64,000 nucleotides of DNA from Aquabacterium humicola (GTDB lineage Bacteria > Pseudomonadota > Gammaproteobacteria > Burkholderiales > Burkholderiaceae_C), in NCBI RefSeq assembly GCF_030167915.1, contig NZ_JARGNB010000001.1, positions 868,001 through 932,000 on the forward strand. The letters run 5' to 3'. Positions 1 through 64,000 of the stretch are shown piece by piece (the first letter of the stretch is position 1; the number at the start of each line of letters is the position of its first letter). Made by a program: the position numbers and the translations under genes. The notes under the pieces are model-generated. The model had not been told where the DNA came from. It made no database searches and was given only the letters and a program-made list of their open reading frames with translations.

Positions 1-484
1 CCGGCGCGATCTTCCACGCCGGAATGGCGAGCGGGAAGTTCCACGGCGCGATCAGCCCGACCACGCCCACCGGCTCGCGCGTGACGTCGACCTCGACGCC
101 CGGGCGCACCGAGGCCAGCTTCTCGCCGGGGATGCGCAGCGCCTCGGCGGCGAAGAACTTGAAGATCTGGCCGGCGCGCGCGGTCTCGGCGATGCCCTCG
201 GGCAGCGTCTTGCCTTCTTCGCGCGACAGCAGGCGGCCGAGCTCGTCCTTGCGGGCGAGGATCTCGCTGCCGATCGCATCCAGCACCTCGAAGCGGCGCT
301 GCGGCGTGCTGTGCGCCCAGTCCTCGCGCGCATCGGCCGCCGCGCGGATCGCGGCCTCGGTCTGCGTCGCATCGGCGCGGGCGAACTCGGCCACCGTGTC
401 CGACAGGTCCGACGGGTTCTCGCTGCTGCCCAGCGTGACGCCGGTCTCCCAGCGGCCGTTGATCAGGTGCTTCAGCGCGGGCAT
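1..484 (-). CDS. Aldehyde dehydrogenase, N-terminal part (probable 2,5-dioxopentanoate dehydrogenase)
   Basis: Only the first 161 residues lie in the window; the reading frame stays open across the left edge. The protein begins MPALKHLINGRWE and contains the aldehyde dehydrogenase N-terminal NAD-binding fold, including the family motif APWNFP near residue 148. The catalytic Cys and Glu lie outside. It starts 5 bases after the stop of the FAH-family dehydratase, so the two are probably one transcript. In the oxidative pentose pathway the dehydratase product is 2-ketoglutaric semialdehyde, and an aldehyde dehydrogenase oxidises it to 2-oxoglutarate. That role is inferred from the neighbour; the fragment itself only shows the superfamily. 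Confidence 0.85.
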   Translation of the reverse strand, partial: MPALKHLINGRWETGVTLGSSENPSDLSDTVAEFARADATQTEAAIRAAADAREDWAHSTPQRRFEVLDAIGSEILARKDELGRLLSREEGKTLPEGIAETARAGQIFKFFAAEALRIPGEKLASVRPGVEVDVTREPVGVVGLIAPWNFPLAIPAWKIAP

Positions 485-489
485 GGCGG

Positions 490-1494
490 TCACAGCAGGT
501 GCATGCCGCCGGGCGCGAAGGCGGCGGGCGCGGCCGCCAGCGCATTGACCAGCGGCTCGCCGAAGCCCGGCAGCTCGATCTCGAAGCGGTCGCCCGGCTG
601 CGCCTGGATGCCATCGGCGAAGCTCAGGGTCGCGGTGCCGAAGAAGTGCAGGTGCACGTCGCCCGGCCGGCAGTGGGCCGCGTACTTGAAGTGATGGAAC
701 TCCAGGTTCGCCAGCGAATGGCACATGTTGGCCTCGCCGGTGACGAAGGGCTTCTCCCACAGCACCGCATCGCCGCGGCGGATGCGGCTCGCGCCGCGCA
801 GGTCGGCCGGCAGCGCGCCCAGCCGCAGCTCCGGCCCGATGGCGCAGGGCCGCAGCTTCGAATGCGCGAGGTAGAGGTAGTTCTGGCGCTCGACCACATG
901 GTCCGAGAACTCGTTGCCGATCGCGAAGCCCAGGCGCGCGGGCCGGCCGTCGGGCCCGATGACGTACAGGCCGACGAGCTCCGGCTCCTCGCCGCCGTCG
1001 AGCGCGAATGCCGGCGACGCCAGCGGCGCACCCGGCCGGGCGACGATGTCGCCGTCGCCCTTGTAGAACCACTCGGGCTGCACGCCGGCGGCACCGGCGG
1101 CCGGCCGGCCCCCGTCGACGCCCCACTTGAACATGCGCATCGAGTCCGACAGCGCGGCCTCGTCGCCGGCGAGCTTCTGGTGCATCGCGTCGCGCGTCGC
1201 GGCGCTGCCCAGGTGCGTCAGGCCGGTGCCGCTGACGAGGCAGCGCGACGGATCGGCATGCGTCAGCGGCGGCAGCACGCGGCCTTCGTCCAGCAGCTCG
1301 CCGTAGGTCTCGGCGCTCGGCTCGGCCGGCAAGCTGTGCACCTGCGCCTGCAGCGAGCGCCCGGCGGCCAGCGCGGCCAGCGCCAGCGCGCGCGTGCTGC
1401 CGGCGCCCACCACCACGCGCACCGGTTCGGCCCGGCCGGCGGTCACGCCCACCTGCTCGCGCCCCTGGGCGTCGAGGTACTGGATCAGTCGCAT
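490..1494 (-). CDS. AraD1-like 2-keto-3-deoxy-pentonate dehydratase (FAH family)
   Basis: Protein of 334 residues with the fumarylacetoacetate-hydrolase type C-terminal fold, of the kind annotated as AraD1 or 2-keto-3-deoxy-D-xylonate dehydratase. It would remove water from 2-keto-3-deoxy-pentonate to give 2-ketoglutaric semialdehyde. The ATG at 1494 is chosen because a GGAGA ribosome site lies just upstream (1499-1503); the open frame extends further but has no such signal. It is followed after 5 bases by the aldehyde dehydrogenase and is divergent from a LysR gene. FAH proteins also act on aromatic ring-cleavage products, but the neighbouring pentose genes favour the sugar-acid role. Whether the sugar is L-arabinose or D-xylose cannot be told from sequence. 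Confidence 0.85.
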   Translation of the reverse strand: MRLIQYLDAQGREQVGVTAGRAEPVRVVVGAGSTRALALAALAAGRSLQAQVHSLPAEPSAETYGELLDEGRVLPPLTHADPSRCLVSGTGLTHLGSAATRDAMHQKLAGDEAALSDSMRMFKWGVDGGRPAAGAAGVQPEWFYKGDGDIVARPGAPLASPAFALDGGEEPELVGLYVIGPDGRPARLGFAIGNEFSDHVVERQNYLYLAHSKLRPCAIGPELRLGALPADLRGASRIRRGDAVLWEKPFVTGEANMCHSLANLEFHHFKYAAHCRPGDVHLHFFGTATLSFADGIQAQPGDRFEIELPGFGEPLVNALAAAPAAFAPGGMHLL

Positions 1495-1631
1495 CGTGTC
1501 TCCTGCGCACCGATGTCCGTCCACCGGTGTTCGTGCGGGGCGATGGTACGAACGCGACCGATAACTAACCAATAGAGATTGCGGCTGGAGTCATATACGA
1601 TTTGGCATCCGTCAATCCGAGGCTGCGACCG
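1495..1631. promoter_or_regulatory. Divergent promoter region between the dehydratase and LysR genes
   Basis: This 137-base gap holds an AT-rich patch at about 1556-1605, which stands out in the GC-rich surroundings and includes CATATACGA at 1592-1600. LysR regulators commonly bind between themselves and a divergent target, so this is the expected operator and promoter for both directions. No exact -35/-10 pair can be fixed by eye. Confidence 0.5.
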
Positions 1632-2597
1632 ATGCCCGCTCCGTACACCCACTGGTTCATCCGCGCCCGGCTGAAGACGCGGCAGCTGCTGCTGCTGGTG
1701 GCGATGGAGGAGGAAGGCAACATCCACCGCGCCGCGCAGGTGCTGAACATGACCCAGCCGGCGGCGTCCAAGCTGCTGAAGGACCTGGAGGACGCGCTGG
1801 GCGCGCCGCTGTTCGAGCGGCTGCCGCGCGGCATGCGGCCGACGTGGTACGGCGAGACGATGATCCGGCACGCGCGCATGGCGCTGGCCAGCCTGTCGCA
1901 GGCGCATGACGAGATCGAGGCGCTGAAGGCCGGCCGCTTCGGCCAGGTCAGCGTCGGCGCGATCACCGCGCCCGGCATGACGCTGCTGCCGGCGGCCACC
2001 GCGCTGGTGAAGCAGGCGCATCCCAACCTGCGCGTGGCGCTGCAGATCGAGACCAGCGACGTGCTGATGGAGCGGCTGCAGCAGGGCAAGCTCGACATGG
2101 TCATCGGCCGCCTGTTCGAGACCCACGACAAGAGCGCGCTGCGCTACCAGCCGCTGGTCGAGGAGCCGGTGGCGGCGGTGGCGCGCCCCGGCCATGCGCT
2201 GCTGTCGGTGGCCAAGCTGGGCCTGCGCGACCTGGTCGGCGCCGGCTGGATCGTGCCGCCGTCGGGCAGCGTGCTGCGCCACCGCTTCGAGCTGATGTTC
2301 CAGGAGGACGGGCTGGAGCCGCCGGTCAACCTGATCGAGACCACCGCGCTGCTGTTCATCACGCGCATGCTCCAGCGCAGCGACATGGTCGCCGTGCTGG
2401 CCGCGGACGTCGCGCGTTATTACGCCGAACACGGCATGGTCGCCGTGCTGCCGATCCAGCTGCCCTGCAAGATGGACGGCTTCGGCCTGATCACGCGCAG
2501 CGACCGGCTGCTGTCGCCGGGCGCCAAGGCGATGCTGGCCGCGCTGCGCCAGGCGGCGATGACGGTCTACAACGTGGCCCTCGACGCGGCGCCGTAG
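1632..2597 (+). CDS. LysR-family regulator of sugar catabolism (GbpR-like)
   Basis: Protein of 321 residues. The N-terminal winged helix-turn-helix covers about residues 12-70, with the typical pattern GNIHRAAQVLNMTQPAASK, followed by a periplasmic-binding-like effector domain. It resembles the GbpR branch of LysR regulators that control galactose/arabinose uptake and catabolism. The ATG at 1632 is preferred over a TTG 30 bases upstream. It is divergent from the pentonate dehydratase operon and convergent with the sugar dehydrogenase gene. Control of the surrounding pentose genes, with a sugar or sugar acid as effector, is inferred. Confidence 0.85.
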   Translation: MPAPYTHWFIRARLKTRQLLLLVAMEEEGNIHRAAQVLNMTQPAASKLLKDLEDALGAPLFERLPRGMRPTWYGETMIRHARMALASLSQAHDEIEALKAGRFGQVSVGAITAPGMTLLPAATALVKQAHPNLRVALQIETSDVLMERLQQGKLDMVIGRLFETHDKSALRYQPLVEEPVAAVARPGHALLSVAKLGLRDLVGAGWIVPPSGSVLRHRFELMFQEDGLEPPVNLIETTALLFITRMLQRSDMVAVLAADVARYYAEHGMVAVLPIQLPCKMDGFGLITRSDRLLSPGAKAMLAALRQAAMTVYNVALDAAP

Positions 2598-2674
2598 GCC
2601 CCGGCGGCCGCTCCGCCCGGGGGCGCCGTCGGGCTGCGCCCGCGGGCCTGTGCCCAACGGGCGGCCGTGCGGGC

Positions 2675-3454
2675 TCAGGCCCACCCCGCGTCGACCTTGA
2701 ATTCCTGCGCGGTGCACATGCGGCCGTCGTCCGAGGCGAGGAACAGCACCATCGCGGCAATGTCGTGCGGCAGCAGCTCGTCCACGAGGCACTGGCTGCG
2801 GCGGCGCTCCGCCTCGCCCTCGGGCGTCCACCACAGCCGCCGCTGGCGCTCTGTCATCACCCAGCCCGGCGTCACGGTGTTGATGCGGATGCCATGCGCG
2901 CCGAGCGGCCGCGCGAGGCCGCGCGTGAGGCCGTTGACCGAGGACTTCGCCACCGCATAACACGGGTAGGCGCCCTCCTTGATCTGCCAGCCGATCGAGC
3001 CGAGGTTCACCACCGCGCCGCCGCCGCGCCGCTGCATGCCGGGCAGCACCGCCTGGATCGCGAAGAACGCCGGCCGCGCATTGACGGCCATGCGCTCGTC
3101 CCAGTAGTCCGGCGTCACCGCCTCCGGCGCGTGGCGGTCGTCGCTGGCGACGTTGTTGACCAGCACGTCGAAGTCGCCGCCCAGGCCCTCGGCCGCCTCG
3201 GCAATGCATTGCTGCAGCGCGGGCACGTCGCGCACGTCGCATCGGCGCCACCACGGGCGCGGCAGTCCCCCGCCGGCCAGTCGCTCGGCGAGCGCGGCGC
3301 TGGCGGCGTCGGCCACGTCGACGAAGGCGACCAGCGCGCCCTGGCGCGCAAACGCCTCGACGATGGCTTCTCCGATGCCGGAGCCGCCCCCGGTGACGAA
3401 GACGCGGCGGCCCGCGAGGCTGGGGTACGAGGCCGGGTGGGCGACAGGCGGCAT
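2675..3454 (-). CDS. SDR-family aldopentose 1-dehydrogenase (D-xylose/L-arabinose type)
   Basis: Short-chain dehydrogenase of 259 residues. It shows the cofactor motif TGGGSGIG at residues 21-28, an NNVAS segment near 100, and the catalytic Ser153, Tyr166 and Lys170 (YAVAK). The sequence is close in style to the Caulobacter-type xylose dehydrogenases, which oxidise the anomeric carbon to the 1,4-lactone and start the Weimberg pathway. The ATG at 3454 is preferred because GGAG lies 7 bases upstream; an upstream in-frame ATG at 3502 falls inside the AT-rich promoter. It is divergent from the aldonate dehydratase. The substrate could be D-xylose, L-arabinose or both. Confidence 0.85.
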   Translation of the reverse strand: MPPVAHPASYPSLAGRRVFVTGGGSGIGEAIVEAFARQGALVAFVDVADAASAALAERLAGGGLPRPWWRRCDVRDVPALQQCIAEAAEGLGGDFDVLVNNVASDDRHAPEAVTPDYWDERMAVNARPAFFAIQAVLPGMQRRGGGAVVNLGSIGWQIKEGAYPCYAVAKSSVNGLTRGLARPLGAHGIRINTVTPGWVMTERQRRLWWTPEGEAERRRSQCLVDELLPHDIAAMVLFLASDDGRMCTAQEFKVDAGWA

Positions 3455-3567
3455 GCGTTGCTCCGAATGAGGTATACGTGAATTGATATGTTTAGTGTTC
3501 ATTTTGTTATTTTTCTGATATCAGTTTGCGGCGATAAGCTCCCGGCCGTCAAGCGTCAAGGAGCGTT
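3455..3567. promoter_or_regulatory. AT-rich divergent promoter/operator between sugar dehydrogenase and aldonate dehydratase
   Basis: About 113 bases, with a strongly AT-rich core at 3471-3537. It contains the perfect 10-base palindrome CTGATATCAG at 3515-3524, and TGATAT at 3484-3489 in opposite orientation to ATATCA at 3518-3523. GTATACG near 3472 echoes the ATATACG element upstream of the LysR gene. This probably carries both promoters and a regulator site. The regulator is not proven. Confidence 0.55.
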
Positions 3568-5289
3568 ATGGATCCGAAGAAGCCCGTCCGCCGCAGCCAG
3601 GCCTGGTTCGGCAGGCCGGACCGCGATGGCTTCGTGCACCGAAGCTGGATCAAGAACCAGGGCTACCCGCACGACCTGCTGGACGGCCGGCCGGTGATCG
3701 GCATCTGCAACACCTGGAGCGAGCTGACGCCGTGCAACGGCCACTTCCGCGAGCTGGCCGAGTTCGTCAAGCGCGGCGTCTACGAAGCCGGCGGCTTCCC
3801 GCTGGAGTTCCCGGTGATGTCGCTCGGCGAGACGCAGCTGCGGCCCACCGCGATGCTGTTCCGCAACCTCGCCAGCATGGACGTCGAGGAGTCGATCCGC
3901 GGCAATCCGATCGACGGCGTGGTGCTGCTGATGGGCTGCGACAAGACCACGCCCTCGCTGCTGATGGGCGCGGCGAGCTGCGACCTGCCGACCATCGGCC
4001 TGTCCGGCGGGCCGATGCTCAACGGCAAGTTCCGCGGCCAGGACATCGGCTCGGGCACCGGCGTCTGGCAGATGAGCGAGATGGTGCGTGCCGGGGAGAT
4101 GACGATGGAGGAGTTCACGCAGGCCGAGAGCTGCATGCACCGCTCCAAGGGCAGCTGCATGACGATGGGCACGGCCTCGACGATGGCCTCGATGGTCGAG
4201 GCCCTGGGCATGTCGCTGCCGGAGAACGCCGCGATCCCCGCGGCCGATACGCGCCGCAACCGGCTGGCGCAGCTGACCGGCCGCCGCATCGTCGAGATGG
4301 TCAAGGAAGACCTGCGCATGTCGAAGGTGCTGACGCGCGCGGCCTTCGAGAACGCCATCCGCACCAATGCCGCGATCGGCGGCTCGACCAATGCGGTGAT
4401 CCACCTGCTGGCCGTGGCCGGCCGCATGGGCGTGACGCTGAACCTGGACGACTGGGACCGCTTCGGCGCCGAGGTGCCCTGCCTGGTCGACCTGCAGCCG
4501 TCGGGCCGCTTCCTGATGGAGGACTTCTTCTATGCCGGCGGCCTGCCCGCGGTGATGAAGGAGATCCGCCACCTGCTGCACGCGGACGCGCTGACCGTCA
4601 ACGGCAAGACGCTCGGCGACAACATCGCCCAGGCGCCGTGCTGGAACCGCGAGGTGATCCGCCCGCTGGCCGAGCCGTTCAAGCCGGCCGCCGGCATCGC
4701 CGTGCTGCGCGGCAACCTGGCGCCCGACGGCGCGGTGATCAAGCCGTCGGCCGCGTCGCCGCACCTGCTGCAGCACCGCGGCCGCGCGGTGGTGTTCGAG
4801 AGCATCGAGGACTTCCATGCGCGCATCGACGACGAGGCGCTGGACATCGACGAGACCTGCGTGATGGTGCTCAAGGGCTGCGGGCCGCGCGGTTATCCGG
4901 GCATGGCCGAGGTCGGCAACATGCCGCTGCCGCCGAAGGTGCTGAAGAAGGGCATCACCGACATGGTCCGCGTCAGCGATGCGCGCATGAGCGGCACGGC
5001 CTACGGCACCGTGGTGCTGCACACCTCGCCCGAAGCGGCGGCCGGCGGGCCGCTGGCGCTGGTGCAAAACGGCGACATCATCGAGCTCGACGTGCCGCGC
5101 CGCCGCCTGCACCTGGAAGTCAGCGACGCGGAGCTGGCGCGCCGCCGCGACGCGTGGACGCCGCCGCCCAGGCCCGAGCGCGGCTGGTACAAGCTGTACG
5201 TGGACCATGTGCAGCAGGCCCATCTCGGCGCCGACCTCGACTTCCTGGTCGGCGGCAGCGGCGCGCCGGTGCCGCGCGATTCTCACTGA
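3568..5289 (+). CDS. IlvD/Edd-family pentonate dehydratase
   Basis: Protein of 573 residues, typical for sugar-acid dehydratases of the IlvD/Edd family such as L-arabonate or D-xylonate dehydratase. Three cysteines in the conserved Fe-S positions are visible: Cys56 (TPCNGHF), Cys124 (MGCDKTTPS) and Cys197 (GSCMTMG). A C-terminal SDARMSGTAYG segment carries the likely catalytic Ser. It converts pentonate to 2-keto-3-deoxy-pentonate using a [2Fe-2S] cluster and Mg. A good AAGGAG ribosome site precedes the ATG. It is followed 12 bases later by a lactonase gene, so the two likely form an operon. D-xylonate versus L-arabonate preference is open. Confidence 0.92.
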   Translation: MDPKKPVRRSQAWFGRPDRDGFVHRSWIKNQGYPHDLLDGRPVIGICNTWSELTPCNGHFRELAEFVKRGVYEAGGFPLEFPVMSLGETQLRPTAMLFRNLASMDVEESIRGNPIDGVVLLMGCDKTTPSLLMGAASCDLPTIGLSGGPMLNGKFRGQDIGSGTGVWQMSEMVRAGEMTMEEFTQAESCMHRSKGSCMTMGTASTMASMVEALGMSLPENAAIPAADTRRNRLAQLTGRRIVEMVKEDLRMSKVLTRAAFENAIRTNAAIGGSTNAVIHLLAVAGRMGVTLNLDDWDRFGAEVPCLVDLQPSGRFLMEDFFYAGGLPAVMKEIRHLLHADALTVNGKTLGDNIAQAPCWNREVIRPLAEPFKPAAGIAVLRGNLAPDGAVIKPSAASPHLLQHRGRAVVFESIEDFHARIDDEALDIDETCVMVLKGCGPRGYPGMAEVGNMPLPPKVLKKGITDMVRVSDARMSGTAYGTVVLHTSPEAAAGGPLALVQNGDIIELDVPRRRLHLEVSDAELARRRDAWTPPPRPERGWYKLYVDHVQQAHLGADLDFLVGGSGAPVPRDSH

Positions 5290-5301
5290 GGCGACGCCGC
5301 G

Positions 5302-6207
5302 ATGACCACCGCCCCGCGCCTGAAATCGCCCGTGCGCTGCCTGTGGGACGCCGGCGCGACGCTCGGCGAAGGCGCCTGCTGGTCGGTGCACGAGCAGGCG
5401 CTGTACTGGGTCGACATCCTGAACGGCACCCTGCTGCGCTGCGACGCGGCGGGCGGCGGGCGCCGGCAGTGGCACTTCGACGGCGAGACGGTCTCGGCGG
5501 TCGCCGAACGCCGCGGCCGCACGGGCCTCGCGCTGGCGCTGCGCCGCGGGCTGGCGTTGTTCGATCCGGACAGCGGCGCGCTGGAGCGCCTGGACGAACC
5601 CGAACCCGAGCGCACCGGCAACCGCTTCAACGACGGCCGATGCGACGCCGCCGGCCGCTTCTGGCTCGGCAGCATGGACTTCGGCTGCGAGGCGCCGACC
5701 GGTGCGCTGTACTGCTACGGCGCCGATCGCCGCCCCTGGCGCGCGGCCGACCTCGGCTGGGCGGTGACCAACGGGCCCACGTGGTCGCTGGACGGCCACA
5801 CCTTCTACGTCAACGACACCGTCCGGCGCGAGATCCGCGCGTACGATTTCGACCCCCCCACCGGCCGGCTCGATGCACCGCGCACCTGGCTTCGCTTCGA
5901 TGCGCAGGACGGCCTCCCCGACGGCATGACCACCGACGCCGCCGGCCGGCTGTGGATCGCGCACTGGGGCGCCGCCTGCGTCACCTGCCACGATCCCGGC
6001 ACCACCGCCGAGCTGCTGCGCGTGCCGCTGCCGACGAGCCACGTCACCAACGTCGCCTTCGGCGGCCCCGACCTGTGCACGCTGTTCGTCACCAGCGCGC
6101 GCTTCGGGCTCGATGCGGCGCAGCGGGCCGCCGAGCCGCTGGCCGGCGCGCTCTTCGCCGTCGACACCGACGCCACCGGCCTGCCGGCGCACGCCTACGC
6201 CGGTTGA
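5302..6207 (+). CDS. SMP-30/gluconolactonase-family sugar lactonase
   Basis: Protein of 301 residues forming a six-bladed propeller of the SMP-30/LRE family. Likely metal ligands are Glu23 (LGEGACW), the Asn in NRFNDG, the Asn in VTNGPTWS and the Asp in LPDGMT. It would hydrolyse the pentono-lactone made by the dehydrogenase to the free acid used by the adjacent dehydratase. No signal peptide is seen, so it acts in the cytoplasm. It is co-oriented with, and 12 bases from, the dehydratase. Confidence 0.88.
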   Translation: MTTAPRLKSPVRCLWDAGATLGEGACWSVHEQALYWVDILNGTLLRCDAAGGGRRQWHFDGETVSAVAERRGRTGLALALRRGLALFDPDSGALERLDEPEPERTGNRFNDGRCDAAGRFWLGSMDFGCEAPTGALYCYGADRRPWRAADLGWAVTNGPTWSLDGHTFYVNDTVRREIRAYDFDPPTGRLDAPRTWLRFDAQDGLPDGMTTDAAGRLWIAHWGAACVTCHDPGTTAELLRVPLPTSHVTNVAFGGPDLCTLFVTSARFGLDAAQRAAEPLAGALFAVDTDATGLPAHAYAG

Positions 6208-6234
6208 CCGGCGCCGCGCACGGGCGCGCCGGTC
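6206..6234. terminator. Hairpin between convergent lactonase and epimerase genes
   Basis: A perfect 9-base inverted repeat, GACCGGCGC at 6206-6214 pairing with GCGCCGGTC at 6226-6234, around an 11-base loop. It begins on the lactonase stop codon. There is no T-run, so it may be a transcript-end stabiliser rather than a classic intrinsic terminator. Confidence 0.4.
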
Positions 6235-6264
6235 GAGGCGTGGCGTGGACGTGTCCTTCATGCG

Positions 6265-7350
6265 CTAGGGCATCACGCCGAACCGGTGCACCGTGGTGCT
6301 GGTGAACACCTCTCCCGGCCGCAGCACGGTGCCCGGCGCATCTGCCCGGTTCGGCGCATCGCCGATGTGCTGCGTCTCCAGGCACAGCGCGTCGCCCTGG
6401 CGCAGCATCGCGCCATGGTGGCCTTGCAGCGTGCCGTCGAGGAAGTTGCCGGAGTAGAACTGGATGCCGGGCTCGGTGGTCTCGATGTGCAGCACGCGGC
6501 CGCTCGCCGGGTCCTCGAGCCGCGCCGCCGGCACCAGGCCCGGCGCACTGCGGTGCAGCTCGAAGAAGTGGTCGTACCCGCAGCCGGCGATGATCTGCGC
6601 ATGCGCCGCGCGCAGGCCGTCGCCGATGCGCCGCCCGGCACGGAAGTCCAGCGGCGTGCCGGCCACGTCCTCGAGGCCCTGCGGGATCATGGCCGCGCCC
6701 AATACAGCATAGCGGCCGGCCGGCAGCGTCAACCGGTGGTCCTCGATGCTGCCGCCGCCGCCCAGGTTCCAGTAGGCATGGTGCGTCAGGTTGATCACCG
6801 TCGGCTGGTCGGTGACGGCGTGGTAGTCGATGCGCCATTCGGCGGCGCGCGTCAGCGTGTAGCGCACCCGCACCTGCAGCCGGCCGGGAAAGCCCTGGTC
6901 GCCGTCCTCGCTGTCGAGCGCCAGTTCGATCGCGGCGCTGCCATCGGCGGCATCCGGCAGCGCCGTGACTCGCCACAGCCGGCTGCCGAAGCCCTGCGGG
7001 CCGCCGTGCAGCGCATTCGGTCCCTCGTTCGCGGCCAGCCGCACGTCGCGGCCATCGAGCCGGCAACGCGCGCCGGCGATGCGCCCGGCGTAGCGCCCGA
7101 TCAGGCTGTTGAAGTTGCGCGCACCCCCCAGGTAGTCGTCCAGGCGCGCCGGCCCGAGCACGATGTTGCCCGCGCGGCCCTGGCGGTCGGGGCAGTGCAC
7201 GGCGGTCACGATGCCCCCGAGGTCGAGCACCGCCATCGAGACACCGCCCCCCGCATCGAGCAGGTACTCGGTGACCTCGCGGCCTGCATGCCGCAGGCCG
7301 GTGCCGCGCTGCCGGACCCGGCACGTGCTGCTGGAGCGGGAATCCACCAC
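6265..7350 (-). CDS. galM: Aldose 1-epimerase (mutarotase)
   Basis: Protein of 361 residues of the galactose mutarotase family. It has the catalytic His motif NLTHHAYWNL, a GIQFYSGNFLDG segment, and the C-terminal catalytic Glu region ETQHIGDAPN. It interconverts alpha and beta anomers, which speeds entry of sugars released by the neighbouring glycosidases into the anomer-specific dehydrogenase. The start is uncertain: two GTG codons at 7348-7350 open the frame without a clear ribosome site, and conserved sequence begins around residue 25. It is convergent with the lactonase and lies downstream of the LacI gene on the same strand. Confidence 0.88.
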   Translation of the reverse strand: MVDSRSSSTCRVRQRGTGLRHAGREVTEYLLDAGGGVSMAVLDLGGIVTAVHCPDRQGRAGNIVLGPARLDDYLGGARNFNSLIGRYAGRIAGARCRLDGRDVRLAANEGPNALHGGPQGFGSRLWRVTALPDAADGSAAIELALDSEDGDQGFPGRLQVRVRYTLTRAAEWRIDYHAVTDQPTVINLTHHAYWNLGGGGSIEDHRLTLPAGRYAVLGAAMIPQGLEDVAGTPLDFRAGRRIGDGLRAAHAQIIAGCGYDHFFELHRSAPGLVPAARLEDPASGRVLHIETTEPGIQFYSGNFLDGTLQGHHGAMLRQGDALCLETQHIGDAPNRADAPGTVLRPGEVFTSTTVHRFGVMP

Positions 7351-7532
7351 GTGAGCTCACACCGGCCGCCTCACCCGTCGACGGATCCGTCGATGACCGA
7401 TCCGTCGATGCGTTCAAGCCGCCGGCTTATTAAATTCGATGCCCAAACTATACACAGCGGCTGCCACCAGCGGCCAACCGTCGACTAGGGGAAAGCGAGC
7501 GTGGCGGCCTGCGCCAGTGCCGGGTGCCTGGT
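7351..7532. promoter_or_regulatory. Upstream region of the epimerase gene with direct repeat and AT-rich patch
   Basis: The 12-base sequence GATCCGTCGATG occurs twice (7384-7395 and 7399-7410). Next to it is an AT-rich stretch at about 7427-7456, rare in this GC-rich DNA, which is probably the minus-strand promoter of the epimerase. The direct repeat could be a regulator site. No protein-coding frame is convincing here. Confidence 0.35.
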
Positions 7533-7625
7533 CAGGCGACGGGCAGCGGCACCGCTGCCCGCTCAGGCAATGCGCAGCGGCGCCGCTGCCCGGTCAGGCA
7601 ATGGCCAGCGGCGCCGTGCGCGGCG
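7533..7625. repeat. Three imperfect 31-base tandem copies at the 3' end of the LacI gene
   Basis: Units start at 7533, 7564 and 7595 with an exact 31-base period. Each contains CAGCGGC-[AG]-CCGCTG-like palindromic sequence; the middle copy has the 16-base palindrome GCAGCGGCGCCGCTGC. The last unit is the end of the LacI coding region, starting one base inside its stop codon (7594-7596). The two downstream units look like duplications of the gene tail. The palindromes could also act as a transcript-end hairpin. Confidence 0.75.
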
Positions 7626-8679
7626 CCGCCAGCGTGCCGCGCACCACGAGCTCGGTGGGCAGCACGATGTTGCGCGGCCCGCCATACCCGGCGTGCAGGC
7701 CGGCCTCGATGCGCGTCAGCAGCACGTCCACCGCCTTCGCGCCGAGCTCGCGCAGCGGCTGGCGCACGGTGGCGATGCGCGCGGTGCGCGCGAGCACGAT
7801 GTCGTCGAACCCCACGACCGAGATGTCGGCCGGGATGCGCAGGCCCCGCGCGAGCAGCCGGTCGATGCAGCCCAGCGCGATGGCGTCGCTGGCGGCGAAC
7901 ACCGCGTCGGGCAGCGGTTCGCCGCGGTGCCGTCGCAGCCAGGATTCCAGCGCGTCGCGACCGCCCTCGACGCTGAAGGTGCCGCGCAGCACGTGGCCGG
8001 CGGGCGGCTTGACGCGCGCCGCGGCATGCGCACGCAGGTACCCCTGCACCCGGCGCTCGGCCCCCATCGCATCGAGGGGCCCGCCGACGTGCAGGATGCG
8101 CCGGTGCCCCATCGCCAGCAGCCGGCCGGTCATCTCGAAGGCGCCGGCTTCTTCGTCGGACTCCAGGTTCACGACGCCGGCGATGACGTGGTTCGCATGC
8201 ACGGACACCATCGGCGTGTGCTCGGGCAGCCAGGACGCGGCATCGGGCTGGAGCAGCGGCGCCAGTAGGATCAGGCCATCGATGCGCCCGTCGCAGAAGG
8301 CCGGAATGCGCAGCGGCGCCTCGTGCCAGTCGCTCAGCGTGAAGACGGTGGCCGTCTGCCCGCGCGCCGCGGCGCGCTGGATGATGCCGTTGAAGACCTC
8401 CAGGAAGTACTGGTTCGGCTCGTCGCCGATCAGCGTGGCGGCCACCCCCAGCGTATTCATGCGCCGGTGCGCGAGCCCGCGCGCGGTGGCGTTGCGCCGG
8501 TAGCGCAGCTTCTCGGCGGCGGCGAGCACGCGCACGCGCGTCTCTTCGGAGATGCGGGTCGAGGTCTTCGCCGCATTGAGCACGGCCGACGCCGCCATGG
8601 CCGAAACGCCGGCTTCGCGGCCGACGTCCGCCAGCGTCGCGGCGCGGCGCGCCCTGCGGGGCTTGGGCTCGCCGGCCAC
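7594..8679 (-). CDS. LacI-family transcriptional regulator
   Basis: Protein of 361 residues. The N-terminal helix-turn-helix (TLADVGREAGVS, about residues 15-40) is followed by a hinge helix and a periplasmic-binding-like sugar domain with the usual DISVVGFDDI motif near residue 290. The start is GTG at 8679, with GAAGG just upstream. It begins 5 bases after the stop of the ROK regulator gene, so the two regulators are co-transcribed. A role in repressing the adjacent glycoside hydrolase genes is inferred. Its 3' end is expanded by tandem 31-base repeats lying outside the frame. Confidence 0.88.
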   Translation of the reverse strand: MAGEPKPRRARRAATLADVGREAGVSAMAASAVLNAAKTSTRISEETRVRVLAAAEKLRYRRNATARGLAHRRMNTLGVAATLIGDEPNQYFLEVFNGIIQRAAARGQTATVFTLSDWHEAPLRIPAFCDGRIDGLILLAPLLQPDAASWLPEHTPMVSVHANHVIAGVVNLESDEEAGAFEMTGRLLAMGHRRILHVGGPLDAMGAERRVQGYLRAHAAARVKPPAGHVLRGTFSVEGGRDALESWLRRHRGEPLPDAVFAASDAIALGCIDRLLARGLRIPADISVVGFDDIVLARTARIATVRQPLRELGAKAVDVLLTRIEAGLHAGYGGPRNIVLPTELVVRGTLAAPRTAPLAIA

Positions 8680-8684
8680 GTCCT

Positions 8685-9914
8685 TCAGGCGGCGGCCGCG
8701 GCGTCGCGCGCGACCGCGAACGCCGGCCCGATCAGCGGCCGCGTGATCCGGTAGCGCGCCAGCGCCGCCGCGCCCACCGCCACCGCGTCGGCCCCGAAAC
8801 GCGACATGCGCACCGGCGGGGGCGGCAGGCCCGCCGCTTCGGCATAGTCGTTCAGCGTGCGCAGCGCCGGCTGCACGAAGGCTTCCCCCAGCTCGATCAC
8901 CGAGCCGCCCAGCACGATGCAGCCGGGGTCATAGGCCGCGGCCAGGTTCTGCAGCAGCACGCCCAGGTGGTTGCCGGCCTTCTTGACCGCGCGCTGCATC
9001 TCCGCATCGCCCGCCTCGAGGCGGCGCTGCACCTCGGCCAGCGGGTCGTCGTCGCCGTGGCCGGGCAGCATCGCCCGCGGGGCGATCAAGGCCTCGGCGC
9101 AGCCGCGGCGCCCGCAGGAGCACGCCGGCCCGCCGATCTGCAGCACGATGTGGCCGACCTCGCCGGCGAAGCCGCGGCGGCCGCGCAGCAGGCGGTCGCC
9201 GACGATCACGCCGGCGCCGACGCCCTGGTTCACGCTGACGTACAGCAGCGGATCGACGAATTCGGCCGGGTTGAACTCCATCTCGCCGATGGCCGCGACA
9301 TCCGCCTCGTTCTGCAGGAACAGCGGGACGCGCGCCAACGCGGAGCCCGCCAGCTTCTCGGCGAGCAGCTCGCCCACCGGCACGTCGCGCCAGCGCAGGT
9401 TCGGCGCGAAGTGCAGGAACCCGGTCGCCTCGTCGACGCCGCCGGGCAGGCCGACGCCGATGCCGATGACCCGCTGCGTGCCGCTGTCGAGCCGGCCGGC
9501 GACCTTCAGCACCGTGGCCGCCAGCACGCCGATGCTGGCCTTGGCGCTGCGCGCGCCCCCATACCCCGAGCGGGCCTGCGCCAGCACCTCGCCGGTCAGC
9601 GAGGTGACCACCGCCCGCACGCCCTCGATGCCCACTTCCGCCCCCAGCAGCACCAGCCGCCCCGGGTCGACGAACAACGGCGTCGGCCGCCGCCCCAGGT
9701 CGCCGGTGGCGACCACCTCGTGTTCGACCAGCCAGCCTTCCTCGATCAACTCGCGCACCAGCATGCTGATCGTCGACTTCGTCAGCTGCACCGCGCCGGC
9801 GAGGTCGGCCCGCGACAGGCCCGGATGGCTGCACAGGTGGCGCACCAGCGCCATCCGGTTGATGCTCTTCAGCAGCTGCTGGTGGCCTGCAGCCTCGGTC
9901 TTGTCAACGAACAA
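8685..9914 (-). CDS. ROK-family transcriptional regulator (NagC/XylR type)
   Basis: Protein of 409 residues. An N-terminal winged helix-turn-helix (about residues 15-75, LSRADLAGAVQLTKSTISM) precedes a ROK sugar-kinase-like domain with the zinc signature CSCGRRGCAE. This layout is that of NagC/Mlc/XylR repressors, which bind a sugar or sugar phosphate. The start chosen is TTG at 9914, because AGGAGG lies 7 bases upstream and no ATG or GTG is available before the conserved helix-turn-helix. It lies 92 bases downstream of the arabinofuranosidase gene and directly before the LacI gene. Regulation of the hemicellulose genes is inferred. Confidence 0.88.
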   Translation of the reverse strand: MFVDKTEAAGHQQLLKSINRMALVRHLCSHPGLSRADLAGAVQLTKSTISMLVRELIEEGWLVEHEVVATGDLGRRPTPLFVDPGRLVLLGAEVGIEGVRAVVTSLTGEVLAQARSGYGGARSAKASIGVLAATVLKVAGRLDSGTQRVIGIGVGLPGGVDEATGFLHFAPNLRWRDVPVGELLAEKLAGSALARVPLFLQNEADVAAIGEMEFNPAEFVDPLLYVSVNQGVGAGVIVGDRLLRGRRGFAGEVGHIVLQIGGPACSCGRRGCAEALIAPRAMLPGHGDDDPLAEVQRRLEAGDAEMQRAVKKAGNHLGVLLQNLAAAYDPGCIVLGGSVIELGEAFVQPALRTLNDYAEAAGLPPPPVRMSRFGADAVAVGAAALARYRITRPLIGPAFAVARDAAAAA

Positions 9915-10006
9915 AGTGCGCCCTCCTGTCCGGCTTCGAACCGACAAGGGTAACGGACTCCGCACGGCGCGGCACGCCACGCCTGCCGGAGAGGGGCGGA
10001 CAGGGC

Positions 10007-11998
10007 TCAGCGCCCCTCGAGCTCCAGCACCGCCACCGACCAGGCCGGCAGCGTCAGCGTGAACGCGCGCGCGATGCCCTCCAGGACCTGCGTCTTCGGC
10101 GCGATGCGCGTCGGCTCGTCGAGCGAGTTGCCGGCCGCGGGGTCGGGCGAACTCAGCACCGTGAGCGTGCCGGTGCCCGCCAGGGTCTTCAGCCCGTCGA
10201 GCTGGATGCGCACCGGCTGCGCCGTGGCGCTGCGGCTGGCCAGCTTGAGCTGGATGCGGCTGCCGCCGGTCGCGGAGTCCTTGCGCGTGGCCACCCAGTG
10301 CAGCGAGGGGAAGGTCTTGTTCTCCTTGCTCGACCAGGTGGGGATGTCTCGGCCTGAGGACGCCAGCACCACCTCGCCGAGCGACTCGGAGAACATCTTC
10401 TGCACGTAGTACGACGGCGTGCCGTAGGAACGCAGCGCGTCGTAGCCGATCAGGTTGGTGGACCACTGCATCGACCGCTCGCGACTGTGGCCGGTGACCT
10501 GGCTGACGTTGGCCAGCAGCGGCGCGTAGGCCGACATCGCCACCAGGTCGGCGTTGCGCTCCAGGCTGGTGAGGTAGGCCGCGTCGGCGATCGCGGCCAG
10601 CATGTTCGGCATCGGCCAGCCCTCGTGCGTGGCCCATTCGCCGACGAAGACCTTGGGGCCGCTGCGCGGCCGCGCATCGTAGTCGTTCAGGCGCTCGTAC
10701 ATCATCGCCTCGCCCCAGGCGTAGGTGTGCTCGTCCACCAGGTCGGGGCGCTGCGATGGCGTGGCTTCGCGCGCCATCGTCGAGACCAGCTGCAACTGCG
10801 GGTACTTCGCCTTGATGGCCTGGTAGAAGATCGAGAAGCGCCGGTCGTAGGAGCCGGACTTGTCGAAGAAGTCCTCGTTGCCGATCTCCACGGTGCGCAA
10901 CCGGAACGGCGCCGGATGGCCGTCGCGTGCGCGTTGCGCGCCCCAGATCGTGCCCGTGTCGCCGATGATGTACTCGATCTGGTCCAGCGCCTCCTGCACA
11001 TAGGGCGCCAGCTCCTCGGCCGTGCTCAGGCGTTCGCCGTTGAGCGCATAACCCGCAAAGACGTTGAGCAAGGGCTCCATCTGCAGGTCCTCGCACCACA
11101 GCAGGAACTCCAGCAGGCCCATGCCGTCGGTCGACCAGTAGTTCCAGGGGCTGCGGTGGCCGGGCCGGCGGGCGGGGTCGCCGACGGTCTTGCGCCAGTC
11201 GAAGCGCTGCGCGAAGGTGTCGCCCTCGACGTAGTTGCCGCCGGGAAAGCGCAGGAACTTCGGCTTCAGGCCGGCCAGCAGCGCCATCAGGTCGGGGCGC
11301 AGGCCATGGCGCCGGTTCTTGTGCGTGGGGCCGAACAGCGACACCTGCTGCAGCCACAACTTGCCCGGCCGCGCGGCGGTGAGCGTGAACACGTTGTCCT
11401 TCGACGGCGCCAGCGCGGCATCGGTGCGCAGCGTGAGCTCGAACCGCTGCCACTCGGCACCGACGCCGCCGACGGTGGACGAGGCCAGCGTCGTGCCGTC
11501 GGCCTTGGCCAGCGCCAGGGTCAGCGGCCCGGGGTCGGCTTCCGCCTTGGCGTGGAACGACACGCGGTACTCGGTGTCGGGCCGCAGGCCGATGCCCCAC
11601 CAGCCGCCGTTGCGGATGCCCGCAGGCTGCGCCGCGCTGGCCGTGGGGATGGTGAGCACCAGGCTGAGGTCCAGCGCCTCGTTGAGCGGCTGCTTCCGGT
11701 CCAGCGCGATGCCGGCCGCGCCCACGGTGCTCCAGTAGACCGGCTCCTCGGCCTGGTAGGCATAACCGGCCTCGGCCTTGAAGCTGCGGTTGCGGATCAG
11801 CTCGCCGTACAGGCCCCCTTCGTAGGCGAAGTTGATCTCCTCGGTCATCAGCCCGTAGAGCATCGGGCTGATGCGCGCCTGCTCGCGGTCGGCCGCCACC
11901 CGGATGGTGGGCAGCGCCGCGGCGGATTGCGCGCCGGCGTGCAGGGCCACGGCGCCGCAGCTGCCGGCCAGGATCAGCGTCGTCAATGTCTTCTTCAT
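10007..11998 (-). CDS. GH51 alpha-L-arabinofuranosidase, exported
   Basis: Protein of 663 residues with a Sec signal peptide (cleavage near residue 23-26). An N-terminal carbohydrate-binding-like beta domain (about 85-225) is followed by a GH51 TIM barrel and a C-terminal beta domain. The acid/base Glu375 lies in EIGNED and the nucleophile Glu454 in VGEWATHEG. It removes L-arabinofuranosyl side chains from arabinoxylan, arabinan or xyloglucan, probably in the periplasm. It is last of the four hydrolases in the minus-strand run, 45 bases after the GH29 gene. Released arabinose would suit the pentose pathway at the left of the window. Confidence 0.9.
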   Translation of the reverse strand: MKKTLTTLILAGSCGAVALHAGAQSAAALPTIRVAADREQARISPMLYGLMTEEINFAYEGGLYGELIRNRSFKAEAGYAYQAEEPVYWSTVGAAGIALDRKQPLNEALDLSLVLTIPTASAAQPAGIRNGGWWGIGLRPDTEYRVSFHAKAEADPGPLTLALAKADGTTLASSTVGGVGAEWQRFELTLRTDAALAPSKDNVFTLTAARPGKLWLQQVSLFGPTHKNRRHGLRPDLMALLAGLKPKFLRFPGGNYVEGDTFAQRFDWRKTVGDPARRPGHRSPWNYWSTDGMGLLEFLLWCEDLQMEPLLNVFAGYALNGERLSTAEELAPYVQEALDQIEYIIGDTGTIWGAQRARDGHPAPFRLRTVEIGNEDFFDKSGSYDRRFSIFYQAIKAKYPQLQLVSTMAREATPSQRPDLVDEHTYAWGEAMMYERLNDYDARPRSGPKVFVGEWATHEGWPMPNMLAAIADAAYLTSLERNADLVAMSAYAPLLANVSQVTGHSRERSMQWSTNLIGYDALRSYGTPSYYVQKMFSESLGEVVLASSGRDIPTWSSKENKTFPSLHWVATRKDSATGGSRIQLKLASRSATAQPVRIQLDGLKTLAGTGTLTVLSSPDPAAGNSLDEPTRIAPKTQVLEGIARAFTLTLPAWSVAVLELEGR

Positions 11999-12043
11999 GG
12001 TCCTGGTGTCGTGGGCCCCGGGGCTTCGCGGCCGGCTGCCGCG

Positions 12044-14371
12044 TCAATCGGCCGGCAGGACGGACAGCTCGGCGGCGCTGGTCCAGCCGTTGCGCCACAC
12101 CTCGTCCAGCGCGGTGAAGCGGAAGTAGCGCGCCGTCACCGGCTGGAAGCGCACCCGTTGCAGGTCGGGGTTGTTGCGCACGTTGGCGAAGTGGCCGCGC
12201 TCGATCGCCGTGTGCCAGCGTGTGCCGTCCTCGCTGGTCTCGAAGCGGAAGTTCTCGACCGTGCCGTTGAGCATGCCGTCCTGCCGCGGCAGGTAGGCGA
12301 CGCCGCCGATGCGGTGCGCCTGGCCCATGTCGACGGTGATCGCGTGCGGCAGCTTCAGGTCGCTGCTCCAGCGCGTGTGCCAGTGGGTGGACGAGTCGCC
12401 GTCGATCGCCAGCATCGCGCCGTTGGCGCCCTGCGTCACCTCCTCGCTGTCGACGGCCACCACCTTCCAGCCCTGCGGCGACAGGCCGGCGAAGGTGCGC
12501 GAGCCGACCACACCCAGCCGCCCGTCGGGCAGCACGCGCGCGGCCTTCACGATGCCGCTCGAGGTGAGCGTCAGCGGCCCGGCGTAGACGGCCGAGTCCA
12601 GCGTGGGCGGCGTGCCGTCGGTGGTGTGCACGATGCGGCCACCGGCGGGGTGGCTGATGCGCACCGAGCCGTCGCCGCCGCGATCGCCGATGGTCGGCGG
12701 CAGCAGGTCGACCGACTGCTTGTACAGCGCCACCTCGGCCAGCGTGGGCTGAAGCCGCGCGCCGGTGATGCGGATGCGCAGGCGATCGGTGCTCACCGGC
12801 TGCCGCAGCCGGATCAGCCGCTTGTAGCCGACGGTCGTCAGCGCGTCGCTGCCGACCTTCTCGGCCGTCACCCAGGCGCTGCCGTTCCAGGTCTCGATCA
12901 CGAACGACTCGATGCGCTGGCTGCGGCGGTCCACCGCCTCCTGCAGCGAGATCACGTCGAAGCTCCTCGGCTGGGGCAGCTGCAAGGTCAGCGTGCCGTC
13001 GCTGCGGCCGGGGGCGGCTTCCCACCAGGTGTCGAGCCGGCCGTCGAGCGCGGCGCCGGCGCGGCGCCCGCGCGCCGCATGATCGGCCGTCACCTTCGCG
13101 CCGGCGGCCAGGTTGCGCGCGAAGGTCTCGCGCACGATCTCGGCCATCTGGCCCAGCGCCTGCACCTGGTCGTCGGGCACCAGGCCGCGGTGGTCGGGCG
13201 ACAGGTTGAGGATCAGGTTGGCGTTGCGGCCGATCGACGCGTAGAAGATGTCGACGAGTTGGGTCACCGGGCGCGGCTGCTTGTCGCGTGCCCAGAACCA
13301 GGCCCCGTTGGCGAGCAGCGTGACGTTGGTTTCGGCCGGGTACCACCAGAGGTGCGAGCCGGGCTTGAGCTGCGCGCGGCTGCCGAGGTCGGCGCCCTGC
13401 CAGTCGGGCCAGTCGAATCTCGCCGGCGCCGTCGGCAGCGGGATCACGCTCCACTCCGTCGCGCGGCCGTACCCGCTTTCCGTGCCGACCCAGCGCACGT
13501 CCGGGCCCTTGCCCATGATCACCGCGTTCGGCTGCAGCCGGCGGATCAGGTCGTACCAGGCGGCATAGTCGTAACGCTCGGGCACGCTCGGGTCGGGATT
13601 GGCGCCGTCGAACCACACCTCGTGCACCGGGCCGTACTCGGTGAGCAACTCGTAGAGCTGGTTGAGGAAATAGCGGTTGTAGTCGTTGACGTCGTAGCGG
13701 AACGACCCGAAGCCGGGCGTCGGCGGGCGCCCCTGGGACGGGTCGCTCGTGAAGCGCGCCGGGTCGGTGGGGATGGTCGACGGCCGCTTCGCACTGCCGT
13801 TGCCGTAGTAGCCGGCCGGATTCTTCGGATTCGTCCTGAGCTGGTACAGGTCGGCGGGCGACAGGTAGATGCCCAGCTTCACGCCGGCGGCGCGCGCAGC
13901 GTCGGCGACCTCGCGCACCAGGTCGCCCTTGCCCGCGCGCCAGGGGCTCGCGGGCGTGGAATGCCCGGAATAGCGCGTCGGCCACATCGAGAAGCCGTCG
14001 TGGTGCTTGGCCACCAGCACGAGCAGCCTGCCGTCGAGTTGCTTGACGGCGCGCAGCCATTGCGTCGCGTCCAGCGCCGTGGGGTTGAAGATCGCCGGGT
14101 CCTCGCGCCCGCTGCCCCACTCCACTTCGCTGAAGGTGTTGACGCCGAAGTGCAGGAAGAACGTGCGCTCCAGCCGCATCCACGCGCGCTGGTTCGCACG
14201 CGGCAACACCTTGGCCGCCTTCTCGACGACGACGGCCTGGCTGTCGCCTGGCTCGATCACGTGTTCGTGGGCATAGGGAACGACAGGCGCGGCCATGCCC
14301 GCGCCGGCCCCTGCCAGGGGCGCCGCGAGCCCGCAGGCCAGGACGATGGAGGCTGTGGTCTTCAAGGGCAA
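12044..14371 (-). CDS. GH29 alpha-L-fucosidase with C-terminal F5/8C-type binding domains
   Basis: Protein of 775 residues. After a signal peptide comes a GH29 catalytic domain (about 60-420) with KHHDGFSMW around His123-124 and the nucleophile Asp255 in VWFDGAN. Next is a discoidin-like region, a short beta-hexosaminidase C-terminal-like module (HTTDGTPPT, about 570-600), and a final F5/8 type C carbohydrate-binding domain. It would remove terminal fucose, for example from fucosylated xyloglucan. The start is a TTG at 14371 without a strong ribosome site; an internal ATG at residue 26 would lose the signal peptide. It lies between GH3 and GH51 on the same strand. Confidence 0.9.
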   Translation of the reverse strand: MPLKTTASIVLACGLAAPLAGAGAGMAAPVVPYAHEHVIEPGDSQAVVVEKAAKVLPRANQRAWMRLERTFFLHFGVNTFSEVEWGSGREDPAIFNPTALDATQWLRAVKQLDGRLLVLVAKHHDGFSMWPTRYSGHSTPASPWRAGKGDLVREVADAARAAGVKLGIYLSPADLYQLRTNPKNPAGYYGNGSAKRPSTIPTDPARFTSDPSQGRPPTPGFGSFRYDVNDYNRYFLNQLYELLTEYGPVHEVWFDGANPDPSVPERYDYAAWYDLIRRLQPNAVIMGKGPDVRWVGTESGYGRATEWSVIPLPTAPARFDWPDWQGADLGSRAQLKPGSHLWWYPAETNVTLLANGAWFWARDKQPRPVTQLVDIFYASIGRNANLILNLSPDHRGLVPDDQVQALGQMAEIVRETFARNLAAGAKVTADHAARGRRAGAALDGRLDTWWEAAPGRSDGTLTLQLPQPRSFDVISLQEAVDRRSQRIESFVIETWNGSAWVTAEKVGSDALTTVGYKRLIRLRQPVSTDRLRIRITGARLQPTLAEVALYKQSVDLLPPTIGDRGGDGSVRISHPAGGRIVHTTDGTPPTLDSAVYAGPLTLTSSGIVKAARVLPDGRLGVVGSRTFAGLSPQGWKVVAVDSEEVTQGANGAMLAIDGDSSTHWHTRWSSDLKLPHAITVDMGQAHRIGGVAYLPRQDGMLNGTVENFRFETSEDGTRWHTAIERGHFANVRNNPDLQRVRFQPVTARYFRFTALDEVWRNGWTSAAELSVLPAD

Positions 14372-14420
14372 TCTCAGTGCGCCGGCACGCCGGTGGTCAT
14401 CGTGGTCTCGAAGGCGCCGG

Positions 14421-17099
14421 TCATTCCGGCAGGGGGATGTCGCGCTCGACCATGTAGCTGCCGTCCACCGCCGCGACCCCGGTGCCGGGCTGTCCGGAGC
14501 CCACCGAGATCTGGTAGCGCCCGGGGACCAGCCTGCGCCGGCCGTCGGCGCTGACGAAGCTCAGGTCGCGTGGCGACAACGTGAAGCTCACGGACTGCGA
14601 CTGACCGGCCGCGATCGTCACCCGCTGGGCGCCGCGCAGCGCGTGGCGTGGCGCGCCGTCGAAGGCGGGCGGCGTGATGTAGAGCTGCACCACCTCGTCG
14701 CCGGCGCGCGCGCCGGTGTTGTGCACGCTGGCCGTGACACGCAGGCCGTTCTCCGCCGCACCGCGCTCGGGCGCGACCTGCAGGCCGGTGTAGCCGAAGC
14801 GGGTGTAGCCGAGGCCGTGGCCGAAGGGGTACACCGGCGTGCCGCCGAAGTAGCGGTAGGTGCGGCCCTTCATGCGGTAGTCGTCGAACGGCGGCAGCTC
14901 GTCCACGCTGCCGTGGAAAGTGAGCGGCAGCCGGCCGCCCGGGTCCGCCTGGCCGGCCAGCACCTGGCCGATGGCCAGGCCGCCCGCCTGCCCGGGGTAC
15001 CAGGCCTGGAGGATGGCCGCGGCGTTCGCCTTGGCCCAGCGCAGGTCGACGACGCTGCCGCTCATCGCCACCACCACCAGCGGCTTGCCCAAGGTCTGCG
15101 CGAATTCGAGCAGGCGGCGCTGGTCGGCCGGCAGCGCCAGCGAGGTGCGGTCGCCGCCCGAGAAGCCATCGACGGTGATCGGCATCTCCTCGCCTTCGAT
15201 GTCCGAGGTCAGGCCGACCGCAGCGACCACCACGTCGGCGCGGGTCACCGCCGCCTTCAGCTCGGCCTGCAGGTCGGTGGCGATCCGTTTCCACAGCAGG
15301 CCCGGCGTCGGCCCGACGCCCGGCTCGGACTCCAGCCGCACGGCATAGCGGCGGCCCTTCTCCAGCACCACGTCGCTCAGCCGCGGCGGCTCGTTCCAGC
15401 CGGAGTAGGCAGCCACGCGGATGCCGTCGCCGCCGGTGGCCACCTCGCCCTTGAGGCCGGTCATGCCGATGCGATAGGTGCCGCTCTCCGGCGGCACGAG
15501 GAAGCCTGTCCACACCACCTTGTGGCGCCCGCCGACCTCGCGCACCTGGTCGGCATTCGAGACCACGTGTGTCTCCACCCGGGTCGCCGCAGGCGCCGTT
15601 TCATAACCCCCATCGGACGCGGCATGGTGGTAGTCGGCCCTCAGGCCTGGACGGCCCTCCGGCGTCAGGAAGGCGGCGGCGGGAACGGGATCGCCGTCGG
15701 TGATCGAGGGCGTGAAGGGCACGTGCGTGATGCGGGCCTGCGGCAGGGCCCGGCGCAGGCCGTCCAGCACCGATACCGCGGCCAGCGTGCGCTCGGAGGA
15801 GTAGTTGCCGCGCAGCACGCGCGTGCTGTCGCCGTGCGGCCCGATCAGCGCGATGCGCGCCCGCGAGGCCAGCGGCAGCGTGCCGTCGTTCTTCAGCAGC
15901 ACCAGGCTCTTGACGGCACTCTCCAGGGCGAGCGCCGCATGCGCGGGCGTGCCGATGGCACTGGCCGGCACGGGCGTCTTCTGCACCACGCCGGGCAGGT
16001 CGCCGGTGCGCAGGCGCGCGGACAGCAGGCGCACCAGCGCGCGGTCGATGTCGGCGTGGCTGATCAGGCCCCGCTCGAGCGCCTGCCGGTAGTGGCCGCG
16101 GAGCTGCGGCGCCTTCGACCACACGCCGGTGTGGCACTCGTTGTCCACCCCGGCGCGCAGGGCCGCGGCCGCGCCGGCCACGGGATCGGGCGCGAACTTG
16201 TGGTGCAGGTCGATGTCCTGCACCGCGTCGCAATCGGACACCACGTAGCCCTGGAAGCCCCAGGCGCCGCGCAGCTTGTGCTTCAGCAGCGGCCCGTGGG
16301 CGCAGGCCGGCAGCCCGTCCACGCGGTTGTAGGCGCACATCGTCGAGCCCGCCTGGGCGTCGACGATCGCGGCCCGGAAGGCCGGCAGGTAGCTGTCTTC
16401 CAGGTCGTGCGGCGAGGCGAACACGTTGGCCGAGTGGCGCGTCGATTCCGGCCCGCTGTGCACGGCGAAGTGCTTGGGCGTGGCGATGACATCGGGCTGG
16501 TCGGGGTCCCGGCCCTGCATGCCGCGCACGTAGGCCACGCCCAGCATCGCCGTCAGGTGCGGGTCTTCGCCGTACGTCTCCTGGCCGCGCCCCCAGCGCG
16601 GATCGCGGAACAGGTTGATGTTGGGCGCCCAGGTGTTCAGCCCGGGGCCCGGGCGGCCGCTCTCGCGGCCCAGCGCATGCAGCGCACGCACCTCGCGGCT
16701 GATGGCCTCGGCCACGCGTTGCACCAGCGGCGCGTCGAAGGTGGCGCCCAGGCCGATGGGCTCGGGGAAGTTGGTCGTGGGCACGATGCCGATGGCACCG
16801 TGCAGCGATTCCGTCCACCAGTTGTAGAACGGGATGCCCAGCCGCGGCACCGCGGGCGCCACGTTGAGCAACTGCTCGATCTTCTCGTCCGTGCTCATGC
16901 GCGCCACCAGCGCGGCGGCCTGCGTCTCGGCGAGCCGGCGCACCGGCGACGCCGGCGGCTGCCCATCGGCGGCATGGGCGTCGAAGGCGGTCACCAGGAC
17001 CGCGCAAGCCAGGGCCAAAGCCGCCCTCGTCGCCCTCGTCGCCCTCGTCGCCCGCGGGCCCGGCGCCGGCAGGACGCGGGCGTCGTGCACCGGTTTCAT
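14421..17099 (-). CDS. GH3 beta-xylosidase/beta-glucosidase with PA14 insert, exported
   Basis: Protein of 892 residues. The signal peptide has an unusual n-region of repeated Ala-Thr-Arg triplets and probably cleaves after AHA at about residue 43. The GH3 N-domain has NLFRDPRWGRGQET and the nucleophile Asp289 in YVVSDCDAV. A PA14-like insert follows at about 490-620, then the second GH3 domain and a fibronectin III-like C-terminus. It would trim xylo- or gluco-oligosaccharides in the periplasm. The ATG at 17099 overlaps the stop of the upstream GH5 gene as ATGA, implying translational coupling. Xylosidase versus glucosidase activity cannot be settled by reading. Confidence 0.9.
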   Translation of the reverse strand: MKPVHDARVLPAPGPRATRATRATRAALALACAVLVTAFDAHAADGQPPASPVRRLAETQAAALVARMSTDEKIEQLLNVAPAVPRLGIPFYNWWTESLHGAIGIVPTTNFPEPIGLGATFDAPLVQRVAEAISREVRALHALGRESGRPGPGLNTWAPNINLFRDPRWGRGQETYGEDPHLTAMLGVAYVRGMQGRDPDQPDVIATPKHFAVHSGPESTRHSANVFASPHDLEDSYLPAFRAAIVDAQAGSTMCAYNRVDGLPACAHGPLLKHKLRGAWGFQGYVVSDCDAVQDIDLHHKFAPDPVAGAAAALRAGVDNECHTGVWSKAPQLRGHYRQALERGLISHADIDRALVRLLSARLRTGDLPGVVQKTPVPASAIGTPAHAALALESAVKSLVLLKNDGTLPLASRARIALIGPHGDSTRVLRGNYSSERTLAAVSVLDGLRRALPQARITHVPFTPSITDGDPVPAAAFLTPEGRPGLRADYHHAASDGGYETAPAATRVETHVVSNADQVREVGGRHKVVWTGFLVPPESGTYRIGMTGLKGEVATGGDGIRVAAYSGWNEPPRLSDVVLEKGRRYAVRLESEPGVGPTPGLLWKRIATDLQAELKAAVTRADVVVAAVGLTSDIEGEEMPITVDGFSGGDRTSLALPADQRRLLEFAQTLGKPLVVVAMSGSVVDLRWAKANAAAILQAWYPGQAGGLAIGQVLAGQADPGGRLPLTFHGSVDELPPFDDYRMKGRTYRYFGGTPVYPFGHGLGYTRFGYTGLQVAPERGAAENGLRVTASVHNTGARAGDEVVQLYITPPAFDGAPRHALRGAQRVTIAAGQSQSVSFTLSPRDLSFVSADGRRRLVPGRYQISVGSGQPGTGVAAVDGSYMVERDIPLPE
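17023..17052. repeat. 9-base tandem repeat in the signal-peptide region of the GH3 gene
   Basis: GCCCTCGTC is repeated three times in a row, with a further partial unit. On the coding strand it encodes the triplet Ala-Thr-Arg three times, ahead of the hydrophobic core of the signal peptide. Copy-number change would keep the reading frame and alter only the positive charge of the n-region. Confidence 0.7.
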
Positions 17100-18259
17100 C
17101 GCCGCGCCGCGTCGACGATGGCGGCCAGCACGTCCGGCACCTTGGGCTGGGCCGTGTGGCGGTCGATCAGCTCGCCGGTGTCCCACCACACCGGCACCAG
17201 GTCGTGGCGGACGATGGCGCGCGTGATGCTCTGGGCCCAGGCCTTGCGGTAGGGCGCCATGCCCGGGTAGGCCGGCTTCACGTAGGCGCCGTACTCGCCC
17301 ACCAGCACCGCGACCCCGCGGTCCACGAAGTGCGCCTTCAGGCGGCGGAACTGCTCATCGGCCGCGGCTTCGCTGGCCCAGGCCTCGGTGGCGGCGGGGT
17401 CGGTGGCGCCGGCGCCCCACTGCCAGATCTTGCTGTCGCCGTTGAGCGTGAAGTTGTACGGATCGTAGAAGTGCACCTCCATGAACAGGCGGTTGGCGAT
17501 GCGGTCACTGGGCAGGGTGTTGTGGGCCAGCGTGTACGCCACGTTGGTCCAGTAGCCCTGCACGATCAGGTGGCGCGCGGCGTTGTTGCCGCCGGTGGCC
17601 CGCACCGTGTCCACGAAGGTCTGGTTGAAGCTGTTCTGCACCGCGGCGTACTCGGGCGTCGGCCCCTGCCAGGTGCCCTCCTGCCCCACCTCGTTCGTGC
17701 CGGCGAAGAGCAGCCGGTCGTCGAACTCCTGGAAGGCGCGGGCGATCTGGGCCCAGTACGTCGTGATGCGTGCGTTGATCGACGCCTGCTTGTCGTAGGT
17801 CGGGTGGTTCATCCACCCGCCGTCCCAGTGGATGTTGACGATGGCGTAGAGGCCTGCGTCGAGCGCGTGACCGACCACCTGCTTCACATGGGCCATCCAT
17901 GCCGCGCCGATCCGGCCCTGCACGTCGGCGTACTGGGTCCAAGCCACCGGAATGCGCACGCTGCGGAAGCCGGCCGCCTTGTAGGCCTGCATCAGCGCGC
18001 GCGTGGGCGGCGGATTGCCCCAGGACGTGGCCTCGGGAATCGCCTCCAGCGTGTTGCCCAGGTTGATGCCGGGCGACATCTCGCGCGAGATCTGCACGCT
18101 GGTCAGGTTGCGCATGCCCGCGCTGCCGACGGTGCCGGCGCCGGCCTCCGCCGGGCCCGCAGAGCCCGAGCCGTTGCCCGTGCCGCCGCAGCCGGACATC
18201 AGGCCGCCCAGCGCGAGCGGTGCCGTGCCCACGAGGATGGAAAAGCGTCGTCTCTCCAC
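17096..18259 (-). CDS. GH5 endo-glucanase/xyloglucanase, putative lipoprotein
   Basis: Protein of 387 residues. The N-terminus carries a signal with a possible lipobox at LMSGC (Cys24), then a Gly/Ser/Ala-rich linker to about residue 50, then a GH5 barrel beginning INLGNTLEA. The acid/base Glu190 is in GTNE and the nucleophile Glu322 in VGEYGAY. It would cut beta-1,4-glucan or xyloglucan chains at the cell surface. The start is GTG at 18259. Its stop overlaps the GH3 start (ATGA). It follows the TonB receptor gene on the same strand, the usual order for a surface glycan-capture system. The GH5 subfamily is not assigned. Confidence 0.87.
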   Translation of the reverse strand: MERRRFSILVGTAPLALGGLMSGCGGTGNGSGSAGPAEAGAGTVGSAGMRNLTSVQISREMSPGINLGNTLEAIPEATSWGNPPPTRALMQAYKAAGFRSVRIPVAWTQYADVQGRIGAAWMAHVKQVVGHALDAGLYAIVNIHWDGGWMNHPTYDKQASINARITTYWAQIARAFQEFDDRLLFAGTNEVGQEGTWQGPTPEYAAVQNSFNQTFVDTVRATGGNNAARHLIVQGYWTNVAYTLAHNTLPSDRIANRLFMEVHFYDPYNFTLNGDSKIWQWGAGATDPAATEAWASEAAADEQFRRLKAHFVDRGVAVLVGEYGAYVKPAYPGMAPYRKAWAQSITRAIVRHDLVPVWWDTGELIDRHTAQPKVPDVLAAIVDAARR

Positions 18260-18295
18260 TGATCTCTCGAAGTATCAAGCCCGACGGCATGTTAG

Positions 18296-18308
18296 TTCGA
18301 GCGTCGAA
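18296..18308. promoter_or_regulatory. Inverted repeat upstream of GH5, candidate operator
   Basis: TTCGA-GCG-TCGAA forms a 5+5 inverted repeat about 37 bases before the GH5 start codon. It sits in the 135-base gap between the TonB receptor and GH5 genes, in a locally AT-richer stretch. It could bind the LacI or ROK regulator encoded downstream. This is based on symmetry and position only. Confidence 0.3.
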
Positions 18309-18394
18309 TGAATCAACTGCGTGCAAACACCTAGCCTGCGTTCCGGACGTCGGCGGGTCGATGATCGGCCCCGGGCAAGGGGGCCGGCCCCGGG

Positions 18395-21157
18395 TCAACG
18401 GAGGGCGTAGCTCACGCTCAGGTAGAACGATCGACCGCGCGGATCGGCGTAGGTCGGGTCGTAGCCGGCCAGGAAGTAGTAGGCCTGGTTCGAGAACGGC
18501 GGCGCCTTGTCGGCCAGGTTCAGGATGCCCGCGCGCAGCTTGAGCTGCTTGTTGACGCTCCAGCTGCCCGTCAGGTCCCACAGCGAGTAGGCCGACACCT
18601 TCCGCGACGGCAGCAGCTTGTCGCTCACCGGGTCGTAGGTCGTGTTCTGGTCGGTGTAGCCGGACGAGTACTGGTTCGCCAGCGTCAGCGAGACGGGGCC
18701 CCGGTCCCAGCCGAACGACAGCCGGTGCCGCCAGCGCTGGATGACCTGGTCGTTGAGGAACACGCCGAGGTTGCTGCGGTACGGCTCCAGCGGGCCGAAC
18801 TGGCGGTCGTACTTCAGCACCACGGTGCCGTTCAGCGCCGCGCTGAAGCGGCCCGCGGCCGTCATGTCGCCGCGCCACTCGGCGCCGAGGTCGACGCCGG
18901 CGGTCTTCAGCCGGCCCTGGTTCTCCTTGCGCAGCAGGATGTTGGTGATGAAGCCGTCGGCATCGCGCTCGATGTAGGTGCCGTTGTACTTCTCGGGGCT
19001 CTCGACGATCACCTGCTCGCCCAGCGTGCTGATCACGTCCTTCTTGTCGATCGCCCACCAGTCGATGCTGACGTTCAAGGTACGCGTCGCCTCGAATACC
19101 AGGCCCAGCGAGACCTGCTGCGACTTCTCCGGCTTCAGGTCCGGATTGCTGCGCCGCTCGACCGGCCACTGGTCGGTGCACAGGTCGATCGATCCCTCCT
19201 GCGCGACGCACTGCGGGTCGGTGAGGAAGCTCGACGCCGAGCCGAAGGTCGTCGGCCGCTTCAGGTCGGCCAGCGACGGCGCCCGGAAGCCGGTGTTCGC
19301 CGACGCCCGCACCAGCAGCGCCTTCGACGGCTGCCAGCGCAGGCCGACCTTGGGGTTGGTGGTGCTGCCGACCTGGCTGTAGCGGTCGTGGCGGATCGCG
19401 AACTGCGCCTCCAGCGACTTCGTGAACGGCGCGACCAGCTCGGCATACACGCCGCGCACCTGGCGGCTGTCGCGCGTGGCGACGATGCCTTCGACGTCGC
19501 CCGAGGCCGAGCGGTCGCCGGCGATGTTGTTCGACAGCAGCAGCGCCGACGGCGTGAAGCTGGTCGTCTCGCGGCGCAGCTCGCCGCCGACCGCCAGCGC
19601 CAGGTCGCCGCCGGCGAGCTGCCCGATCGCCTTCGACAGCTTCAGGTCGACCGCCTCGGTGATGCCCTTGGACTTGCGCGCCTCGTCGTTCACCTTGATC
19701 TGCGCGAGGCGCTCCAGGCCCTCGGCCGACGAGGTGCCGAACGGATTGATCACCCCGCTGCGCACGGCCGCATTGAACTCGTTGAAGAGCACGTAGCCGT
19801 CGACGTACTTGTCCACCGCCCGGTTCTCCGCGCGGCTCAGCGCGGTGTCGTAGTCCCAGCCGGCCACGGTGCCGACCGCGCCGACCACCAGCCGCTGCGC
19901 CTCGCTGGTCACTTCGTTGGTACGGTTGCCCGCCTCGGTCATGCGGTAGCGGATGCCGCTGAACGTGCCGTTGGGGTTCTGCGCCACCAGCACCGAGCGG
20001 TACGGGTCGGGCAGCAGGCTGACGGGCAGGTTGCGGATGCGGATCGGGTTCGGGCTCAGCCGGTAGTCGGTCTTGGCCTGCGCCTGCACGACTTCGGCGA
20101 ACAGCTGGTGGTCGGACGCCAGCTGCCAGGTCGCGCGGCCGACGAAACCGATCTTCTCGGCCTCGGGATAGATCTCGGTGTCCTGCATGTAGTCGTAGCT
20201 GCAGGCGAGCGGGCCGCCCGGCCCCTGCGGCGCATGCACGGTGGCCGGCGGGTTGCAGCCGGGCGCCGACGGGTTCAGCCGCGTGCGCGTGGTGCCGGCC
20301 GGCAGCACGCCGGCGGCGATCAGCGCGTTGCGCTGCGCGCTCGAGATGTCGATGTTCGCCGGCCAGGTGTTCGACGACATCAGCGCCGGCAGTGTGCTGG
20401 CCAGCGCGCGTTCGGCCACCCAGTCGCGCTGCGTCGAGCGCAGGCTGTCGAGCTTCTGCACGTCGATCACGCCGAAGACGTTGAAGCGGTCGCTGGCGAG
20501 ATCGCCGAAGCCGGCGGACAGCGTCGCGGTCTTCTTGCCGGCGCCGCCGTGCTGGGTGTCCGCGAAGGACGCCGCCACCTCGACGCCGCGCCAGTCCTTG
20601 CGCGTGATGAAGTTGATGACGCCGCCGATCGCGTCGGTGCCATAGATCGCCGAAGCGCCGTCCTTCAGCACCTCGACGCGCGCGATCGCGCCGGCGGGAA
20701 TGTTGTTCAGGTCGACGCCCGCGTTGTCGCCGGGCGACGCGAAGTTCGCGAGCCGCCGCCCGTTCAGCAGCACCAGCGTCGACGACACGCCGATGCCGCG
20801 CAGGTTCGCGCCGTTGAAGCCGCGCTGGCCCGAGGTGCCGTCGGTGATGCTGACGCCGTCGGACAGCGGCGCGGTGTTCGCGCTGATCGTCTTCAGCAGC
20901 TCGGCCGCGGTGGTCGCGCCGGTGCGGTCGATGTCCTCGCGCTTGAGCACCTGCACGGGCAGCGCGGTCTCGCCGTCGATGCGCTTGATCGACGAGCCCG
21001 TCACTTCGACGCGCTGCGGCCCGGCCTCCTGCGCGTGCGCGGCGGTCGCCGCCATCGCACAGGCCAGCAGCATCGCGGCCTGCGACGCGGGACGAAGCGG
21101 CCAGCGGCCGCGGTGGAGGGCGAGGCGGCCGGCGGCCGTAGAGGAATGCATGCGCAT
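18395..21157 (-). CDS. TonB-dependent outer-membrane receptor
   Basis: Protein of 920 residues. It has a signal peptide ending near AHAQ (about 43), a short TonB-box-like start (RVEVTGSSI), a plug domain (about 60-175, with LNGRRLA and NNIPAGAIARVEVLKDGASAIYG-type core) and a 22-strand-type barrel to the C-terminus. It belongs to the large-receptor class used for oligosaccharide uptake rather than the typical siderophore group. It is the first gene of the minus-strand hydrolase run, so import of hemicellulose fragments is the likely job. It is also divergent from the cyanophycinase gene, leaving a role in polymer-fragment uptake for that system possible. Confidence 0.9.
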   Translation of the reverse strand: MRMHSSTAAGRLALHRGRWPLRPASQAAMLLACAMAATAAHAQEAGPQRVEVTGSSIKRIDGETALPVQVLKREDIDRTGATTAAELLKTISANTAPLSDGVSITDGTSGQRGFNGANLRGIGVSSTLVLLNGRRLANFASPGDNAGVDLNNIPAGAIARVEVLKDGASAIYGTDAIGGVINFITRKDWRGVEVAASFADTQHGGAGKKTATLSAGFGDLASDRFNVFGVIDVQKLDSLRSTQRDWVAERALASTLPALMSSNTWPANIDISSAQRNALIAAGVLPAGTTRTRLNPSAPGCNPPATVHAPQGPGGPLACSYDYMQDTEIYPEAEKIGFVGRATWQLASDHQLFAEVVQAQAKTDYRLSPNPIRIRNLPVSLLPDPYRSVLVAQNPNGTFSGIRYRMTEAGNRTNEVTSEAQRLVVGAVGTVAGWDYDTALSRAENRAVDKYVDGYVLFNEFNAAVRSGVINPFGTSSAEGLERLAQIKVNDEARKSKGITEAVDLKLSKAIGQLAGGDLALAVGGELRRETTSFTPSALLLSNNIAGDRSASGDVEGIVATRDSRQVRGVYAELVAPFTKSLEAQFAIRHDRYSQVGSTTNPKVGLRWQPSKALLVRASANTGFRAPSLADLKRPTTFGSASSFLTDPQCVAQEGSIDLCTDQWPVERRSNPDLKPEKSQQVSLGLVFEATRTLNVSIDWWAIDKKDVISTLGEQVIVESPEKYNGTYIERDADGFITNILLRKENQGRLKTAGVDLGAEWRGDMTAAGRFSAALNGTVVLKYDRQFGPLEPYRSNLGVFLNDQVIQRWRHRLSFGWDRGPVSLTLANQYSSGYTDQNTTYDPVSDKLLPSRKVSAYSLWDLTGSWSVNKQLKLRAGILNLADKAPPFSNQAYYFLAGYDPTYADPRGRSFYLSVSYALR

Positions 21158-21453
21158 GGGGGTCCTGCCGTGGGTTGGGAATCGACTGGCGGCGGACTCT
21201 ACGAACGGCGCTGTCCGGCGGTAACCGGGTGCACACCGAGCCGTCGCCGCATGAAAAGTCGTCGTCGCTTTCGCGAAAACAGCATCGCCGGCGCACCACC
21301 CGACGCGACCCGCCGCTTCACCGCAGGCGACACGCAGTTGCCGCGATCGGTCATCGCGCCAGCAGTCGCGGGGGAACCCGGTGCTGTCGCGCGGCCGGCG
21401 CTGGCAGCATCGCGGCCCGTTGGCCTTGTCAGGCCGCTTTGCCCCCCCGACCG
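21158..21453. promoter_or_regulatory. Divergent promoter region between TonB receptor and cyanophycinase genes
   Basis: About 296 bases without a convincing gene. It contains the perfect palindrome TTTCGCGAAA at 21269-21278 within a small AT-richer patch, in a position suited to an operator for the receptor gene (start 21157) or the cyanophycinase gene (start 21454). No clear -35/-10 pair was identified. Confidence 0.4.
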
Positions 21454-22716
21454 ATGACCTTCCTGTCCACCCGCCGCGTTTGGTTCGCGATGCTGCTCGC
21501 GCTGCTCACCAGCGCCTGTGCACTGGCCCAGTCCGACCCATCGAAGCCGGCCGGAGTTGCGGTGCCGATCGGCGGCGCGCTGAAGGTCGACAACGATGCC
21601 GTCTGGTCGCGCCTGGTGCAGCTGACCGGCGGCCCGGGCTCGCGCTGGGTGGTCTTCGCGACGGCCGCCGGCAACCCGGAGAAGTCCGGCGCGCAGATCG
21701 CCGACGCACTGAAGCGCCGCGGCGCGGACGTGCAGGTGATCCCGGTGGCCCCGCGCCTGAAGGGCATCGACCTCGACGCCGAGACGAAGAACCCGCGCTG
21801 GATCGACGCGGTGCGCGCCGCGCGCGGCGTGTACTTCTCCGGCGGCGCGCAGGAGCGCATCGTCGATACGCTGCAGCCGGGCGGCCGGCCCACACCGCTG
21901 CTGCAGGCGGTGTGGGACGTCTACCGCGGCGGCGGCGTGGTGGCCGGCAGCTCGGCCGGTGCCGCCATCATGAGCACGCTGATGTTCCGCGACGCGCAGG
22001 ACGTGATGCGCGTGATGAAGGGCGCGCTCGCCGAGGGCCGGCAGATCGACCGCGGCCTCGGCTTCGTCGGCCCCGATCTCTTCGTCGACCAGCACTTCCT
22101 CAAGCGTGGACGCGTCGGTCGCCTGCTGGCGCTGATGGACGCCAAGGGCTACCGGCTGGGCCTGGGCGTCGACGAGGACTCCGCGGCCATCATCCGCGGC
22201 GACGAGGTCGAGGTGATCGGCGCGAAGGGCGCGCTGCTGGCCGACCTGTCCGAGGCCACCAGCGACCGCGCCCTCGGCGCCTTCAACCTGCGCGGCGCGA
22301 AGCTGAGCTACCTCGATCGCGGCGACCGCGTGAACCTGAGGACACGGGTCGTGACGCCCTCGCCGCAGAAGGCGGCGGACCTGCGCATCGACCCGAACGC
22401 GCCCGGCTTCAAGCCCTACTTCCCCCGCGTGCCCTACCCGCTGGACATGCTCGGCGACACGACGATCGCCAACGCGATGGCGCAGCTGCTGGACAGCCCC
22501 GAGCGCGAGCTGCGCGGGCTGGCGTTCGACGCGCGGCCGCCGGCCGACGATCCGCAGCCGGCGCTCGGCTTCGAGTTCCGCCTCTACAAGGGCGCCGACA
22601 CGCTGGGCTGGTTCACCGGCAGCTTCGGCGGCGAGGACTACACCGTCGCCAACCTGTACCTCGACGTGCTGCCGGTGCGCGTGCAGCAGCCGCTGCACCG
22701 GCCGTGGACACGTTGA
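21454..22716 (+). CDS. Exported cyanophycinase (peptidase family S51)
   Basis: Protein of 420 residues. A signal peptide (hydrophobic 9-24, cleavage near ALAQ at 25/26, with Cys21 as an alternative lipid site) is followed by a cyanophycinase domain. The nucleophile Ser167 lies in GSSAGA, with FSGGAQ near 129 and LFVDQHF downstream as further family motifs. Cyanophycinases cut multi-L-arginyl-poly-L-aspartate to beta-Asp-Arg dipeptides. The signal peptide shows that this one works outside the cytoplasm, on polymer from other cells. It is first in a co-oriented set with an amino-acid ABC importer and a dipeptide-hydrolase candidate. The C-terminal 100 residues extend beyond the small intracellular enzymes. 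Confidence 0.9.
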   Translation: MTFLSTRRVWFAMLLALLTSACALAQSDPSKPAGVAVPIGGALKVDNDAVWSRLVQLTGGPGSRWVVFATAAGNPEKSGAQIADALKRRGADVQVIPVAPRLKGIDLDAETKNPRWIDAVRAARGVYFSGGAQERIVDTLQPGGRPTPLLQAVWDVYRGGGVVAGSSAGAAIMSTLMFRDAQDVMRVMKGALAEGRQIDRGLGFVGPDLFVDQHFLKRGRVGRLLALMDAKGYRLGLGVDEDSAAIIRGDEVEVIGAKGALLADLSEATSDRALGAFNLRGAKLSYLDRGDRVNLRTRVVTPSPQKAADLRIDPNAPGFKPYFPRVPYPLDMLGDTTIANAMAQLLDSPERELRGLAFDARPPADDPQPALGFEFRLYKGADTLGWFTGSFGGEDYTVANLYLDVLPVRVQQPLHRPWTR

Positions 22717-22754
22717 ACCCGCCCCCCTGCCTTCCTGAACCACCGGAGACCCCG

Positions 22755-23543
22755 ATGACCCAACGCCGCCCCCTCGTCAAGATCCTGCTGGCCGGCGCCG
22801 TGCTGCTGGCCGGCAGCGCGTTCGCCCAGCCGTCCAAGCTGCGCCTCGGCGTCGAAGGCGCCTACCCGCCCTTCTCCGAGGTCGGCCCCGACGGCAAGCT
22901 CAAGGGCTTCGACATCGACATCGCGATGGCGCTGTGCGCGGAGATGAAGGTCGAGTGCACGCTGGTGCAGCAGGACTTCGACGGCATGATCCCGGCGCTG
23001 AACGCGAAGAAGTTCGACGCCATCGTCGCGTCGCTGTCGATCACCGACGAGCGCAAGAAGGCCGTGGCCTTCAGCGACAAGTACTACAAGACGCCCAACC
23101 GCATGATCGTGCGCAGCGCGGCGAACCTCACCGTCAGCCCCGAGGGGCTGAAGGGCAAGCGCATCGGCGTGCAGCGCGCGTCGATCAACGACCGCTTCGC
23201 GACCGACACCTTCAAGGGCAGCGAGATCGTGCGTTACGCCAAGCAGGACGAGATCTACCTCGACCTCGCCGCGGGGCGGCTCGACGCGACGCTGGTCGAC
23301 GCGGTGGCCGCCGATGCCGGCTTCCTGAAGAAGCCGCAGGGCAAGGGCTTCGCCTTCGCCGGGCCGGCGTACGTCGAGCCGGCCTACTTCGGCCATGGCG
23401 CGGGCATCGCGGTGCGCAAGACCGACACCGAGCTGGTGCAGCGCCTGAACCGCGCGATCGCGGCGATCCGCTCCAACGGCACCTACCAGCGCATCCAGGA
23501 CAAGTACTTCGACTTCGACATCTACGGCGAGGCGTCGAAGTGA
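22755..23543 (+). CDS. Polar amino-acid/dipeptide ABC transporter, periplasmic binding protein
   Basis: Protein of 262 residues of the family-3 solute-binding proteins (HisJ/ArtJ/LAO type). A Sec signal peptide cleaves near AFAQ (25). The fold motifs EGAYPPFSE, GFDIDIA and DFDGMIPAL, and the ligand-contact region ASLSITDERKKAVAFSD, are present. These proteins bind basic or polar amino acids. It lies 38 bases after the cyanophycinase gene, so the natural ligand is likely beta-Asp-Arg or arginine from the polymer. Two permease genes follow. Confidence 0.9.
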   Translation: MTQRRPLVKILLAGAVLLAGSAFAQPSKLRLGVEGAYPPFSEVGPDGKLKGFDIDIAMALCAEMKVECTLVQQDFDGMIPALNAKKFDAIVASLSITDERKKAVAFSDKYYKTPNRMIVRSAANLTVSPEGLKGKRIGVQRASINDRFATDTFKGSEIVRYAKQDEIYLDLAAGRLDATLVDAVAADAGFLKKPQGKGFAFAGPAYVEPAYFGHGAGIAVRKTDTELVQRLNRAIAAIRSNGTYQRIQDKYFDFDIYGEASK

Positions 23544-23576
23544 CGCGACGCGCGGCCTGAGTCCCCGGACGACGAG

Positions 23577-24263
23577 ATGCTGCACGGCTACGGTTTCGCC
23601 CTGCTCGAAGGCGCCGCGATGACGCTGGCGGTGGCGCTGTGCGCGCTGGCCATCGCGCTGGCGTTCGGCATCGCCGGCGCCAGCGCCGCGCTGTCGCGCC
23701 ACCGCGCCGCGCGCGCGCTCGCCGCCGCGTACACGACGGCGATCCGCGCGGTGCCCGACCTCGTGCTGATGCTGCTGGTGTTCTACGGCGGCCAGATGCT
23801 GGTCAATGACCTGGCCGAGCGCGCCGGGCGCGAACCGGTCGACGTCGACCCCTTCGTCGCCGGCGTCGCGACGATCGGCTTCGTCTTCGGCGCCTACCTC
23901 AGCGAGACCTTCCGCGGCGCCTTCCTGGCGGTGCCGCCCGGCCAGGCCGAGGCGGCACGCGCCTTCGGCTTCACGCGCTGGCAGGTCTTCGCGCGGGTGG
24001 TCGCGCCGCAGATGCTGCGCCACGCGCTGCCGCCGCTGGCCAACAACTGGCTGGTGCTGCTCAAGAGCACGGCGATCGTCTCGGTGATCGGCCTGACCGA
24101 CCTGATGCACCGCGCCGGCCTGGCCGCCGGCGCGACGCGCGAGCCGTTCCTGTTCTATGCCGCGGCGGCGCTGGTGTACCTGGGCTTCACGACACTGTCC
24201 GAGGCCGGCTTCGCGCTGCTGCGCAGGCGGCTCGCGGTCGGCACGCGGCGCACCGACTTCTAA
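23577..24263 (+). CDS. ABC transporter permease, polar amino-acid family (HisQ/ArtQ-like)
   Basis: Protein of 228 residues with about five membrane segments. The cytoplasmic EAA loop is at 118-140 (GQAEAARAFGFTRWQVF). It pairs with the next gene product to form the inner-membrane channel of a family-3 amino-acid importer. It lies 33 bases after the binding protein and 6 bases before the second permease, in a clear operon arrangement. Confidence 0.9.
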   Translation: MLHGYGFALLEGAAMTLAVALCALAIALAFGIAGASAALSRHRAARALAAAYTTAIRAVPDLVLMLLVFYGGQMLVNDLAERAGREPVDVDPFVAGVATIGFVFGAYLSETFRGAFLAVPPGQAEAARAFGFTRWQVFARVVAPQMLRHALPPLANNWLVLLKSTAIVSVIGLTDLMHRAGLAAGATREPFLFYAAAALVYLGFTTLSEAGFALLRRRLAVGTRRTDF

Positions 24264-24269
24264 CCCCCC

Positions 24270-24953
24270 ATGGACGCGGTTCTTCAAAACCTGCCGCTGT
24301 ACGCCAGCGGCCTGTGGACCACGCTGCGCCTGCTGGTCGCGGCGCTGGTGCTGGGCCTCGCGGCGGCGATCCCGCTGGCCGTGCTGCGCTCGCTGCCCTC
24401 GCCGTGGTGCAGCGCGCCGGTGCAGGCCTTCACCTACGTGATCCGCGGCACGCCGATGCTGGTGCAGCTGTTCCTGCTGTACTACGGGCTGGCGCAGTTC
24501 GAGACGGTGCGCGAGAGCGTGCTGTGGCCCTGGCTCAGCTCGGCCTGGTTCTGCGCGATCGCCGCCTTCGCGATCAACACCTGCGCCTACACCACCGAGA
24601 TGCTGCACGGCGCGATCCGCGCGCTGCCCGCCGGCGAGATCGAGGCCGGGCTGGCGTTCGGCATGTCGCGCGGCGTGCTGCTGCGGCGCGTGGTGCTGCC
24701 GTCGGCGCTGCGCCGCTCGCTGCCGGCCTACGGCAACGAGGTGGTGATGATGCTGCACGGCACCTCGCTGGCCAGCGTCGTCACGCTGCTCGACCTGACC
24801 GGCGCCGCGCGCGAGGTCAACTCGCGGCACTACCTGCCCTTTCCCGCCTTCCTCACCGCGGCGCTGATCTACCTGCTGCTGACGATGGTGCTCGTCGCCG
24901 CCTTCCGCGCCGCCGAGCGCCGCTGGCTGCTGCCCACGCAGCCCGGCCGCTGA
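24270..24953 (+). CDS. ABC transporter permease, polar amino-acid family (HisM/ArtM-like)
   Basis: Protein of 227 residues with about five membrane helices. It has the characteristic IRGTPMLVQLFLLYYG stretch and an EAA loop containing GEIEAGLAFGMSRG. It is the second channel subunit of the importer. Only 6 bases separate it from its partner, and 20 bases separate it from the zinc hydrolase gene that follows. Confidence 0.92.
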   Translation: MDAVLQNLPLYASGLWTTLRLLVAALVLGLAAAIPLAVLRSLPSPWCSAPVQAFTYVIRGTPMLVQLFLLYYGLAQFETVRESVLWPWLSSAWFCAIAAFAINTCAYTTEMLHGAIRALPAGEIEAGLAFGMSRGVLLRRVVLPSALRRSLPAYGNEVVMMLHGTSLASVVTLLDLTGAAREVNSRHYLPFPAFLTAALIYLLLTMVLVAAFRAAERRWLLPTQPGR

Positions 24954-24973
24954 GGCGCCGCCGCCCTCCTTCC

Positions 24974-26104
24974 ATGCTGATCCGCCACCATCCACTCCCC
25001 TGCGACGCCCCGGGCACGCAACGCCAGCTGCAGTCGCTGCACTTCGAACCCACCGGGCCGGCATCCGACGCGCCGCCGAAGGTCTACATCCAGGCCTCCC
25101 TGCACGCCGACGAGGTGCCGGCGATGCTCGTCGCGCACCACCTGCGCGAACGCCTCGCCGCCGCCGAGGCCGAAGGGCGCCTGGCCGCCGAGATCACGCT
25201 GGTGCCGATGGCCAACCCGATCGGGCTGTCGCAGCGCCTGCTGCACGGCGCGCAGGGCCGCTTCGACCTGGCCAGCGGCGAGAACTTCAACCGGCATTTC
25301 GCCGACCTCGGCGCGGTGGCCGTGGCCGCCGCGATGGCCGCGGACCTGGCGCACGACCCGCTGCCGCCGCTGCGCCGCGCGCTGCGCCAGGCGGCGGACG
25401 CGCTGCCGGCGCCGACCGAGCTGCAGGCGCTGCGGCGCACGCTGCTGGGCCTGGCCATCGACGCGGACATCGTGCTCGACCTGCACTGCGACAACGAAGC
25501 GGTGCTGCACCTGTACAGCCCGCAGGCGCGCTGGGACGATGCCGAGCCGCTGGCTCGACTGCTCGGCGCCGAGCTGGCGCTGCTGGCGGCCCGTTCCGGC
25601 GGCGATCCGTTCGACGAGGCCTGCTCGTCGCCCTGGCAGGCGGCGGCCGACGCCTGGGCGCAGCGCGGCGGTGCGCCGGTTCGCTGGCCGGGCCTCGCGG
25701 TGACTGTCGAGCTGCGCGGCGAGGCCGACGTCGCCGATGCGCTGGCGCGGCACGACGCCGACGCGCTGATGCGCTTCCTGGCGCACTGCGGCTGCCTCGT
25801 CGGCGACGATGCGGCGCTGCCGCCGCTCAAGCGCGCGCCGCGGCCGCTCGCCGGCTCGATCCCGGTGCTCGCGCCGACCGGCGGCGTGCTGGTGTTCCGC
25901 AGCGAGGTGGGCGACCAGCTCGCCGCCGGCGACACGATCGCCGAGCTCGTCTGTCCGCTGCGCGGCCTCGTGACGCCGGTCACCAGCCCGGTCGACGGCC
26001 TGTTGTACGCCCGCGACCATCGCCGCTACGTGCCCGCCGGCGCGCGCATCGCGAAGGTCGCCGGCACCGAGGCGCGCCGCCACGGCGCGCTGCTCTCCGC
26101 ATGA
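24974..26104 (+). CDS. Zinc hydrolase of the succinylglutamate desuccinylase/aspartoacylase family (candidate beta-Asp-Arg dipeptidase, CphZ-like)
   Basis: Protein of 376 residues, M14-like. Zinc ligands are His44 and Glu47 (ASLHADE) and His171 (DLHCDNE); the catalytic Glu is Glu246 (VTVELRGE); a substrate-binding NFNRHF lies at 104-109. A C-terminal biotinyl/lipoyl-like beta domain (about 290-365) completes the family layout. There is no signal peptide, so it acts in the cytoplasm. It sits between the permease and ATPase genes of the importer and downstream of a cyanophycinase. Its best role is therefore splitting imported beta-Asp-Arg into aspartate and arginine, as known for CphZ-type members. 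Succinylglutamate desuccinylase (AstE) or a general N-acyl deacylase are alternatives; the specific activity is inference from context. Confidence 0.85.
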   Translation: MLIRHHPLPCDAPGTQRQLQSLHFEPTGPASDAPPKVYIQASLHADEVPAMLVAHHLRERLAAAEAEGRLAAEITLVPMANPIGLSQRLLHGAQGRFDLASGENFNRHFADLGAVAVAAAMAADLAHDPLPPLRRALRQAADALPAPTELQALRRTLLGLAIDADIVLDLHCDNEAVLHLYSPQARWDDAEPLARLLGAELALLAARSGGDPFDEACSSPWQAAADAWAQRGGAPVRWPGLAVTVELRGEADVADALARHDADALMRFLAHCGCLVGDDAALPPLKRAPRPLAGSIPVLAPTGGVLVFRSEVGDQLAAGDTIAELVCPLRGLVTPVTSPVDGLLYARDHRRYVPAGARIAKVAGTEARRHGALLSA

Positions 26105-26124
26105 ACCGCAAGGACAATCGCCGC

Positions 26125-26895
<771 letters not shown>

Positions 26896-26987
26896 CACCG
26901 GATGGACGCGGCATGAGCTCGCACGGCCGCCCGAAGGGCGAATCCCCCCTCGGGGGGACGGCGCGCAGCGCGCAGGGGGCGGCATGA
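26896..26987 (+). other. Intergenic repeat-like element with a 24-codon leader frame coupled to the AraC start
   Basis: Between the ATPase stop and the AraC start, the 11-base sequence GCATGAGCTCG occurs twice (26911 and 26982). The first copy opens a 24-codon frame at 26913, whose TGA (26985-26987) overlaps the AraC ATG as ATGA. The DNA between holds GC-rich inverted-repeat sequence (CCCCCCTCGGGGGG and GCGCGCAGCGCGC types) resembling intergenic repeats common in Burkholderiales. It may be a translated leader or simply a repeat insertion that duplicated the start region. Confidence 0.45.
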
Positions 26988-28015
26988 GCTCGGCCCCCCG
27001 GCGCGCCACCTTCGTGCTGCTGCCGCCCGTGTCGCTGCTCGCGCTGGGCGGCGCGCTCGAGGCGCTGAAGGCGGCCAACCAGGCGCTCGGCAGCCGGACC
27101 TATGCGGTGCGGCTGCTGTCGATCGACGGCCGGCCGGTGGCCGACACGATAAGCAGCGAAGTGAGCGTGCAGGGCTCGCTCGACGGCCACGATGTCGCGC
27201 TGGACGACCTGCTGGTGCTGGCCACCGACGCGCCCCCGCTCGACCCGGACGACCGGCTCGGCCCGCTGGGCGGGTTGCTGCGCGCGGCCGCCGCGGCCGG
27301 CCGGACGATCGCCACCCTCGGCAGCGGCGCGGTCTGGGCCGCGCGCTGCGGCGTGCTCGGCGGCTACCGCACCACGCTGCCCTGGCGCGAGGTGCGCGGC
27401 CTGGCCGAACGGCACCTGGATGTCGTCGTCTCGAGCAACGTCTTCGAGATCGACCGCGAGCGCCTCGGCTGCGCCGGCGGCAGCGCGAGCCTGGACATGA
27501 TGATCGCCTGGCTCGGCCGGCGCCACGGCCAGCGCGTGGTGCAGCAGCTGATCGCGCACTTCGGCCTGACGCGCCTGCGCGCCGCCGACGAGCGGCAGCC
27601 GACGCCGAGCGCCGCGCTGCCCGGCACGTCGAGCAAGCTCTCGGAGGCGATCGCGCTGATGGAAGCCAACCTCGGCGAGCCGCTCGCCACCGAGGACATC
27701 GCGCAGCTGGTCGGCGTCTCGCGGCGCCAACTCGAGCGCCTGTTCAAGCAGCACCTGGATGCGCTGCCGTCGCGCTGGTACACCGAGCTGCGGCTCGCGC
27801 AGGCCCGGCGCCTGCTGCAGGAAAGCTCGCAGTCGATCCTGCAGATCGGGCTGGCCTGCGGCTTCTCGTCCGGCCCGCGTTTTTCGAATGCCTACCGCGC
27901 CCACTTCGGGCGCACCCCCCGCGACGAACGCGCCGGCCGCGCCGCCGCGTGGCGGGCGGCCCGTCCGGGCGATGCGGTCCCGGCCGCGGCTTCACCGAGC
28001 GAGGAGGCTCCATGA
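26984..28015 (+). CDS. AraC-family regulator with GATase1-like domain (ArgR type)
   Basis: Protein of 343 residues. The N-terminal domain (about 1-190) is of the DJ-1/class-I glutamine amidotransferase-like kind found in arginine- and carnitine-responsive AraC regulators. A C-terminal double helix-turn-helix (about 215-310) contains LVGVSRRQLERLFK and the motif LQIGLACGFSSGPRFSNAY. The architecture matches Pseudomonas ArgR, which activates arginine uptake and succinyltransferase genes. Its stop overlaps the next start (ATGA). It lies exactly between the uptake and the succinyltransferase genes, so arginine-dependent control of this locus is the natural reading. Confidence 0.9.
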   Translation: MSSAPRRATFVLLPPVSLLALGGALEALKAANQALGSRTYAVRLLSIDGRPVADTISSEVSVQGSLDGHDVALDDLLVLATDAPPLDPDDRLGPLGGLLRAAAAAGRTIATLGSGAVWAARCGVLGGYRTTLPWREVRGLAERHLDVVVSSNVFEIDRERLGCAGGSASLDMMIAWLGRRHGQRVVQQLIAHFGLTRLRAADERQPTPSAALPGTSSKLSEAIALMEANLGEPLATEDIAQLVGVSRRQLERLFKQHLDALPSRWYTELRLAQARRLLQESSQSILQIGLACGFSSGPRFSNAYRAHFGRTPRDERAGRAAAWRAARPGDAVPAAASPSEEAP

Positions 28016-29094
28016 CCCTGTCCGATGTCGACCCGGGCCGCTTCGTGCTGCGGCCCTCCACCCCCGACGACCTGCCGGCGTTCGAGCGCTTCGCGGCCGC
28101 CAGCGCGCACGGCATCACCACGCTGCCGGCGGACCGCCAGAAGCTGGCCGAACGCCTCGACCGCTCGGCGCATGCCTTCGCCACGTCCGACGATGCCAGC
28201 GGCGAGGAGATCTACCTGTTCGTGCTCGAGGACCGCGCGACCGGCGGCATCGTCGGCACCAGCGGCATCGCGGCGAGCGCCGGATTCGCCGACCGCTTCT
28301 ACAGCTACCGCAACGAGTTCATCGTGCATGCGAGCGCGGCGCTGGGCGTGAGCAACCGCATCCACACGCTGCACCTGTGCCACGACCTGACGGACGTGAC
28401 GCTGCTGACGTCCTTCTACATCGAGCCGGCCTACGAGCGCACGCTGGCGCCGCAGCTGCTCTCGCGCGCCCGGCTGCTGTTCATCGGCGCGCACCCCGAA
28501 CGCTTCTCCGACCGCATCGCCGCCGAGAGCCCCGGGCTCGCCGACGACCGCGGGCGCTGCCCGTTCTGGGATGCGGTGGGCCGGCGCTTCTTCGGCGTCG
28601 ACTACCCGGAGATCGAGCGGCTTGCCGGCGGGCGCAGCAAGGCCTTCATCGCCGAGCTGCTGCCGCACTCGCCGGTGTACGTGCCGCTGCTGCCCGAGGA
28701 GGCGCAGTGGGCCATCGGCCAGCTGCATCCGGTGGCCGAGCTGCCGTTCTCGATCCTGCTCGACGAGGGCTTCGATGCCGACACCTACATCGACATCTTC
28801 GACGGCGGCCCGACGGTCGAGGCGCGGCTCGCGATGCTGAAGACCGTGGGGCGCATGCGGCATCGCCAGGCCCTGGTGCTGCGCGAGGGCGCGGCCGCCG
28901 GCGCTGCACCGGGCGCCTGGCAGCTGGTGAGCACCACGCGGCGCGATCACTTCCGCGCCGCGCTGGCGCCCGACGCGGGCGACGCCGGATCGCTGCCCCT
29001 GCCACAGGCCACCGCGGCGCAGCTGGGCGTGCGGGACGACGATGCACTGCTGAGCGCGGCACTCGATGCCGGCGGCCGGCCGGAGGACGAATGA
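28012..29094 (+). CDS. Arginine N-succinyltransferase-like subunit, larger
   Basis: Protein of 360 residues of the AstA/AruF-AruG family with a GNAT-type fold. Recognisable family segments include SYRNEFIVHASAALGVSN, the PFWDAVGRRFF core near 185, AQWAIGQLHP, and the terminal DGGPTVEAR. Arginine N-succinyltransferase moves succinyl from succinyl-CoA to arginine, the first step of the ammonia-producing AST pathway. The ATG at 28012 has GAGGAGG upstream and overlaps the AraC stop. The remaining AST genes (astB, astD, astE) are not in the window. Either arginine itself or the dipeptide could be the true acceptor. Confidence 0.85.
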   Translation: MTLSDVDPGRFVLRPSTPDDLPAFERFAAASAHGITTLPADRQKLAERLDRSAHAFATSDDASGEEIYLFVLEDRATGGIVGTSGIAASAGFADRFYSYRNEFIVHASAALGVSNRIHTLHLCHDLTDVTLLTSFYIEPAYERTLAPQLLSRARLLFIGAHPERFSDRIAAESPGLADDRGRCPFWDAVGRRFFGVDYPEIERLAGGRSKAFIAELLPHSPVYVPLLPEEAQWAIGQLHPVAELPFSILLDEGFDADTYIDIFDGGPTVEARLAMLKTVGRMRHRQALVLREGAAAGAAPGAWQLVSTTRRDHFRAALAPDAGDAGSLPLPQATAAQLGVRDDDALLSAALDAGGRPEDE

Positions 29095-29846
29095 TGCAGA
29101 CCTATCGCCTGCGCGAGGTGCAGCCCGCGGACCTGGACGCCATGGCGCGCTGGCTGCCACCCGATGCCGAGCGCACGCTCCCCGCGCAAGGGGCCGGCGA
29201 ATGGTGGCTCGCGGCGGTCGGACCCGGCGCCGAAACGCCGATCGCCGCGCTGCGCGTGCGCACGGCGCTCGGCCTGGACCGGCCGCGCTACTGGTACCGC
29301 GTCGGCTGCATGGTGCATGCCGCGGCCGAGTTGGGGCTGTTCCAGCGCCAGTCGACCCTGCAGCTGGGCAACGACCACACCGGAGCGGCGGAGCTGGCCG
29401 ACCTGGCCGTCGATGCCGCGCGCCTCGACCACGAGCAGGCCCGGCAGGCGCAGCGGGCGCTGCAGGCCGAGTGCTTGCGAAGACTCCACGCCGAAGCGGC
29501 CGCCGGCCGATGCACGGCCGACACGATCGTCGCGGAACTGCCGGGGCGGCGCGACGCGGCCGGACGCTCGCCGTTCTGGGACGGGCTGGGGCGGCACTTC
29601 CATGCCGGCGATCCGGACGAGGCCCGCGCCCGGTTCGGCGTCGCCTGGCGCACCCAGGTCGCCGCGCTGATGCCCCGCCAGTGCATCTACGTCTCGATGC
29701 TGTCGCCCGATGCCCAGTCGGCGATCGGCCAGGTGGACGCCGGCAGCGCGGCGATCGCCGAGGCGCTCCTGGACAACGGCTTCGCGCGCGGGCACCACGT
29801 GCGCATCGACGACGGCGGGCCGGTGTTCGAGCGGCGGATCGGGTGA
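29091..29846 (+). CDS. Arginine N-succinyltransferase-like subunit, shortened
   Basis: Protein of 251 residues, clearly related to the preceding subunit: YRVGCMVHAAAELGLF, LGNDHTGAAEL, SPFWDGLGRHF, AQSAIGQVDAG and DDGGPVFERR align with family positions. At about 90-110 residues shorter than usual AstA proteins it lacks part of the N-terminal half and the C-terminal tail. It overlaps the larger subunit's stop by ATGA (two adjacent ATG codons at 29091 and 29094). Pseudomonads use two paralogous subunits (AruF/AruG), so a heteromeric enzyme is plausible. It reads intact with normal codon use and does not look like a pseudogene. Confidence 0.8.
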   Translation: MMQTYRLREVQPADLDAMARWLPPDAERTLPAQGAGEWWLAAVGPGAETPIAALRVRTALGLDRPRYWYRVGCMVHAAAELGLFQRQSTLQLGNDHTGAAELADLAVDAARLDHEQARQAQRALQAECLRRLHAEAAAGRCTADTIVAELPGRRDAAGRSPFWDGLGRHFHAGDPDEARARFGVAWRTQVAALMPRQCIYVSMLSPDAQSAIGQVDAGSAAIAEALLDNGFARGHHVRIDDGGPVFERRIG

Positions 29847-29886
29847 CGCCGGGGCGCGATGCCGCCCTGGCCTGCAAGCGCCGTTT

Positions 29887-30696
29887 CTAACGCCGTTCGA
29901 ACGCGGCCATCGCCGACGGCATCGCCGTCGTCCCGGCGGGCGCGTGGGTCTCGGCGTCGACGACCGCCAGGGGGGCGGTGATGGCCGCGAGGCTGCCGTC
30001 GCGCGCCACCGCCTCGAAGCTGCGCCGCAGCAGCGTCCGAACCCTGGCCGGCAGGCGCCAGGAGGCCGCCATCCACAGCGGGTTGTCGGCCACCGGGCTG
30101 CCCATGCGGAACGCCTCCGGCGCGAAGCCGGCGTCACGAATGCGGGCGGCGGCGGTGAAGGTGTTGGAGAACCAGGCGTCGATGCGCCCCGCCACCAGCT
30201 TGCGCACGTTCTGATCCTCGCTCGGCACCGTCTCCAGGTTGATCAAACCGGCATCGACCAGCGTGCGGTGCAGCGAGGTGCCGCCGCGCACGCCGACCCG
30301 CCGCAACGCACTGGCCTGGGCCAGGCTGTGCACCGGCGGCCCGACCGAGATGAAGCGGAAGCGGTCCTGGTGGACCTCGCCGATCCAGTCGAACGCGCGC
30401 TCCCTGGCCGCCAGGCGCGTGATGCACACCGCCACTGCCGGCTCGTGTTCCAGCACCATCAGCAGCCGCGGGACCGGCAGCACCTCCAGGCTGTGGTCGA
30501 CGCCTGCCCGGCCGGCCACGGCCCGCACCAGGTCGACGGCAGGCCCGCTGTGCGTGCGGCCGCGCACCACCAGCAGCGGCGGCTCTTCCCAGGCGAGGAA
30601 ACGCAGGCGCTCGCCGGGCGATGCCCGCAGCGGCAGGGTCGCCGCCGCCGCCAGCGCAGCGGCGCCACGCAACAGGCCGCGTCGCCTGGCGTTCAT
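29887..30696 (-). CDS. Periplasmic solute-binding-like protein with twin-arginine signal
   Basis: Protein of 269 residues. The N-terminus has RRRGLLRG before a hydrophobic Ala-rich core, a possible Tat signal. The rest is a family-3 solute-binding fold (ligand region AVCITRLAARERAFDWIG, then GGTSLHRTLVDAG and KLVAGRIDAWFSN). There are no transporter genes next to it on its strand, and it is convergent with the succinyltransferase genes. It may be an orphan sensor-type or accessory binding protein. Its ligand is unknown; linkage to amino-acid uptake is only by proximity. Confidence 0.75.
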   Translation of the reverse strand: MNARRRGLLRGAAALAAAATLPLRASPGERLRFLAWEEPPLLVVRGRTHSGPAVDLVRAVAGRAGVDHSLEVLPVPRLLMVLEHEPAVAVCITRLAARERAFDWIGEVHQDRFRFISVGPPVHSLAQASALRRVGVRGGTSLHRTLVDAGLINLETVPSEDQNVRKLVAGRIDAWFSNTFTAAARIRDAGFAPEAFRMGSPVADNPLWMAASWRLPARVRTLLRRSFEAVARDGSLAAITAPLAVVDAETHAPAGTTAMPSAMAAFERR

Positions 30697-30720
30697 GCCG
30701 CCGCCTGTCGTCCGGGCTGG

Positions 30721-32028
30721 TCAGGAGGCGACGCCGGCGTAGGGCACCGCCTCGCCGCCATAGCGCCGCACCCGGATGTTGGCCTGCTCGCCATGGGCCA
30801 CCATGCCCTCGATGGCGCACAGCCGCGAGCAATAACGGCCGATCAGCGCGGAGGCTTCGTCGGTCAGCACCTTCTGGTAGGTGCAGGTCTTGATGAACTT
30901 GCCGACCCACAGCCCGCCGGTGTAGCGCGCGGCCTTGCCGGTGGGCAGCGTGTGGTTGGTGCCGATCACCTTGTCGCCGTAGGCGACGTTGGTGCGCGGC
31001 CCCAGGAACAGCGCGCCGTAGTTGCGCATGTGCGCCAGGAAGTAGTCCGGGTCGCGGGTCATCACCTGCACGTGTTCGCTCGCGATGCGGTCGGCTTCGC
31101 GCACCATCTCCTCGTCGCTGTCGCAGACGATCACCTCGCCGTAGTCGCGCCAGGAGACGCCGGCGGTCGCCGCCGTCGGCAGCACCGCCAGCAGCCGCTC
31201 GACCTCGGCCATCGTCTCGCGCGCCAGGCGCTCGCTGGTGGTGAGCAGGATCGCCGGGGTGTTGTAGCCGTGCTCGGCCTGGCCCAGCAGGTCGGTGGCG
31301 CACAGTTCGGCGTCGACCGAGTCGTCGGCGATCACCAGGGTCTCCGAGGGACCCGCCAGCAGGTCGATGCCGACCCGGCCGAACAGCTGGCGCTTGGCCT
31401 CGGCGACGTAGGCATTGCCGGGACCGACCAGCATCGTCACCGGCGCGATCGACGGCGTGCCCAGCGCCATCGCACCGATCGCCTGCACGCCGCCGAGCGT
31501 GTAGATCTCGTCGGCGCCGCCCAGGTGCATCGCCGCCACCACCGCCGGCAGCGCCTGCCCGTTCACCGGCGGCGAACTCGCGACGATTCGGGGCACGCCG
31601 GCCACCTTGGCCGTCACCACGCCCATGTGGGCCGAGGCCACCAGCGGGAACTTGCCGCCGGGCACGTAGCAGGCCACGCTCTCTACGGCCAGGTTGCGGT
31701 GGCCCAGCACCACGCCCGGCAAGGTCTCGACCTCGACGTCGCGCAGCGCCTCCTTCTGCACCTGCGCGAAGTGGCGGATCTGCTGCTGCGCGAAGCGGAT
31801 GTCGTCGAGCTGACCGGGCGTCAGCTGCCGCACGCACGCCTGGATCTCGGCCTCGGACAGCCGGAAGGACTCCGGGCTCCAGCGGTCGTACTTCGCCGAC
31901 AGTTCACGCACCGCGGCATCGCCGCGCGCCTCGATGTCGCGCAGGATGGCGACCACGGTGTCGCGCACGGCCTGCGCGTCGGTGGCGGATTGTTCGGCCG
32001 TGCGGCCGGTCTTCAGGAATCGAACCAT
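30721..32028 (-). CDS. Histidinol-dehydrogenase-family enzyme of an uptake/catabolic operon
   Basis: Protein of 435 residues of the HisD superfamily. It has the typical [13 protein letters not shown], the zinc/catalytic segment [24 protein letters not shown] and the C-terminal TGGLWVGKF region. True HisD takes histidinol to histidine in two NAD-dependent steps. Relatives such as the sulfopropanediol dehydrogenases oxidise a primary alcohol to an acid. This copy is the last gene of a sugar-type ABC transporter operon, 41 bases after a permease gene and far from histidine genes. A catabolic alcohol-to-acid oxidation of the imported compound is therefore more likely than histidine synthesis. Confidence 0.82.
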
Positions 32029-32069
32029 GACAGCTCCTTGAGGAAAACGAACGACCCGCTGCGCCGGTG

Positions 32070-33059
32070 CTAGCGCGGCATGCGCGTGGCATGCACCGCC
32101 GCGGCGAGCAGGATGACCAGGCCCTTGATCACCAGCTGCAGTTCGACCGGCAGGCCGAGCAGCAGCACCAGGTTGAAGAGCACCACCAGGATCAGCGCAC
32201 CCAGCAGCGCACCCAGCACGCTGCCGGCGCCGCCGCCGAGCACGACGCCGCCGATCACGGCCGCGACGATCGAGTCGAGCTCGTAGCCGCGGCCGACCCA
32301 GTTGTCGACCGTGCCGACGTAGCCGATCAGCACCAGCCCGGCCAGGCCCGACAGCAGCGCGCCCAGGACATAACACGCGATGGTGACGGCGCCGGCGTCG
32401 ATGCCCACCAGCGCCGCCGCGCGCGGGTTGGTGCCGGTGACGTAGATCCGGCGGCCGAAGGTCGTGCGGTGCAGCAGCAGCACCAGCGCGACCGACACCG
32501 CCGCCACCAGCAGCAGCGACACGGGCACGCCGACCAGCGTGCCGGTGCCCAGCAGGCGCAGCGCGGGCGGCAGCTCGCCCGAAGGCGCGCCCTTCGTGTA
32601 CGCGAACCGCGCCCCCTGCAGCACGATCATCATCGCCAGCGTCGCCAGGAACGGGCTGACACCGCGCCGCACCACCAGCCAGCCATTGGCCCAGCCCACC
32701 GCGGCAGCCAGCGCCAGCGTGGCCGCGCAGATCGGCAGCGTCATCGCGTTGGACGTGGTCTCGAAGGCCGTCGCGGCCACCGCGACGGTGGCCATCAGCG
32801 ACCCCACCGACAGGTCCAGCCCGCGGGCCAGGATCACCAGCATCTGGCCCAGCACCGCCAGGCACAGCGGGGCCGCCTGCACCGCCAGGTTGCCCAGGTT
32901 GCCGGCGCCCAGGAACGCCGGCGACAGCCAGCCGGCCACGCCGACCAGCAGCGCCAGCACGCCGCCCAGCAGCCAGACCTCGCGTGCCAGCACGGGGTTG
33001 TCGCGACCGGACTCGCGCGGGGCCGCGGATGCCAACATGCGAAGTGCGCGGGTGTTCAC
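32070..33059 (-). CDS. Sugar ABC transporter permease (RbsC-like), second
   Basis: Protein of 329 residues with about nine hydrophobic segments. It has the RbsC/AraH-type motif [13 protein letters not shown] near 80 and a [23 protein letters not shown] stretch split by the usual loop near 265. The start is GTG at 33059, with GGAGG upstream; an ATG 7 codons later is possible. It lies 13 bases after the other permease gene. The pair probably forms a heterodimeric channel for the operon's unknown substrate. Confidence 0.88.
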
Positions 33060-33072
33060 GATCCGTTCCTCC

Positions 33073-34023
33073 TCAGGCGCCGTGCCCGCGCCGGCGCTGG
33101 AACAGCACCGCGGCGATGATGATCAGGCCCTGGATCGTCCACTGCAGGAAGGTGGAGACGTTCATGTAGTTCAGCACGTTGCCCAGCAGCACCAGCATGA
33201 ACACGCCCAGCAGCGTGCCCAGCACGCCGCCCTTGCCGCCGCCCAGCAGCGTGCCGCCGATCACCACCGGGGTGATCGAGGCCAGCGTCAGCGGCTCGCC
33301 GACCAGCGGGTCGCCGGTGCCGGTGCGCGCCACCAGCACCACCGCGGCGCAGCCGGCGCACAGGCCGCTCAGCGTGAACGCGATCACCGTCGCGCGGCCG
33401 GCGCCGAGGCCGGTCACGCGGGCCGCCTCGGGCTGCCCGCCCGCGGCCAGCAGGCGCAGGCCGCCCGGCGCATGGCGCAGCCACACGCCCAGCGCGGCGA
33501 AGGCGGCCAGCATGCCGAGCCCGGCGTACGACCAGCCGGCCCACTGGCCGTAGGCGATCTCCTGCACCCACGCCGGCACGCTGCCGGCGGGCTGGCGCGT
33601 CACCATCAGCGTCAGGCCGTTGAGCAGCGCCGCCATGCCGATGGTGACCACCAGCGCATGCAGCCGCAGCAGCAGGATCAGCGCCGCGTTCAGCGCGCCG
33701 ATGCCGGCGCCGGCGGCCAGGGTGCCGGCAAGCAGCCAGCCGGCGGCGTCCGGATGGCGCTCCGCCTGCGTGGCGAAGAGCACGCCCAGCGCGCTGACCA
33801 GCGCACCCACCGCGAGGTCGATGCCGCCGGCCAGCACCACGACGGTCTGGCCCAGGCTGACCAGCCCGACCGCCACCGACTGCTCCAGCAGGTTCGACAG
33901 GTTGCCGGTGGTGGCGAAGGCATCGTTGACCGCCACGCCGCAGAGGGCGAGCGCCAGCGACAGCGCCAGCACCACCAGGTGCGAAGGGTCGATGCGGTGC
34001 AGGGCACGAACGGCGAGGCTCAT
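33073..34023 (-). CDS. Sugar ABC transporter permease (RbsC-like), first
   Basis: Protein of 316 residues with about eight to ten membrane segments and the family motif VVLAGGIDLAVGALVS near 65. The C-terminal region contains VVIGGTLLGGGKGG and a final basic tail. It follows the ATPase gene by 10 bases and precedes the second permease gene by 13 bases. Together they form the membrane part of a CUT2-class importer. Confidence 0.9.
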   Translation of the reverse strand: MSLAVRALHRIDPSHLVVLALSLALALCGVAVNDAFATTGNLSNLLEQSVAVGLVSLGQTVVVLAGGIDLAVGALVSALGVLFATQAERHPDAAGWLLAGTLAAGAGIGALNAALILLLRLHALVVTIGMAALLNGLTLMVTRQPAGSVPAWVQEIAYGQWAGWSYAGLGMLAAFAALGVWLRHAPGGLRLLAAGGQPEAARVTGLGAGRATVIAFTLSGLCAGCAAVVLVARTGTGDPLVGEPLTLASITPVVIGGTLLGGGKGGVLGTLLGVFMLVLLGNVLNYMNVSTFLQWTIQGLIIIAAVLFQRRRGHGA

Positions 34024-34033
34024 GGGGGTCTCC

Positions 34034-35548
<1,515 letters not shown>

Positions 35549-35608
35549 CGCCTGACTCCCGAAGTGCTCGTGCCCGCGCCCATGTCCGACATGCCCGTCA
35601 CCGTGGCG

Positions 35609-36760
35609 TCACTGCGGCAGATCGACCTTGAAGGTCTTCGGGTTGTAGTTGGGCCCCATGCCGTGGCCCATGATCAGGTCGTCCGGCGCGGCCATCTGCA
35701 CGTAGTTCTTCAGCCGCGTATCGCCGCGCACCGACAGCGTGTCGTCGTTGTCGGCGGTGACGATCTGGAAGTTGATCGACAGCGTCTTCGGCACCGACAC
35801 GCCCTGCAGCACGTCCAGCGCCGTCTCGACCGCCTTGATGCCCATCGACGGCGTGTAGTCGATGCCCACGTACGGGAACTTGTGCTCGAAGGCGAGCTTG
35901 TACATGCGATTCAGGTCGCCGCCGGTGATCGGCGGCACGGTGCTGCCCGCCCAGCCGGCCGCCAGGAAGGCCTCCACCGCGCCCGAGCCCTGCAGGCCGG
36001 AGTCGGCCCAGACCCCTTGGATGGACTTGCCGTGCTTCTGGATCATCGCGGCGGTCACCGTCTTGCCGGTGGCCGGGCTCCAGCCGGTGTACTGCGTGTC
36101 CAGGATCTTGATGTCGGGGAACATCGCGAAGACTTCCCTGGCGGCCTTCAGCCGCATCTCGGCCGGGCTGGCGCCGGCCAGGCCCGGCAGCAGCACGATG
36201 TTGCCCTTGCCGCCCAGCTTCTCGGCCAGCCACGTCGCGTTCAGCCGGGCCAGCGCCTGGTCGGACGCCGTGACGAAGCTGACGAAGGAACTGTCGCTTT
36301 TCGGGCGCCGCGCCACCGTGATCACCGGGATGCCCTGCTTCATCACCCGCTGCAGCACCGGGTCCAGCGGGTCGGCCGCCGCGGGGTTGACGATCAGCAG
36401 GTCGATCTTCTGGTTGACCAGGTCCTGGATGTCGTTGATCTGCTTGGCGGCGTTGCCGTTCGCGTCGGTGACGATCAGGCGCTTGATCTTCGACTTGTTC
36501 TGCGCCGCGGACCACTGCACGCCGTGCGTGAAGGCCACCAGCCACAGGTCGCCCTGCGAGGCGTTGGCGAAGCCGATGGTGTACGGGCCGTCCTTCTTGA
36601 ACCGGGCGGTGTCGGCCAGCTCGTTGAACGACGGGTTCCAGAGGAACGAGCGCGAGACGCCGCGGTAGTCGGCGTGGGCGTGCACGGCGGCGGCCAGCAG
36701 GGTGGCGCAGACGAGGGAACGGCGCAGCCGAGCCGCACCGCGCGCGGCGGTTGACTTCAT
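35609..36760 (-). CDS. Periplasmic sugar-binding protein of the ABC importer
   Basis: Protein of 383 residues with a Sec signal (cleavage near AHAD, 30) and a type-I periplasmic-binding fold of the RbsB group: YTIGFANASQGDLW at the start, DANGNAAKQINDIQDLV, then LLIVNPAAADPLDPVL. The final 40 residues, with VRGDTRLKNYVQ, extend beyond simple ribose-binding proteins. It is followed by the ATPase and permease genes and preceded by the TPP enzyme gene. No ligand can be named from the sequence. Confidence 0.88.
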   Translation of the reverse strand: MKSTAARGAARLRRSLVCATLLAAAVHAHADYRGVSRSFLWNPSFNELADTARFKKDGPYTIGFANASQGDLWLVAFTHGVQWSAAQNKSKIKRLIVTDANGNAAKQINDIQDLVNQKIDLLIVNPAAADPLDPVLQRVMKQGIPVITVARRPKSDSSFVSFVTASDQALARLNATWLAEKLGGKGNIVLLPGLAGASPAEMRLKAAREVFAMFPDIKILDTQYTGWSPATGKTVTAAMIQKHGKSIQGVWADSGLQGSGAVEAFLAAGWAGSTVPPITGGDLNRMYKLAFEHKFPYVGIDYTPSMGIKAVETALDVLQGVSVPKTLSINFQIVTADNDDTLSVRGDTRLKNYVQMAAPDDLIMGHGMGPNYNPKTFKVDLPQ

Positions 36761-36811
36761 GGGGATCTCCTTGGAGGAAGTTGCTTTGCTGACGGGCGAA
36801 AGACGCGGCCT

Positions 36812-38674
36812 TCAGCCGACCGCGCCGCTGGCCTTCACGATGCGGACCTGCGAGGTGTCGCGGCCCTCGTGCTGCTCGGCCTGCAGGCCGGACTCGTAGT
36901 CGGTGCGCACGCCCTCGGGTGCGCCCGGCACCGGCGGGAAGTCCCACCAGCCGACGACGTTGCTCGCCGCGATGCCGACATCGCGGGTGATCGGCACCTC
37001 CACCAGCGCGGGCGCCTTGGCGTCCAGCGCGCGCTGGATCGCGGGGCCGATGTCGTCGACCCGCTGCACGCGCACCGCGACCTCGAGGCCGAAGCTCTTC
37101 GCCAGGGCCGGAAAGTCGGCCGAGTACGGCTGGCCGGTGCGACGGTCGGTGAACTCGCTGGCGATGTTGCGGCCCATCAACGCGTTCTGGCCGTCGCGGA
37201 TGCTGATGTAGCCGGCGTTGTTCAGCACCAGGAACACCACCGGGATGTTGTAGGCGACGCAGGTGGCGAGCTCCTGCACGCACATCATGAAGTCGCCGTC
37301 GCCGATGATGCAGACGACCGGCGTGTCGCGCCTGGCCAGCTTGGCGCCGATGGCCGCGGGCAGCGCAAAGCCCATCGGCGAGTAGCTGCCGGGCGTGATG
37401 TGCGTGCGCGGCTCGTAGATCGGGAAGTCCTGCTTCGTGCTGCTCTGCGGATGGCCCGAACCCACGGTGACGATGCCGTGGCGCGGCAGCACCTTGCGCA
37501 GCTCGCGCAGCGTGCGCAGCATGGTCGTCGGGATGCGGTCGTGCTCGCGGCGCGGGGCCTGGATCGCGTCCCATTCGGTCCACAGCCGGCGCAGCTCGTC
37601 GTGATAGGGCTCGCGCCGGGCCAGCGCGGCCGCGGCCTGCGGCGCCGAGATGCCGGCGGCGATGTCCTCCAGCACCAGCCGGATGTCGCCGACGATGCCG
37701 ACCTCGGCCGGATAGTTCTTGCCGATCTCGCGCGGATCGATGTCGACCTGGATCAGCCGGCTGCCGGGGATCGAGAAGCTCACGCCCTTGCGCCACGACG
37801 AGGCCGACCAGTCGGTGAAGCGGCAGCCGAGGGTCATGATGACGTCGGCCTGCGAGGCGAAGGTGTTGCCGGTCAGGGAGCCCGGCCAGCCGACGGTGCC
37901 GGCATTCATCGGATGGTCCTCGGGCAGCGCGCCCTTGCCGTTCCAGGTGAACACCACCGGGATGCCCAGCCGCTCGACCAGGGTCTTCAGCGCCGCGCTG
38001 GCGTTGCTGGTGATCGCGCCGCCGCCGACGGCAATGCAAGGCCGCTCGGCCGACAGCAGCAGCGCGATGGCCGCTTCGATGGCGCGCGCATCGCCGCGCG
38101 GCTGGCCCACTGGCAGGCGCTGCGCGAGGTCGGCGACGTCGATGTCGGTGGTCGCGGTCTGCACGTCCAGCGGCACCTCCACGTGCACCGGCCCGGGCCG
38201 GCCGGTCAGCATGGCGTTGAACGCGCGATGCATCACGAAGGGCGCGTGGTCGGGGCGGAAGAGGTCGAAGTTGCGCTTGGTGACCGAGCGCGTGACCTGC
38301 AGGAAGTCCGGCACGTTCTCGCGGTCGAGTTCCTGCATCACGCCGTGGCCGCGCATGTGCGTGCTGGCGCTGCCGCTCAGCAGCAGCAGCGCGGTGCTGT
38401 CGCAGTAGGCGTTGGCCAGGCCCATGACGGCATTGGCCGCGCCGGGGCCGATGGAGGTGCAGGCGGCGATCGGCTGGCCGGTGACGCGGTAGTGGGCGTC
38501 GGCGATGTGCACCGCGGCCTGCTCGTGCATGACCTGCACCACCGGCACGTCGCTGCCGGCGTCGTTGAACGCGTCCAGCAGGTTCCAGTTGCCGTGGCCG
38601 GGCAGCGCGGTGATGTAGGGCACGCCGTACGCCTTCAGGGCCTTGCCGATCACGTGGCCGACGGTGAGCTTCAT
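36812..38674 (-). CDS. Thiamine-pyrophosphate enzyme, acetolactate-synthase-like
   Basis: Protein of 620 residues with the three-domain layout of acetolactate synthase/benzoylformate decarboxylase enzymes. The cofactor-activating Glu is in QVMHEQAAVH (about 51). The central domain (about 190-330) follows, then the TPP motif from GDGDFMM to NNAGY. A GGA-rich ribosome site precedes the ATG at 38674. It is the first gene of the operon, divergent from LacI. It could decarboxylate or ligate a 2-keto acid made from the imported substrate. A housekeeping acetolactate synthase is unlikely because no small subunit is present and the context is a transporter operon. Confidence 0.85.
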   Translation of the reverse strand: MKLTVGHVIGKALKAYGVPYITALPGHGNWNLLDAFNDAGSDVPVVQVMHEQAAVHIADAHYRVTGQPIAACTSIGPGAANAVMGLANAYCDSTALLLLSGSASTHMRGHGVMQELDRENVPDFLQVTRSVTKRNFDLFRPDHAPFVMHRAFNAMLTGRPGPVHVEVPLDVQTATTDIDVADLAQRLPVGQPRGDARAIEAAIALLLSAERPCIAVGGGAITSNASAALKTLVERLGIPVVFTWNGKGALPEDHPMNAGTVGWPGSLTGNTFASQADVIMTLGCRFTDWSASSWRKGVSFSIPGSRLIQVDIDPREIGKNYPAEVGIVGDIRLVLEDIAAGISAPQAAAALARREPYHDELRRLWTEWDAIQAPRREHDRIPTTMLRTLRELRKVLPRHGIVTVGSGHPQSSTKQDFPIYEPRTHITPGSYSPMGFALPAAIGAKLARRDTPVVCIIGDGDFMMCVQELATCVAYNIPVVFLVLNNAGYISIRDGQNALMGRNIASEFTDRRTGQPYSADFPALAKSFGLEVAVRVQRVDDIGPAIQRALDAKAPALVEVPITRDVGIAASNVVGWWDFPPVPGAPEGVRTDYESGLQAEQHEGRDTSQVRIVKASGAVG

Positions 38675-38816
38675 GCGGGTCTCCGACGAGGACTTGATGA
38701 CGCCAGTGTGCATGCAAAGGCAATGCAATTGCAGTGCAAACATTCGGGAAAATCCCGAGTTTGCGATCGCACCCGTTTGGGCAAATTGCGGGATCGCCCA
38801 TTCGGCCGCCCGAAAC
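38675..38816. promoter_or_regulatory. Divergent promoter/operator region with several palindromes
   Basis: Three perfect symmetric sites lie in 50 bases: TGCAATTGCA at 38724-38733, TCGGGA-AAA-TCCCGA at 38744-38758, and TGCGATCGCA at 38762-38771. TGCAA-type half-sites also recur nearby (CATGCAAAGG, AGTGCAAACA). LacI-family operators are palindromes of this size, so one or two of these probably bind the adjacent LacI protein and control both directions. Confidence 0.6.
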
Positions 38817-39845
38817 ATGCCCGCTCCCGCCCGCCTCGAGGACATCGCCATGCAGCTGGGCGTGGCGGTGTCCACCGTGTCCCGCGCGCTGGCCGGCAAC
38901 CCGGCCATCAGTGCCAGCATGCGCGAGCAGGTGCAGGCAGCCGCGGCCGAGATGGGCTATCGGCTGCCCGAGCAGGGCCGGCGGCCACGCAAGTCGGCCA
39001 ACCGCATCGTCGGGGTGGTCATCGGTGCGCTGCACAACCGGTTCATGACGCTGCTGCTGGAGCATTTGCACGACGCCTTGCACGACGCGGGCTACCAGAT
39101 CACGCTGATCATCGACACCATGCACGAGGCCAGCGCGCTGCAGACCCTGCGGCCCCTGATCGACGGTTACCTCGACGGCCTGATCTTCGCCACCGCGACG
39201 CTCGACTCGCCGCTGGTGGCCGAGCTGCGGCGGCGCGGCGTGCCGCTGGTGCTGGTGGTGCGATCGGTCGACGAGCCGGGCATCGACACCGTCGAGATCG
39301 ACAACGTGCACGCCGGCGAGGAGGCCGCGCGCCATCTGCACGAGCTGGGTCATCGGGCCATCGGCCTGCTGATGGGGCCGCGCAACACCTCGACCAGTCG
39401 CGATCGCGCCGCAGGCGCGCTGCGCTACCTGCAGGCGCAGGGCCTGGCCGCCGCGGACATTCCGCTGGCCTTCGGCGAGTACACCAACGAAAGCGGCTAC
39501 TCGGGCACGATGGCGATGCTCAACGCCCATCCCGGGCTCACCGCCATCATCGCGGGCAACGACACGATGGCCATCGGTGCGCTCGAAGCCGCCCGCCGGC
39601 GCGGCATGGCCGTCCCGGAACACCTGTCGGTCATCGGCTTCGACGACATCCCGCTTGCGGGATCGCCGCTGATCTCGCTGACGACGATCCGCCAGCCGGT
39701 GGAGTCCATGGCACGCACCGCGGCCCGGCGCCTGCTGGCGCGCATGCAGGCCCGCGGCACGGCGCCGGCGGTGCACGACGTGCTGCCCATCCAGCTGGTC
39801 CAGCGCGGAACCACCGCGGCGCCATCGGCCTCGGCACGACCGTAG
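38817..39845 (+). CDS. LacI-family regulator of the TPP/ABC/HisD-like operon
   Basis: Protein of 342 residues. The helix-turn-helix (RLEDIAMQLGVAVSTVSRAL, residues 6-25) and hinge are followed by a sugar-binding-type effector domain containing EHLSVIGFDDIPLAGSP near 280. The start is the ATG at 38817. It is divergent from the TPP enzyme gene, with palindromic sites between them. Repression of the operon until its substrate or an intermediate is present is the standard mode. Confidence 0.92.
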   Translation: MPAPARLEDIAMQLGVAVSTVSRALAGNPAISASMREQVQAAAAEMGYRLPEQGRRPRKSANRIVGVVIGALHNRFMTLLLEHLHDALHDAGYQITLIIDTMHEASALQTLRPLIDGYLDGLIFATATLDSPLVAELRRRGVPLVLVVRSVDEPGIDTVEIDNVHAGEEAARHLHELGHRAIGLLMGPRNTSTSRDRAAGALRYLQAQGLAAADIPLAFGEYTNESGYSGTMAMLNAHPGLTAIIAGNDTMAIGALEAARRRGMAVPEHLSVIGFDDIPLAGSPLISLTTIRQPVESMARTAARRLLARMQARGTAPAVHDVLPIQLVQRGTTAAPSASARP

Positions 39846-39882
39846 CCGATGCTGCGCTGCAGGCCCCCTCGGCCCGGCGACA

Positions 39883-42516
39883 TCACCGCAGCTTCGCTCG
39901 AAGATAGGGCGCCGTCGGGCTGTGGCCGCAGTTCGCCACCTCGTCCGGTGGTCCGGCGACGATCACGCGTCCGCCCGCCGCGCCTGCGCCCGGGCCGATG
40001 TCGAGCACCCAGTCGCAGTCCGCCACCACCCGCATGTCGTGCTCGACGATCACCACGGTATTGCCCGCGTCGACCAGCCGGCGCAGCTGGGCCATCAGCC
40101 GGTCGACGTCCAGCGGATGCAGGCCGGTGGTCGGTTCGTCGAGCACGTACAGCGTGGCGCCGCGCTGCGCGCGCTGCAGCTCGGTGGCCAGCTTGATGCG
40201 TTGCGCCTCGCCACCGGAGAGTTCGGTGGCGGGCTGGCCCAGCCGCAGGTAGCCCAGGCCGATGTGCTGCAGCAGCTCTAGCGGCCGGCACAGCGGGGCC
40301 TGGTCCGCAAAGAACGCGGCCGCTTCGTCGACCGTCATCTCGAGCACCTGCGCGATGTTGCGCTCGCGCCAGCGGATCTGCAGCGTGCGCTCGTCGTAGC
40401 GCGCCCCGTGGCAGGTCGGGCACGGCGCGTAGACGCTGGGCATGAAGAGCAGCTCGACGCTCACGAAGCCCTCCCCTTCGCAGGTGTCGCAGCGGCCCTT
40501 GGCGACGTTGAACGAAAAGCGGCCCGCGTCGTAGCGCCGGCTGCGCGCCGCCGGGGTCGCGGCGAAGAGCTTGCGCACGTGGTCGAACAGGCCGGTGTAG
40601 GTGGCGAGGTTCGAGCGCGGCGTGCGGCCGATGGGCTTCTGGTCGACCTGCACGAGCCGGCGCACGCCATCCAGGCCCTCGGTGACATGGCCGCTGGTGC
40701 GGGCGATCACCGGGTCGCCGCCGTCGGTGTCCTCGTCGGGCAGCGGTGGTTCATGGCCCAGCGCCATCGCCACCAGCTCGACCAGCGCCTGGCTGACGAG
40801 GCTGGACTTGCCGGAGCCGGACACGCCGGTGACGGCGGTCAATGCCCCCAGCGGGAACGCGGCGTCGATGCCTGCGAGGTTGTTGCGCCGCACACCCTGC
40901 AGTCTGAGCCAGCCCCCGGGTTTCAGCGACGGCCGGGCCCGTGCGGGCGCGGGTTCGTCGCGCCCGTCGTCGAACAGGTAGCGCGCGGTTCGTGAAGCGG
41001 CCACGCCGCGCAGTCCGGCCGGCGGCCCGCTGTAGACGATCTCGCCCCCTTCGGTACCGGCGTCGGGTCCCACGTCCACCAGCCAGTCGGCGGCCTTCAT
41101 CAGCTCGAGGTCATGCTCGACGACGAACACCGAGTTGCCCGACTGCTTCAGCTGCTGCAGCGCCCTCAGCAGCGCCTCGCCATCGGCAGGATGCAGACCG
41201 GCCGAGGGCTCGTCGAGCACGTACACCACGCCGAACAGGTTCGATCGCATCTGCGTGGCCAGGCGCAGGCGCTGCAGCTCGCCGGCGGACAGCGTCGGCG
41301 TGCTGCGATCGATCGACAGGTAGCCCAGCCCCAGGTCCACCAGCGCATCGATGCGCTCGAGCACGTCGTGGGCGATGCGCTGGGCGGCCAGGCGTTTCTC
41401 GTCGGACAGGTTCGGCGTGCGGCGCACGTCCGCCGCGGCGGCATGCGCCGACCCGCCGGCGGCGATCCGCCGCGCGGTGTCGCGGCGCGCGGCGGCGCGG
41501 CCGAGCGTGGCCTCCTGCGATCCGTCAGCCGCGGCCAGCCGGCCTTCGGCGGCCGGTCGCAGCACCTCGGCCATCGCCGCCAGCGGCAGGTGGGACAGCT
41601 GCGCGATGTCCAGCCCGCAGAAGGTCACCGAGAGGGCCTCGGGCTTCAGGCGCTTGCCGTGACAGGCCGCACAGGGCGCGCCGAGCATGAAGCGCGAGAC
41701 GCGCTTCTTCATCATCGCGCTCTGCGTGGTCGCGAAGGTGTGCAGCACGTACTTTCGCGCGCCCATGTACGTGCCCAGGTAGCTCGGCTCGAGCTTGCGG
41801 CGCAGCGCGTCCTTCGTCTCGGCCGGCGTGAAGCCCGCATACACCGGCACCTGCGGCTGCTCCTCGGTGAAGAGGATCCAGTCCCGGTGCTTCTTCGGCA
41901 GGTCGCGCCAGGGCCGGTCCACGTCGTAGCCCAGCGTGACGAGGATGTCGCGCAGGTTCTGGCCGTGCCAGGCCGGCGGCCACGCCGCGATCGCCCGCTC
42001 GCGGATCGTCAGCGACGGGTCGGGCACCATCGATTGTTCGCTCACCTCATGCACCATGCCGAGGCCGCTGCAGACGGGGCAGGCGCCTTGCGGCGTGTTC
42101 GGCGAGAAGTCCTCGGCGTACAGCATCGGCTGCTTCGGCGGATAGCTGCCGGCGCGCGAATAGAGCATGCGCAGCAGGCTCGACAGCGTGGTGACGCTGC
42201 CGACCGAGGAGCGCACGCTGGGCGTGCCGCGCTGCTGCTGCAGCGCCACGGCCGGTGGCAGGCCGGTGATGCCGTCGACCTCCGGCACGCCCACCTGCTC
42301 GATCAGGCGCCGCGCGTACGGGGCGACCGACTCGAGGTAGCGCCGCTGCGCTTCCGCGTAGATCGTTCCAAAGGCGAGCGAGGACTTGCCCGAACCCGAG
42401 ACGCCGCTGAAGACGACGAGGGCATCGCGCGGAATGTCGATGTCGACGTTCTTGAGGTTGTGCTCGCGCGCACCGCGCACGCGGATGAACGGTCGCGTCA
42501 GGTGATCACGGTGCAT
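39883..42516 (-). CDS. UvrA-like excinuclease ATPase, short UvrA2-type
   Basis: Protein of 877 residues, shorter than housekeeping UvrA (about 940). Two ABC ATPase halves are complete: [10 protein letters not shown] twice, [11 protein letters not shown] and [11 protein letters not shown] signatures, and [13 protein letters not shown] and [13 protein letters not shown] Walker B motifs. Four CxxC pairs (CPVC, CAAC, CDTC, CPTC) form two zinc modules. Members of this shorter class often lack the full UvrB-interaction region and have been linked to damage tolerance or resistance. The ATG at 42516 is preferred over an upstream TTG. It is convergent with LacI and stands alone. Confidence 0.88.
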
Positions 42517-42648
42517 CGCAGGCACCGCCGGCAACGTTCGCGCCCGCAGCGCCGGGTAGGAGCGGTCTTACCGCAAGCTCATCGATTTGCACCCCCGGAC
42601 CGCCGCCGGGCCCACGCATCATGCTGCATCGCAACATGAACTTCCTCC

Positions 42649-43407
42649 ATGACCTCGCCCGACCGCCAGACCCCCGCCCCGCCCTCCTGGGTGCTGATGG
42701 GCATCGAACCCTTGCGTGCCGCCATCGAATACGCGGCCATGAAACTGATGGATCGGCAATCCCTGCCTGCCGGTGACGGCCATGCCGTGGTGCTGTTCCC
42801 GGGCCTGGCCTCCGATCGCCATGCCACGGTGCCGCTGCAGCACTTCTGCGAGTCGCTGGGCTATGTCGCGCTCGATTGGGGCCGCGGCTTCAACACCGGT
42901 CCCGACCAGGAGATCGACGCGTGGCTGGATGCGCTGGCGCAGGACATCGACCAACTGACGCAGGCCCACGGCCCGCGCGTCAGCCTGGTCGGCTGGAGCC
43001 TGGGCGGCATCTACGCGCGCGAGGTGGGCAAGCGCCTGCCGCACCGCGTGCGCCAGATCATCACGCTCGGAACGCCGTTCGCCGGCGGCCCGGGCAGCAC
43101 GAACGCCACCCTCGTCTACCGGCTGCTCAACGGCCGATCGCCGCCGCTCGACCAGGACCTCATCGAGCGGCTCAAGACACCGCCGCGTGTGCCCACGACC
43201 TCGATCTACAGCCGCAGCGACGGCATCGTGGCGTGGCAGGCCTGCCTGCAGGACGGCGACCATGCACAGAGCGAGAACATCGAGGTCGCCGGCAGCCACT
43301 GCGGGCTCGGCTGGAACGCGTCGGTCTATGCGGTGATCGCGGACCGCCTGGGCCAGCGCGAGGACCGCTGGCAGCCGTATGCCACGACGTCGGCGCCTCC
43401 GGCATGA
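42649..43407 (+). CDS. Alpha/beta hydrolase, lipase/PGAP1-like
   Basis: Protein of 252 residues with an alpha/beta-hydrolase core. VVLFPGLASDRHAT near 47 carries the oxyanion region, the nucleophile Ser117 is in GWSLGG, an Asp follows in YSRSDGIV, and a His lies in GSHCGLGWN. The pattern resembles small esterases/lipases annotated as PGAP1-like. No signal peptide is evident. It is divergent from the UvrA2 gene and convergent with a small basic protein gene. Substrate unknown. Confidence 0.82.
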   Translation: MTSPDRQTPAPPSWVLMGIEPLRAAIEYAAMKLMDRQSLPAGDGHAVVLFPGLASDRHATVPLQHFCESLGYVALDWGRGFNTGPDQEIDAWLDALAQDIDQLTQAHGPRVSLVGWSLGGIYAREVGKRLPHRVRQIITLGTPFAGGPGSTNATLVYRLLNGRSPPLDQDLIERLKTPPRVPTTSIYSRSDGIVAWQACLQDGDHAQSENIEVAGSHCGLGWNASVYAVIADRLGQREDRWQPYATTSAPPA

Positions 43408-43468
43408 GCACGCCCTGCGCGAGCTCGACGGCGTGCTGCTAAGGCAGGCCGTGCCCAGGGGCCCGAAG

Positions 43469-43510
43469 AAAAAACGACAGCGCCCGCGGCTTGCGCTGCG
43501 GGCCCTGTCG
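43469..43510 (-). terminator. Rho-independent terminator after the 53-residue protein gene
   Basis: On the minus strand, a stem formed by 43505-43510 with 43475-43480 (CGACAG/CTGTCG) and 43498-43503 with 43482-43487 (GCGGGC/GCCCGC), with one C-C mismatch, is followed by six T residues (43474-43469). It lies just downstream of the small minus-strand gene and is the clearest intrinsic terminator in the window. Confidence 0.85.
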
Positions 43511-43522
43511 AACAGGTCGCAA

Positions 43523-43684
43523 CTACTTCGAGCTGCGTGACGGCTTCTTCTCGCCGCCCTGGCTGCTGCGTTTGCTCGACGCCTTGGCCTGGCCGTCCGA
43601 CGACTTGGTGTCGTTCGCTGCGGAACCGGGCTCCGACTTGCTGCGTGAGTCTTGATTGCCACTCTTCGATTGTTTCGTTGCCAT
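43523..43684 (-). CDS. Small Lys/Ser-rich hydrophilic protein
   Basis: Protein of 53 residues beginning MATKQSKSGNQ, almost entirely Ser, Lys, Gly, Asp and Gln with no hydrophobic core, so likely disordered. AGGAG precedes the ATG by 5 bases and a strong intrinsic terminator follows, which supports a real, separately transcribed gene. Function unknown; its low-complexity charged makeup and stress-type neighbours suggest a stress or nucleoid-associated role, without direct evidence. Confidence 0.7.
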   Translation of the reverse strand: MATKQSKSGNQDSRSKSEPGSAANDTKSSDGQAKASSKRSSQGGEKKPSRSSK

Positions 43685-43950
43685 ATGAACTCCTGGGGTG
43701 CCCTCGTCGTGCGCCATTTCTAGAGGACTGGCGTCGGGGTCAGTGTGAGTGGCCGCACCGCTGCCCGCGCTCGGAGAGAAGCACGGGTGCTCGTCGGACA
43801 ATGCCGCGTCCATTGGCTGCAAGGAGCCGTGCGGCGCAGCGGTCGATCGGCCGACGCCCCGTTGCATTCGCAACCACCGCCCGGCCATCTGCGGCAGTCA
43901 GGAACGATCCTTGCCGGCCTTTCCTGCCGATCAGCCGACAGGAGACGCAC

Positions 43951-44166
43951 ATGCCCGACAACAAGGACCGCACAGGCGGCCAGGACCGCCAGCGCATCAA
44001 CGTGAACCAGGACTACGAGCTGCAGGACTGGTCCAGGAAGCTCGGTGTCACGAAGGACCAGCTCAAGGAAGCCGTGCGCGCCGTGGGCGACAACGCGGAG
44101 AAGGTGAAGGAACACCTCAGGTCATCCGGGGGCAGCAGCAGCGGAGACCGCCCCTCGCACGGGTGA
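43951..44166 (+). CDS. DUF3606 domain protein
   Basis: Protein of 71 residues starting MPDNKDRTGGQDRQRIN. The core has the DUF3606 pattern, with a WSRKLGVTKDQLKEAVRAVG helix region and a short Ser/Gly tail. An AGGAG ribosome site lies 6 bases before the ATG. Members are small proteins of unknown function common in proteobacteria. A hairpin follows 8 bases after the stop. It is divergent from the 53-residue protein gene across 266 bases in which I see no other gene. Confidence 0.85.
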   Translation: MPDNKDRTGGQDRQRINVNQDYELQDWSRKLGVTKDQLKEAVRAVGDNAEKVKEHLRSSGGSSSGDRPSHG

Positions 44167-44174
44167 ACCGAACC

Positions 44175-44211
44175 GGCGGCGCGCTCGAAGCCAATCGAGC
44201 GCTGCGCCGCC
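44175..44211 (+). terminator. Long GC-rich hairpin after the DUF3606 gene
   Basis: GGCGGCG-CGCTCGA (44175-44188) pairs with TCGAGCG-CGCCGCC (44195-44211, one small bulge) around a 6-base loop. It lies 8 bases after the stop codon. No T-run follows, so termination is likely but not certain. Confidence 0.5.
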
Positions 44212-44278
44212 CTGCGCCCCTCGCCATCACGAGTCCGGGCCGGGGTCGGCACGCTCGGTGCCGCCCCGGCGGCGGGCA

Positions 44279-44509
44279 TCAGAGCATCTCGCTCATCAGC
44301 GCTTCCTTGCGCTGCGCCATTTCCGCGCCGAGTTCCTTCAGGTCGAGGTCGGCCTTGCGGATCTTGGGAACATCGTCCAGCAGTTCCTGCTCTTCGAGGG
44401 CTTCGCGTGCCGCCGGGTAGACGGTTGCCTGGGGGAATCGTCCGGCAGCAACTTGCTGCGTCGGATCGACCTGGGTCAGAAGGCAGGGCAAGCCGGCAAC
44501 CTGCTGCAT
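44279..44509 (-). pseudogene. C-terminal remnant of a hemerythrin-domain protein
   Basis: The last 40 or so codons before the stop at 44279 read as a well-formed, charged hemerythrin HHE C-terminus (EEQELLDDVPKIRKADLD, then LKELGAEMAQRKEAL). Upstream of about 44410 the frame turns into unrelated low-quality sequence, and the iron-binding His-rich N-terminal part is missing. There is no ribosome site before the ATG at 44509. It is best read as a truncated gene. With the flanks, 44167-44708 otherwise contains only the hairpin and no intact gene. Confidence 0.6.
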
Positions 44510-44708
44510 GAAAGAAGGAGAAAGGGCGAGCCGGGGCCACCGGGCGCACGTGCGGCAGCGAACAGAGCGACCGGCGAGGGAGCGCGAACATGGCGATCGA
44601 CGCCTGGTCGTCCACCAGACGCCCTGCCGCAGGGGTTGCGGACGAGGCCATCGCGCGCCGGCGTGCGCAGATCCAGTCTCGAACCAGGTCACGCCGAGGG
44701 AGTCGGCG

Positions 44709-44936
44709 ATGGACGGCAAGAAACCTTCGCTGGAGCGCTCGCGCTATGAGCTGCGCTTCCACCTGCTTTTCGATGTCGGGCGCTCGTTCGCGTTTCCGTG
44801 CGACGCCTCTGGCCAGGTCGACATGGCCTCCCTCAGTGACGTCGGCCAGCGCAGCTATCTGCGCGTCTGTGCCGGCGTGGGTCGCGAGGTCTCCCTGCCG
44901 GAAGTCCGGTTGACGTCGGACAGCGCAGGGCGCTAG
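44709..44936 (+). CDS. Conserved small hypothetical protein
   Basis: Protein of 75 residues. Its core (RYELRFHLLFDVGRSFAFPC, then DASGQVDMASLS and YLRVCAGVGREVSLPEV) resembles a family of short Burkholderiales hypothetical proteins with an FPCD motif. That resemblance is from memory. The start at 44709 has GAGGGAG upstream. It stands between the two decayed genes. No function is known. Confidence 0.6.
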   Translation: MDGKKPSLERSRYELRFHLLFDVGRSFAFPCDASGQVDMASLSDVGQRSYLRVCAGVGREVSLPEVRLTSDSAGR

Positions 44937-45122
44937 CGGCCCGATCTGCGCGGGACGCTCACTTCGCGCGGCTTCTCCGTTCCGGCGCATTGATGCCGCG
45001 CAAGCGCCTCGGCGAGGCCCTGTCTAGACTGCACCCGCACCCTCGGGAGACACAGCGGTGCCGGGCGCGGGTCATCTGCCCTGCACGCGCGCCGTCATCA
45101 ACGAACTGAAAGCCGAGTGACG

Positions 45123-45425
45123 ATGTCAAGCCCTGCCCTGCGCTCCTTGCTGGTCCACCTGGATACCGGCCGTCATGCTGCAGCACGGCTGGACGCGGCG
45201 CGCCTGCTCGCCGGCGCGTTCGAAGCCCGCCTGCAGGCCATGCTCACGATCCAGCCCACGCTGCTCGGCTCGCTGCCCCTCACCGACGAGGACGACGCCG
45301 CGGAGGCCCGCTTCGAGGTTGGGACGGCAGGCAATGGCCCAGGCCGGGCCCGCGAACTGCTGCTCGGCGGCGCGACCTTCACCGTGCTCAACGAGATGAG
45401 CCTGCCGGTGCTGCTGGCGCACTAG
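45123..45425 (+). pseudogene. Universal stress protein gene with a large internal deletion
   Basis: The 100-residue frame starts like the N-terminus of a UspA domain (RSLLVHLDTGRHAAARLDAA). After a short junction near residues 65-75 it goes straight to a typical Usp C-terminus (GRARELLLGGATFTVLNEMS, then LPVLLAH). Usp proteins are about 140 or 280 residues, so the middle, including most of the nucleotide-binding part, is gone while the frame is kept. It is probably non-functional, although a short protein could still be made. Confidence 0.7.
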
Positions 45426-45448
45426 GAACGACCAGGAGCGCAGACCCC

Positions 45449-46387
45449 GTGGACTACAAGGACTACTACGCCGTGCTCGGCATCGAGCGTTCCGCCGACG
45501 AGGCGGCGATCAAGCGTGCCTATCGTCAGGCTGCCCGCAAGTACCACCCCGACGTCAGCCGTGAAGCCGATGCCGAGGCGCGCTTCAAGGAAGTGGCCGA
45601 AGCCTACGAGGTGCTGAAGGACCCCGAACGACGCGCCGCCTACGACCGCATCGGCCGCGACTGGGGCGACGGCCGCCCGCCGCCGGACTGGGACGCCGGC
45701 TACGAGTTCGGCGGCGGCCCGTCCGGCCACCCCGAGCGGGACGCCGCGTTCAGCGACTTCTTCGAGGCCCTGTTCGGTGCACATGGCGGCCATGCGCAAG
45801 CGCGGGCCGATGGGGCCGGCGAAGACCACCATGCCAAGGTGCTGATCGATCTCGAGGACGCCTTTCGCGGCGCCACGCAGACGATGGTTCTGAACGTGCC
45901 CGAGCACGATGCCCGGGGCCGCCTGCGCTGGCGCGAGCGCCGCCTCGAGGTGCAGATCCCGCGCGGCATCCGCGCGGGCCAGCGGCTGCGTCTGACGGGC
46001 CAGGGCGGACCGGGTGCCGGCCGTGGACCGGCGGGCGACCTGTACCTCGAAATCGGCTTCAAGCCGCACCCGGTGTTCCAGGTCGACGGCCGGGACCTGG
46101 GCCTGACGCTGCCGCTGGCGCCGTGGGAAGCGGCGCTCGGCACCACCGTGGTCGTTCCCGCGCCGGCCGGCCCGCTGGAGCTGCGCGTGCCGCCGAACTC
46201 GGCCGCAGGCCAGCGCCTGCGGCTCAAGGGCCAGGGCCTGCCGGGCCAGCCGCCCGGCGACCTGTTCGCCCAGATCGCGATCGTGCTGCCGCCGGCCGAC
46301 ACCGATCAGCGGCGGGACGCCTATCGCACATTCGGTGCGGCCTTCGAGTTCGATCCGCGCCCGGGCTTTCATGGAGCAAGGTCATGA
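45449..46387 (+). CDS. cbpA: Curved-DNA-binding DnaJ-like co-chaperone CbpA
   Basis: Protein of 312 residues. The N-terminal J domain (residues 4-70) has the HPD motif at KYHPDVS. A Gly-rich linker leads to two DnaJ C-terminal substrate-binding domains, without the zinc-finger module of true DnaJ. CbpA stimulates DnaK and binds curved DNA. The start is GTG at 45449. Its stop overlaps the next start as ATGA; the next gene encodes its modulator, the standard cbpA-cbpM pair. Confidence 0.93.
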   Translation: MDYKDYYAVLGIERSADEAAIKRAYRQAARKYHPDVSREADAEARFKEVAEAYEVLKDPERRAAYDRIGRDWGDGRPPPDWDAGYEFGGGPSGHPERDAAFSDFFEALFGAHGGHAQARADGAGEDHHAKVLIDLEDAFRGATQTMVLNVPEHDARGRLRWRERRLEVQIPRGIRAGQRLRLTGQGGPGAGRGPAGDLYLEIGFKPHPVFQVDGRDLGLTLPLAPWEAALGTTVVVPAPAGPLELRVPPNSAAGQRLRLKGQGLPGQPPGDLFAQIAIVLPPADTDQRRDAYRTFGAAFEFDPRPGFHGARS

Positions 46388-46686
46388 AGGATCAGCAGGC
46401 TACCGCCGCCAATGCGACGCAGGTCGTCGACGAGCTCTCGCTGGTCGAGCTGTCGCGCTGCTGCGGCTGCAGCGTCGAGTGGGTGATCGATCTGGTCGAC
46501 GAGGGGGTGGTCGTGCCCGCCGGCCGACAGCCCATCGAATGGCGCTTCGACGAAGCCGCGATCGCGCGCACCCACGCCGCATGGCGGCTGACGCGCGACC
46601 TGTCGGTCAACATCGCCGGCGCAGCGCTGGCGCTGGAACTGCTCGACGAGATCCGCGAGCTGCGGCGGCGCGCCACCCCATCCTGA
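46384..46686 (+). CDS. cbpM: CbpA modulator protein CbpM (MerR-like)
   Basis: Protein of 100 residues with the CbpM pattern: LSRCCGCSVEWVIDLVDEGVV, then WRFDEAAIARTHAAWRLTRD and a C-terminal helix ending LLDEIRELRRR. CbpM binds the J domain of CbpA and inhibits its co-chaperone activity. It overlaps the cbpA stop by ATGA, consistent with coupled synthesis. Confidence 0.92.
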   Translation: MKDQQATAANATQVVDELSLVELSRCCGCSVEWVIDLVDEGVVVPAGRQPIEWRFDEAAIARTHAAWRLTRDLSVNIAGAALALELLDEIRELRRRATPS

Positions 46687-46813
46687 ACCCTGGGCGAAGC
46701 GATGCTCATGGCGGGGTCTTCAAGGGCTTCTCCACCGGGTTGCGGCAGATGTCCGTCGCCTTCCTGGCCATCCACGCGTGCCCGATGGTCGGGCGCCCCC
46801 TGGAGAGGCTCCC

Positions 46814-47824
46814 ATGGACACGGCCCTGACGATGCAGGCGATGGTGCTCGAGGCCCCGGGCAGTCCGCTGCGGCTGGTCGAACGCGCGCTGCCCTTGCCG
46901 TCCGCCGGCGAGCTGCGGCTGCGCATCGAGGCCTGTGCCGTCTGCCGCACGGACCTGCACGTGGTCGACGGCGAGCTCGCGCTGCCGCGGCTGCCGCTGG
47001 TGCCGGGACACGAGATCGTCGGCATCGTGGACGCGCTCGGCCCCGGCGTGAGCGGCTGGCGCCCGGGACAGCGCGCCGGCGTGCCTTGGCTGGCCCACAC
47101 CTGCGGCCACTGCACCGACTGTCTGCGCGGCCGCGAGAACCTGTGCGACGCACCGCTGTTCACCGGCCACGGCCGCGACGGCGGCTTCGCCACGCACGTG
47201 ATCGCCGAGGCCGCGTACTGCCTGCCGCTGGACGGGCTGGCGGGCTCGCCGGCCGAGCTGGCGCCGCTGCTGTGCGCCGGCCTGATCGGCTGGCGTTGCC
47301 TGCGCCGCGCGGGGGGCGCGGAGGTACGGCGCCTCGGACTCTACGGCTTCGGCGCCGCGGCGCACCTGGTCACGCAGCTCGCGCTGCACGAAGGGCGGCA
47401 GGTCTACGCGTTCACACGGCCGGGCGACACGGCCTCGCAGGACTTCGCGCGCAGCCTCGGCGCCGCCTGGGCCGGGGCAGCCGACGAGCAGCCGCCCGCG
47501 CCTCCCGACGCCGCGATCATCTTCGCGCCCGACGGCGCACTCGTGCCGCGCGCGCTGGCGGCCGTGCGCAAGGGCGGCCGCGTCGTCTGCGGCGGCATCC
47601 ACATGAGCGACATCCCGGCCTTTGCCTACCGCCTGCTGTGGCAGGAGCGCGAGCTGCGCTCGGTGGCGAACCTGACGCGCGACGACGGCCGGCAATTCCT
47701 CGAAGCCGTGCGCCGCGCGTCGCTGCACGTGCACGTCACGACCTATCCGCTGGCGCGTGCCAACGAGGCGCTGGACGACCTGCGCCTCGGCCGCGTGCAG
47801 GGCGCCGCCGTTCTAGTACCGTAA
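46814..47824 (+). CDS. Zinc-dependent alcohol dehydrogenase (AdhA-like)
   Basis: Protein of 336 residues of the medium-chain dehydrogenase family. Catalytic zinc ligands are in EACAVCRTDLH and PGHE; the four structural cysteines are in CGHCTDCLRGRENLC. The cofactor fold follows with LGLYGFGAAAH, a slight variant of the GxGxxG pattern. It oxidises primary alcohols or reduces aldehydes with NAD(P). The ATG at 46814 has GGAGAGG upstream. Such a gene is frequent in stress and low-oxygen gene sets of Burkholderiales together with Usp, hemerythrin and phosphoribosyltransferase genes. Confidence 0.9.
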   Translation: MDTALTMQAMVLEAPGSPLRLVERALPLPSAGELRLRIEACAVCRTDLHVVDGELALPRLPLVPGHEIVGIVDALGPGVSGWRPGQRAGVPWLAHTCGHCTDCLRGRENLCDAPLFTGHGRDGGFATHVIAEAAYCLPLDGLAGSPAELAPLLCAGLIGWRCLRRAGGAEVRRLGLYGFGAAAHLVTQLALHEGRQVYAFTRPGDTASQDFARSLGAAWAGAADEQPPAPPDAAIIFAPDGALVPRALAAVRKGGRVVCGGIHMSDIPAFAYRLLWQERELRSVANLTRDDGRQFLEAVRRASLHVHVTTYPLARANEALDDLRLGRVQGAAVLVP

Positions 47825-47941
47825 CGACGCGGTGAAGGGCGAACACGGATTCGTGGCTCCTGCCTTGATCGCTTCGGACTACAAACTCCGCGCTGTCGAG
47901 CCGGCCGTTCGCGCCACGCGCCACGCGCCGCGCAGCGACCT

Positions 47942-48958
47942 TCAGGCGGTCGACGAGTTGCATCCGCGTTCTGCCACGGTGGTAGCCGGGTCTGCGTACG
48001 GCACGGACCGTGCCTCGGCGAAGAAGCGCTCGATGCGCTGCGCCGCGGGCAGCACCTCGCTCAGCGCGCCGACGCCCGTGCCGCAGTACATCGCCATCTC
48101 GTCGATGCGGCCGGTGGTATGCATCGTCGGCACCATCGCGCAGTGGCGCGGCAGCGGGTGGCGCCGGCCGTCGATCAGCACGCTGCCGACGAAGCCGGGC
48201 GGCGCCTGCGTGTGCGGGGCCGCCGCCACCCGCAGCACCCGGTGCGCGCGTCCCGGCCAGCCGGTCTCGAACGCCCGACTGACGACGGTGTCATGGGCGT
48301 CCGCGGCCAGCAGGCGCCGCTGGTAGTGCGGGTGCGCCTCGCTCTCCGTGGTGCAGACGAACAGCGTGCCGCAGAGGCAGCCGGCCGCGCCGCGCCGCTG
48401 CAGCGTGCGCCAGGCCGCGCCGTGGGCAATGCCGCCGGCCGCGACCAGCGGCGCCCGGCAGCCGGCCGCCTGCGATGCCTGCAGCAGCGCCTGCAGCGGC
48501 CAGTCGCCCAGCAGGTGGCCGCCCGCCTCGACGCCTTGCAGCACGACCACGTCGGCGCCGCGACGCTCGGCCTCCAGCGCGTCCTCGGGCGTGCCCACCA
48601 TGACCACCAGCGCGCGGCCGGCGTCGCGCACCGTCGCCGCGAGTGAAGCTGGCGGCAGGCCGTAGATGCTGAAGAAGACGCGCGCATCGGCGGCGAGCGC
48701 GGCCTGCACCTGCGCCGCCAGCGCTGATTCGGTCTGCAGTTCCGGGATCAGGTTGACGCCAAAGGGCGCGGCCGTCAGCGCGCGGGTCTCGCGCACGCGC
48801 CTGGCCACCGCAGGCCCGGGCAGCCGGTACATGGCGACGATGCCGCCGGCACCGGCTTCGGCCACGGCGGCGGCCAGGGCCGGCCCGGCAATGCCGCCCA
48901 TGCCGGCCTGCAGCAGCGGCAGCCGGATGCCGAGCCGTCGCAGCCAGGCGTCGTTCAT
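47942..48958 (-). CDS. Nitronate monooxygenase-family FMN enzyme
   Basis: Protein of 338 residues with the FMN-binding TIM barrel of the 2-nitropropane dioxygenase/nitronate monooxygenase family. LLQAGMGGIAGP is near the start, VVLQGVEAGGHLLGD in the middle, and PLVAAGGIAHG and CGTLFVCTTESEAH further on. These enzymes oxidise toxic alkyl nitronates; related family members are enoyl reductases. It lies 32 bases after the phosphoribosyltransferase gene on the same strand. The physiological substrate is not evident. Confidence 0.87.
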   Translation of the reverse strand: MNDAWLRRLGIRLPLLQAGMGGIAGPALAAAVAEAGAGGIVAMYRLPGPAVARRVRETRALTAAPFGVNLIPELQTESALAAQVQAALAADARVFFSIYGLPPASLAATVRDAGRALVVMVGTPEDALEAERRGADVVVLQGVEAGGHLLGDWPLQALLQASQAAGCRAPLVAAGGIAHGAAWRTLQRRGAAGCLCGTLFVCTTESEAHPHYQRRLLAADAHDTVVSRAFETGWPGRAHRVLRVAAAPHTQAPPGFVGSVLIDGRRHPLPRHCAMVPTMHTTGRIDEMAMYCGTGVGALSEVLPAAQRIERFFAEARSVPYADPATTVAERGCNSSTA

Positions 48959-48990
48959 GGCTGGCAGGTCCCCGCTCCAGGGCCGCCAGG

Positions 48991-49683
48991 TCACCGGGGC
49001 TGCGCGCCGGCCACGCTGTCCAGCGCGGCCAGCACCTCGTCGTCTTCGATCTGGTGGAAGTCGCGGTAGTGCTCGCCGATCGCCACGAAGGGCACCGGCT
49101 GCGCGAGGCAGATCAACTCGTCGACCTCGTCGCGCAGCGCGGCGACCGTGTCGGGCGGCGCCACCGGCACCGCCAGCAGCAGCTGCGCCGGGCGGCGGCG
49201 CTTGAGCGCGCGCAGCGCGGCGCGCACCGTCGTACCCGTGGCGATGCCGTCGTCGACGACGATCGCGCAGCGACCTTCGATCGGCACCGCGGCGCGGCCG
49301 CGCAGGTACAGCGCGCGCCGGCGGGCGATCTCCTGCAGCGCCGCGGCCATCTTGAGCTCGATGTAGTCGCGGCCGACATCGACGGCACGCTGCACCGGCT
49401 CGTCGATCACCAGGTCCGGCGGGTCGCCTTCGACGACCGCCGCGAGCGCCAGCTCCGGCTGCCACGGCACGCCGATCTTGCGCACCAGCAGCAGGTCCAG
49501 CGGCGCCTGCAGCCGCCTCGCCACGGCCGCGCCCACCGGCACGCCGCCGCGCGGCAGTGCCAGCACCACCGGCGGCGCGCGCAGCGCAACCGCAGCCACG
49601 CGCTCGGCCAGCAGCCTTCCGGCTTCCGCGCGGTTCGCGAAGGCCGGACTGTCATCGGGGTGTCGCTCGGTCCAGGATGTCAT
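48991..49683 (-). CDS. Phosphoribosyltransferase-domain protein
   Basis: Protein of 230 residues with a type-I phosphoribosyltransferase fold; the PRPP loop is CAIVVDDGIATGTTVRAA near 140-157. It belongs to the group often encoded beside universal stress proteins and alcohol dehydrogenases and not to a defined purine or pyrimidine salvage enzyme. The ATG at 49683 is chosen for its CAGGAG upstream. It is probably in an operon with the nitronate monooxygenase gene. The base acceptor is unknown. Confidence 0.87.
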   Translation of the reverse strand: MTSWTERHPDDSPAFANRAEAGRLLAERVAAVALRAPPVVLALPRGGVPVGAAVARRLQAPLDLLLVRKIGVPWQPELALAAVVEGDPPDLVIDEPVQRAVDVGRDYIELKMAAALQEIARRRALYLRGRAAVPIEGRCAIVVDDGIATGTTVRAALRALKRRRPAQLLLAVPVAPPDTVAALRDEVDELICLAQPVPFVAIGEHYRDFHQIEDDEVLAALDSVAGAQPR

Positions 49684-49829
49684 GGCCGCTCCTGTGATGA
49701 ACCCTGGCGAATCCCATGGCAGTCTGCGCCGCCGCGACGGGCGCCGATTGCGCCAGCGCAATCAGCGCCCGAAAGGCTCGGTAGCGGGGGTGCCGAACAC
49801 ACCGTGCGCAGCCCGCCACATGCAGTCCC

Positions 49830-50513
49830 TCAGGCCAGGTGCGCGTACGGGTCCACGCGGCCCTCTGCCGGCGGCCCGCCCAGGAAGCGCCAGCCCAGGC
49901 GCGGCGCGTAGGCGTAGCGGCGGCTCAGCTCCGACGCGAAGAGCGTCATGCGCTCCACCACGCGCGAATTGCGGGTGCCGCCCCCGTCGACGAACCTGAA
50001 CGGCGACCGGGCGAACAGCGTGGTCACCGCCTGCTTCGCGTGCTGGTCGTCACCCAGCACGTACACGTCGCTCACGCCTTCGTCGAACTGCGGGTGGCCG
50101 AAGGTCTCCCAGAAGATGTTCTTGAAGATGCCCACGACCTTCGAGTCGGGCAGCAGCTTCGCCAGCTCCTCGCCGGCACTCGTGTCCCACGGCAGGATGA
50201 AGTCCGAGTAGTCGTCGTTGAACGGGTTCAGGATGTCGATGACCACCTTGCCGGCGAGCTGATCGCGGTGCTGTCGCAGCAGGTCGAAGAGGCCGTCGCG
50301 GATGAAGGCCGCGGGCAGCACGAAGGGTGCTTCCATGGCGAAGTCGTAGCTCCCGGCCGTGATCCCGTACGGCCCGAGTTCGTTGGCGATCGTCCGGGCC
50401 CGCGCGGGTGTCCTGGAGCCCAGGATCACCTCGTGCCCGTTGCGCACCAGCTGGTCCGCGATCCTCACGGCCATGCGCCCGGTTCCCAGGATGCCGACGG
50501 TCCGCGTGCTCAT
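49830..50513 (-). CDS. NAD(P)-binding reductase (F420-dependent reductase-like)
   Basis: Protein of 227 residues with a single Rossmann domain starting TVGILGTGRMAVRIADQL. It has a phosphate-contact GSRTPARA and a central DILNPFNDDYSDF motif typical of small NADP oxidoreductases related to F420H2:NADP reductase. GGAAGG precedes the ATG. It follows the quinone oxidoreductase gene by 20 bases and is probably the last gene of the monooxygenase operon. It could reduce a product or recycle NADPH for the flavin enzymes. Confidence 0.83.
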   Translation of the reverse strand: MSTRTVGILGTGRMAVRIADQLVRNGHEVILGSRTPARARTIANELGPYGITAGSYDFAMEAPFVLPAAFIRDGLFDLLRQHRDQLAGKVVIDILNPFNDDYSDFILPWDTSAGEELAKLLPDSKVVGIFKNIFWETFGHPQFDEGVSDVYVLGDDQHAKQAVTTLFARSPFRFVDGGGTRNSRVVERMTLFASELSRRYAYAPRLGWRFLGGPPAEGRVDPYAHLA

Positions 50514-50533
50514 CGCCGATCCTTCCCTGGCGT

Positions 50534-51562
50534 TCATTCGTTCACCAGCACGACGTTGCCGAGCGCGCCGTTGGCGCCGACGAGTTCGTGCGCAGCGGCC
50601 GCATCGGCGAGGGCGAACGCGCGGTCCAGCACGGGCTTGATGCGCCCCTGGGCCACCTGCGCCAGCCCCCACTTGAACTCCTCCAGGTCGCCCATCAGCG
50701 TGCCGCGCAGCGTCTTGTGGGCGAAGAAGAACTCGCGCACCTTGAACGTCGCTTCGTTGCCGGTGACGAATCCCATGGTCACGACCGTGCCGCCCACGCG
50801 CGTGGCGTCGATGCTGCGCTGCAGGACGGCTCCCCCGAGGTTGTCGATCGTCACGTCGGCGCCGCGCCCATGGCTCCAGTCGATGACCTGCTTGACGAAG
50901 TCGTCGCGGCGCACGTCCACCACGAGGTCCGCGCCGAGCCGCTTCACCAGCTCGATCTTCGCGTCCGAGTCCACCGTGGTCGCCACGCGGGCACCGAGCG
51001 ACTTGGCCAGCTGGATGCTGAAGGTGCTGGTGCCGGCAGCACCGGCCTGGATCAGCACGTGGTCGCCGGCGCGCACCTGCCCGACGGTGCGCACGGCGCG
51101 CACGCCGGTGACAAGCACCATCGGCAAGGTCGCGACCTGCGCCGGCGTGAGGTCGGTCGGGTCCTTGACCACCCAGCGCGCGGGCACCTCCACGTATTCC
51201 GCGTACGTTCCCCAGCGCAGGATGCCGCCGATGGCGTAGCTGGGTGCCGCGCTGAGCGGACTGGCGCCGTCGTCGCGTTCGTCGAGCGGGTACCCGGGCA
51301 TGGGGATCACGCGGTCGCCGGTCGCGAAGCCGGTGACGCCGGGTCCGACGTCGGCGATCACGCCACATGCGTCCGAGCCGAGCACGTGCGGCAAGGCGAT
51401 GTCGCGCGTGATCGTGCCCTGGCGCAGGAAGACCTCGAGCCGGTTGACGCCGGATGCGAGGACCTTGATGAGGACGTTGCCGGCCTGCGCTTGCGGCGTG
51501 CGGACGTCTTCGAGCTTGAGGACGCTCGCGGGTCCGAATTCTCTGAACAGTGCTGCTTTCAT
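50534..51562 (-). CDS. Zinc-free quinone oxidoreductase/enoyl-reductase type MDR
   Basis: Protein of 342 residues of the medium-chain dehydrogenase superfamily: SGVNRLEVFLRQG, GSDACGVIADVG, the cofactor segment HVLIQAGAAGTSTFSIQLAK, and DNLGGAVLQRS. No structural-zinc cysteine cluster is present, so it is a quinone-oxidoreductase-like reductase. Its ATG overlaps the RidA gene stop as ATGA. It is part of the luciferase-like monooxygenase operon and could reduce an unsaturated carbonyl intermediate. Confidence 0.87.
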   Translation of the reverse strand: MKAALFREFGPASVLKLEDVRTPQAQAGNVLIKVLASGVNRLEVFLRQGTITRDIALPHVLGSDACGVIADVGPGVTGFATGDRVIPMPGYPLDERDDGASPLSAAPSYAIGGILRWGTYAEYVEVPARWVVKDPTDLTPAQVATLPMVLVTGVRAVRTVGQVRAGDHVLIQAGAAGTSTFSIQLAKSLGARVATTVDSDAKIELVKRLGADLVVDVRRDDFVKQVIDWSHGRGADVTIDNLGGAVLQRSIDATRVGGTVVTMGFVTGNEATFKVREFFFAHKTLRGTLMGDLEEFKWGLAQVAQGRIKPVLDRAFALADAAAAHELVGANGALGNVVLVNE

Positions 51563-52020
51563 GGCGTGTGGTTGGTGGCGGGAGAAAGGGTGAAGGAAAC
51601 CAGCAGCTCGATGGGCGCGCCGCCGGGAAGATGCGCGAGGGGGATCAGCCCCCGGGCGTGCCGGCCACGGTAGCCGAGGAATTCGACGAACGTTTCCGAC
51701 GCCGCGTCCAGCACGGCGGGCAGTGCGTCGAAACCGGGAACGCAGGCGATGTAGCCGTCCACGCGCGCGAGCTCGATCGCTTCGAGCCCACCGGGCACCG
51801 CCTTGTCGATCTGGCCGAGCACGTTGAGCGCCGCGGCTCGCGCCGCTTCACGGCCGGCGCGCAGGTCCAGCGTGTCGCCGAGACGGCCGCGGTGCAGCAT
51901 CCGTCCGTCGGCGATCGGGAACTGGCCCGAGACGTAGCCGGCCGCGCCGCGCAGTACGACGGCCTCGTAGGCACCGAGCGGCGCGGGCACTTGTGCGGGA
52001 ATGCGGTTGAGAGGGTCCAT
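51559..52020 (-). CDS. RidA/YjgF-family protein
   Basis: Protein of 153 residues of the RidA superfamily with segments RGAAGYVSGQFPIADG, GREAARAAALNVLGQID and VEFLGYRGRHARGL. The usual reactive-imine deaminase Arg is plausible in the last motif. RidA members hydrolyse enamine/imine or carbamoyl-type intermediates; RutC plays such a part in pyrimidine breakdown. It starts 3 bases after the flavin reductase gene and overlaps the next gene. Its tight linkage to a flavin monooxygenase pair suggests an unstable nitrogen-containing intermediate. Confidence 0.85.
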   Translation of the reverse strand: MDPLNRIPAQVPAPLGAYEAVVLRGAAGYVSGQFPIADGRMLHRGRLGDTLDLRAGREAARAAALNVLGQIDKAVPGGLEAIELARVDGYIACVPGFDALPAVLDAASETFVEFLGYRGRHARGLIPLAHLPGGAPIELLVSFTLSPATNHTP

Positions 52021-52023
52021 GGC

Positions 52024-52533
52024 CTATTCGCTGAAACCCACCCCGGTGTACCCGCCGAGGAAGTGCAGCAAAGGTCGACGGCTCGCGCTGCGAGCGCTGA
52101 TCACGCGCGCAATGACGCAGACGTGGTCCCCTGCGTCGCAGCGCGAATCCAGCTCGGCGGTGATGGCCACGGCACCACCGGCGATCGTCGCGACCTCGCC
52201 CGTGGCCAGTGGCGGTTGCAGCCAGGCCGTCGGCACGGGCGGCCGATGAGGGTGCGCCAGGCGGGTTGCGATGTCGTGCTGCCCATCGTTCAGCACAGTC
52301 AGGCCGAAGGGCTGATTCTCGAGCCGATCGAGCATCGAGCTGTGGCGATGAAGGGCGAACAGCACCAGCGGCGGGTGCAGCGAAAGACTGATCAACGAGC
52401 TGATCGTGACGCCCAGCACGCGATCGCCTGCGTGCACCGTCAGCACGGCGACGGAAGCGGCGTGCCGGGCCATCGCTGCGCGCAGCGCCTGCGGCGGGCG
52501 GAGGCCGCTGGCGATCTCGTCGGTGGCAATCAT
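52024..52533 (-). CDS. Flavin reductase of a two-component monooxygenase (RutF/HpaC-like)
   Basis: Protein of 169 residues of the flavin reductase domain family: ASVAVLTVHAGDRVLGVTIS, SLSLHPPLVLFALHRHSS and PFGLTVLNDGQ. It would supply reduced FMN to the monooxygenase encoded just upstream. The two genes overlap as ATGA, typical of obligate partner enzymes. GGAGG lies before the ATG. Confidence 0.9.
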   Translation of the reverse strand: MIATDEIASGLRPPQALRAAMARHAASVAVLTVHAGDRVLGVTISSLISLSLHPPLVLFALHRHSSMLDRLENQPFGLTVLNDGQHDIATRLAHPHRPPVPTAWLQPPLATGEVATIAGGAVAITAELDSRCDAGDHVCVIARVISARSASRRPLLHFLGGYTGVGFSE

Positions 52534-53549
52534 CGGGCCTCCGTTGCAGACACCGGCGAGGCCGGGGAGGCGCCGAAAGCGCTCGGGGACTGCAGGTCGG
52601 GCAGCACCGAGGTGGCCAACTCGCGCATGACCTCGCCGGCCCCACGGTGGCCGTACTTGAGGTTGAAGATGACGTGCGCGACCCCGGCGGCGTGCAGCGC
52701 CTTCAGCAGTCGGACCAGCGCGCGTCGGCCGAGGCGGTAGCCCAGGTGCATCGGCACAGCATCGGCATCGGGGTCGCGCAGCAGGTCGATGTACAGCGAT
52801 TGCGCGAAGGGCAGATCGGCCTGCGTGCGCACGCTGCGCTGGGCCCGGCGCCACTCCGCCACGACCTGCGCCTGGGCGGCCGCCGGCCGCGGGTAGGACA
52901 ACCAGCCGTGCGCATGGCCGGCGATCCACTCGAGTGTCTGGCCGGCGCGTCCCGTCACCAGCAGCGGGATGCCGTGCGCGACCGGCTTCGGCACCAGGTC
53001 GACACCCTCGGCATGACCGTATCGGCTGTCGATGGCTGGAAACGATTCGGTCAGTGCCCGCTGCAGGACCATCAGGTTGTCGCGGAACAGTTCGGCCCGT
53101 TCCAGGTGGTCGACCCCGAACGCCGGGAATTCGCTCGGACGGTCGCCGGCAGCCACGCCGAGCACCAGCCGGCCGCCACTGAGCTGATCGATCGACGCGG
53201 CCGCTTTCGCCGTGTGCAGCGGGTGCCGCAGCGGCAGGATGATCGCGGCGGTCCCCAGTGCGATCGACCGCGTCTGCGCAGCCATGTAGCCCAGGTAGGC
53301 GAACGCGTCGTGGACCTGCCCGACGTCGCCGAAGCCCGGGTCGCGCAGCGGCACGTCACGCACCCACAGCGCGTCGAAGCCGGCGGCCTCGGCGAACTGC
53401 GCGAGCTCGACGTGGTGGCTCATCGTGGGGCGATCGCCGGCATATGACTCGATGGGCACCATCACGCCCAGGGTCAGGCGGTCCTGCCGGAAGACCCGCC
53501 GATAGCCGCGATGGGCCTCGATCGGAAGGGCGCGATTGACTTCGAACAT
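52530..53549 (-). CDS. Luciferase-like (LLM) flavin-dependent monooxygenase
   Basis: Protein of 339 residues of the bacterial luciferase/F420 superfamily, FMN type: LGVMVPIESYAGDRPTMSH, FAEAAGFDALWVRDVPLRDP and RLVLGVAAGDRPSEFPAFG. CTGGAG precedes the ATG at 53549. It is first of a five-gene minus-strand operon with flavin reductase, RidA, quinone oxidoreductase and an NAD(P) reductase. The set recalls the rut (pyrimidine) layout but lacks RutB and RutD. A divergent LysR gene is 183 bases away. Substrate unknown. Confidence 0.88.
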   Translation of the reverse strand: MFEVNRALPIEAHRGYRRVFRQDRLTLGVMVPIESYAGDRPTMSHHVELAQFAEAAGFDALWVRDVPLRDPGFGDVGQVHDAFAYLGYMAAQTRSIALGTAAIILPLRHPLHTAKAAASIDQLSGGRLVLGVAAGDRPSEFPAFGVDHLERAELFRDNLMVLQRALTESFPAIDSRYGHAEGVDLVPKPVAHGIPLLVTGRAGQTLEWIAGHAHGWLSYPRPAAAQAQVVAEWRRAQRSVRTQADLPFAQSLYIDLLRDPDADAVPMHLGYRLGRRALVRLLKALHAAGVAHVIFNLKYGHRGAGEVMRELATSVLPDLQSPSAFGASPASPVSATEAR

Positions 53550-53732
53550 GCGATCTCCAGTGAGCAGGGGGTTCGGGCGTCGCATCGGCCGGATCAGCGT
53601 CAACGGGAGGTAAGAGGCTTCGAAAACCTGATGCTTGGCACGCACTCTAGGTGCTCGGTTTCCCATGGACAAACGACACTTCGCACCGGGTTAACATTAG
53701 AAAAACTTGCTCTTACCGCCGACCCAGCTGCC
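53550..53732. promoter_or_regulatory. Divergent promoter region of the LLM operon and LysR gene
   Basis: The 183-base gap contains an AT-richer stretch at about 53680-53712 with GTTAACATTAG, placed to hold promoter and LysR-binding sequence. The exact T-N11-A operator and the -35/-10 boxes were not pinned down. Confidence 0.4.
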
Positions 53733-54689
53733 ATGCGCCGCCTTGCACACTTGAATGGTTTGCGGGCCTTCGAGGCCGCCGCGCGCCAGGCGAGCTTCGC
53801 GCTCGCCGCCGAGGAGCTGGCCGTGACGCCGGCTGCGGTCAGCCTGCAGATCAAGCGGCTCGAGGACTACCTCGGCGTGCGCCTGTTCGAGCGATTGCCG
53901 CGGCGAGTCGAGCTCACCGACGCGGGGCACGCGATGCTGCCGCTGCTGAAGGAAGGCTTCGACCTGCTGGCCGAAGCGCTCGCCCGGGCCGGCAGCAGCG
54001 GTGCGCGCCGCACGCTGGTCGTCAGCCTCACGCCCTCGGTGGCGGCCAAGTGGTTGATGCCACGGCTGGAGCGCTTCACGGCGCTGCATCCGGAGATCGA
54101 GATCCGGCTCGACACGACCACCCGCCTGGTGGACTTCGCGCGCGAGCAGGTCGACCTCGCGCTGCGGTACGGCGCCGGCCGCTGGCCGGGCATGACGGTC
54201 ACGCCGCTGATGAGCGAGGACGTGTTCCCGGTCTGCAGTCCGAAGCTGCGCGTCGGCCGTCGCGCGCTGCGCCACCCCTCGGACCTGGCGCACTGCACGC
54301 TGATCCACGACGCCTCGATGCCGAAGGCGAGTGCCTTCCCGCAATGGTCGGCCTGGCTGGAAGCCGCGGGCGTCACGGGCGTGGATTCACGCCGGGGCCT
54401 GCACCTGAACGCCTCGATGCTCGCCATCCAGGCGGCGATCGAAGGACAGGGCGTCGCTCTGGGCAGAAGCGTGCTGGTCGCGGACGACCTGTCCAGCGGG
54501 CGGCTGGTGCGCCCGTTTGCGCGCAGGACGCTGCTTCGCTTCGGCTACTACATCGTTCATCCCGTCCGGTCGGCGCAGCCCAAGGCGGTGGCGGCGTTCA
54601 GCGCCTGGTTGATGCAGGAAGCGGGTCGGGGTGCCGGGGCACCTGACGAGCGTCGGCGCGGGCGACAGTCTGCAGACGCGGGTTCATGA
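53733..54689 (+). CDS. LysR-family regulator (GcvA-like)
   Basis: Protein of 318 residues. The helix-turn-helix covers about 18-45 (ASFALAAEELAVTPAAVSLQ). The effector domain has the GcvA-type pattern with LVVSLTPSVAAKWLMPRL and RLVDFAREQVDLALRYG. The start is ATG at 53733. It is divergent from the LLM monooxygenase operon, its likely target. Its last 6 bases overlap the convergent epimerase gene. Confidence 0.9.
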   Translation: MRRLAHLNGLRAFEAAARQASFALAAEELAVTPAAVSLQIKRLEDYLGVRLFERLPRRVELTDAGHAMLPLLKEGFDLLAEALARAGSSGARRTLVVSLTPSVAAKWLMPRLERFTALHPEIEIRLDTTTRLVDFAREQVDLALRYGAGRWPGMTVTPLMSEDVFPVCSPKLRVGRRALRHPSDLAHCTLIHDASMPKASAFPQWSAWLEAAGVTGVDSRRGLHLNASMLAIQAAIEGQGVALGRSVLVADDLSSGRLVRPFARRTLLRFGYYIVHPVRSAQPKAVAAFSAWLMQEAGRGAGAPDERRRGRQSADAGS

Positions 54690-55652
54690 CGTCCGGCCAG
54701 GCGCCAGCGCCTGTCGTACCAGCGAGGGCAGGTCGGCGTCGCCGCGGAAACCCAGGGCGTCGGCGGCTGCGGTGTCGAGGGGAGGAAAGCGACCGAAGAG
54801 CGCTTCGATGCGCTCGTCGGGTTCGTAGCGCACGAGGTCGCGGGCATGCGAGCCGTGCACCTGGGCGATGGCGTCGACCAGCTCGGCCATCGAGAAGCGC
54901 TGCGTCGGCAGCGTCAGGGCACGCCCTTGAGGCCAGCGATCGCCCGCCACGGTCGCCGCATGCAGCAGCTGATCGACGATGCAGGGCAACGACGACGCCC
55001 AGGTCGTCGCACCCGGCGCCGTCGGGCAGACGAAGGGGCGTCCGGCAGCAAGCTCGCGGATGATGTCGCTCATGAAGGCGGACAGCTGGCCGGTCCGGGC
55101 GGGTGGCCGCGCCAGCACGCCTGGCAGTCGAAGTGAGCGGCCATCGATCCATCCGCGCCGGCTGAAGTCGGCCACGAGCACTTCACCGATGAGCTTCTGC
55201 GCACCGTAGGCCATCACGGGCCGGGGCGGTGTCTCGTCGTCGACCTTCGGCGGCATCGTCCCGAACACCGCGATCGAGCTCGCGAAGACGAAGACAGGCG
55301 CGCGCTGGCCGGCTTCGACCTGCGCCTTGCCCGACTCGAGCAGCGTCGTCGTGGCCTCCAGGTTGACCTGGCGTGCGAGCGCGTACTGCTGCTGCGCCGT
55401 GCCACCCGGGATGCTGGCCAGGTGATAGATGACGTCGACCGGCCGCTCCGCCACGACGCGCCTCAGCCACGGCGCATCGGCCAGGTCGCCGGCCTCCGCA
55501 TGGACGGCGTCGGCTTCGGGCAGGCCCTCGAGCGCAAGGTCGACCAGCGTCAGCCGGTCGATGGATCGGCCGTCGAGTCGCCCGGCTTCGGCCAGCCGCC
55601 GCGCCAGCGCGCGACCGACGAATCCATTGGCGCCGGTGATCAGCACATGCAT
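54684..55652 (-). CDS. NAD-dependent epimerase/dehydratase-type oxidoreductase (DenD-like)
   Basis: Protein of 322 residues, an extended short-chain dehydrogenase. It has the cofactor motif ITGANGFVGRALARRL at 5-20, an active-site Tyr-Lys pair in MAYGAQKLIGE near 150, and a preceding Ser in VFASSIAVFG. The sequence resembles D-erythronate dehydrogenase-type (DenD) enzymes. It is the last gene of the aromatic-type operon, 10 bases after the FAH gene. Oxidation of a hydroxy-acid product is possible; the substrate is not established. Confidence 0.82.
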   Translation of the reverse strand: MHVLITGANGFVGRALARRLAEAGRLDGRSIDRLTLVDLALEGLPEADAVHAEAGDLADAPWLRRVVAERPVDVIYHLASIPGGTAQQQYALARQVNLEATTTLLESGKAQVEAGQRAPVFVFASSIAVFGTMPPKVDDETPPRPVMAYGAQKLIGEVLVADFSRRGWIDGRSLRLPGVLARPPARTGQLSAFMSDIIRELAAGRPFVCPTAPGATTWASSLPCIVDQLLHAATVAGDRWPQGRALTLPTQRFSMAELVDAIAQVHGSHARDLVRYEPDERIEALFGRFPPLDTAAADALGFRGDADLPSLVRQALAPGRTS

Positions 55653-55662
55653 GGCGACGCCT

Positions 55663-56646
55663 TCAGCCCGCCGCGATCACGCGCTGCTCGAGGACCCCGA
55701 AGGGCCCGGGCCGCCCGTCGTCGAAGCAGGCCTGCATGTGCACACGATCGCCGAAGTGCATGAAGCCGGTGCGGATCTCGCCGAGGTCGATCTTCTCGAT
55801 CACCCGCCGCTCGGCGATGCAGGCGGAGCCCGCGCTGCGCGCCACGTTGGAGACCGTGCCGGAGCCGACGATGGTGCCGGCCGTCAGCCGGCGTGTTCGC
55901 GCCGCATGCGCGACAAGTTGCCCGAACGAGAAGTTCATCTCACGCCCATGCGGCTCGCCGAAGCGCTCGTCGTTCCAGCGCACGTGCAGTGGCATGTGCA
56001 CGCGGCCGTTGCACCAGGCCTCGCCCAGCTCATCGGGTGTCACCGCGACCGGCGCGAACGCGGTCGACGGCTTGGCCTGCAGGAAGCCGAAGCCGGTCTT
56101 CATCTCGTGCGGGCCGAGCGCGCGCAGGCTCCAGTCGTTGATCTGGACGATGAGGCGCACGCGTCGCAGCGCTTCGTCGGCCGTCGCCGCCATCGGCACC
56201 GGACCGACGATCACGCCAAATTCACCTTCGAAGTCGATGCCGTCCTGCTCGCTCGGCAGCGGCACGTCGTCGTGAGGCCCCAGGAAGTCGTCGCTGGCGC
56301 CCTGGTACATCACGGGCACGCTGTCGAAGTGCGGGATCGGGGGCGCATTGAACGCCTGCTCCATCAAGCGCCCATGGTTGAGGAAAGCCGAGCCATCGAT
56401 CCACTGCGGGCTGCGCGGCAGCGGCGCCGCACAAGCGGCGGGCTCGAAGGGCCGTGCGTCGTCGCAGGCGCCCGCTTCGAGCGCGCCGGCAAGGCGCCGC
56501 AGCGCAGGTTCGGTCTCTTCCCAACGCTGCAGCGCGTCCAGCAGGTTCGCTGCGATGCCGCGCGCCTCGACGGCCTGGGTCAGATCGCGCGAGACGACGA
56601 GCAGGCGGCCGTCCAGGCTGCCGTCGCGCAAGGTGGCGAGTTTCAT
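55663..56646 (-). CDS. Fumarylacetoacetate-hydrolase-family enzyme
   Basis: Protein of 327 residues with an FAH C-terminal domain. The metal-binding acidic residues lie in IDFEGEFGVIVG and downstream INDWSLRALG, and the family segment TGFGFLQAKPSTAFAP and GTIVGSGTVSN are present. FAH enzymes hydrolyse or hydrate acyl-pyruvate ring-cleavage products to central metabolites. In this operon, with an extradiol dioxygenase and C-C hydrolase, a late step of an aromatic meta-type pathway is likely. It starts 107 bases after the cupin gene. Confidence 0.85.
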   Translation of the reverse strand: MKLATLRDGSLDGRLLVVSRDLTQAVEARGIAANLLDALQRWEETEPALRRLAGALEAGACDDARPFEPAACAAPLPRSPQWIDGSAFLNHGRLMEQAFNAPPIPHFDSVPVMYQGASDDFLGPHDDVPLPSEQDGIDFEGEFGVIVGPVPMAATADEALRRVRLIVQINDWSLRALGPHEMKTGFGFLQAKPSTAFAPVAVTPDELGEAWCNGRVHMPLHVRWNDERFGEPHGREMNFSFGQLVAHAARTRRLTAGTIVGSGTVSNVARSAGSACIAERRVIEKIDLGEIRTGFMHFGDRVHMQACFDDGRPGPFGVLEQRVIAAG

Positions 56647-56753
56647 TGCATCCTTCTCTGGTTCTCAGGCGCTGTCGCTGATGGTCGTTCCAGCATCGGA
56701 AGCGCCGGCGACGGGCGCGTCGGTGCGGCGCAGATCGAAGCGCGTGTCCACCA

Positions 56754-57332
56754 TCAGCGCGATGCGATCGCCTTGGCGATGGCGGGCTCGTACGCGCCGT
56801 CCACCAGGACGAACAGCATGCGGCAGGGCCGCCCGGAACGATTGGCCCAGGCGTGGTTGGTGCCGCGCTGCACGACCACGCTGCCAGGCTTCAGCGCCAC
56901 TTCGCTGTCGTCGAGCACGAGCGTCATCTCGCCGTCGATGACGATGCCGTAGTCCACCGACTCGGTGCGGTGCATCAGCGGATGGGGCGATTCCGCCTTC
57001 ACCGTCGACGCCGCCACGTCGCCGATCTGGCTGAACGCGTCCTTCATGCGTGCCGCACCGTGGGCGAGGAACTCGGCGCTGTCGGGCGGGATGTCGACGA
57101 AGCGCATGCGCGTGCCGCGCACGGGCGGCGGCAGCACGATGGGGCCCAGCGTCGGATCGGCGCCGTTGTCGACGGTGGCGGGCGCACCGACGGTGCTCCA
57201 CACCTCGTGGAAGACCGTGCCGGGCAGGGCCTGCAACTCGACCACGGTCGGCAACGCACCGTCGCTCGTCACGATGGCCTTGCCGTCGGCGTCATGCCCG
57301 GTGACGACTCGGTGAATGGGAGGAAAGCTCAT
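56754..57332 (-). CDS. Cupin-domain protein
   Basis: Protein of 192 residues with one cupin barrel in the C-terminal half: metal-site motif around HRTESVDYGIVIDGE and second motif around GSVVVQRGTNHAWAN. The N-terminal half resembles small cupins found beside catabolic genes in bacteria and fungi. It might be an isomerase, a dioxygenase or a binding protein. Its start overlaps the stop of the cyclase gene (ATGA), so the two products are likely used together. Confidence 0.82.
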   Translation of the reverse strand: MSFPPIHRVVTGHDADGKAIVTSDGALPTVVELQALPGTVFHEVWSTVGAPATVDNGADPTLGPIVLPPPVRGTRMRFVDIPPDSAEFLAHGAARMKDAFSQIGDVAASTVKAESPHPLMHRTESVDYGIVIDGEMTLVLDDSEVALKPGSVVVQRGTNHAWANRSGRPCRMLFVLVDGAYEPAIAKAIASR

Positions 57333-58141
57333 GAAAGGGTCTCGTCGAAGATGGCGACCGCGCGCGTCCAGCCGGCGGAGGCGCCGCGGATCTTGTGCGG
57401 GAAGCAGCTGATGAAGAAGCCGTGAGGTGGCAACGCTTCGAGGTTGTGCAGCTTTTCGAGATGGCAGTAGCCGATGTCGCGCCCCGCCTTGTGCCCTTCC
57501 CAGATCAGCGCCTTGTTGCCGGTCTCGGCCACCTTCTTCGCGGTATAGGAGAACGGCGCATCCCAGCTCCATGCATCGGTGCCGGTCAGGCGCACGCCGC
57601 GCTCCAGCAGGTACATCGTCGCCTCGTAGCCCATGCCGCAGCCGGCGCTGACGTAGTCGGCGTGCCCGTAGCGCGCGCCGGCGCGGGTATTGACCACGAC
57701 GATGTCGAGCGGCTCGAGCTGCCAGCCGATGCGGGCGAGCTCTCGTTCGACGTCTGCGGCCGTCGCGACATAGCCGTCGGGGAAGTGGCGGAAGTCGAGC
57801 TTCACGCCCGGCTGGAAGCACCACGCCAGCGGCACCTCGTCGATGGTGGTCGACTTCTTCTTCGCCCCCAGCTTCGCGTCCATCGTGGAATGGAAGTGGT
57901 AGGGCGCGTCCAGGTGCGTGCCGTTGTGCGTCGTCAGGGTCACCCACTCGGCAGCGGCGGCCTCGCCTTCGGGATAGTCCTCGGCCCGCGTGCCCGGCAG
58001 CATCGCCATGAACTCGGGCAGCGTATCGGCGTGCTTCTGGTAGGTGATCTTCGGCGCGAGCGGCGGCGGATCGGACAACACGTCGTTCTCGAGGTAGATC
58101 GAGAGGTCGACGAAGCGCTTCTTCTGGCGCGGCGGTCTCAT
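57329..58141 (-). CDS. Cyclase-family (kynurenine formamidase-like) hydrolase
   Basis: Protein of 270 residues with the cyclase/KynB metal motif HxGTHxDxPxH, seen as THNGTHLDAPYHF near 72-84. Further family sequence is RFVDLSIYLENDV at the start and GTDAWSWD near 185. Family members are zinc amidohydrolases or lactone-forming/opening enzymes. It overlaps both the MFS gene (upstream) and the cupin gene (downstream) by ATGA. Opening of a lactone or amide in the pathway is a reasonable guess. Confidence 0.87.
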   Translation of the reverse strand: MRPPRQKKRFVDLSIYLENDVLSDPPPLAPKITYQKHADTLPEFMAMLPGTRAEDYPEGEAAAAEWVTLTTHNGTHLDAPYHFHSTMDAKLGAKKKSTTIDEVPLAWCFQPGVKLDFRHFPDGYVATAADVERELARIGWQLEPLDIVVVNTRAGARYGHADYVSAGCGMGYEATMYLLERGVRLTGTDAWSWDAPFSYTAKKVAETGNKALIWEGHKAGRDIGYCHLEKLHNLEALPPHGFFISCFPHKIRGASAGWTRAVAIFDETLS

Positions 58142-59298
58142 GCGGTGGCCTCCTGGACGGATGGACGAGCAGCGGATGGCAGGCGCAGGAAGCAGCCGAC
58201 CGCGACCGTGGCGATCACGACGGCGGCCAGGCCCAGGCTGCCGTAGCCGTGGGACTTCACCAGCGTGCCGCCGACGATCGGGCCGAGCGCGGCGCCCACC
58301 ATCAGCATCGCCGGCGTGGCCGCCAGTGCCCGGCCGCTGGCATCCAGGCGCGACAGCAGGCCGAAGCCGAAGGTGTGGGTGAAGATCATCACCGCGGCGA
58401 ACACCGCGGCGGCGATCGCATAGGGAACGAAGTGAGCGGCATTCATGATGACCATGGCCAGCCCGGCCTGCACGACCGGCCCGGCCAGCAGCACGGCGCG
58501 CGCCGACCAGCGCCGCTCCAGCAGCGCCGCCAGCGCCGCCGGGAAGAGGTTGACCACGCCCAGCGCCACCAGCACCCCGGTGATCGCCGCGAGCCCGAAG
58601 CCGCGGTCCATGCCGACACGTTCCAGGAAACTGAAGGTCATCGCCTGCACGAGGGCCATGCAGCCGATGCCCACGATGCCGAACCACGCGGTGGGCGACA
58701 TGCGTGCCGGGCGTTCGCTCGCCGCCGCGCTCGCTGCCGGACCAGCCTGCGAACCCGGGAACCACGCCGCACACACCGCGGCGGCGATCGCCATCACGCC
58801 TGCGAAGGCGACGAACAGCGTCGCGCCGCCGAAGGCCGCGACCAGCGGCGGCGTGCTGCCGAGGAAGACGATCGCGAACACACCCAGCGACATGCCCACC
58901 AGCGCGAACAGCCGGTGCGGGCGAGCGCTGCGTCCGATCGTGCCGTGCGTGACGCTGAGCGCAGCGCCGGCCGACAGCCCCGCGCCGGCGTGCAGCACCG
59001 CCAGCAGGGCGAAGTCCCGCGACGCGGCCGCGAGCGCGAACGCGCCGGCGGCGAGCGCGAAGCCGATCGTCGCGACCGGTCGTGCCGGCGTGCGATGGAA
59101 TCGCGGCGCCAGCGTCAGGCTGGCCATCACGGCGCCGGCGAGGAACAGCGTCGCCAGCAGGCCGGCTTGCTGCGGATCGAGCCGGTAGGCTTGCACGAGC
59201 GTGCCGACCCACACCGGCAGGGCGACGAGATCGACCATGCCGGCGCAGTGCGCCACCATCAGCGCGGCGCGGCCGCGTCGGGAGTCGGTGCTGATCAT
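58138..59298 (-). CDS. Major facilitator superfamily transporter
   Basis: Protein of 386 residues with about 12 hydrophobic segments in two halves, separated by a hydrophilic stretch with SQAGPAASAAASERPARMS near 200. No diagnostic substrate motif is visible. It sits between the FAD monooxygenase (15 bases away) and the cyclase (ATGA overlap), so it probably carries the aromatic substrate or a product across the inner membrane. Confidence 0.85.
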   Translation of the reverse strand: MISTDSRRGRAALMVAHCAGMVDLVALPVWVGTLVQAYRLDPQQAGLLATLFLAGAVMASLTLAPRFHRTPARPVATIGFALAAGAFALAAASRDFALLAVLHAGAGLSAGAALSVTHGTIGRSARPHRLFALVGMSLGVFAIVFLGSTPPLVAAFGGATLFVAFAGVMAIAAAVCAAWFPGSQAGPAASAAASERPARMSPTAWFGIVGIGCMALVQAMTFSFLERVGMDRGFGLAAITGVLVALGVVNLFPAALAALLERRWSARAVLLAGPVVQAGLAMVIMNAAHFVPYAIAAAVFAAVMIFTHTFGFGLLSRLDASGRALAATPAMLMVGAALGPIVGGTLVKSHGYGSLGLAAVVIATVAVGCFLRLPSAARPSVQEATA

Positions 59299-59313
59299 GC
59301 GGGCTCCGGCGGC

Positions 59314-60441
59314 TCAGATCGGCTGCGCCAGCGCCATCAGCGAGTCGCGCATGATCTGCGCGTGCTCGTCCTTGCTGCCGCCGCTCATCTCGATCTCGCC
59401 GAGGCGTATCGAGTTCTCGACGACCATGCGGCAACGCTCCCAGCGGCGCGCCTCGAACGCGCGCAAGGCGTCCTGCGGCGCCTGATGCCGATGCAGTTCC
59501 TCCGCGAGCACCAGCGCGTCCTCGATGCCGATGCAGGCCCCTGACGCGAGGTGCGGGGTCGTGGCATGCACCGTGTCGCCGATCAGCACGACGCGGCCGG
59601 CATGCCACGGCTGCGGCAGCAGCAGCGCCTCGAGCGGCCGGTAGACGATGCTCGAATCCGGCGTGATCTGCGCGCGCATGGCCTGCAGCGCGGGCGCGGG
59701 GAATTCGGCCAGCAGCGCACGCAGCTGCGGTGCGAAGGTCTCGGGATCGACGTGCTCGTTGGTGGGTCGGTGCTCGGTGACGAAGAGGTACATCTCGTCC
59801 TTCGACACCGGGTTCACGCCCGGCTTGACGCGGCCCATCCACATCGTCGCCGTCGTCACCTCGGGCGGCCGCGGCAGCACCGCGCGCCAGACGGCCTGGC
59901 CGCTGTAGCGAGGCTTGGGCGCCTGCGGGAACAGCGCCTCGCGCGTCTTCGAGTACAGCCCGTCGGCGCCGATCACGAGGTCGTAGCGCTGCCGCTGGCC
60001 GTCGGTGAAGCCGACCTCGACCCCTTGCGCATCCTGCTCGATCGACGTGAACGTACAGCCCAGCCGCACGTGCGTGCCCGAGGCCCTCGTCGCCTCGGCG
60101 AGGATCGAAGCGAGCACCGGCCGCATGATGGCGCCGCCGCCGGGGACATCCGGGCCGGCCAGGCGGGGCGTCGGCAGCGAGCCGATCAGCTCGCCGCTCG
60201 GCAATCGCAGCTCGACACCATCCGCGGCATGCCCCCGCGCGAGGAACTGATCGAGGATGCCCAACTGCTTGAAGGCCCGCAGCGTGGCGCCGCCAAGGCT
60301 GATGCCGGCACCGTAGCTGCGCCAGCCGGGATCGATCTCGACCAGGTCGACGTCGTCGCCACGCCTGCGCAGTTCGATCGCAGCGGCCATGCCGGAGAAG
60401 CCGCCACCGATGATCAGGATCCGACGCGCCGAACGGTTCAT
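59314..60441 (-). CDS. FAD-dependent aromatic monooxygenase (UbiH/PHBH-like)
   Basis: Protein of 375 residues of the class-A flavin hydroxylases. The ADP-binding motif IIGGGFSGMAAAIELRRRG is at 10-28, a DLVIGADGLYSKTR segment near 155, and the flavin/ribityl motif VVLIGDTVHATTPHLASG near 295. Such enzymes hydroxylate phenolic or N-heteroaromatic rings using NAD(P)H. Its ATG overlaps the stop of the Rieske gene. Ring hydroxylation before extradiol cleavage is its likely step. Confidence 0.9.
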   Translation of the reverse strand: MNRSARRILIIGGGFSGMAAAIELRRRGDDVDLVEIDPGWRSYGAGISLGGATLRAFKQLGILDQFLARGHAADGVELRLPSGELIGSLPTPRLAGPDVPGGGAIMRPVLASILAEATRASGTHVRLGCTFTSIEQDAQGVEVGFTDGQRQRYDLVIGADGLYSKTREALFPQAPKPRYSGQAVWRAVLPRPPEVTTATMWMGRVKPGVNPVSKDEMYLFVTEHRPTNEHVDPETFAPQLRALLAEFPAPALQAMRAQITPDSSIVYRPLEALLLPQPWHAGRVVLIGDTVHATTPHLASGACIGIEDALVLAEELHRHQAPQDALRAFEARRWERCRMVVENSIRLGEIEMSGGSKDEHAQIMRDSLMALAQPI

Positions 60442-60797
60442 GGGGATGTCTCCTCGTGTGCGGGGCCGGTCATCAGGACCTGGCCTCCGGAAAGCAGTTG
60501 CAGGGGGACCGGCGTCAGCGACTGGCCCAGGCAGGGGCCGAGCACGCAGCGACCGGTCTGAATGTCGAAACGCGCGCCATGCGCATGGCACGCGATGTGG
60601 CGTCGGTCGCCACTGAGGTAGGCGTCCTTGCGCCAGGCCATCGGTGCGCCGTCGATGTGCGGGCAGGCATTGCGGTAGCCGTGCAGCCGTTCACCCTGGC
60701 GGACGATGAACACCGTGTCCCGGCCCGTGGCGCCCGGGTCGAAGCCGCGCGACTGCCCATCGGGGATGTCGTCGACATGGCACAGCACGGCACGCAT
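60438..60797 (-). CDS. Rieske [2Fe-2S] ferredoxin-like protein
   Basis: Protein of 119 residues with a complete Rieske signature: CPHIDG and CHAHG supply the two Cys and two His ligands in the CxH/CxxH arrangement, 16-17 residues apart. It is the small soluble type that passes electrons to oxygenases. No Rieske oxygenase alpha subunit is in the window, so its partner is unclear. It overlaps the FAD monooxygenase start by ATGA. Confidence 0.9.
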   Translation of the reverse strand: MRAVLCHVDDIPDGQSRGFDPGATGRDTVFIVRQGERLHGYRNACPHIDGAPMAWRKDAYLSGDRRHIACHAHGARFDIQTGRCVLGPCLGQSLTPVPLQLLSGGQVLMTGPAHEETSP

Positions 60798-60822
60798 GGG
60801 GATCGAGGTCCAGGTGGCCGGA

Positions 60823-61776
60823 TCAGTGCGCGGCGCCGCCGGCTCCGGCGGCAGCCTCGGCAGGCGGACCGCCGGGCGCCCACTTGGCCCGGTGCTGGAA
60901 GAGGAACAGCTGCGAGGCGTCGGCGCTCATCGGTGCCTCGCGGGCGGTCCACGCGTCGTCGTGCAGGTCCATGTCGGCGTCGTACTCGACGTGGCAGCCG
61001 AGCGGGCTGTTGAAGTACCAGAACCAGTTGGACCCCATGCGATGCCGGCCCGGTCCCCAGAACGACTCGTAGCCCTTGGCCTGGAAGCGGTAGCCGGCCT
61101 GCATCACCGCGGTGGGGCCGCTCATGTGGAAGGTGAAGTGCTCGACGCCCTTCATGAAAGGCGGGGTCTGGATCAGGAACAGCGTGTGGTGGTCCTGCGT
61201 GCCGGCCGGCCGCAGGAAGGGACCGGCGCCGCCCAGCCGGTCGGTGATGCGAAAGCCCAGGCGCTCGGTGTAGAAGGCGGTCGCCCGCGCCTCGTCGGGC
61301 ACGAAGTAGACGACGTGCGAGAGCGTCAGGGGGCGGCAGTCGGCCTGCTCGTCGACGGCCACCTGGTTGAGCGCCCGCCGCGCGGCCGCGCCGGGGCAGT
61401 TGACGGTCTCGCCGGCGACCGCCAGCGGGCGACGTGTGGTGACCTGGAAGCCCAGTGCGAAGCCCATGTCGTCGAGCGCCTCGATCGAGCCATCCGGCAG
61501 GCGCTTCACCTCGCGGTCGCGCGCGAGCTCGCTCGCGATGGCCTCCACCGTCGCGGCGTCGGCCACGCCGTAGAGCGTCTTGCGCAGCTGGCTCGCGGTG
61601 CCGAGCTCGGTCGGCAGGCTGGCGTCGTGCTTCGATCGCAGCACGATGGCCGTGCCGTCGCGTGCTTCGTAGCGGTGATCGCCCGCGTCTTTCAGGCCAT
61701 AGTCGATCAGGTATTGCCGGCAGGCGGCGAGGTCGTCCACGCCGAAGACCAGGGCGTCAGGTCCGATGATGTTCAT
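60823..61776 (-). CDS. Extradiol ring-cleavage dioxygenase (VOC family, type I)
   Basis: Protein of 317 residues with two vicinal-oxygen-chelate domains. The C-terminal domain carries the likely Fe ligands His in LSHVVYF (about 154), His in DHHTLF (about 199) and Glu in CHVEYD (about 265). The N-terminal domain lacks such ligands, as usual for the two-domain enzymes. It would cut a catechol-type ring next to the hydroxyl groups. The C-terminal 40 residues are Ala/Gly-rich and probably flexible. It lies between the hydrolase and Rieske genes. Confidence 0.88.
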   Translation of the reverse strand: MNIIGPDALVFGVDDLAACRQYLIDYGLKDAGDHRYEARDGTAIVLRSKHDASLPTELGTASQLRKTLYGVADAATVEAIASELARDREVKRLPDGSIEALDDMGFALGFQVTTRRPLAVAGETVNCPGAAARRALNQVAVDEQADCRPLTLSHVVYFVPDEARATAFYTERLGFRITDRLGGAGPFLRPAGTQDHHTLFLIQTPPFMKGVEHFTFHMSGPTAVMQAGYRFQAKGYESFWGPGRHRMGSNWFWYFNSPLGCHVEYDADMDLHDDAWTAREAPMSADASQLFLFQHRAKWAPGGPPAEAAAGAGGAAH

Positions 61777-61803
61777 GGGGCAGTCGTTCGAGGGAGGAAG
61801 GGG

Positions 61804-62961
61804 TCAACGGGTGCGGCCGCCGAGGGTTTCGGCCACCCAGTCGGCGATGTAGGCGCCGGCGTTGGCCGGGTTGTCGAAGCTCGAGTGCTGCACGCCGCCG
61901 GTGCGCTCGTCGAAGACCTTCAGCTCGCGCCGGGGACTGTTGACCAGCTGCTCGTAGGTGCGCTGCGCCCAGTGCAGCGGGATCTGCGAATCCTTGGCGC
62001 CGTGCGTGACGAGGAAGGGCACGGTGATGCGGTCGAGGATGCCGTCGAGGTGCACCCGCTCGGCGATGGTCATGAACTCGTCCATGTCCTTCGCGCCCCA
62101 GACCCAGCGCACGTGTTCCCAGTAGTGCGGCACCGGCAGGTTGCCTTCCTTCGCGAGGCGCTTCTTCTGCACGTCGCGCCAATCGTGGTTCGCGCCCCAG
62201 ACGACGCCGCAGGCGAAACGCGGCTCGAAGGCCACCGCACGCGGGCAGTAGTACCCGCCGAGCGACACGCCTTCGCAGCCGATGCGCGACGCGTCGACAT
62301 CGTCGCGCTGCACGAGCCAGTCGACGACGCGGCTGGCCCAGTGCTCGCTGTCGAAGCGCGCGGTCAGGCCGTGCAGGCGCAGCGCCTCGCCGGTGCCGGG
62401 CTGGTCGACGATCAGCGACGAGATACCGCGGCGCGCCAGCAGCGCGGGCAGGCCGACCCGGTACTTCATCTCCTTGGTCGAATCCAGGCCGTTGAGCTGC
62501 ACGAGCACCGGTGCCCTGCCCTGCACGCCGTCGGCACGCACGTAGAGCGCCGAGAGATGCCGGCCCTCGTAGGGGATCTCGACCCGCTCGCAGTTCTCGC
62601 GCGCCAGCGCCAGCCCGCGTGCGAAGACCTCGAGGAATCGTGCATAGAGCGCCTCCCGGCCTTCCGCGCCATGCGCCTGCAGGCGCTCGGCCGTCAGGTA
62701 GTAGGTGGCGGCGCGCCCGTATTTCTCGCCGGCCGACAGCAGGCGCTGGCCCGCTTCGTCTTCGGCCGCCAGGGTGCACAGCTTGTCGGCCATGCGCGAC
62801 CAGGTCTCGCGGAAGGCGCGCGTGCCCGCGGCGTCCGGCGCTTTTGCCGCCTCCTGCAGCGGGGCGCACATCTCCTCGATCTCGCCGAGCTTGGCTCCCA
62901 TCTCGATGGCCAGGTCGACGGACAGGTTCCAGACGTAGTTGGTAGGGAAGTAGCGGAACAT
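61804..62961 (-). CDS. Alpha/beta hydrolase, ring-fission C-C hydrolase type (pseudooxynicotine-hydrolase-like)
   Basis: Protein of 385 residues. A helical N-terminal region (about 1-130) precedes an alpha/beta core with nucleophile Ser in EGVSLGGYY, an Asp in HGAKDSQIPL and a His in VQHSSFDN. The large helical lid and length resemble 2,6-dihydroxypseudooxynicotine hydrolase and related C-C bond hydrolases. It follows the transporter gene by 43 bases and precedes the extradiol dioxygenase by 27, so cleavage of the ring-fission product is the likely role. Confidence 0.85.
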   Translation of the reverse strand: MFRYFPTNYVWNLSVDLAIEMGAKLGEIEEMCAPLQEAAKAPDAAGTRAFRETWSRMADKLCTLAAEDEAGQRLLSAGEKYGRAATYYLTAERLQAHGAEGREALYARFLEVFARGLALARENCERVEIPYEGRHLSALYVRADGVQGRAPVLVQLNGLDSTKEMKYRVGLPALLARRGISSLIVDQPGTGEALRLHGLTARFDSEHWASRVVDWLVQRDDVDASRIGCEGVSLGGYYCPRAVAFEPRFACGVVWGANHDWRDVQKKRLAKEGNLPVPHYWEHVRWVWGAKDMDEFMTIAERVHLDGILDRITVPFLVTHGAKDSQIPLHWAQRTYEQLVNSPRRELKVFDERTGGVQHSSFDNPANAGAYIADWVAETLGGRTR

Positions 62962-63004
62962 GGAAGTCTTTCGGGTCAGGAAGTCAGCGTCGATCGCAAC
63001 GGTC

Positions 63005-64000
63005 TCAGGCCTGCAGCGAGCGCATGAAGGTCGCGGAGTCTTCGCTGGGGCGCGGATGCCGCACGAGGAGGAAGTGCGCCAATGCCGGCAGCAGGATCAG
63101 CGCGCCCAGCATGTTCCACAGGAACATGAAGGCCAGCAGCAGCCCCATGTCGGCCTGGAACTTGATGGGGCTGGCCACCCACGTGACGACACCGATGGCG
63201 AGCGTCACGCCGGTCAACATCACCACCTTGCCGGTGAAGAGCAAGGCGCGGTAGTAAGCCTGCGACAGGCTGCGCCCTTCACGCAGTTGCGCCAGCGTCA
63301 CCGACAGGATGTAGAGCGCGTAGTCGACGCCGATGCCCACGCCCAGCGCGATCACCGGCAGCGTTGCCACCTTGACGCCCATGCCCAGGCCCACCATCAG
63401 GGCTTCCGCGAGGAACGAGGTCAGGACGAGCGGCAGCACGGCCACGAGCACCGCGCGCCAGGACCGGAACGTGATGAAGCACAGCAGCACCACCGCGGCA
63501 TAGACGAGCACCAGCATCGTTCGCCACGCGTCCTTGACGACGATGTTGGTGGCGGCCTCGATGCCGGCCGAGCCGGCGGCCAGCAGGAACGTCGTGTCCG
63601 CGCTGTCGTTGACCCGGGCGAACTGCGCCACGTGGTCGACCACCCGGATGAGCGTGGCCGCCTTGTGGTCGCGCAGGTAGACGTAGATCGTCAGCAGGCC
63701 GCAGGCGTCGTTGTAGAGGCCGCGCGGCGCACCCGCCGTGACGGTGTTGAGCATGTCCTGGTTCGGCAGGAACTCGTACCAGCGTGGGTTGCCCTCGTTC
63801 AGGCCCGACAGCACGCGGCGGTTCAGCAGCGCCAGCGTGCTGGTGGACTCCACGCCGTCGAGCTGGCGCAGCTCCCATTCGAGCGCATCGACCTTGTTCA
63901 GGGTCTCGTAGCGCGAGCACTGCCCCTCCGGCGTCTTCACCATCACCGCCAGCACATCGCTGGACGCCCCGTAGGCGGTATTCATGAACGCGACGTCGCG
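63005..64000 (-). CDS. RND/MMPL-family transporter, C-terminal part
   Basis: The last 331 residues are present and the frame runs off the right edge. There is a periplasmic-loop region (NTVTAGAPRGLYNDACG), then about six membrane helices from residue 165 on, including VIALGVGIGVDYALYILSV, the hallmark fourth-helix motif of hydrophobe RND exporters. A short cytoplasmic tail ends it. Proteins of this type accompany genes for hydrophobic aromatic or steroid compounds. It is probably the upstream member of the catabolic operon. Uptake versus export direction cannot be told. Confidence 0.85.
   Translation of the reverse strand, partial: RDVAFMNTAYGASSDVLAVMVKTPEGQCSRYETLNKVDALEWELRQLDGVESTSTLALLNRRVLSGLNEGNPRWYEFLPNQDMLNTVTAGAPRGLYNDACGLLTIYVYLRDHKAATLIRVVDHVAQFARVNDSADTTFLLAAGSAGIEAATNIVVKDAWRTMLVLVYAAVVLLCFITFRSWRAVLVAVLPLVLTSFLAEALMVGLGMGVKVATLPVIALGVGIGVDYALYILSVTLAQLREGRSLSQAYYRALLFTGKVVMLTGVTLAIGVVTWVASPIKFQADMGLLLAFMFLWNMLGALILLPALAHFLLVRHPRPSEDSATFMRSLQA

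What the first reader, a model, noticed from the sequence alone, without database searches (positions are those of the whole stretch)
21454..29846. Compact locus that appears to eat external cyanophycin and channel its arginine into succinylation
Seen: exported S51 cyanophycinase, family-3 solute-binding protein, two permeases, an M14-like zinc hydrolase with intact ligands placed between permease and ATPase genes, an AraC regulator with a GATase1-like domain, and two AstA-type subunits, all on one strand with short gaps or ATGA overlaps. Known: cyanophycinase yields beta-Asp-Arg; CphZ-type relatives of this hydrolase family split that dipeptide; ArgR-type AraC proteins sense arginine; AstA succinylates arginine. 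Inference: the importer takes up the dipeptide intact, and the locus is a full polymer-to-succinylarginine route. No cyanophycin synthetase, IadA or IaaA is present here, which fits scavenging rather than storage.
Basis: partly seen in the sequence, partly recalled or inferred. Interest (0 to 1): 0.85.

Follow-up and report, generated by a model that had tools for sequence, protein, structure and literature searches.

The report
Cyanophycin-scavenging locus with orphan AstA pair
A bacterium related to Roseateles carries a compact gene set that looks made for eating cyanophycin, the nitrogen-storage polymer of cyanobacteria; most of it follows a known plan, but it ends in two succinyltransferase-like genes whose usual follow-on enzymes were not found in the genome.

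Summary
The nine genes are real, intact and in the stated order. The core is a known kind: an exported S51 cyanophycinase (CphE-like) and an aotJQMOP-argR-type operon with a CphZ-type hydrolase. Three things change the reading. (1) The locus is larger: a divergent TonB-dependent receptor (18395-21157, minus strand) belongs to it; it is in 28 of 28 loci examined that carry this AstA pair (27 distinct). (2) Succinylation is not shown to be a route: AstB and AstE, steps 2 and 5 of the AST pathway, were not found in this genome. AstB was found in 0 of 25 distinct genomes with this AstA pair and in 7 of 7 with an ordinary AruF/AruG pair, once split in two pieces. (3) The pair is a separate subfamily: AstA1 forms one clade beside AruF, AstA2 is divergent. 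Among 150 family genomes all 16 carriers also have CphZ, and 18 of 19 pairs lie within 4 kb of it. Best explanation: a cyanophycin-scavenging locus with TonB and ABC uptake, CphZ cleavage, and an orphan acyltransferase acting outside the AST pathway. New variant of a known kind.

The parts
18395..21157 (-).
   Evidence: Plug and TonB_dep_Rec_b-barrel; 47-72% identical over about 875-945 aa to receptors in other CphZ/cyanophycinase loci (two further hits, L062 and L074, are short fragments), but at most 38% to any paralogue in its own genome
21454..22716 (+). exported S51 cyanophycinase, CphE-like, 420 aa, with about 150 aa beyond the cyanophycinase model
   Evidence: Peptidase_S51 34.3 bits, cut-off 23.9; TIGR02069 126.4 bits, cut-off 126.6; best PDB matches 7uqv, 3en0, 7uqw, named cyanophycinase; GSSAGA at 165, DQHF at 212; signal-like N-terminus by eye
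22755..23543 (+). family-3 solute-binding protein, AotJ/ArgT type
   Evidence: TIGR01096 272.2 bits, cut-off 256.35; E11, A69, Q117 in ArgT numbering
23577..24263 (+). ABC permease, HisQ/AotQ-like
   Evidence: BPD_transp_1; best NCBIfam HisQ, 259.7 bits, below its cut-off 319
24270..24953 (+). ABC permease, HisM/AotM-like
   Evidence: BPD_transp_1; best NCBIfam HisM, 233.5 bits, below its cut-off 306
24974..26104 (+). CphZ-type zinc hydrolase (AotO position), predicted beta-Asp-Arg dipeptidase, no visible signal peptide
   Evidence: AstE_AspA_cat; best PDB 8ein/8eip, E 3.7e-58 and 2.2e-57; keeps 64 of 65 columns that are near-invariant in 98 family rows including itself
26101..26895 (+). ABC ATPase, HisP/AotP-like (start may be 26126)
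   Evidence: ABC_tran; HisP 388.8 bits, below its cut-off 466
26984..28015 (+). AraC-family regulator with GATase1-like N-terminal domain, in the ArgR position
   Evidence: HTH_18; 3gra and 3oio; best NCBIfam GbdR, 229.7 bits, below its cut-off 480; present in 28 of 28 AstA-pair loci
28012..29094 (+). AstA1: AruF-related acyltransferase of the cyanophycin-linked subfamily
   Evidence: AstA 355.9 bits; TIGR03245 394.5 bits, cut-off 458.8; PDB 1yle, E 8.9e-93; clade support 100/99
29091..29846 (+). AstA2: short, divergent AstA-type partner subunit, probably non-catalytic
   Evidence: AstA 134.5 bits over profile positions 76-263 of 337; AF2 model mean pLDDT 90.1, best PDB match 1yle; its subfamily keeps on average 0.50 of canonical invariant columns against 0.90 for AstA1's

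Best explanation
A locus for scavenging cyanophycin made by other organisms. The TonB-dependent receptor binds or imports cyanophycin fragments at the outer membrane (inferred). The exported cyanophycinase cuts the polymer to beta-Asp-Arg (family knowledge). The AotJQMP-type ABC importer, or a DcuC-family permease in relatives, brings the dipeptide, and probably also free Arg, into the cytoplasm (inferred). The CphZ-type hydrolase splits it to Asp and Arg (homology). The AraC/ArgR-type protein switches the locus on in response to Arg or the dipeptide (inferred). The AstA1/AstA2 pair descends from AruF/AruG-type proteins but has left the AST pathway: AstA1 probably still acylates arginine, or the dipeptide, on the alpha-amine, with AstA2 as a non-catalytic partner. 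Its product does not go through AstB and AstE and most likely controls or buffers the arginine pool. This last step is a guess.
For: Domain and PDB matches. The window order matches Pseudomonas SBP-PermQ-PermM-CphZ-ATPase-AraC loci that lie near aru genes (L193, L195). TonB receptor: in 31 of 38 loci with a cyanophycinase and 1 of 28 without, among the 66 of 80 loci held at 16 kb or more (Fisher 5e-11, related genomes, so only a guide). AstA pair: 28 of 28 loci have the receptor and AraC, 27 CphZ, 26 an S51 gene; L073 and L173 are one locus, so 27 distinct. AstA in 16 of 150 family genomes, CphZ in 47 of 150, all 16 overlap; AstB in 0 of 150. No cyanophycin synthetase over the cut-off.
Against: No activity or substrate was tested. 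The SBP pocket resembles AotJ, which binds free Arg, so the ABC system may import Arg rather than the dipeptide. The genome also has an IaaA-type gene, which could split beta-Asp-Arg. The cyanophycinase falls just under the TIGR02069 cut-off. 7 of 38 long loci with a cyanophycinase lack the receptor. L166, same genus, and L023 have the receptor and AstA pair but no S51 hit; L166 also has a different SBP pocket. Many CphZ loci lack the AstA pair (31 of 47 CphZ genomes), so the pair is an add-on, not essential.
Confidence: 0.72

Rival explanations
1. One reading: AstA1/AstA2 start ordinary AST catabolism of the arginine, with the remaining enzymes encoded elsewhere.
For: AstA1's subfamily keeps 0.90 of canonical invariant columns and lies beside AruF in the tree.
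Against: No AstB in this genome, in any of 150 family genomes, or in the 9 further genomes with this pair reached by handles; no AstE match over 29 bits in 19 of 19 tested, while 7 of 7 ordinary-pair genomes have AstB and AstE. AstC and AstD were not searched genome-wide.
Confidence: 0.1
2. An arginine uptake operon (aot) whose real substrate is free arginine; the cyanophycinase is a side activity on other isopeptides.
For: TIGR01096 match; AotJ-type pocket; AotJ binds Arg, not ornithine (PMC6829864, passages).
Against: Cyanophycinase, TonB receptor and CphZ are repeatedly linked, and a DcuC-family permease takes the place of the ABC genes in many of the same loci.
Confidence: 0.2
3. The hydrolase is the missing succinylglutamate desuccinylase (AstE) rather than CphZ.
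For: The Pfam family covers AstE; AstE is otherwise not found.
Against: Best PDB matches are 8ein/8eip at 201 and 198.5 bits, with 3fmc and 3lwu at 99.7 and 89. Genomes G017 and G018 have a true AstE and also a CphZ-type gene. AstE without AstB would have no substrate.
Confidence: 0.05
4. AstA1/AstA2 is decaying baggage of an ancestral aot-argR-aru cluster without a present function.
For: AstA2 is divergent and fast-evolving.
Against: Both genes are recognisable and adjacent in 28 of 28 loci, including Xanthomonadales, and AstA1 is well conserved. Three second-subunit matches carry one stop flag in the raw search (G014, G053, G085), but the frames there give proteins of ordinary length, 241-247 aa.
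Confidence: 0.15

Closest known systems
aotJQMOP-argR operon of Pseudomonas, with a CphZ-type gene in the O position (operon name recalled; aotJQMP and aruCFGDBE named in PMC8871633, passages)
   Same: Gene order SBP, permease, permease, CphZ-type hydrolase, ATPase, AraC regulator in L193 and L195; SBP pocket E11/Q117/R118
   Different: Window adds a cyanophycinase and TonB receptor upstream and an AstA pair downstream; SBP has A69 instead of S69
CphE extracellular cyanophycinase (P. anguilliseptica, Obst et al. 2002; cited in PMC10206079, passages)
   Same: S51 family, exported by eye, catalytic Ser and His motifs; similar length (recalled)
   Different: Just below the TIGR02069 cut-off; activity untested; placed at the head of an uptake operon
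CphZ, cyanophycin dipeptide hydrolase (Sharon et al. 2023, doi 10.1073/pnas.2216547120; paper not held, known by recall and by citation in PMC10206079)
   Same: Best PDB matches 8ein/8eip (that these are CphZ is recalled), zinc ligands and family columns kept
   Different: Linked to an AstA pair; activity untested
AruF/AruG arginine succinyltransferase of the AST pathway
   Same: Two adjacent AstA-family genes near an ArgR-type regulator
   Different: Separate clade, divergent second subunit, no AstB or AstE found in the genome, no AstC or AstD in the locus
TonB-dependent transporter beside a cyanophycinase in Citromicrobium sp. JLT1363 (PMC3400609, passages)
   Same: Same pairing, with cyanophycin proposed as substrate in 2012
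   Different: Here the linkage is counted over many Burkholderiales and some Xanthomonadales loci, together with CphZ

Membership tests
CphE cyanophycinase | Peptidase S51 family | tested here: met
   34.3 bits over cut-off 23.9
CphE cyanophycinase | NCBIfam cyanophycinase equivalog score | tested here: inconclusive
   126.4 bits against 126.6
CphE cyanophycinase | Nucleophile Ser motif and DQHF motif | tested here: met
   GSSAGA 165, DQHF 212; aligned with 7uqv and 3en0
CphE cyanophycinase | Export signal | tested here: inconclusive
   Hydrophobic N-terminus by eye; no signal-peptide program at hand; no strict lipobox in the window protein
CphE cyanophycinase | Releases beta-Asp-Arg from cyanophycin | not testable with these tools
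   needs assay
CphZ | Closer to 8ein/8eip than to other solved AstE/AspA-family proteins | tested here: met
   201 bits to 8ein, 99.7 to 3fmc
CphZ | Zinc ligands and catalytic Glu | tested here: met
   H44, E47, H171, E246; E246 aligns with the Glu that is Ala in 8eip
CphZ | Specific hydrolysis of beta-Asp-Arg | not testable with these tools
   needs assay
aotJQMOP-argR operon | Gene order J-Q-M-O-P-argR | tested here: met
   same order in 2 of the 6 aru regions fetched (L193, L195); L192 has it without the CphZ gene; L194, L196 and L197 show no aot genes in the stretch held
AST pathway | AstB succinylarginine dihydrolase in the genome | tested here: not met
   0 matches
AST pathway | AstE succinylglutamate desuccinylase in the genome | tested here: not met
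   best 21.5 bits against cut-off 305.65
AST pathway | AstC and AstD | not tested
   no hit in the locus; not searched genome-wide
AruF/AruG succinyltransferase | Two full-length subunits | tested here: not met
   AstA2 is 251 aa and matches profile positions 76-263 of 337
TonB-dependent receptor | Plug and beta-barrel domains | tested here: met

The most novel reading that the evidence does not exclude
The AraC-AstA1-AstA2 trio is a dedicated cyanophycin-catabolism module: an acyltransferase descended from arginine succinyltransferase that works without the AST pathway, acting on arginine or on beta-Asp-Arg, so that its acylated product is a signal, a buffer, or the first step of an arginine route not yet described.
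Probability: 0.35. Interest if true: 0.65.

Novelty: new variant of a known kind. Interest (0 to 1): 0.5.

Why it matters
The locus suggests how heterotrophs may capture cyanophycin with a polymer-utilisation-like set: outer-membrane receptor, exported depolymerase, importer, cytoplasmic dipeptidase. The close link to an AstA pair in genomes where AstB and AstE were not found poses a defined question: what does an arginine succinyltransferase do when the rest of its pathway is gone? An annotation by gene family would name this AST arginine catabolism and would probably be wrong about the pathway.

Tried and rejected
Considered and rejected: cyanophycin synthetase elsewhere in the genome (12 low-scoring matches, none over the cut-off; several lie within 10 kb on one contig, which looks like a mur cluster, not checked); IadA (at most 22.3 bits). 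A CphZ motif written as a regular expression was too strict and matched 0 of 97 loci; replaced by an alignment. The first SBP numbering was shifted and redone. I first took nine Pseudomonas loci (L024, L026, L029-L032, L034, L035, L047) for aot operons; they show no AraC hit and a different SBP pocket, so they are a paralogous set, and aru regions with their neighbours were fetched instead. Promoter and terminator scans gave nothing above shuffles; tandem repeats nothing relevant. Rows dropped: AstA2 rows of L072 and L176 that fell on the AstA1 frame, and two duplicate rows of L173. The AstA2 rows have long branches, so their inner order is unsure. Against uniform degeneration of AstA2: the second subunit of G110 still matches profile 31-335 at 201 bits, and those of L018 and L177 are over 310 aa as called. 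L110 (Inhella) holds the pair, AraC and CphZ but only 3.9 kb, so it is not among the 28.
Full report
The observation. Family scans give Peptidase_S51, SBP_bac_3, two BPD_transp_1 permeases, AstE_AspA_cat, ABC_tran, an AraC regulator and two AstA proteins. The N-terminal part of the regulator matches 3gra.

The core is a known plan. The hydrolase's best solved relatives are 8ein and 8eip (E 3.7e-58 and 2.2e-57), well above 3fmc and 3lwu. That 8ein and 8eip are CphZ is recalled; the molecule name shown is succinylglutamate desuccinylase. PMC10206079 (passages; [quoted passage not shown] 2023, which is not held. The window protein keeps 64 of the 65 columns that are near-invariant over 98 rows. 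Of six aru regions fetched, L193 and L195 (Pseudomonas) show SBP-PermQ-PermM-CphZ-ATPase-AraC with aru genes about 4-5 kb away; L192 shows the same without a CphZ hit, joined to aru; L194, L196 and L197 show no aot genes in the stretch held. The window operon is therefore of the aotJQMOP-argR type. From recall, the 2023 paper linked the Pseudomonas aot operon to beta-Asp-Arg use; I could not check this.

The binding protein. It scores above the cut-off of the Lys/Arg/Orn family. In ArgT numbering, 12 of 24 SBPs from the window and CphZ loci have E11, A69 and Q117, where ArgT has D11, S69 and L117; 11 of the 12 lie beside a cyanophycinase (L016 does not). The other 12 (L166, L033, L042 and nine Pseudomonas) differ at one or more of the three. 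Three aot-linked Pseudomonas SBPs have E11, Q117 and S69. That these positions line the ligand pocket is recalled. P. aeruginosa AotJ binds L-Arg with KD 0.12 uM and not ornithine (PMC6829864, passages). So the pocket is AotJ-like and does not by itself show dipeptide binding. L169, L174 and L181 have ABC genes but no SBP hit.

The TonB-dependent receptor. The gene at 18395-21157, minus strand, has plug and barrel domains. Its closest own-genome paralogue is 38% identical, whereas receptors in cyanophycinase or AstA-pair loci of other genera, Xanthomonadales included, are 47-72% identical. Of the 80 CphZ loci kept (of 235 confirmed), 66 are held at 16 kb or more: the receptor is in 31 of 38 with a cyanophycinase and 1 of 28 without (Fisher 5e-11; the genomes are related, so this is a guide). 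A TonB transporter beside a cyanophycinase was already noted in Citromicrobium (PMC3400609, passages).

The importer slot. Among the 28 AstA-pair loci, 12 have the ABC ATPase and 12 a DcuC-family permease (Pfam of three such permeases; the one in L076 is on the other strand), which fits a need for import of the cyanophycinase product. L178, L182, L183 and L023 show neither an ATPase nor a DcuC hit.

The AstA pair. AstA (PF04958) occurs in 16 of 150 family genomes, CphZ in 47 of 150, and all 16 carriers have CphZ (Fisher 1.1e-9, related genomes). Of 19 pairs, 18 lie within 4 kb of CphZ; the exception, in G112, still sits beside a receptor, a cyanophycinase and the AraC gene (L182). The 28 loci examined are the 19 family pairs including the window and 9 of the 10 AstA-bearing loci; the tenth, L069, is an ordinary aru locus. 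L073 and L173 are the same locus. None of the 28 has an AstB, AstC, AstD or AstE hit in the stretch held. CphZ also occurs without the pair in 31 family genomes.

No AST pathway found. AstB: 0 of 150 family genomes, and none in the 11 genomes with this pair reached by handles, two of which repeat family genomes by coordinates, giving 25 distinct genomes; the 7 genomes with an ordinary pair all have it, in G017 as two adjacent pieces each below the cut-off. The other 6 of the 24 handle genomes have no AstA match and no AstB. AstE: no match above 29 bits in 19 of 19 cyanophycin-type genomes, 274-399 bits in 7 of 7 ordinary ones, of which 3 pass the curated cut-off.

Subfamily. In a maximum-likelihood tree of 67 rows the cyanophycin-linked AstA1 proteins are one clade (100/99) beside AruF, and the AstA2 proteins are one side of a branch (100/99) with long ends. 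Of 60 columns invariant in all or all but one of 15 ordinary rows, AstA1 rows keep 0.90 on average and AstA2 rows 0.50. The AstA2 model is confident (pLDDT 90.1) and its best PDB match is 1yle, the AruF structure. AstA1 is therefore probably still an acyltransferase and AstA2 a structural partner; both are inference. The G110 second subunit is less degenerate (201 bits).

Genome context. No cyanophycin synthetase over the cut-off, no IadA over the cut-off, but one IaaA-type gene elsewhere. Two genomes of the same family carry contigs whose lengths equal those of Roseateles asaccharophilus and Pelomonas sp. V22, so the window is from Burkholderiales near Roseateles (inference).

In print. The searches 'cyanophycinase' with 'succinyltransferase' (one paper, listing only) and 'cyanophycin' with 'arginine succinyltransferase' (two papers, listing only) showed no title or abstract on this linkage; I did not read those three papers, and the library lacks most subscription papers.

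Noticed in passing
G000:C12:462622-463545 (locus L010): An IaaA-type (Asparaginase_2) gene elsewhere in the genome lies beside stretches that match the window's ABC ATPase (53%) and permease (36%) queries; it could be a second beta-aspartyl dipeptide route.
   Followed up: partly
window 26896-26983: The gap between ATPase and AraC genes holds a GC-rich, partly palindromic stretch; the three cores tested occur once in this window.
   Followed up: partly
window 14421-18259, minus strand: A family 3 glycoside hydrolase and a family 5 cellulase lie just beyond the TonB receptor.
   Followed up: no
window 30721-36760, minus strand: A histidinol-dehydrogenase-family gene beside an ABC transporter of the BPD_transp_2 / Peripla_BP_4 kind.
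   Followed up: no
L019:11996-13663: A divergent S51 protein (556 aa, 25.2 bits to Peptidase_S51) beside a DcuC-family permease downstream of the AstA pair in a Xanthomonadales MAG, possibly a replacement cyanophycinase.
   Followed up: partly
L024, L026, L029-L032, L034, L035, L047: Nine Pseudomonas loci carry an SBP-permease-permease-CphZ-ATPase operon without an AraC hit and with a different SBP pocket (D11, S69, E117).
   Followed up: partly
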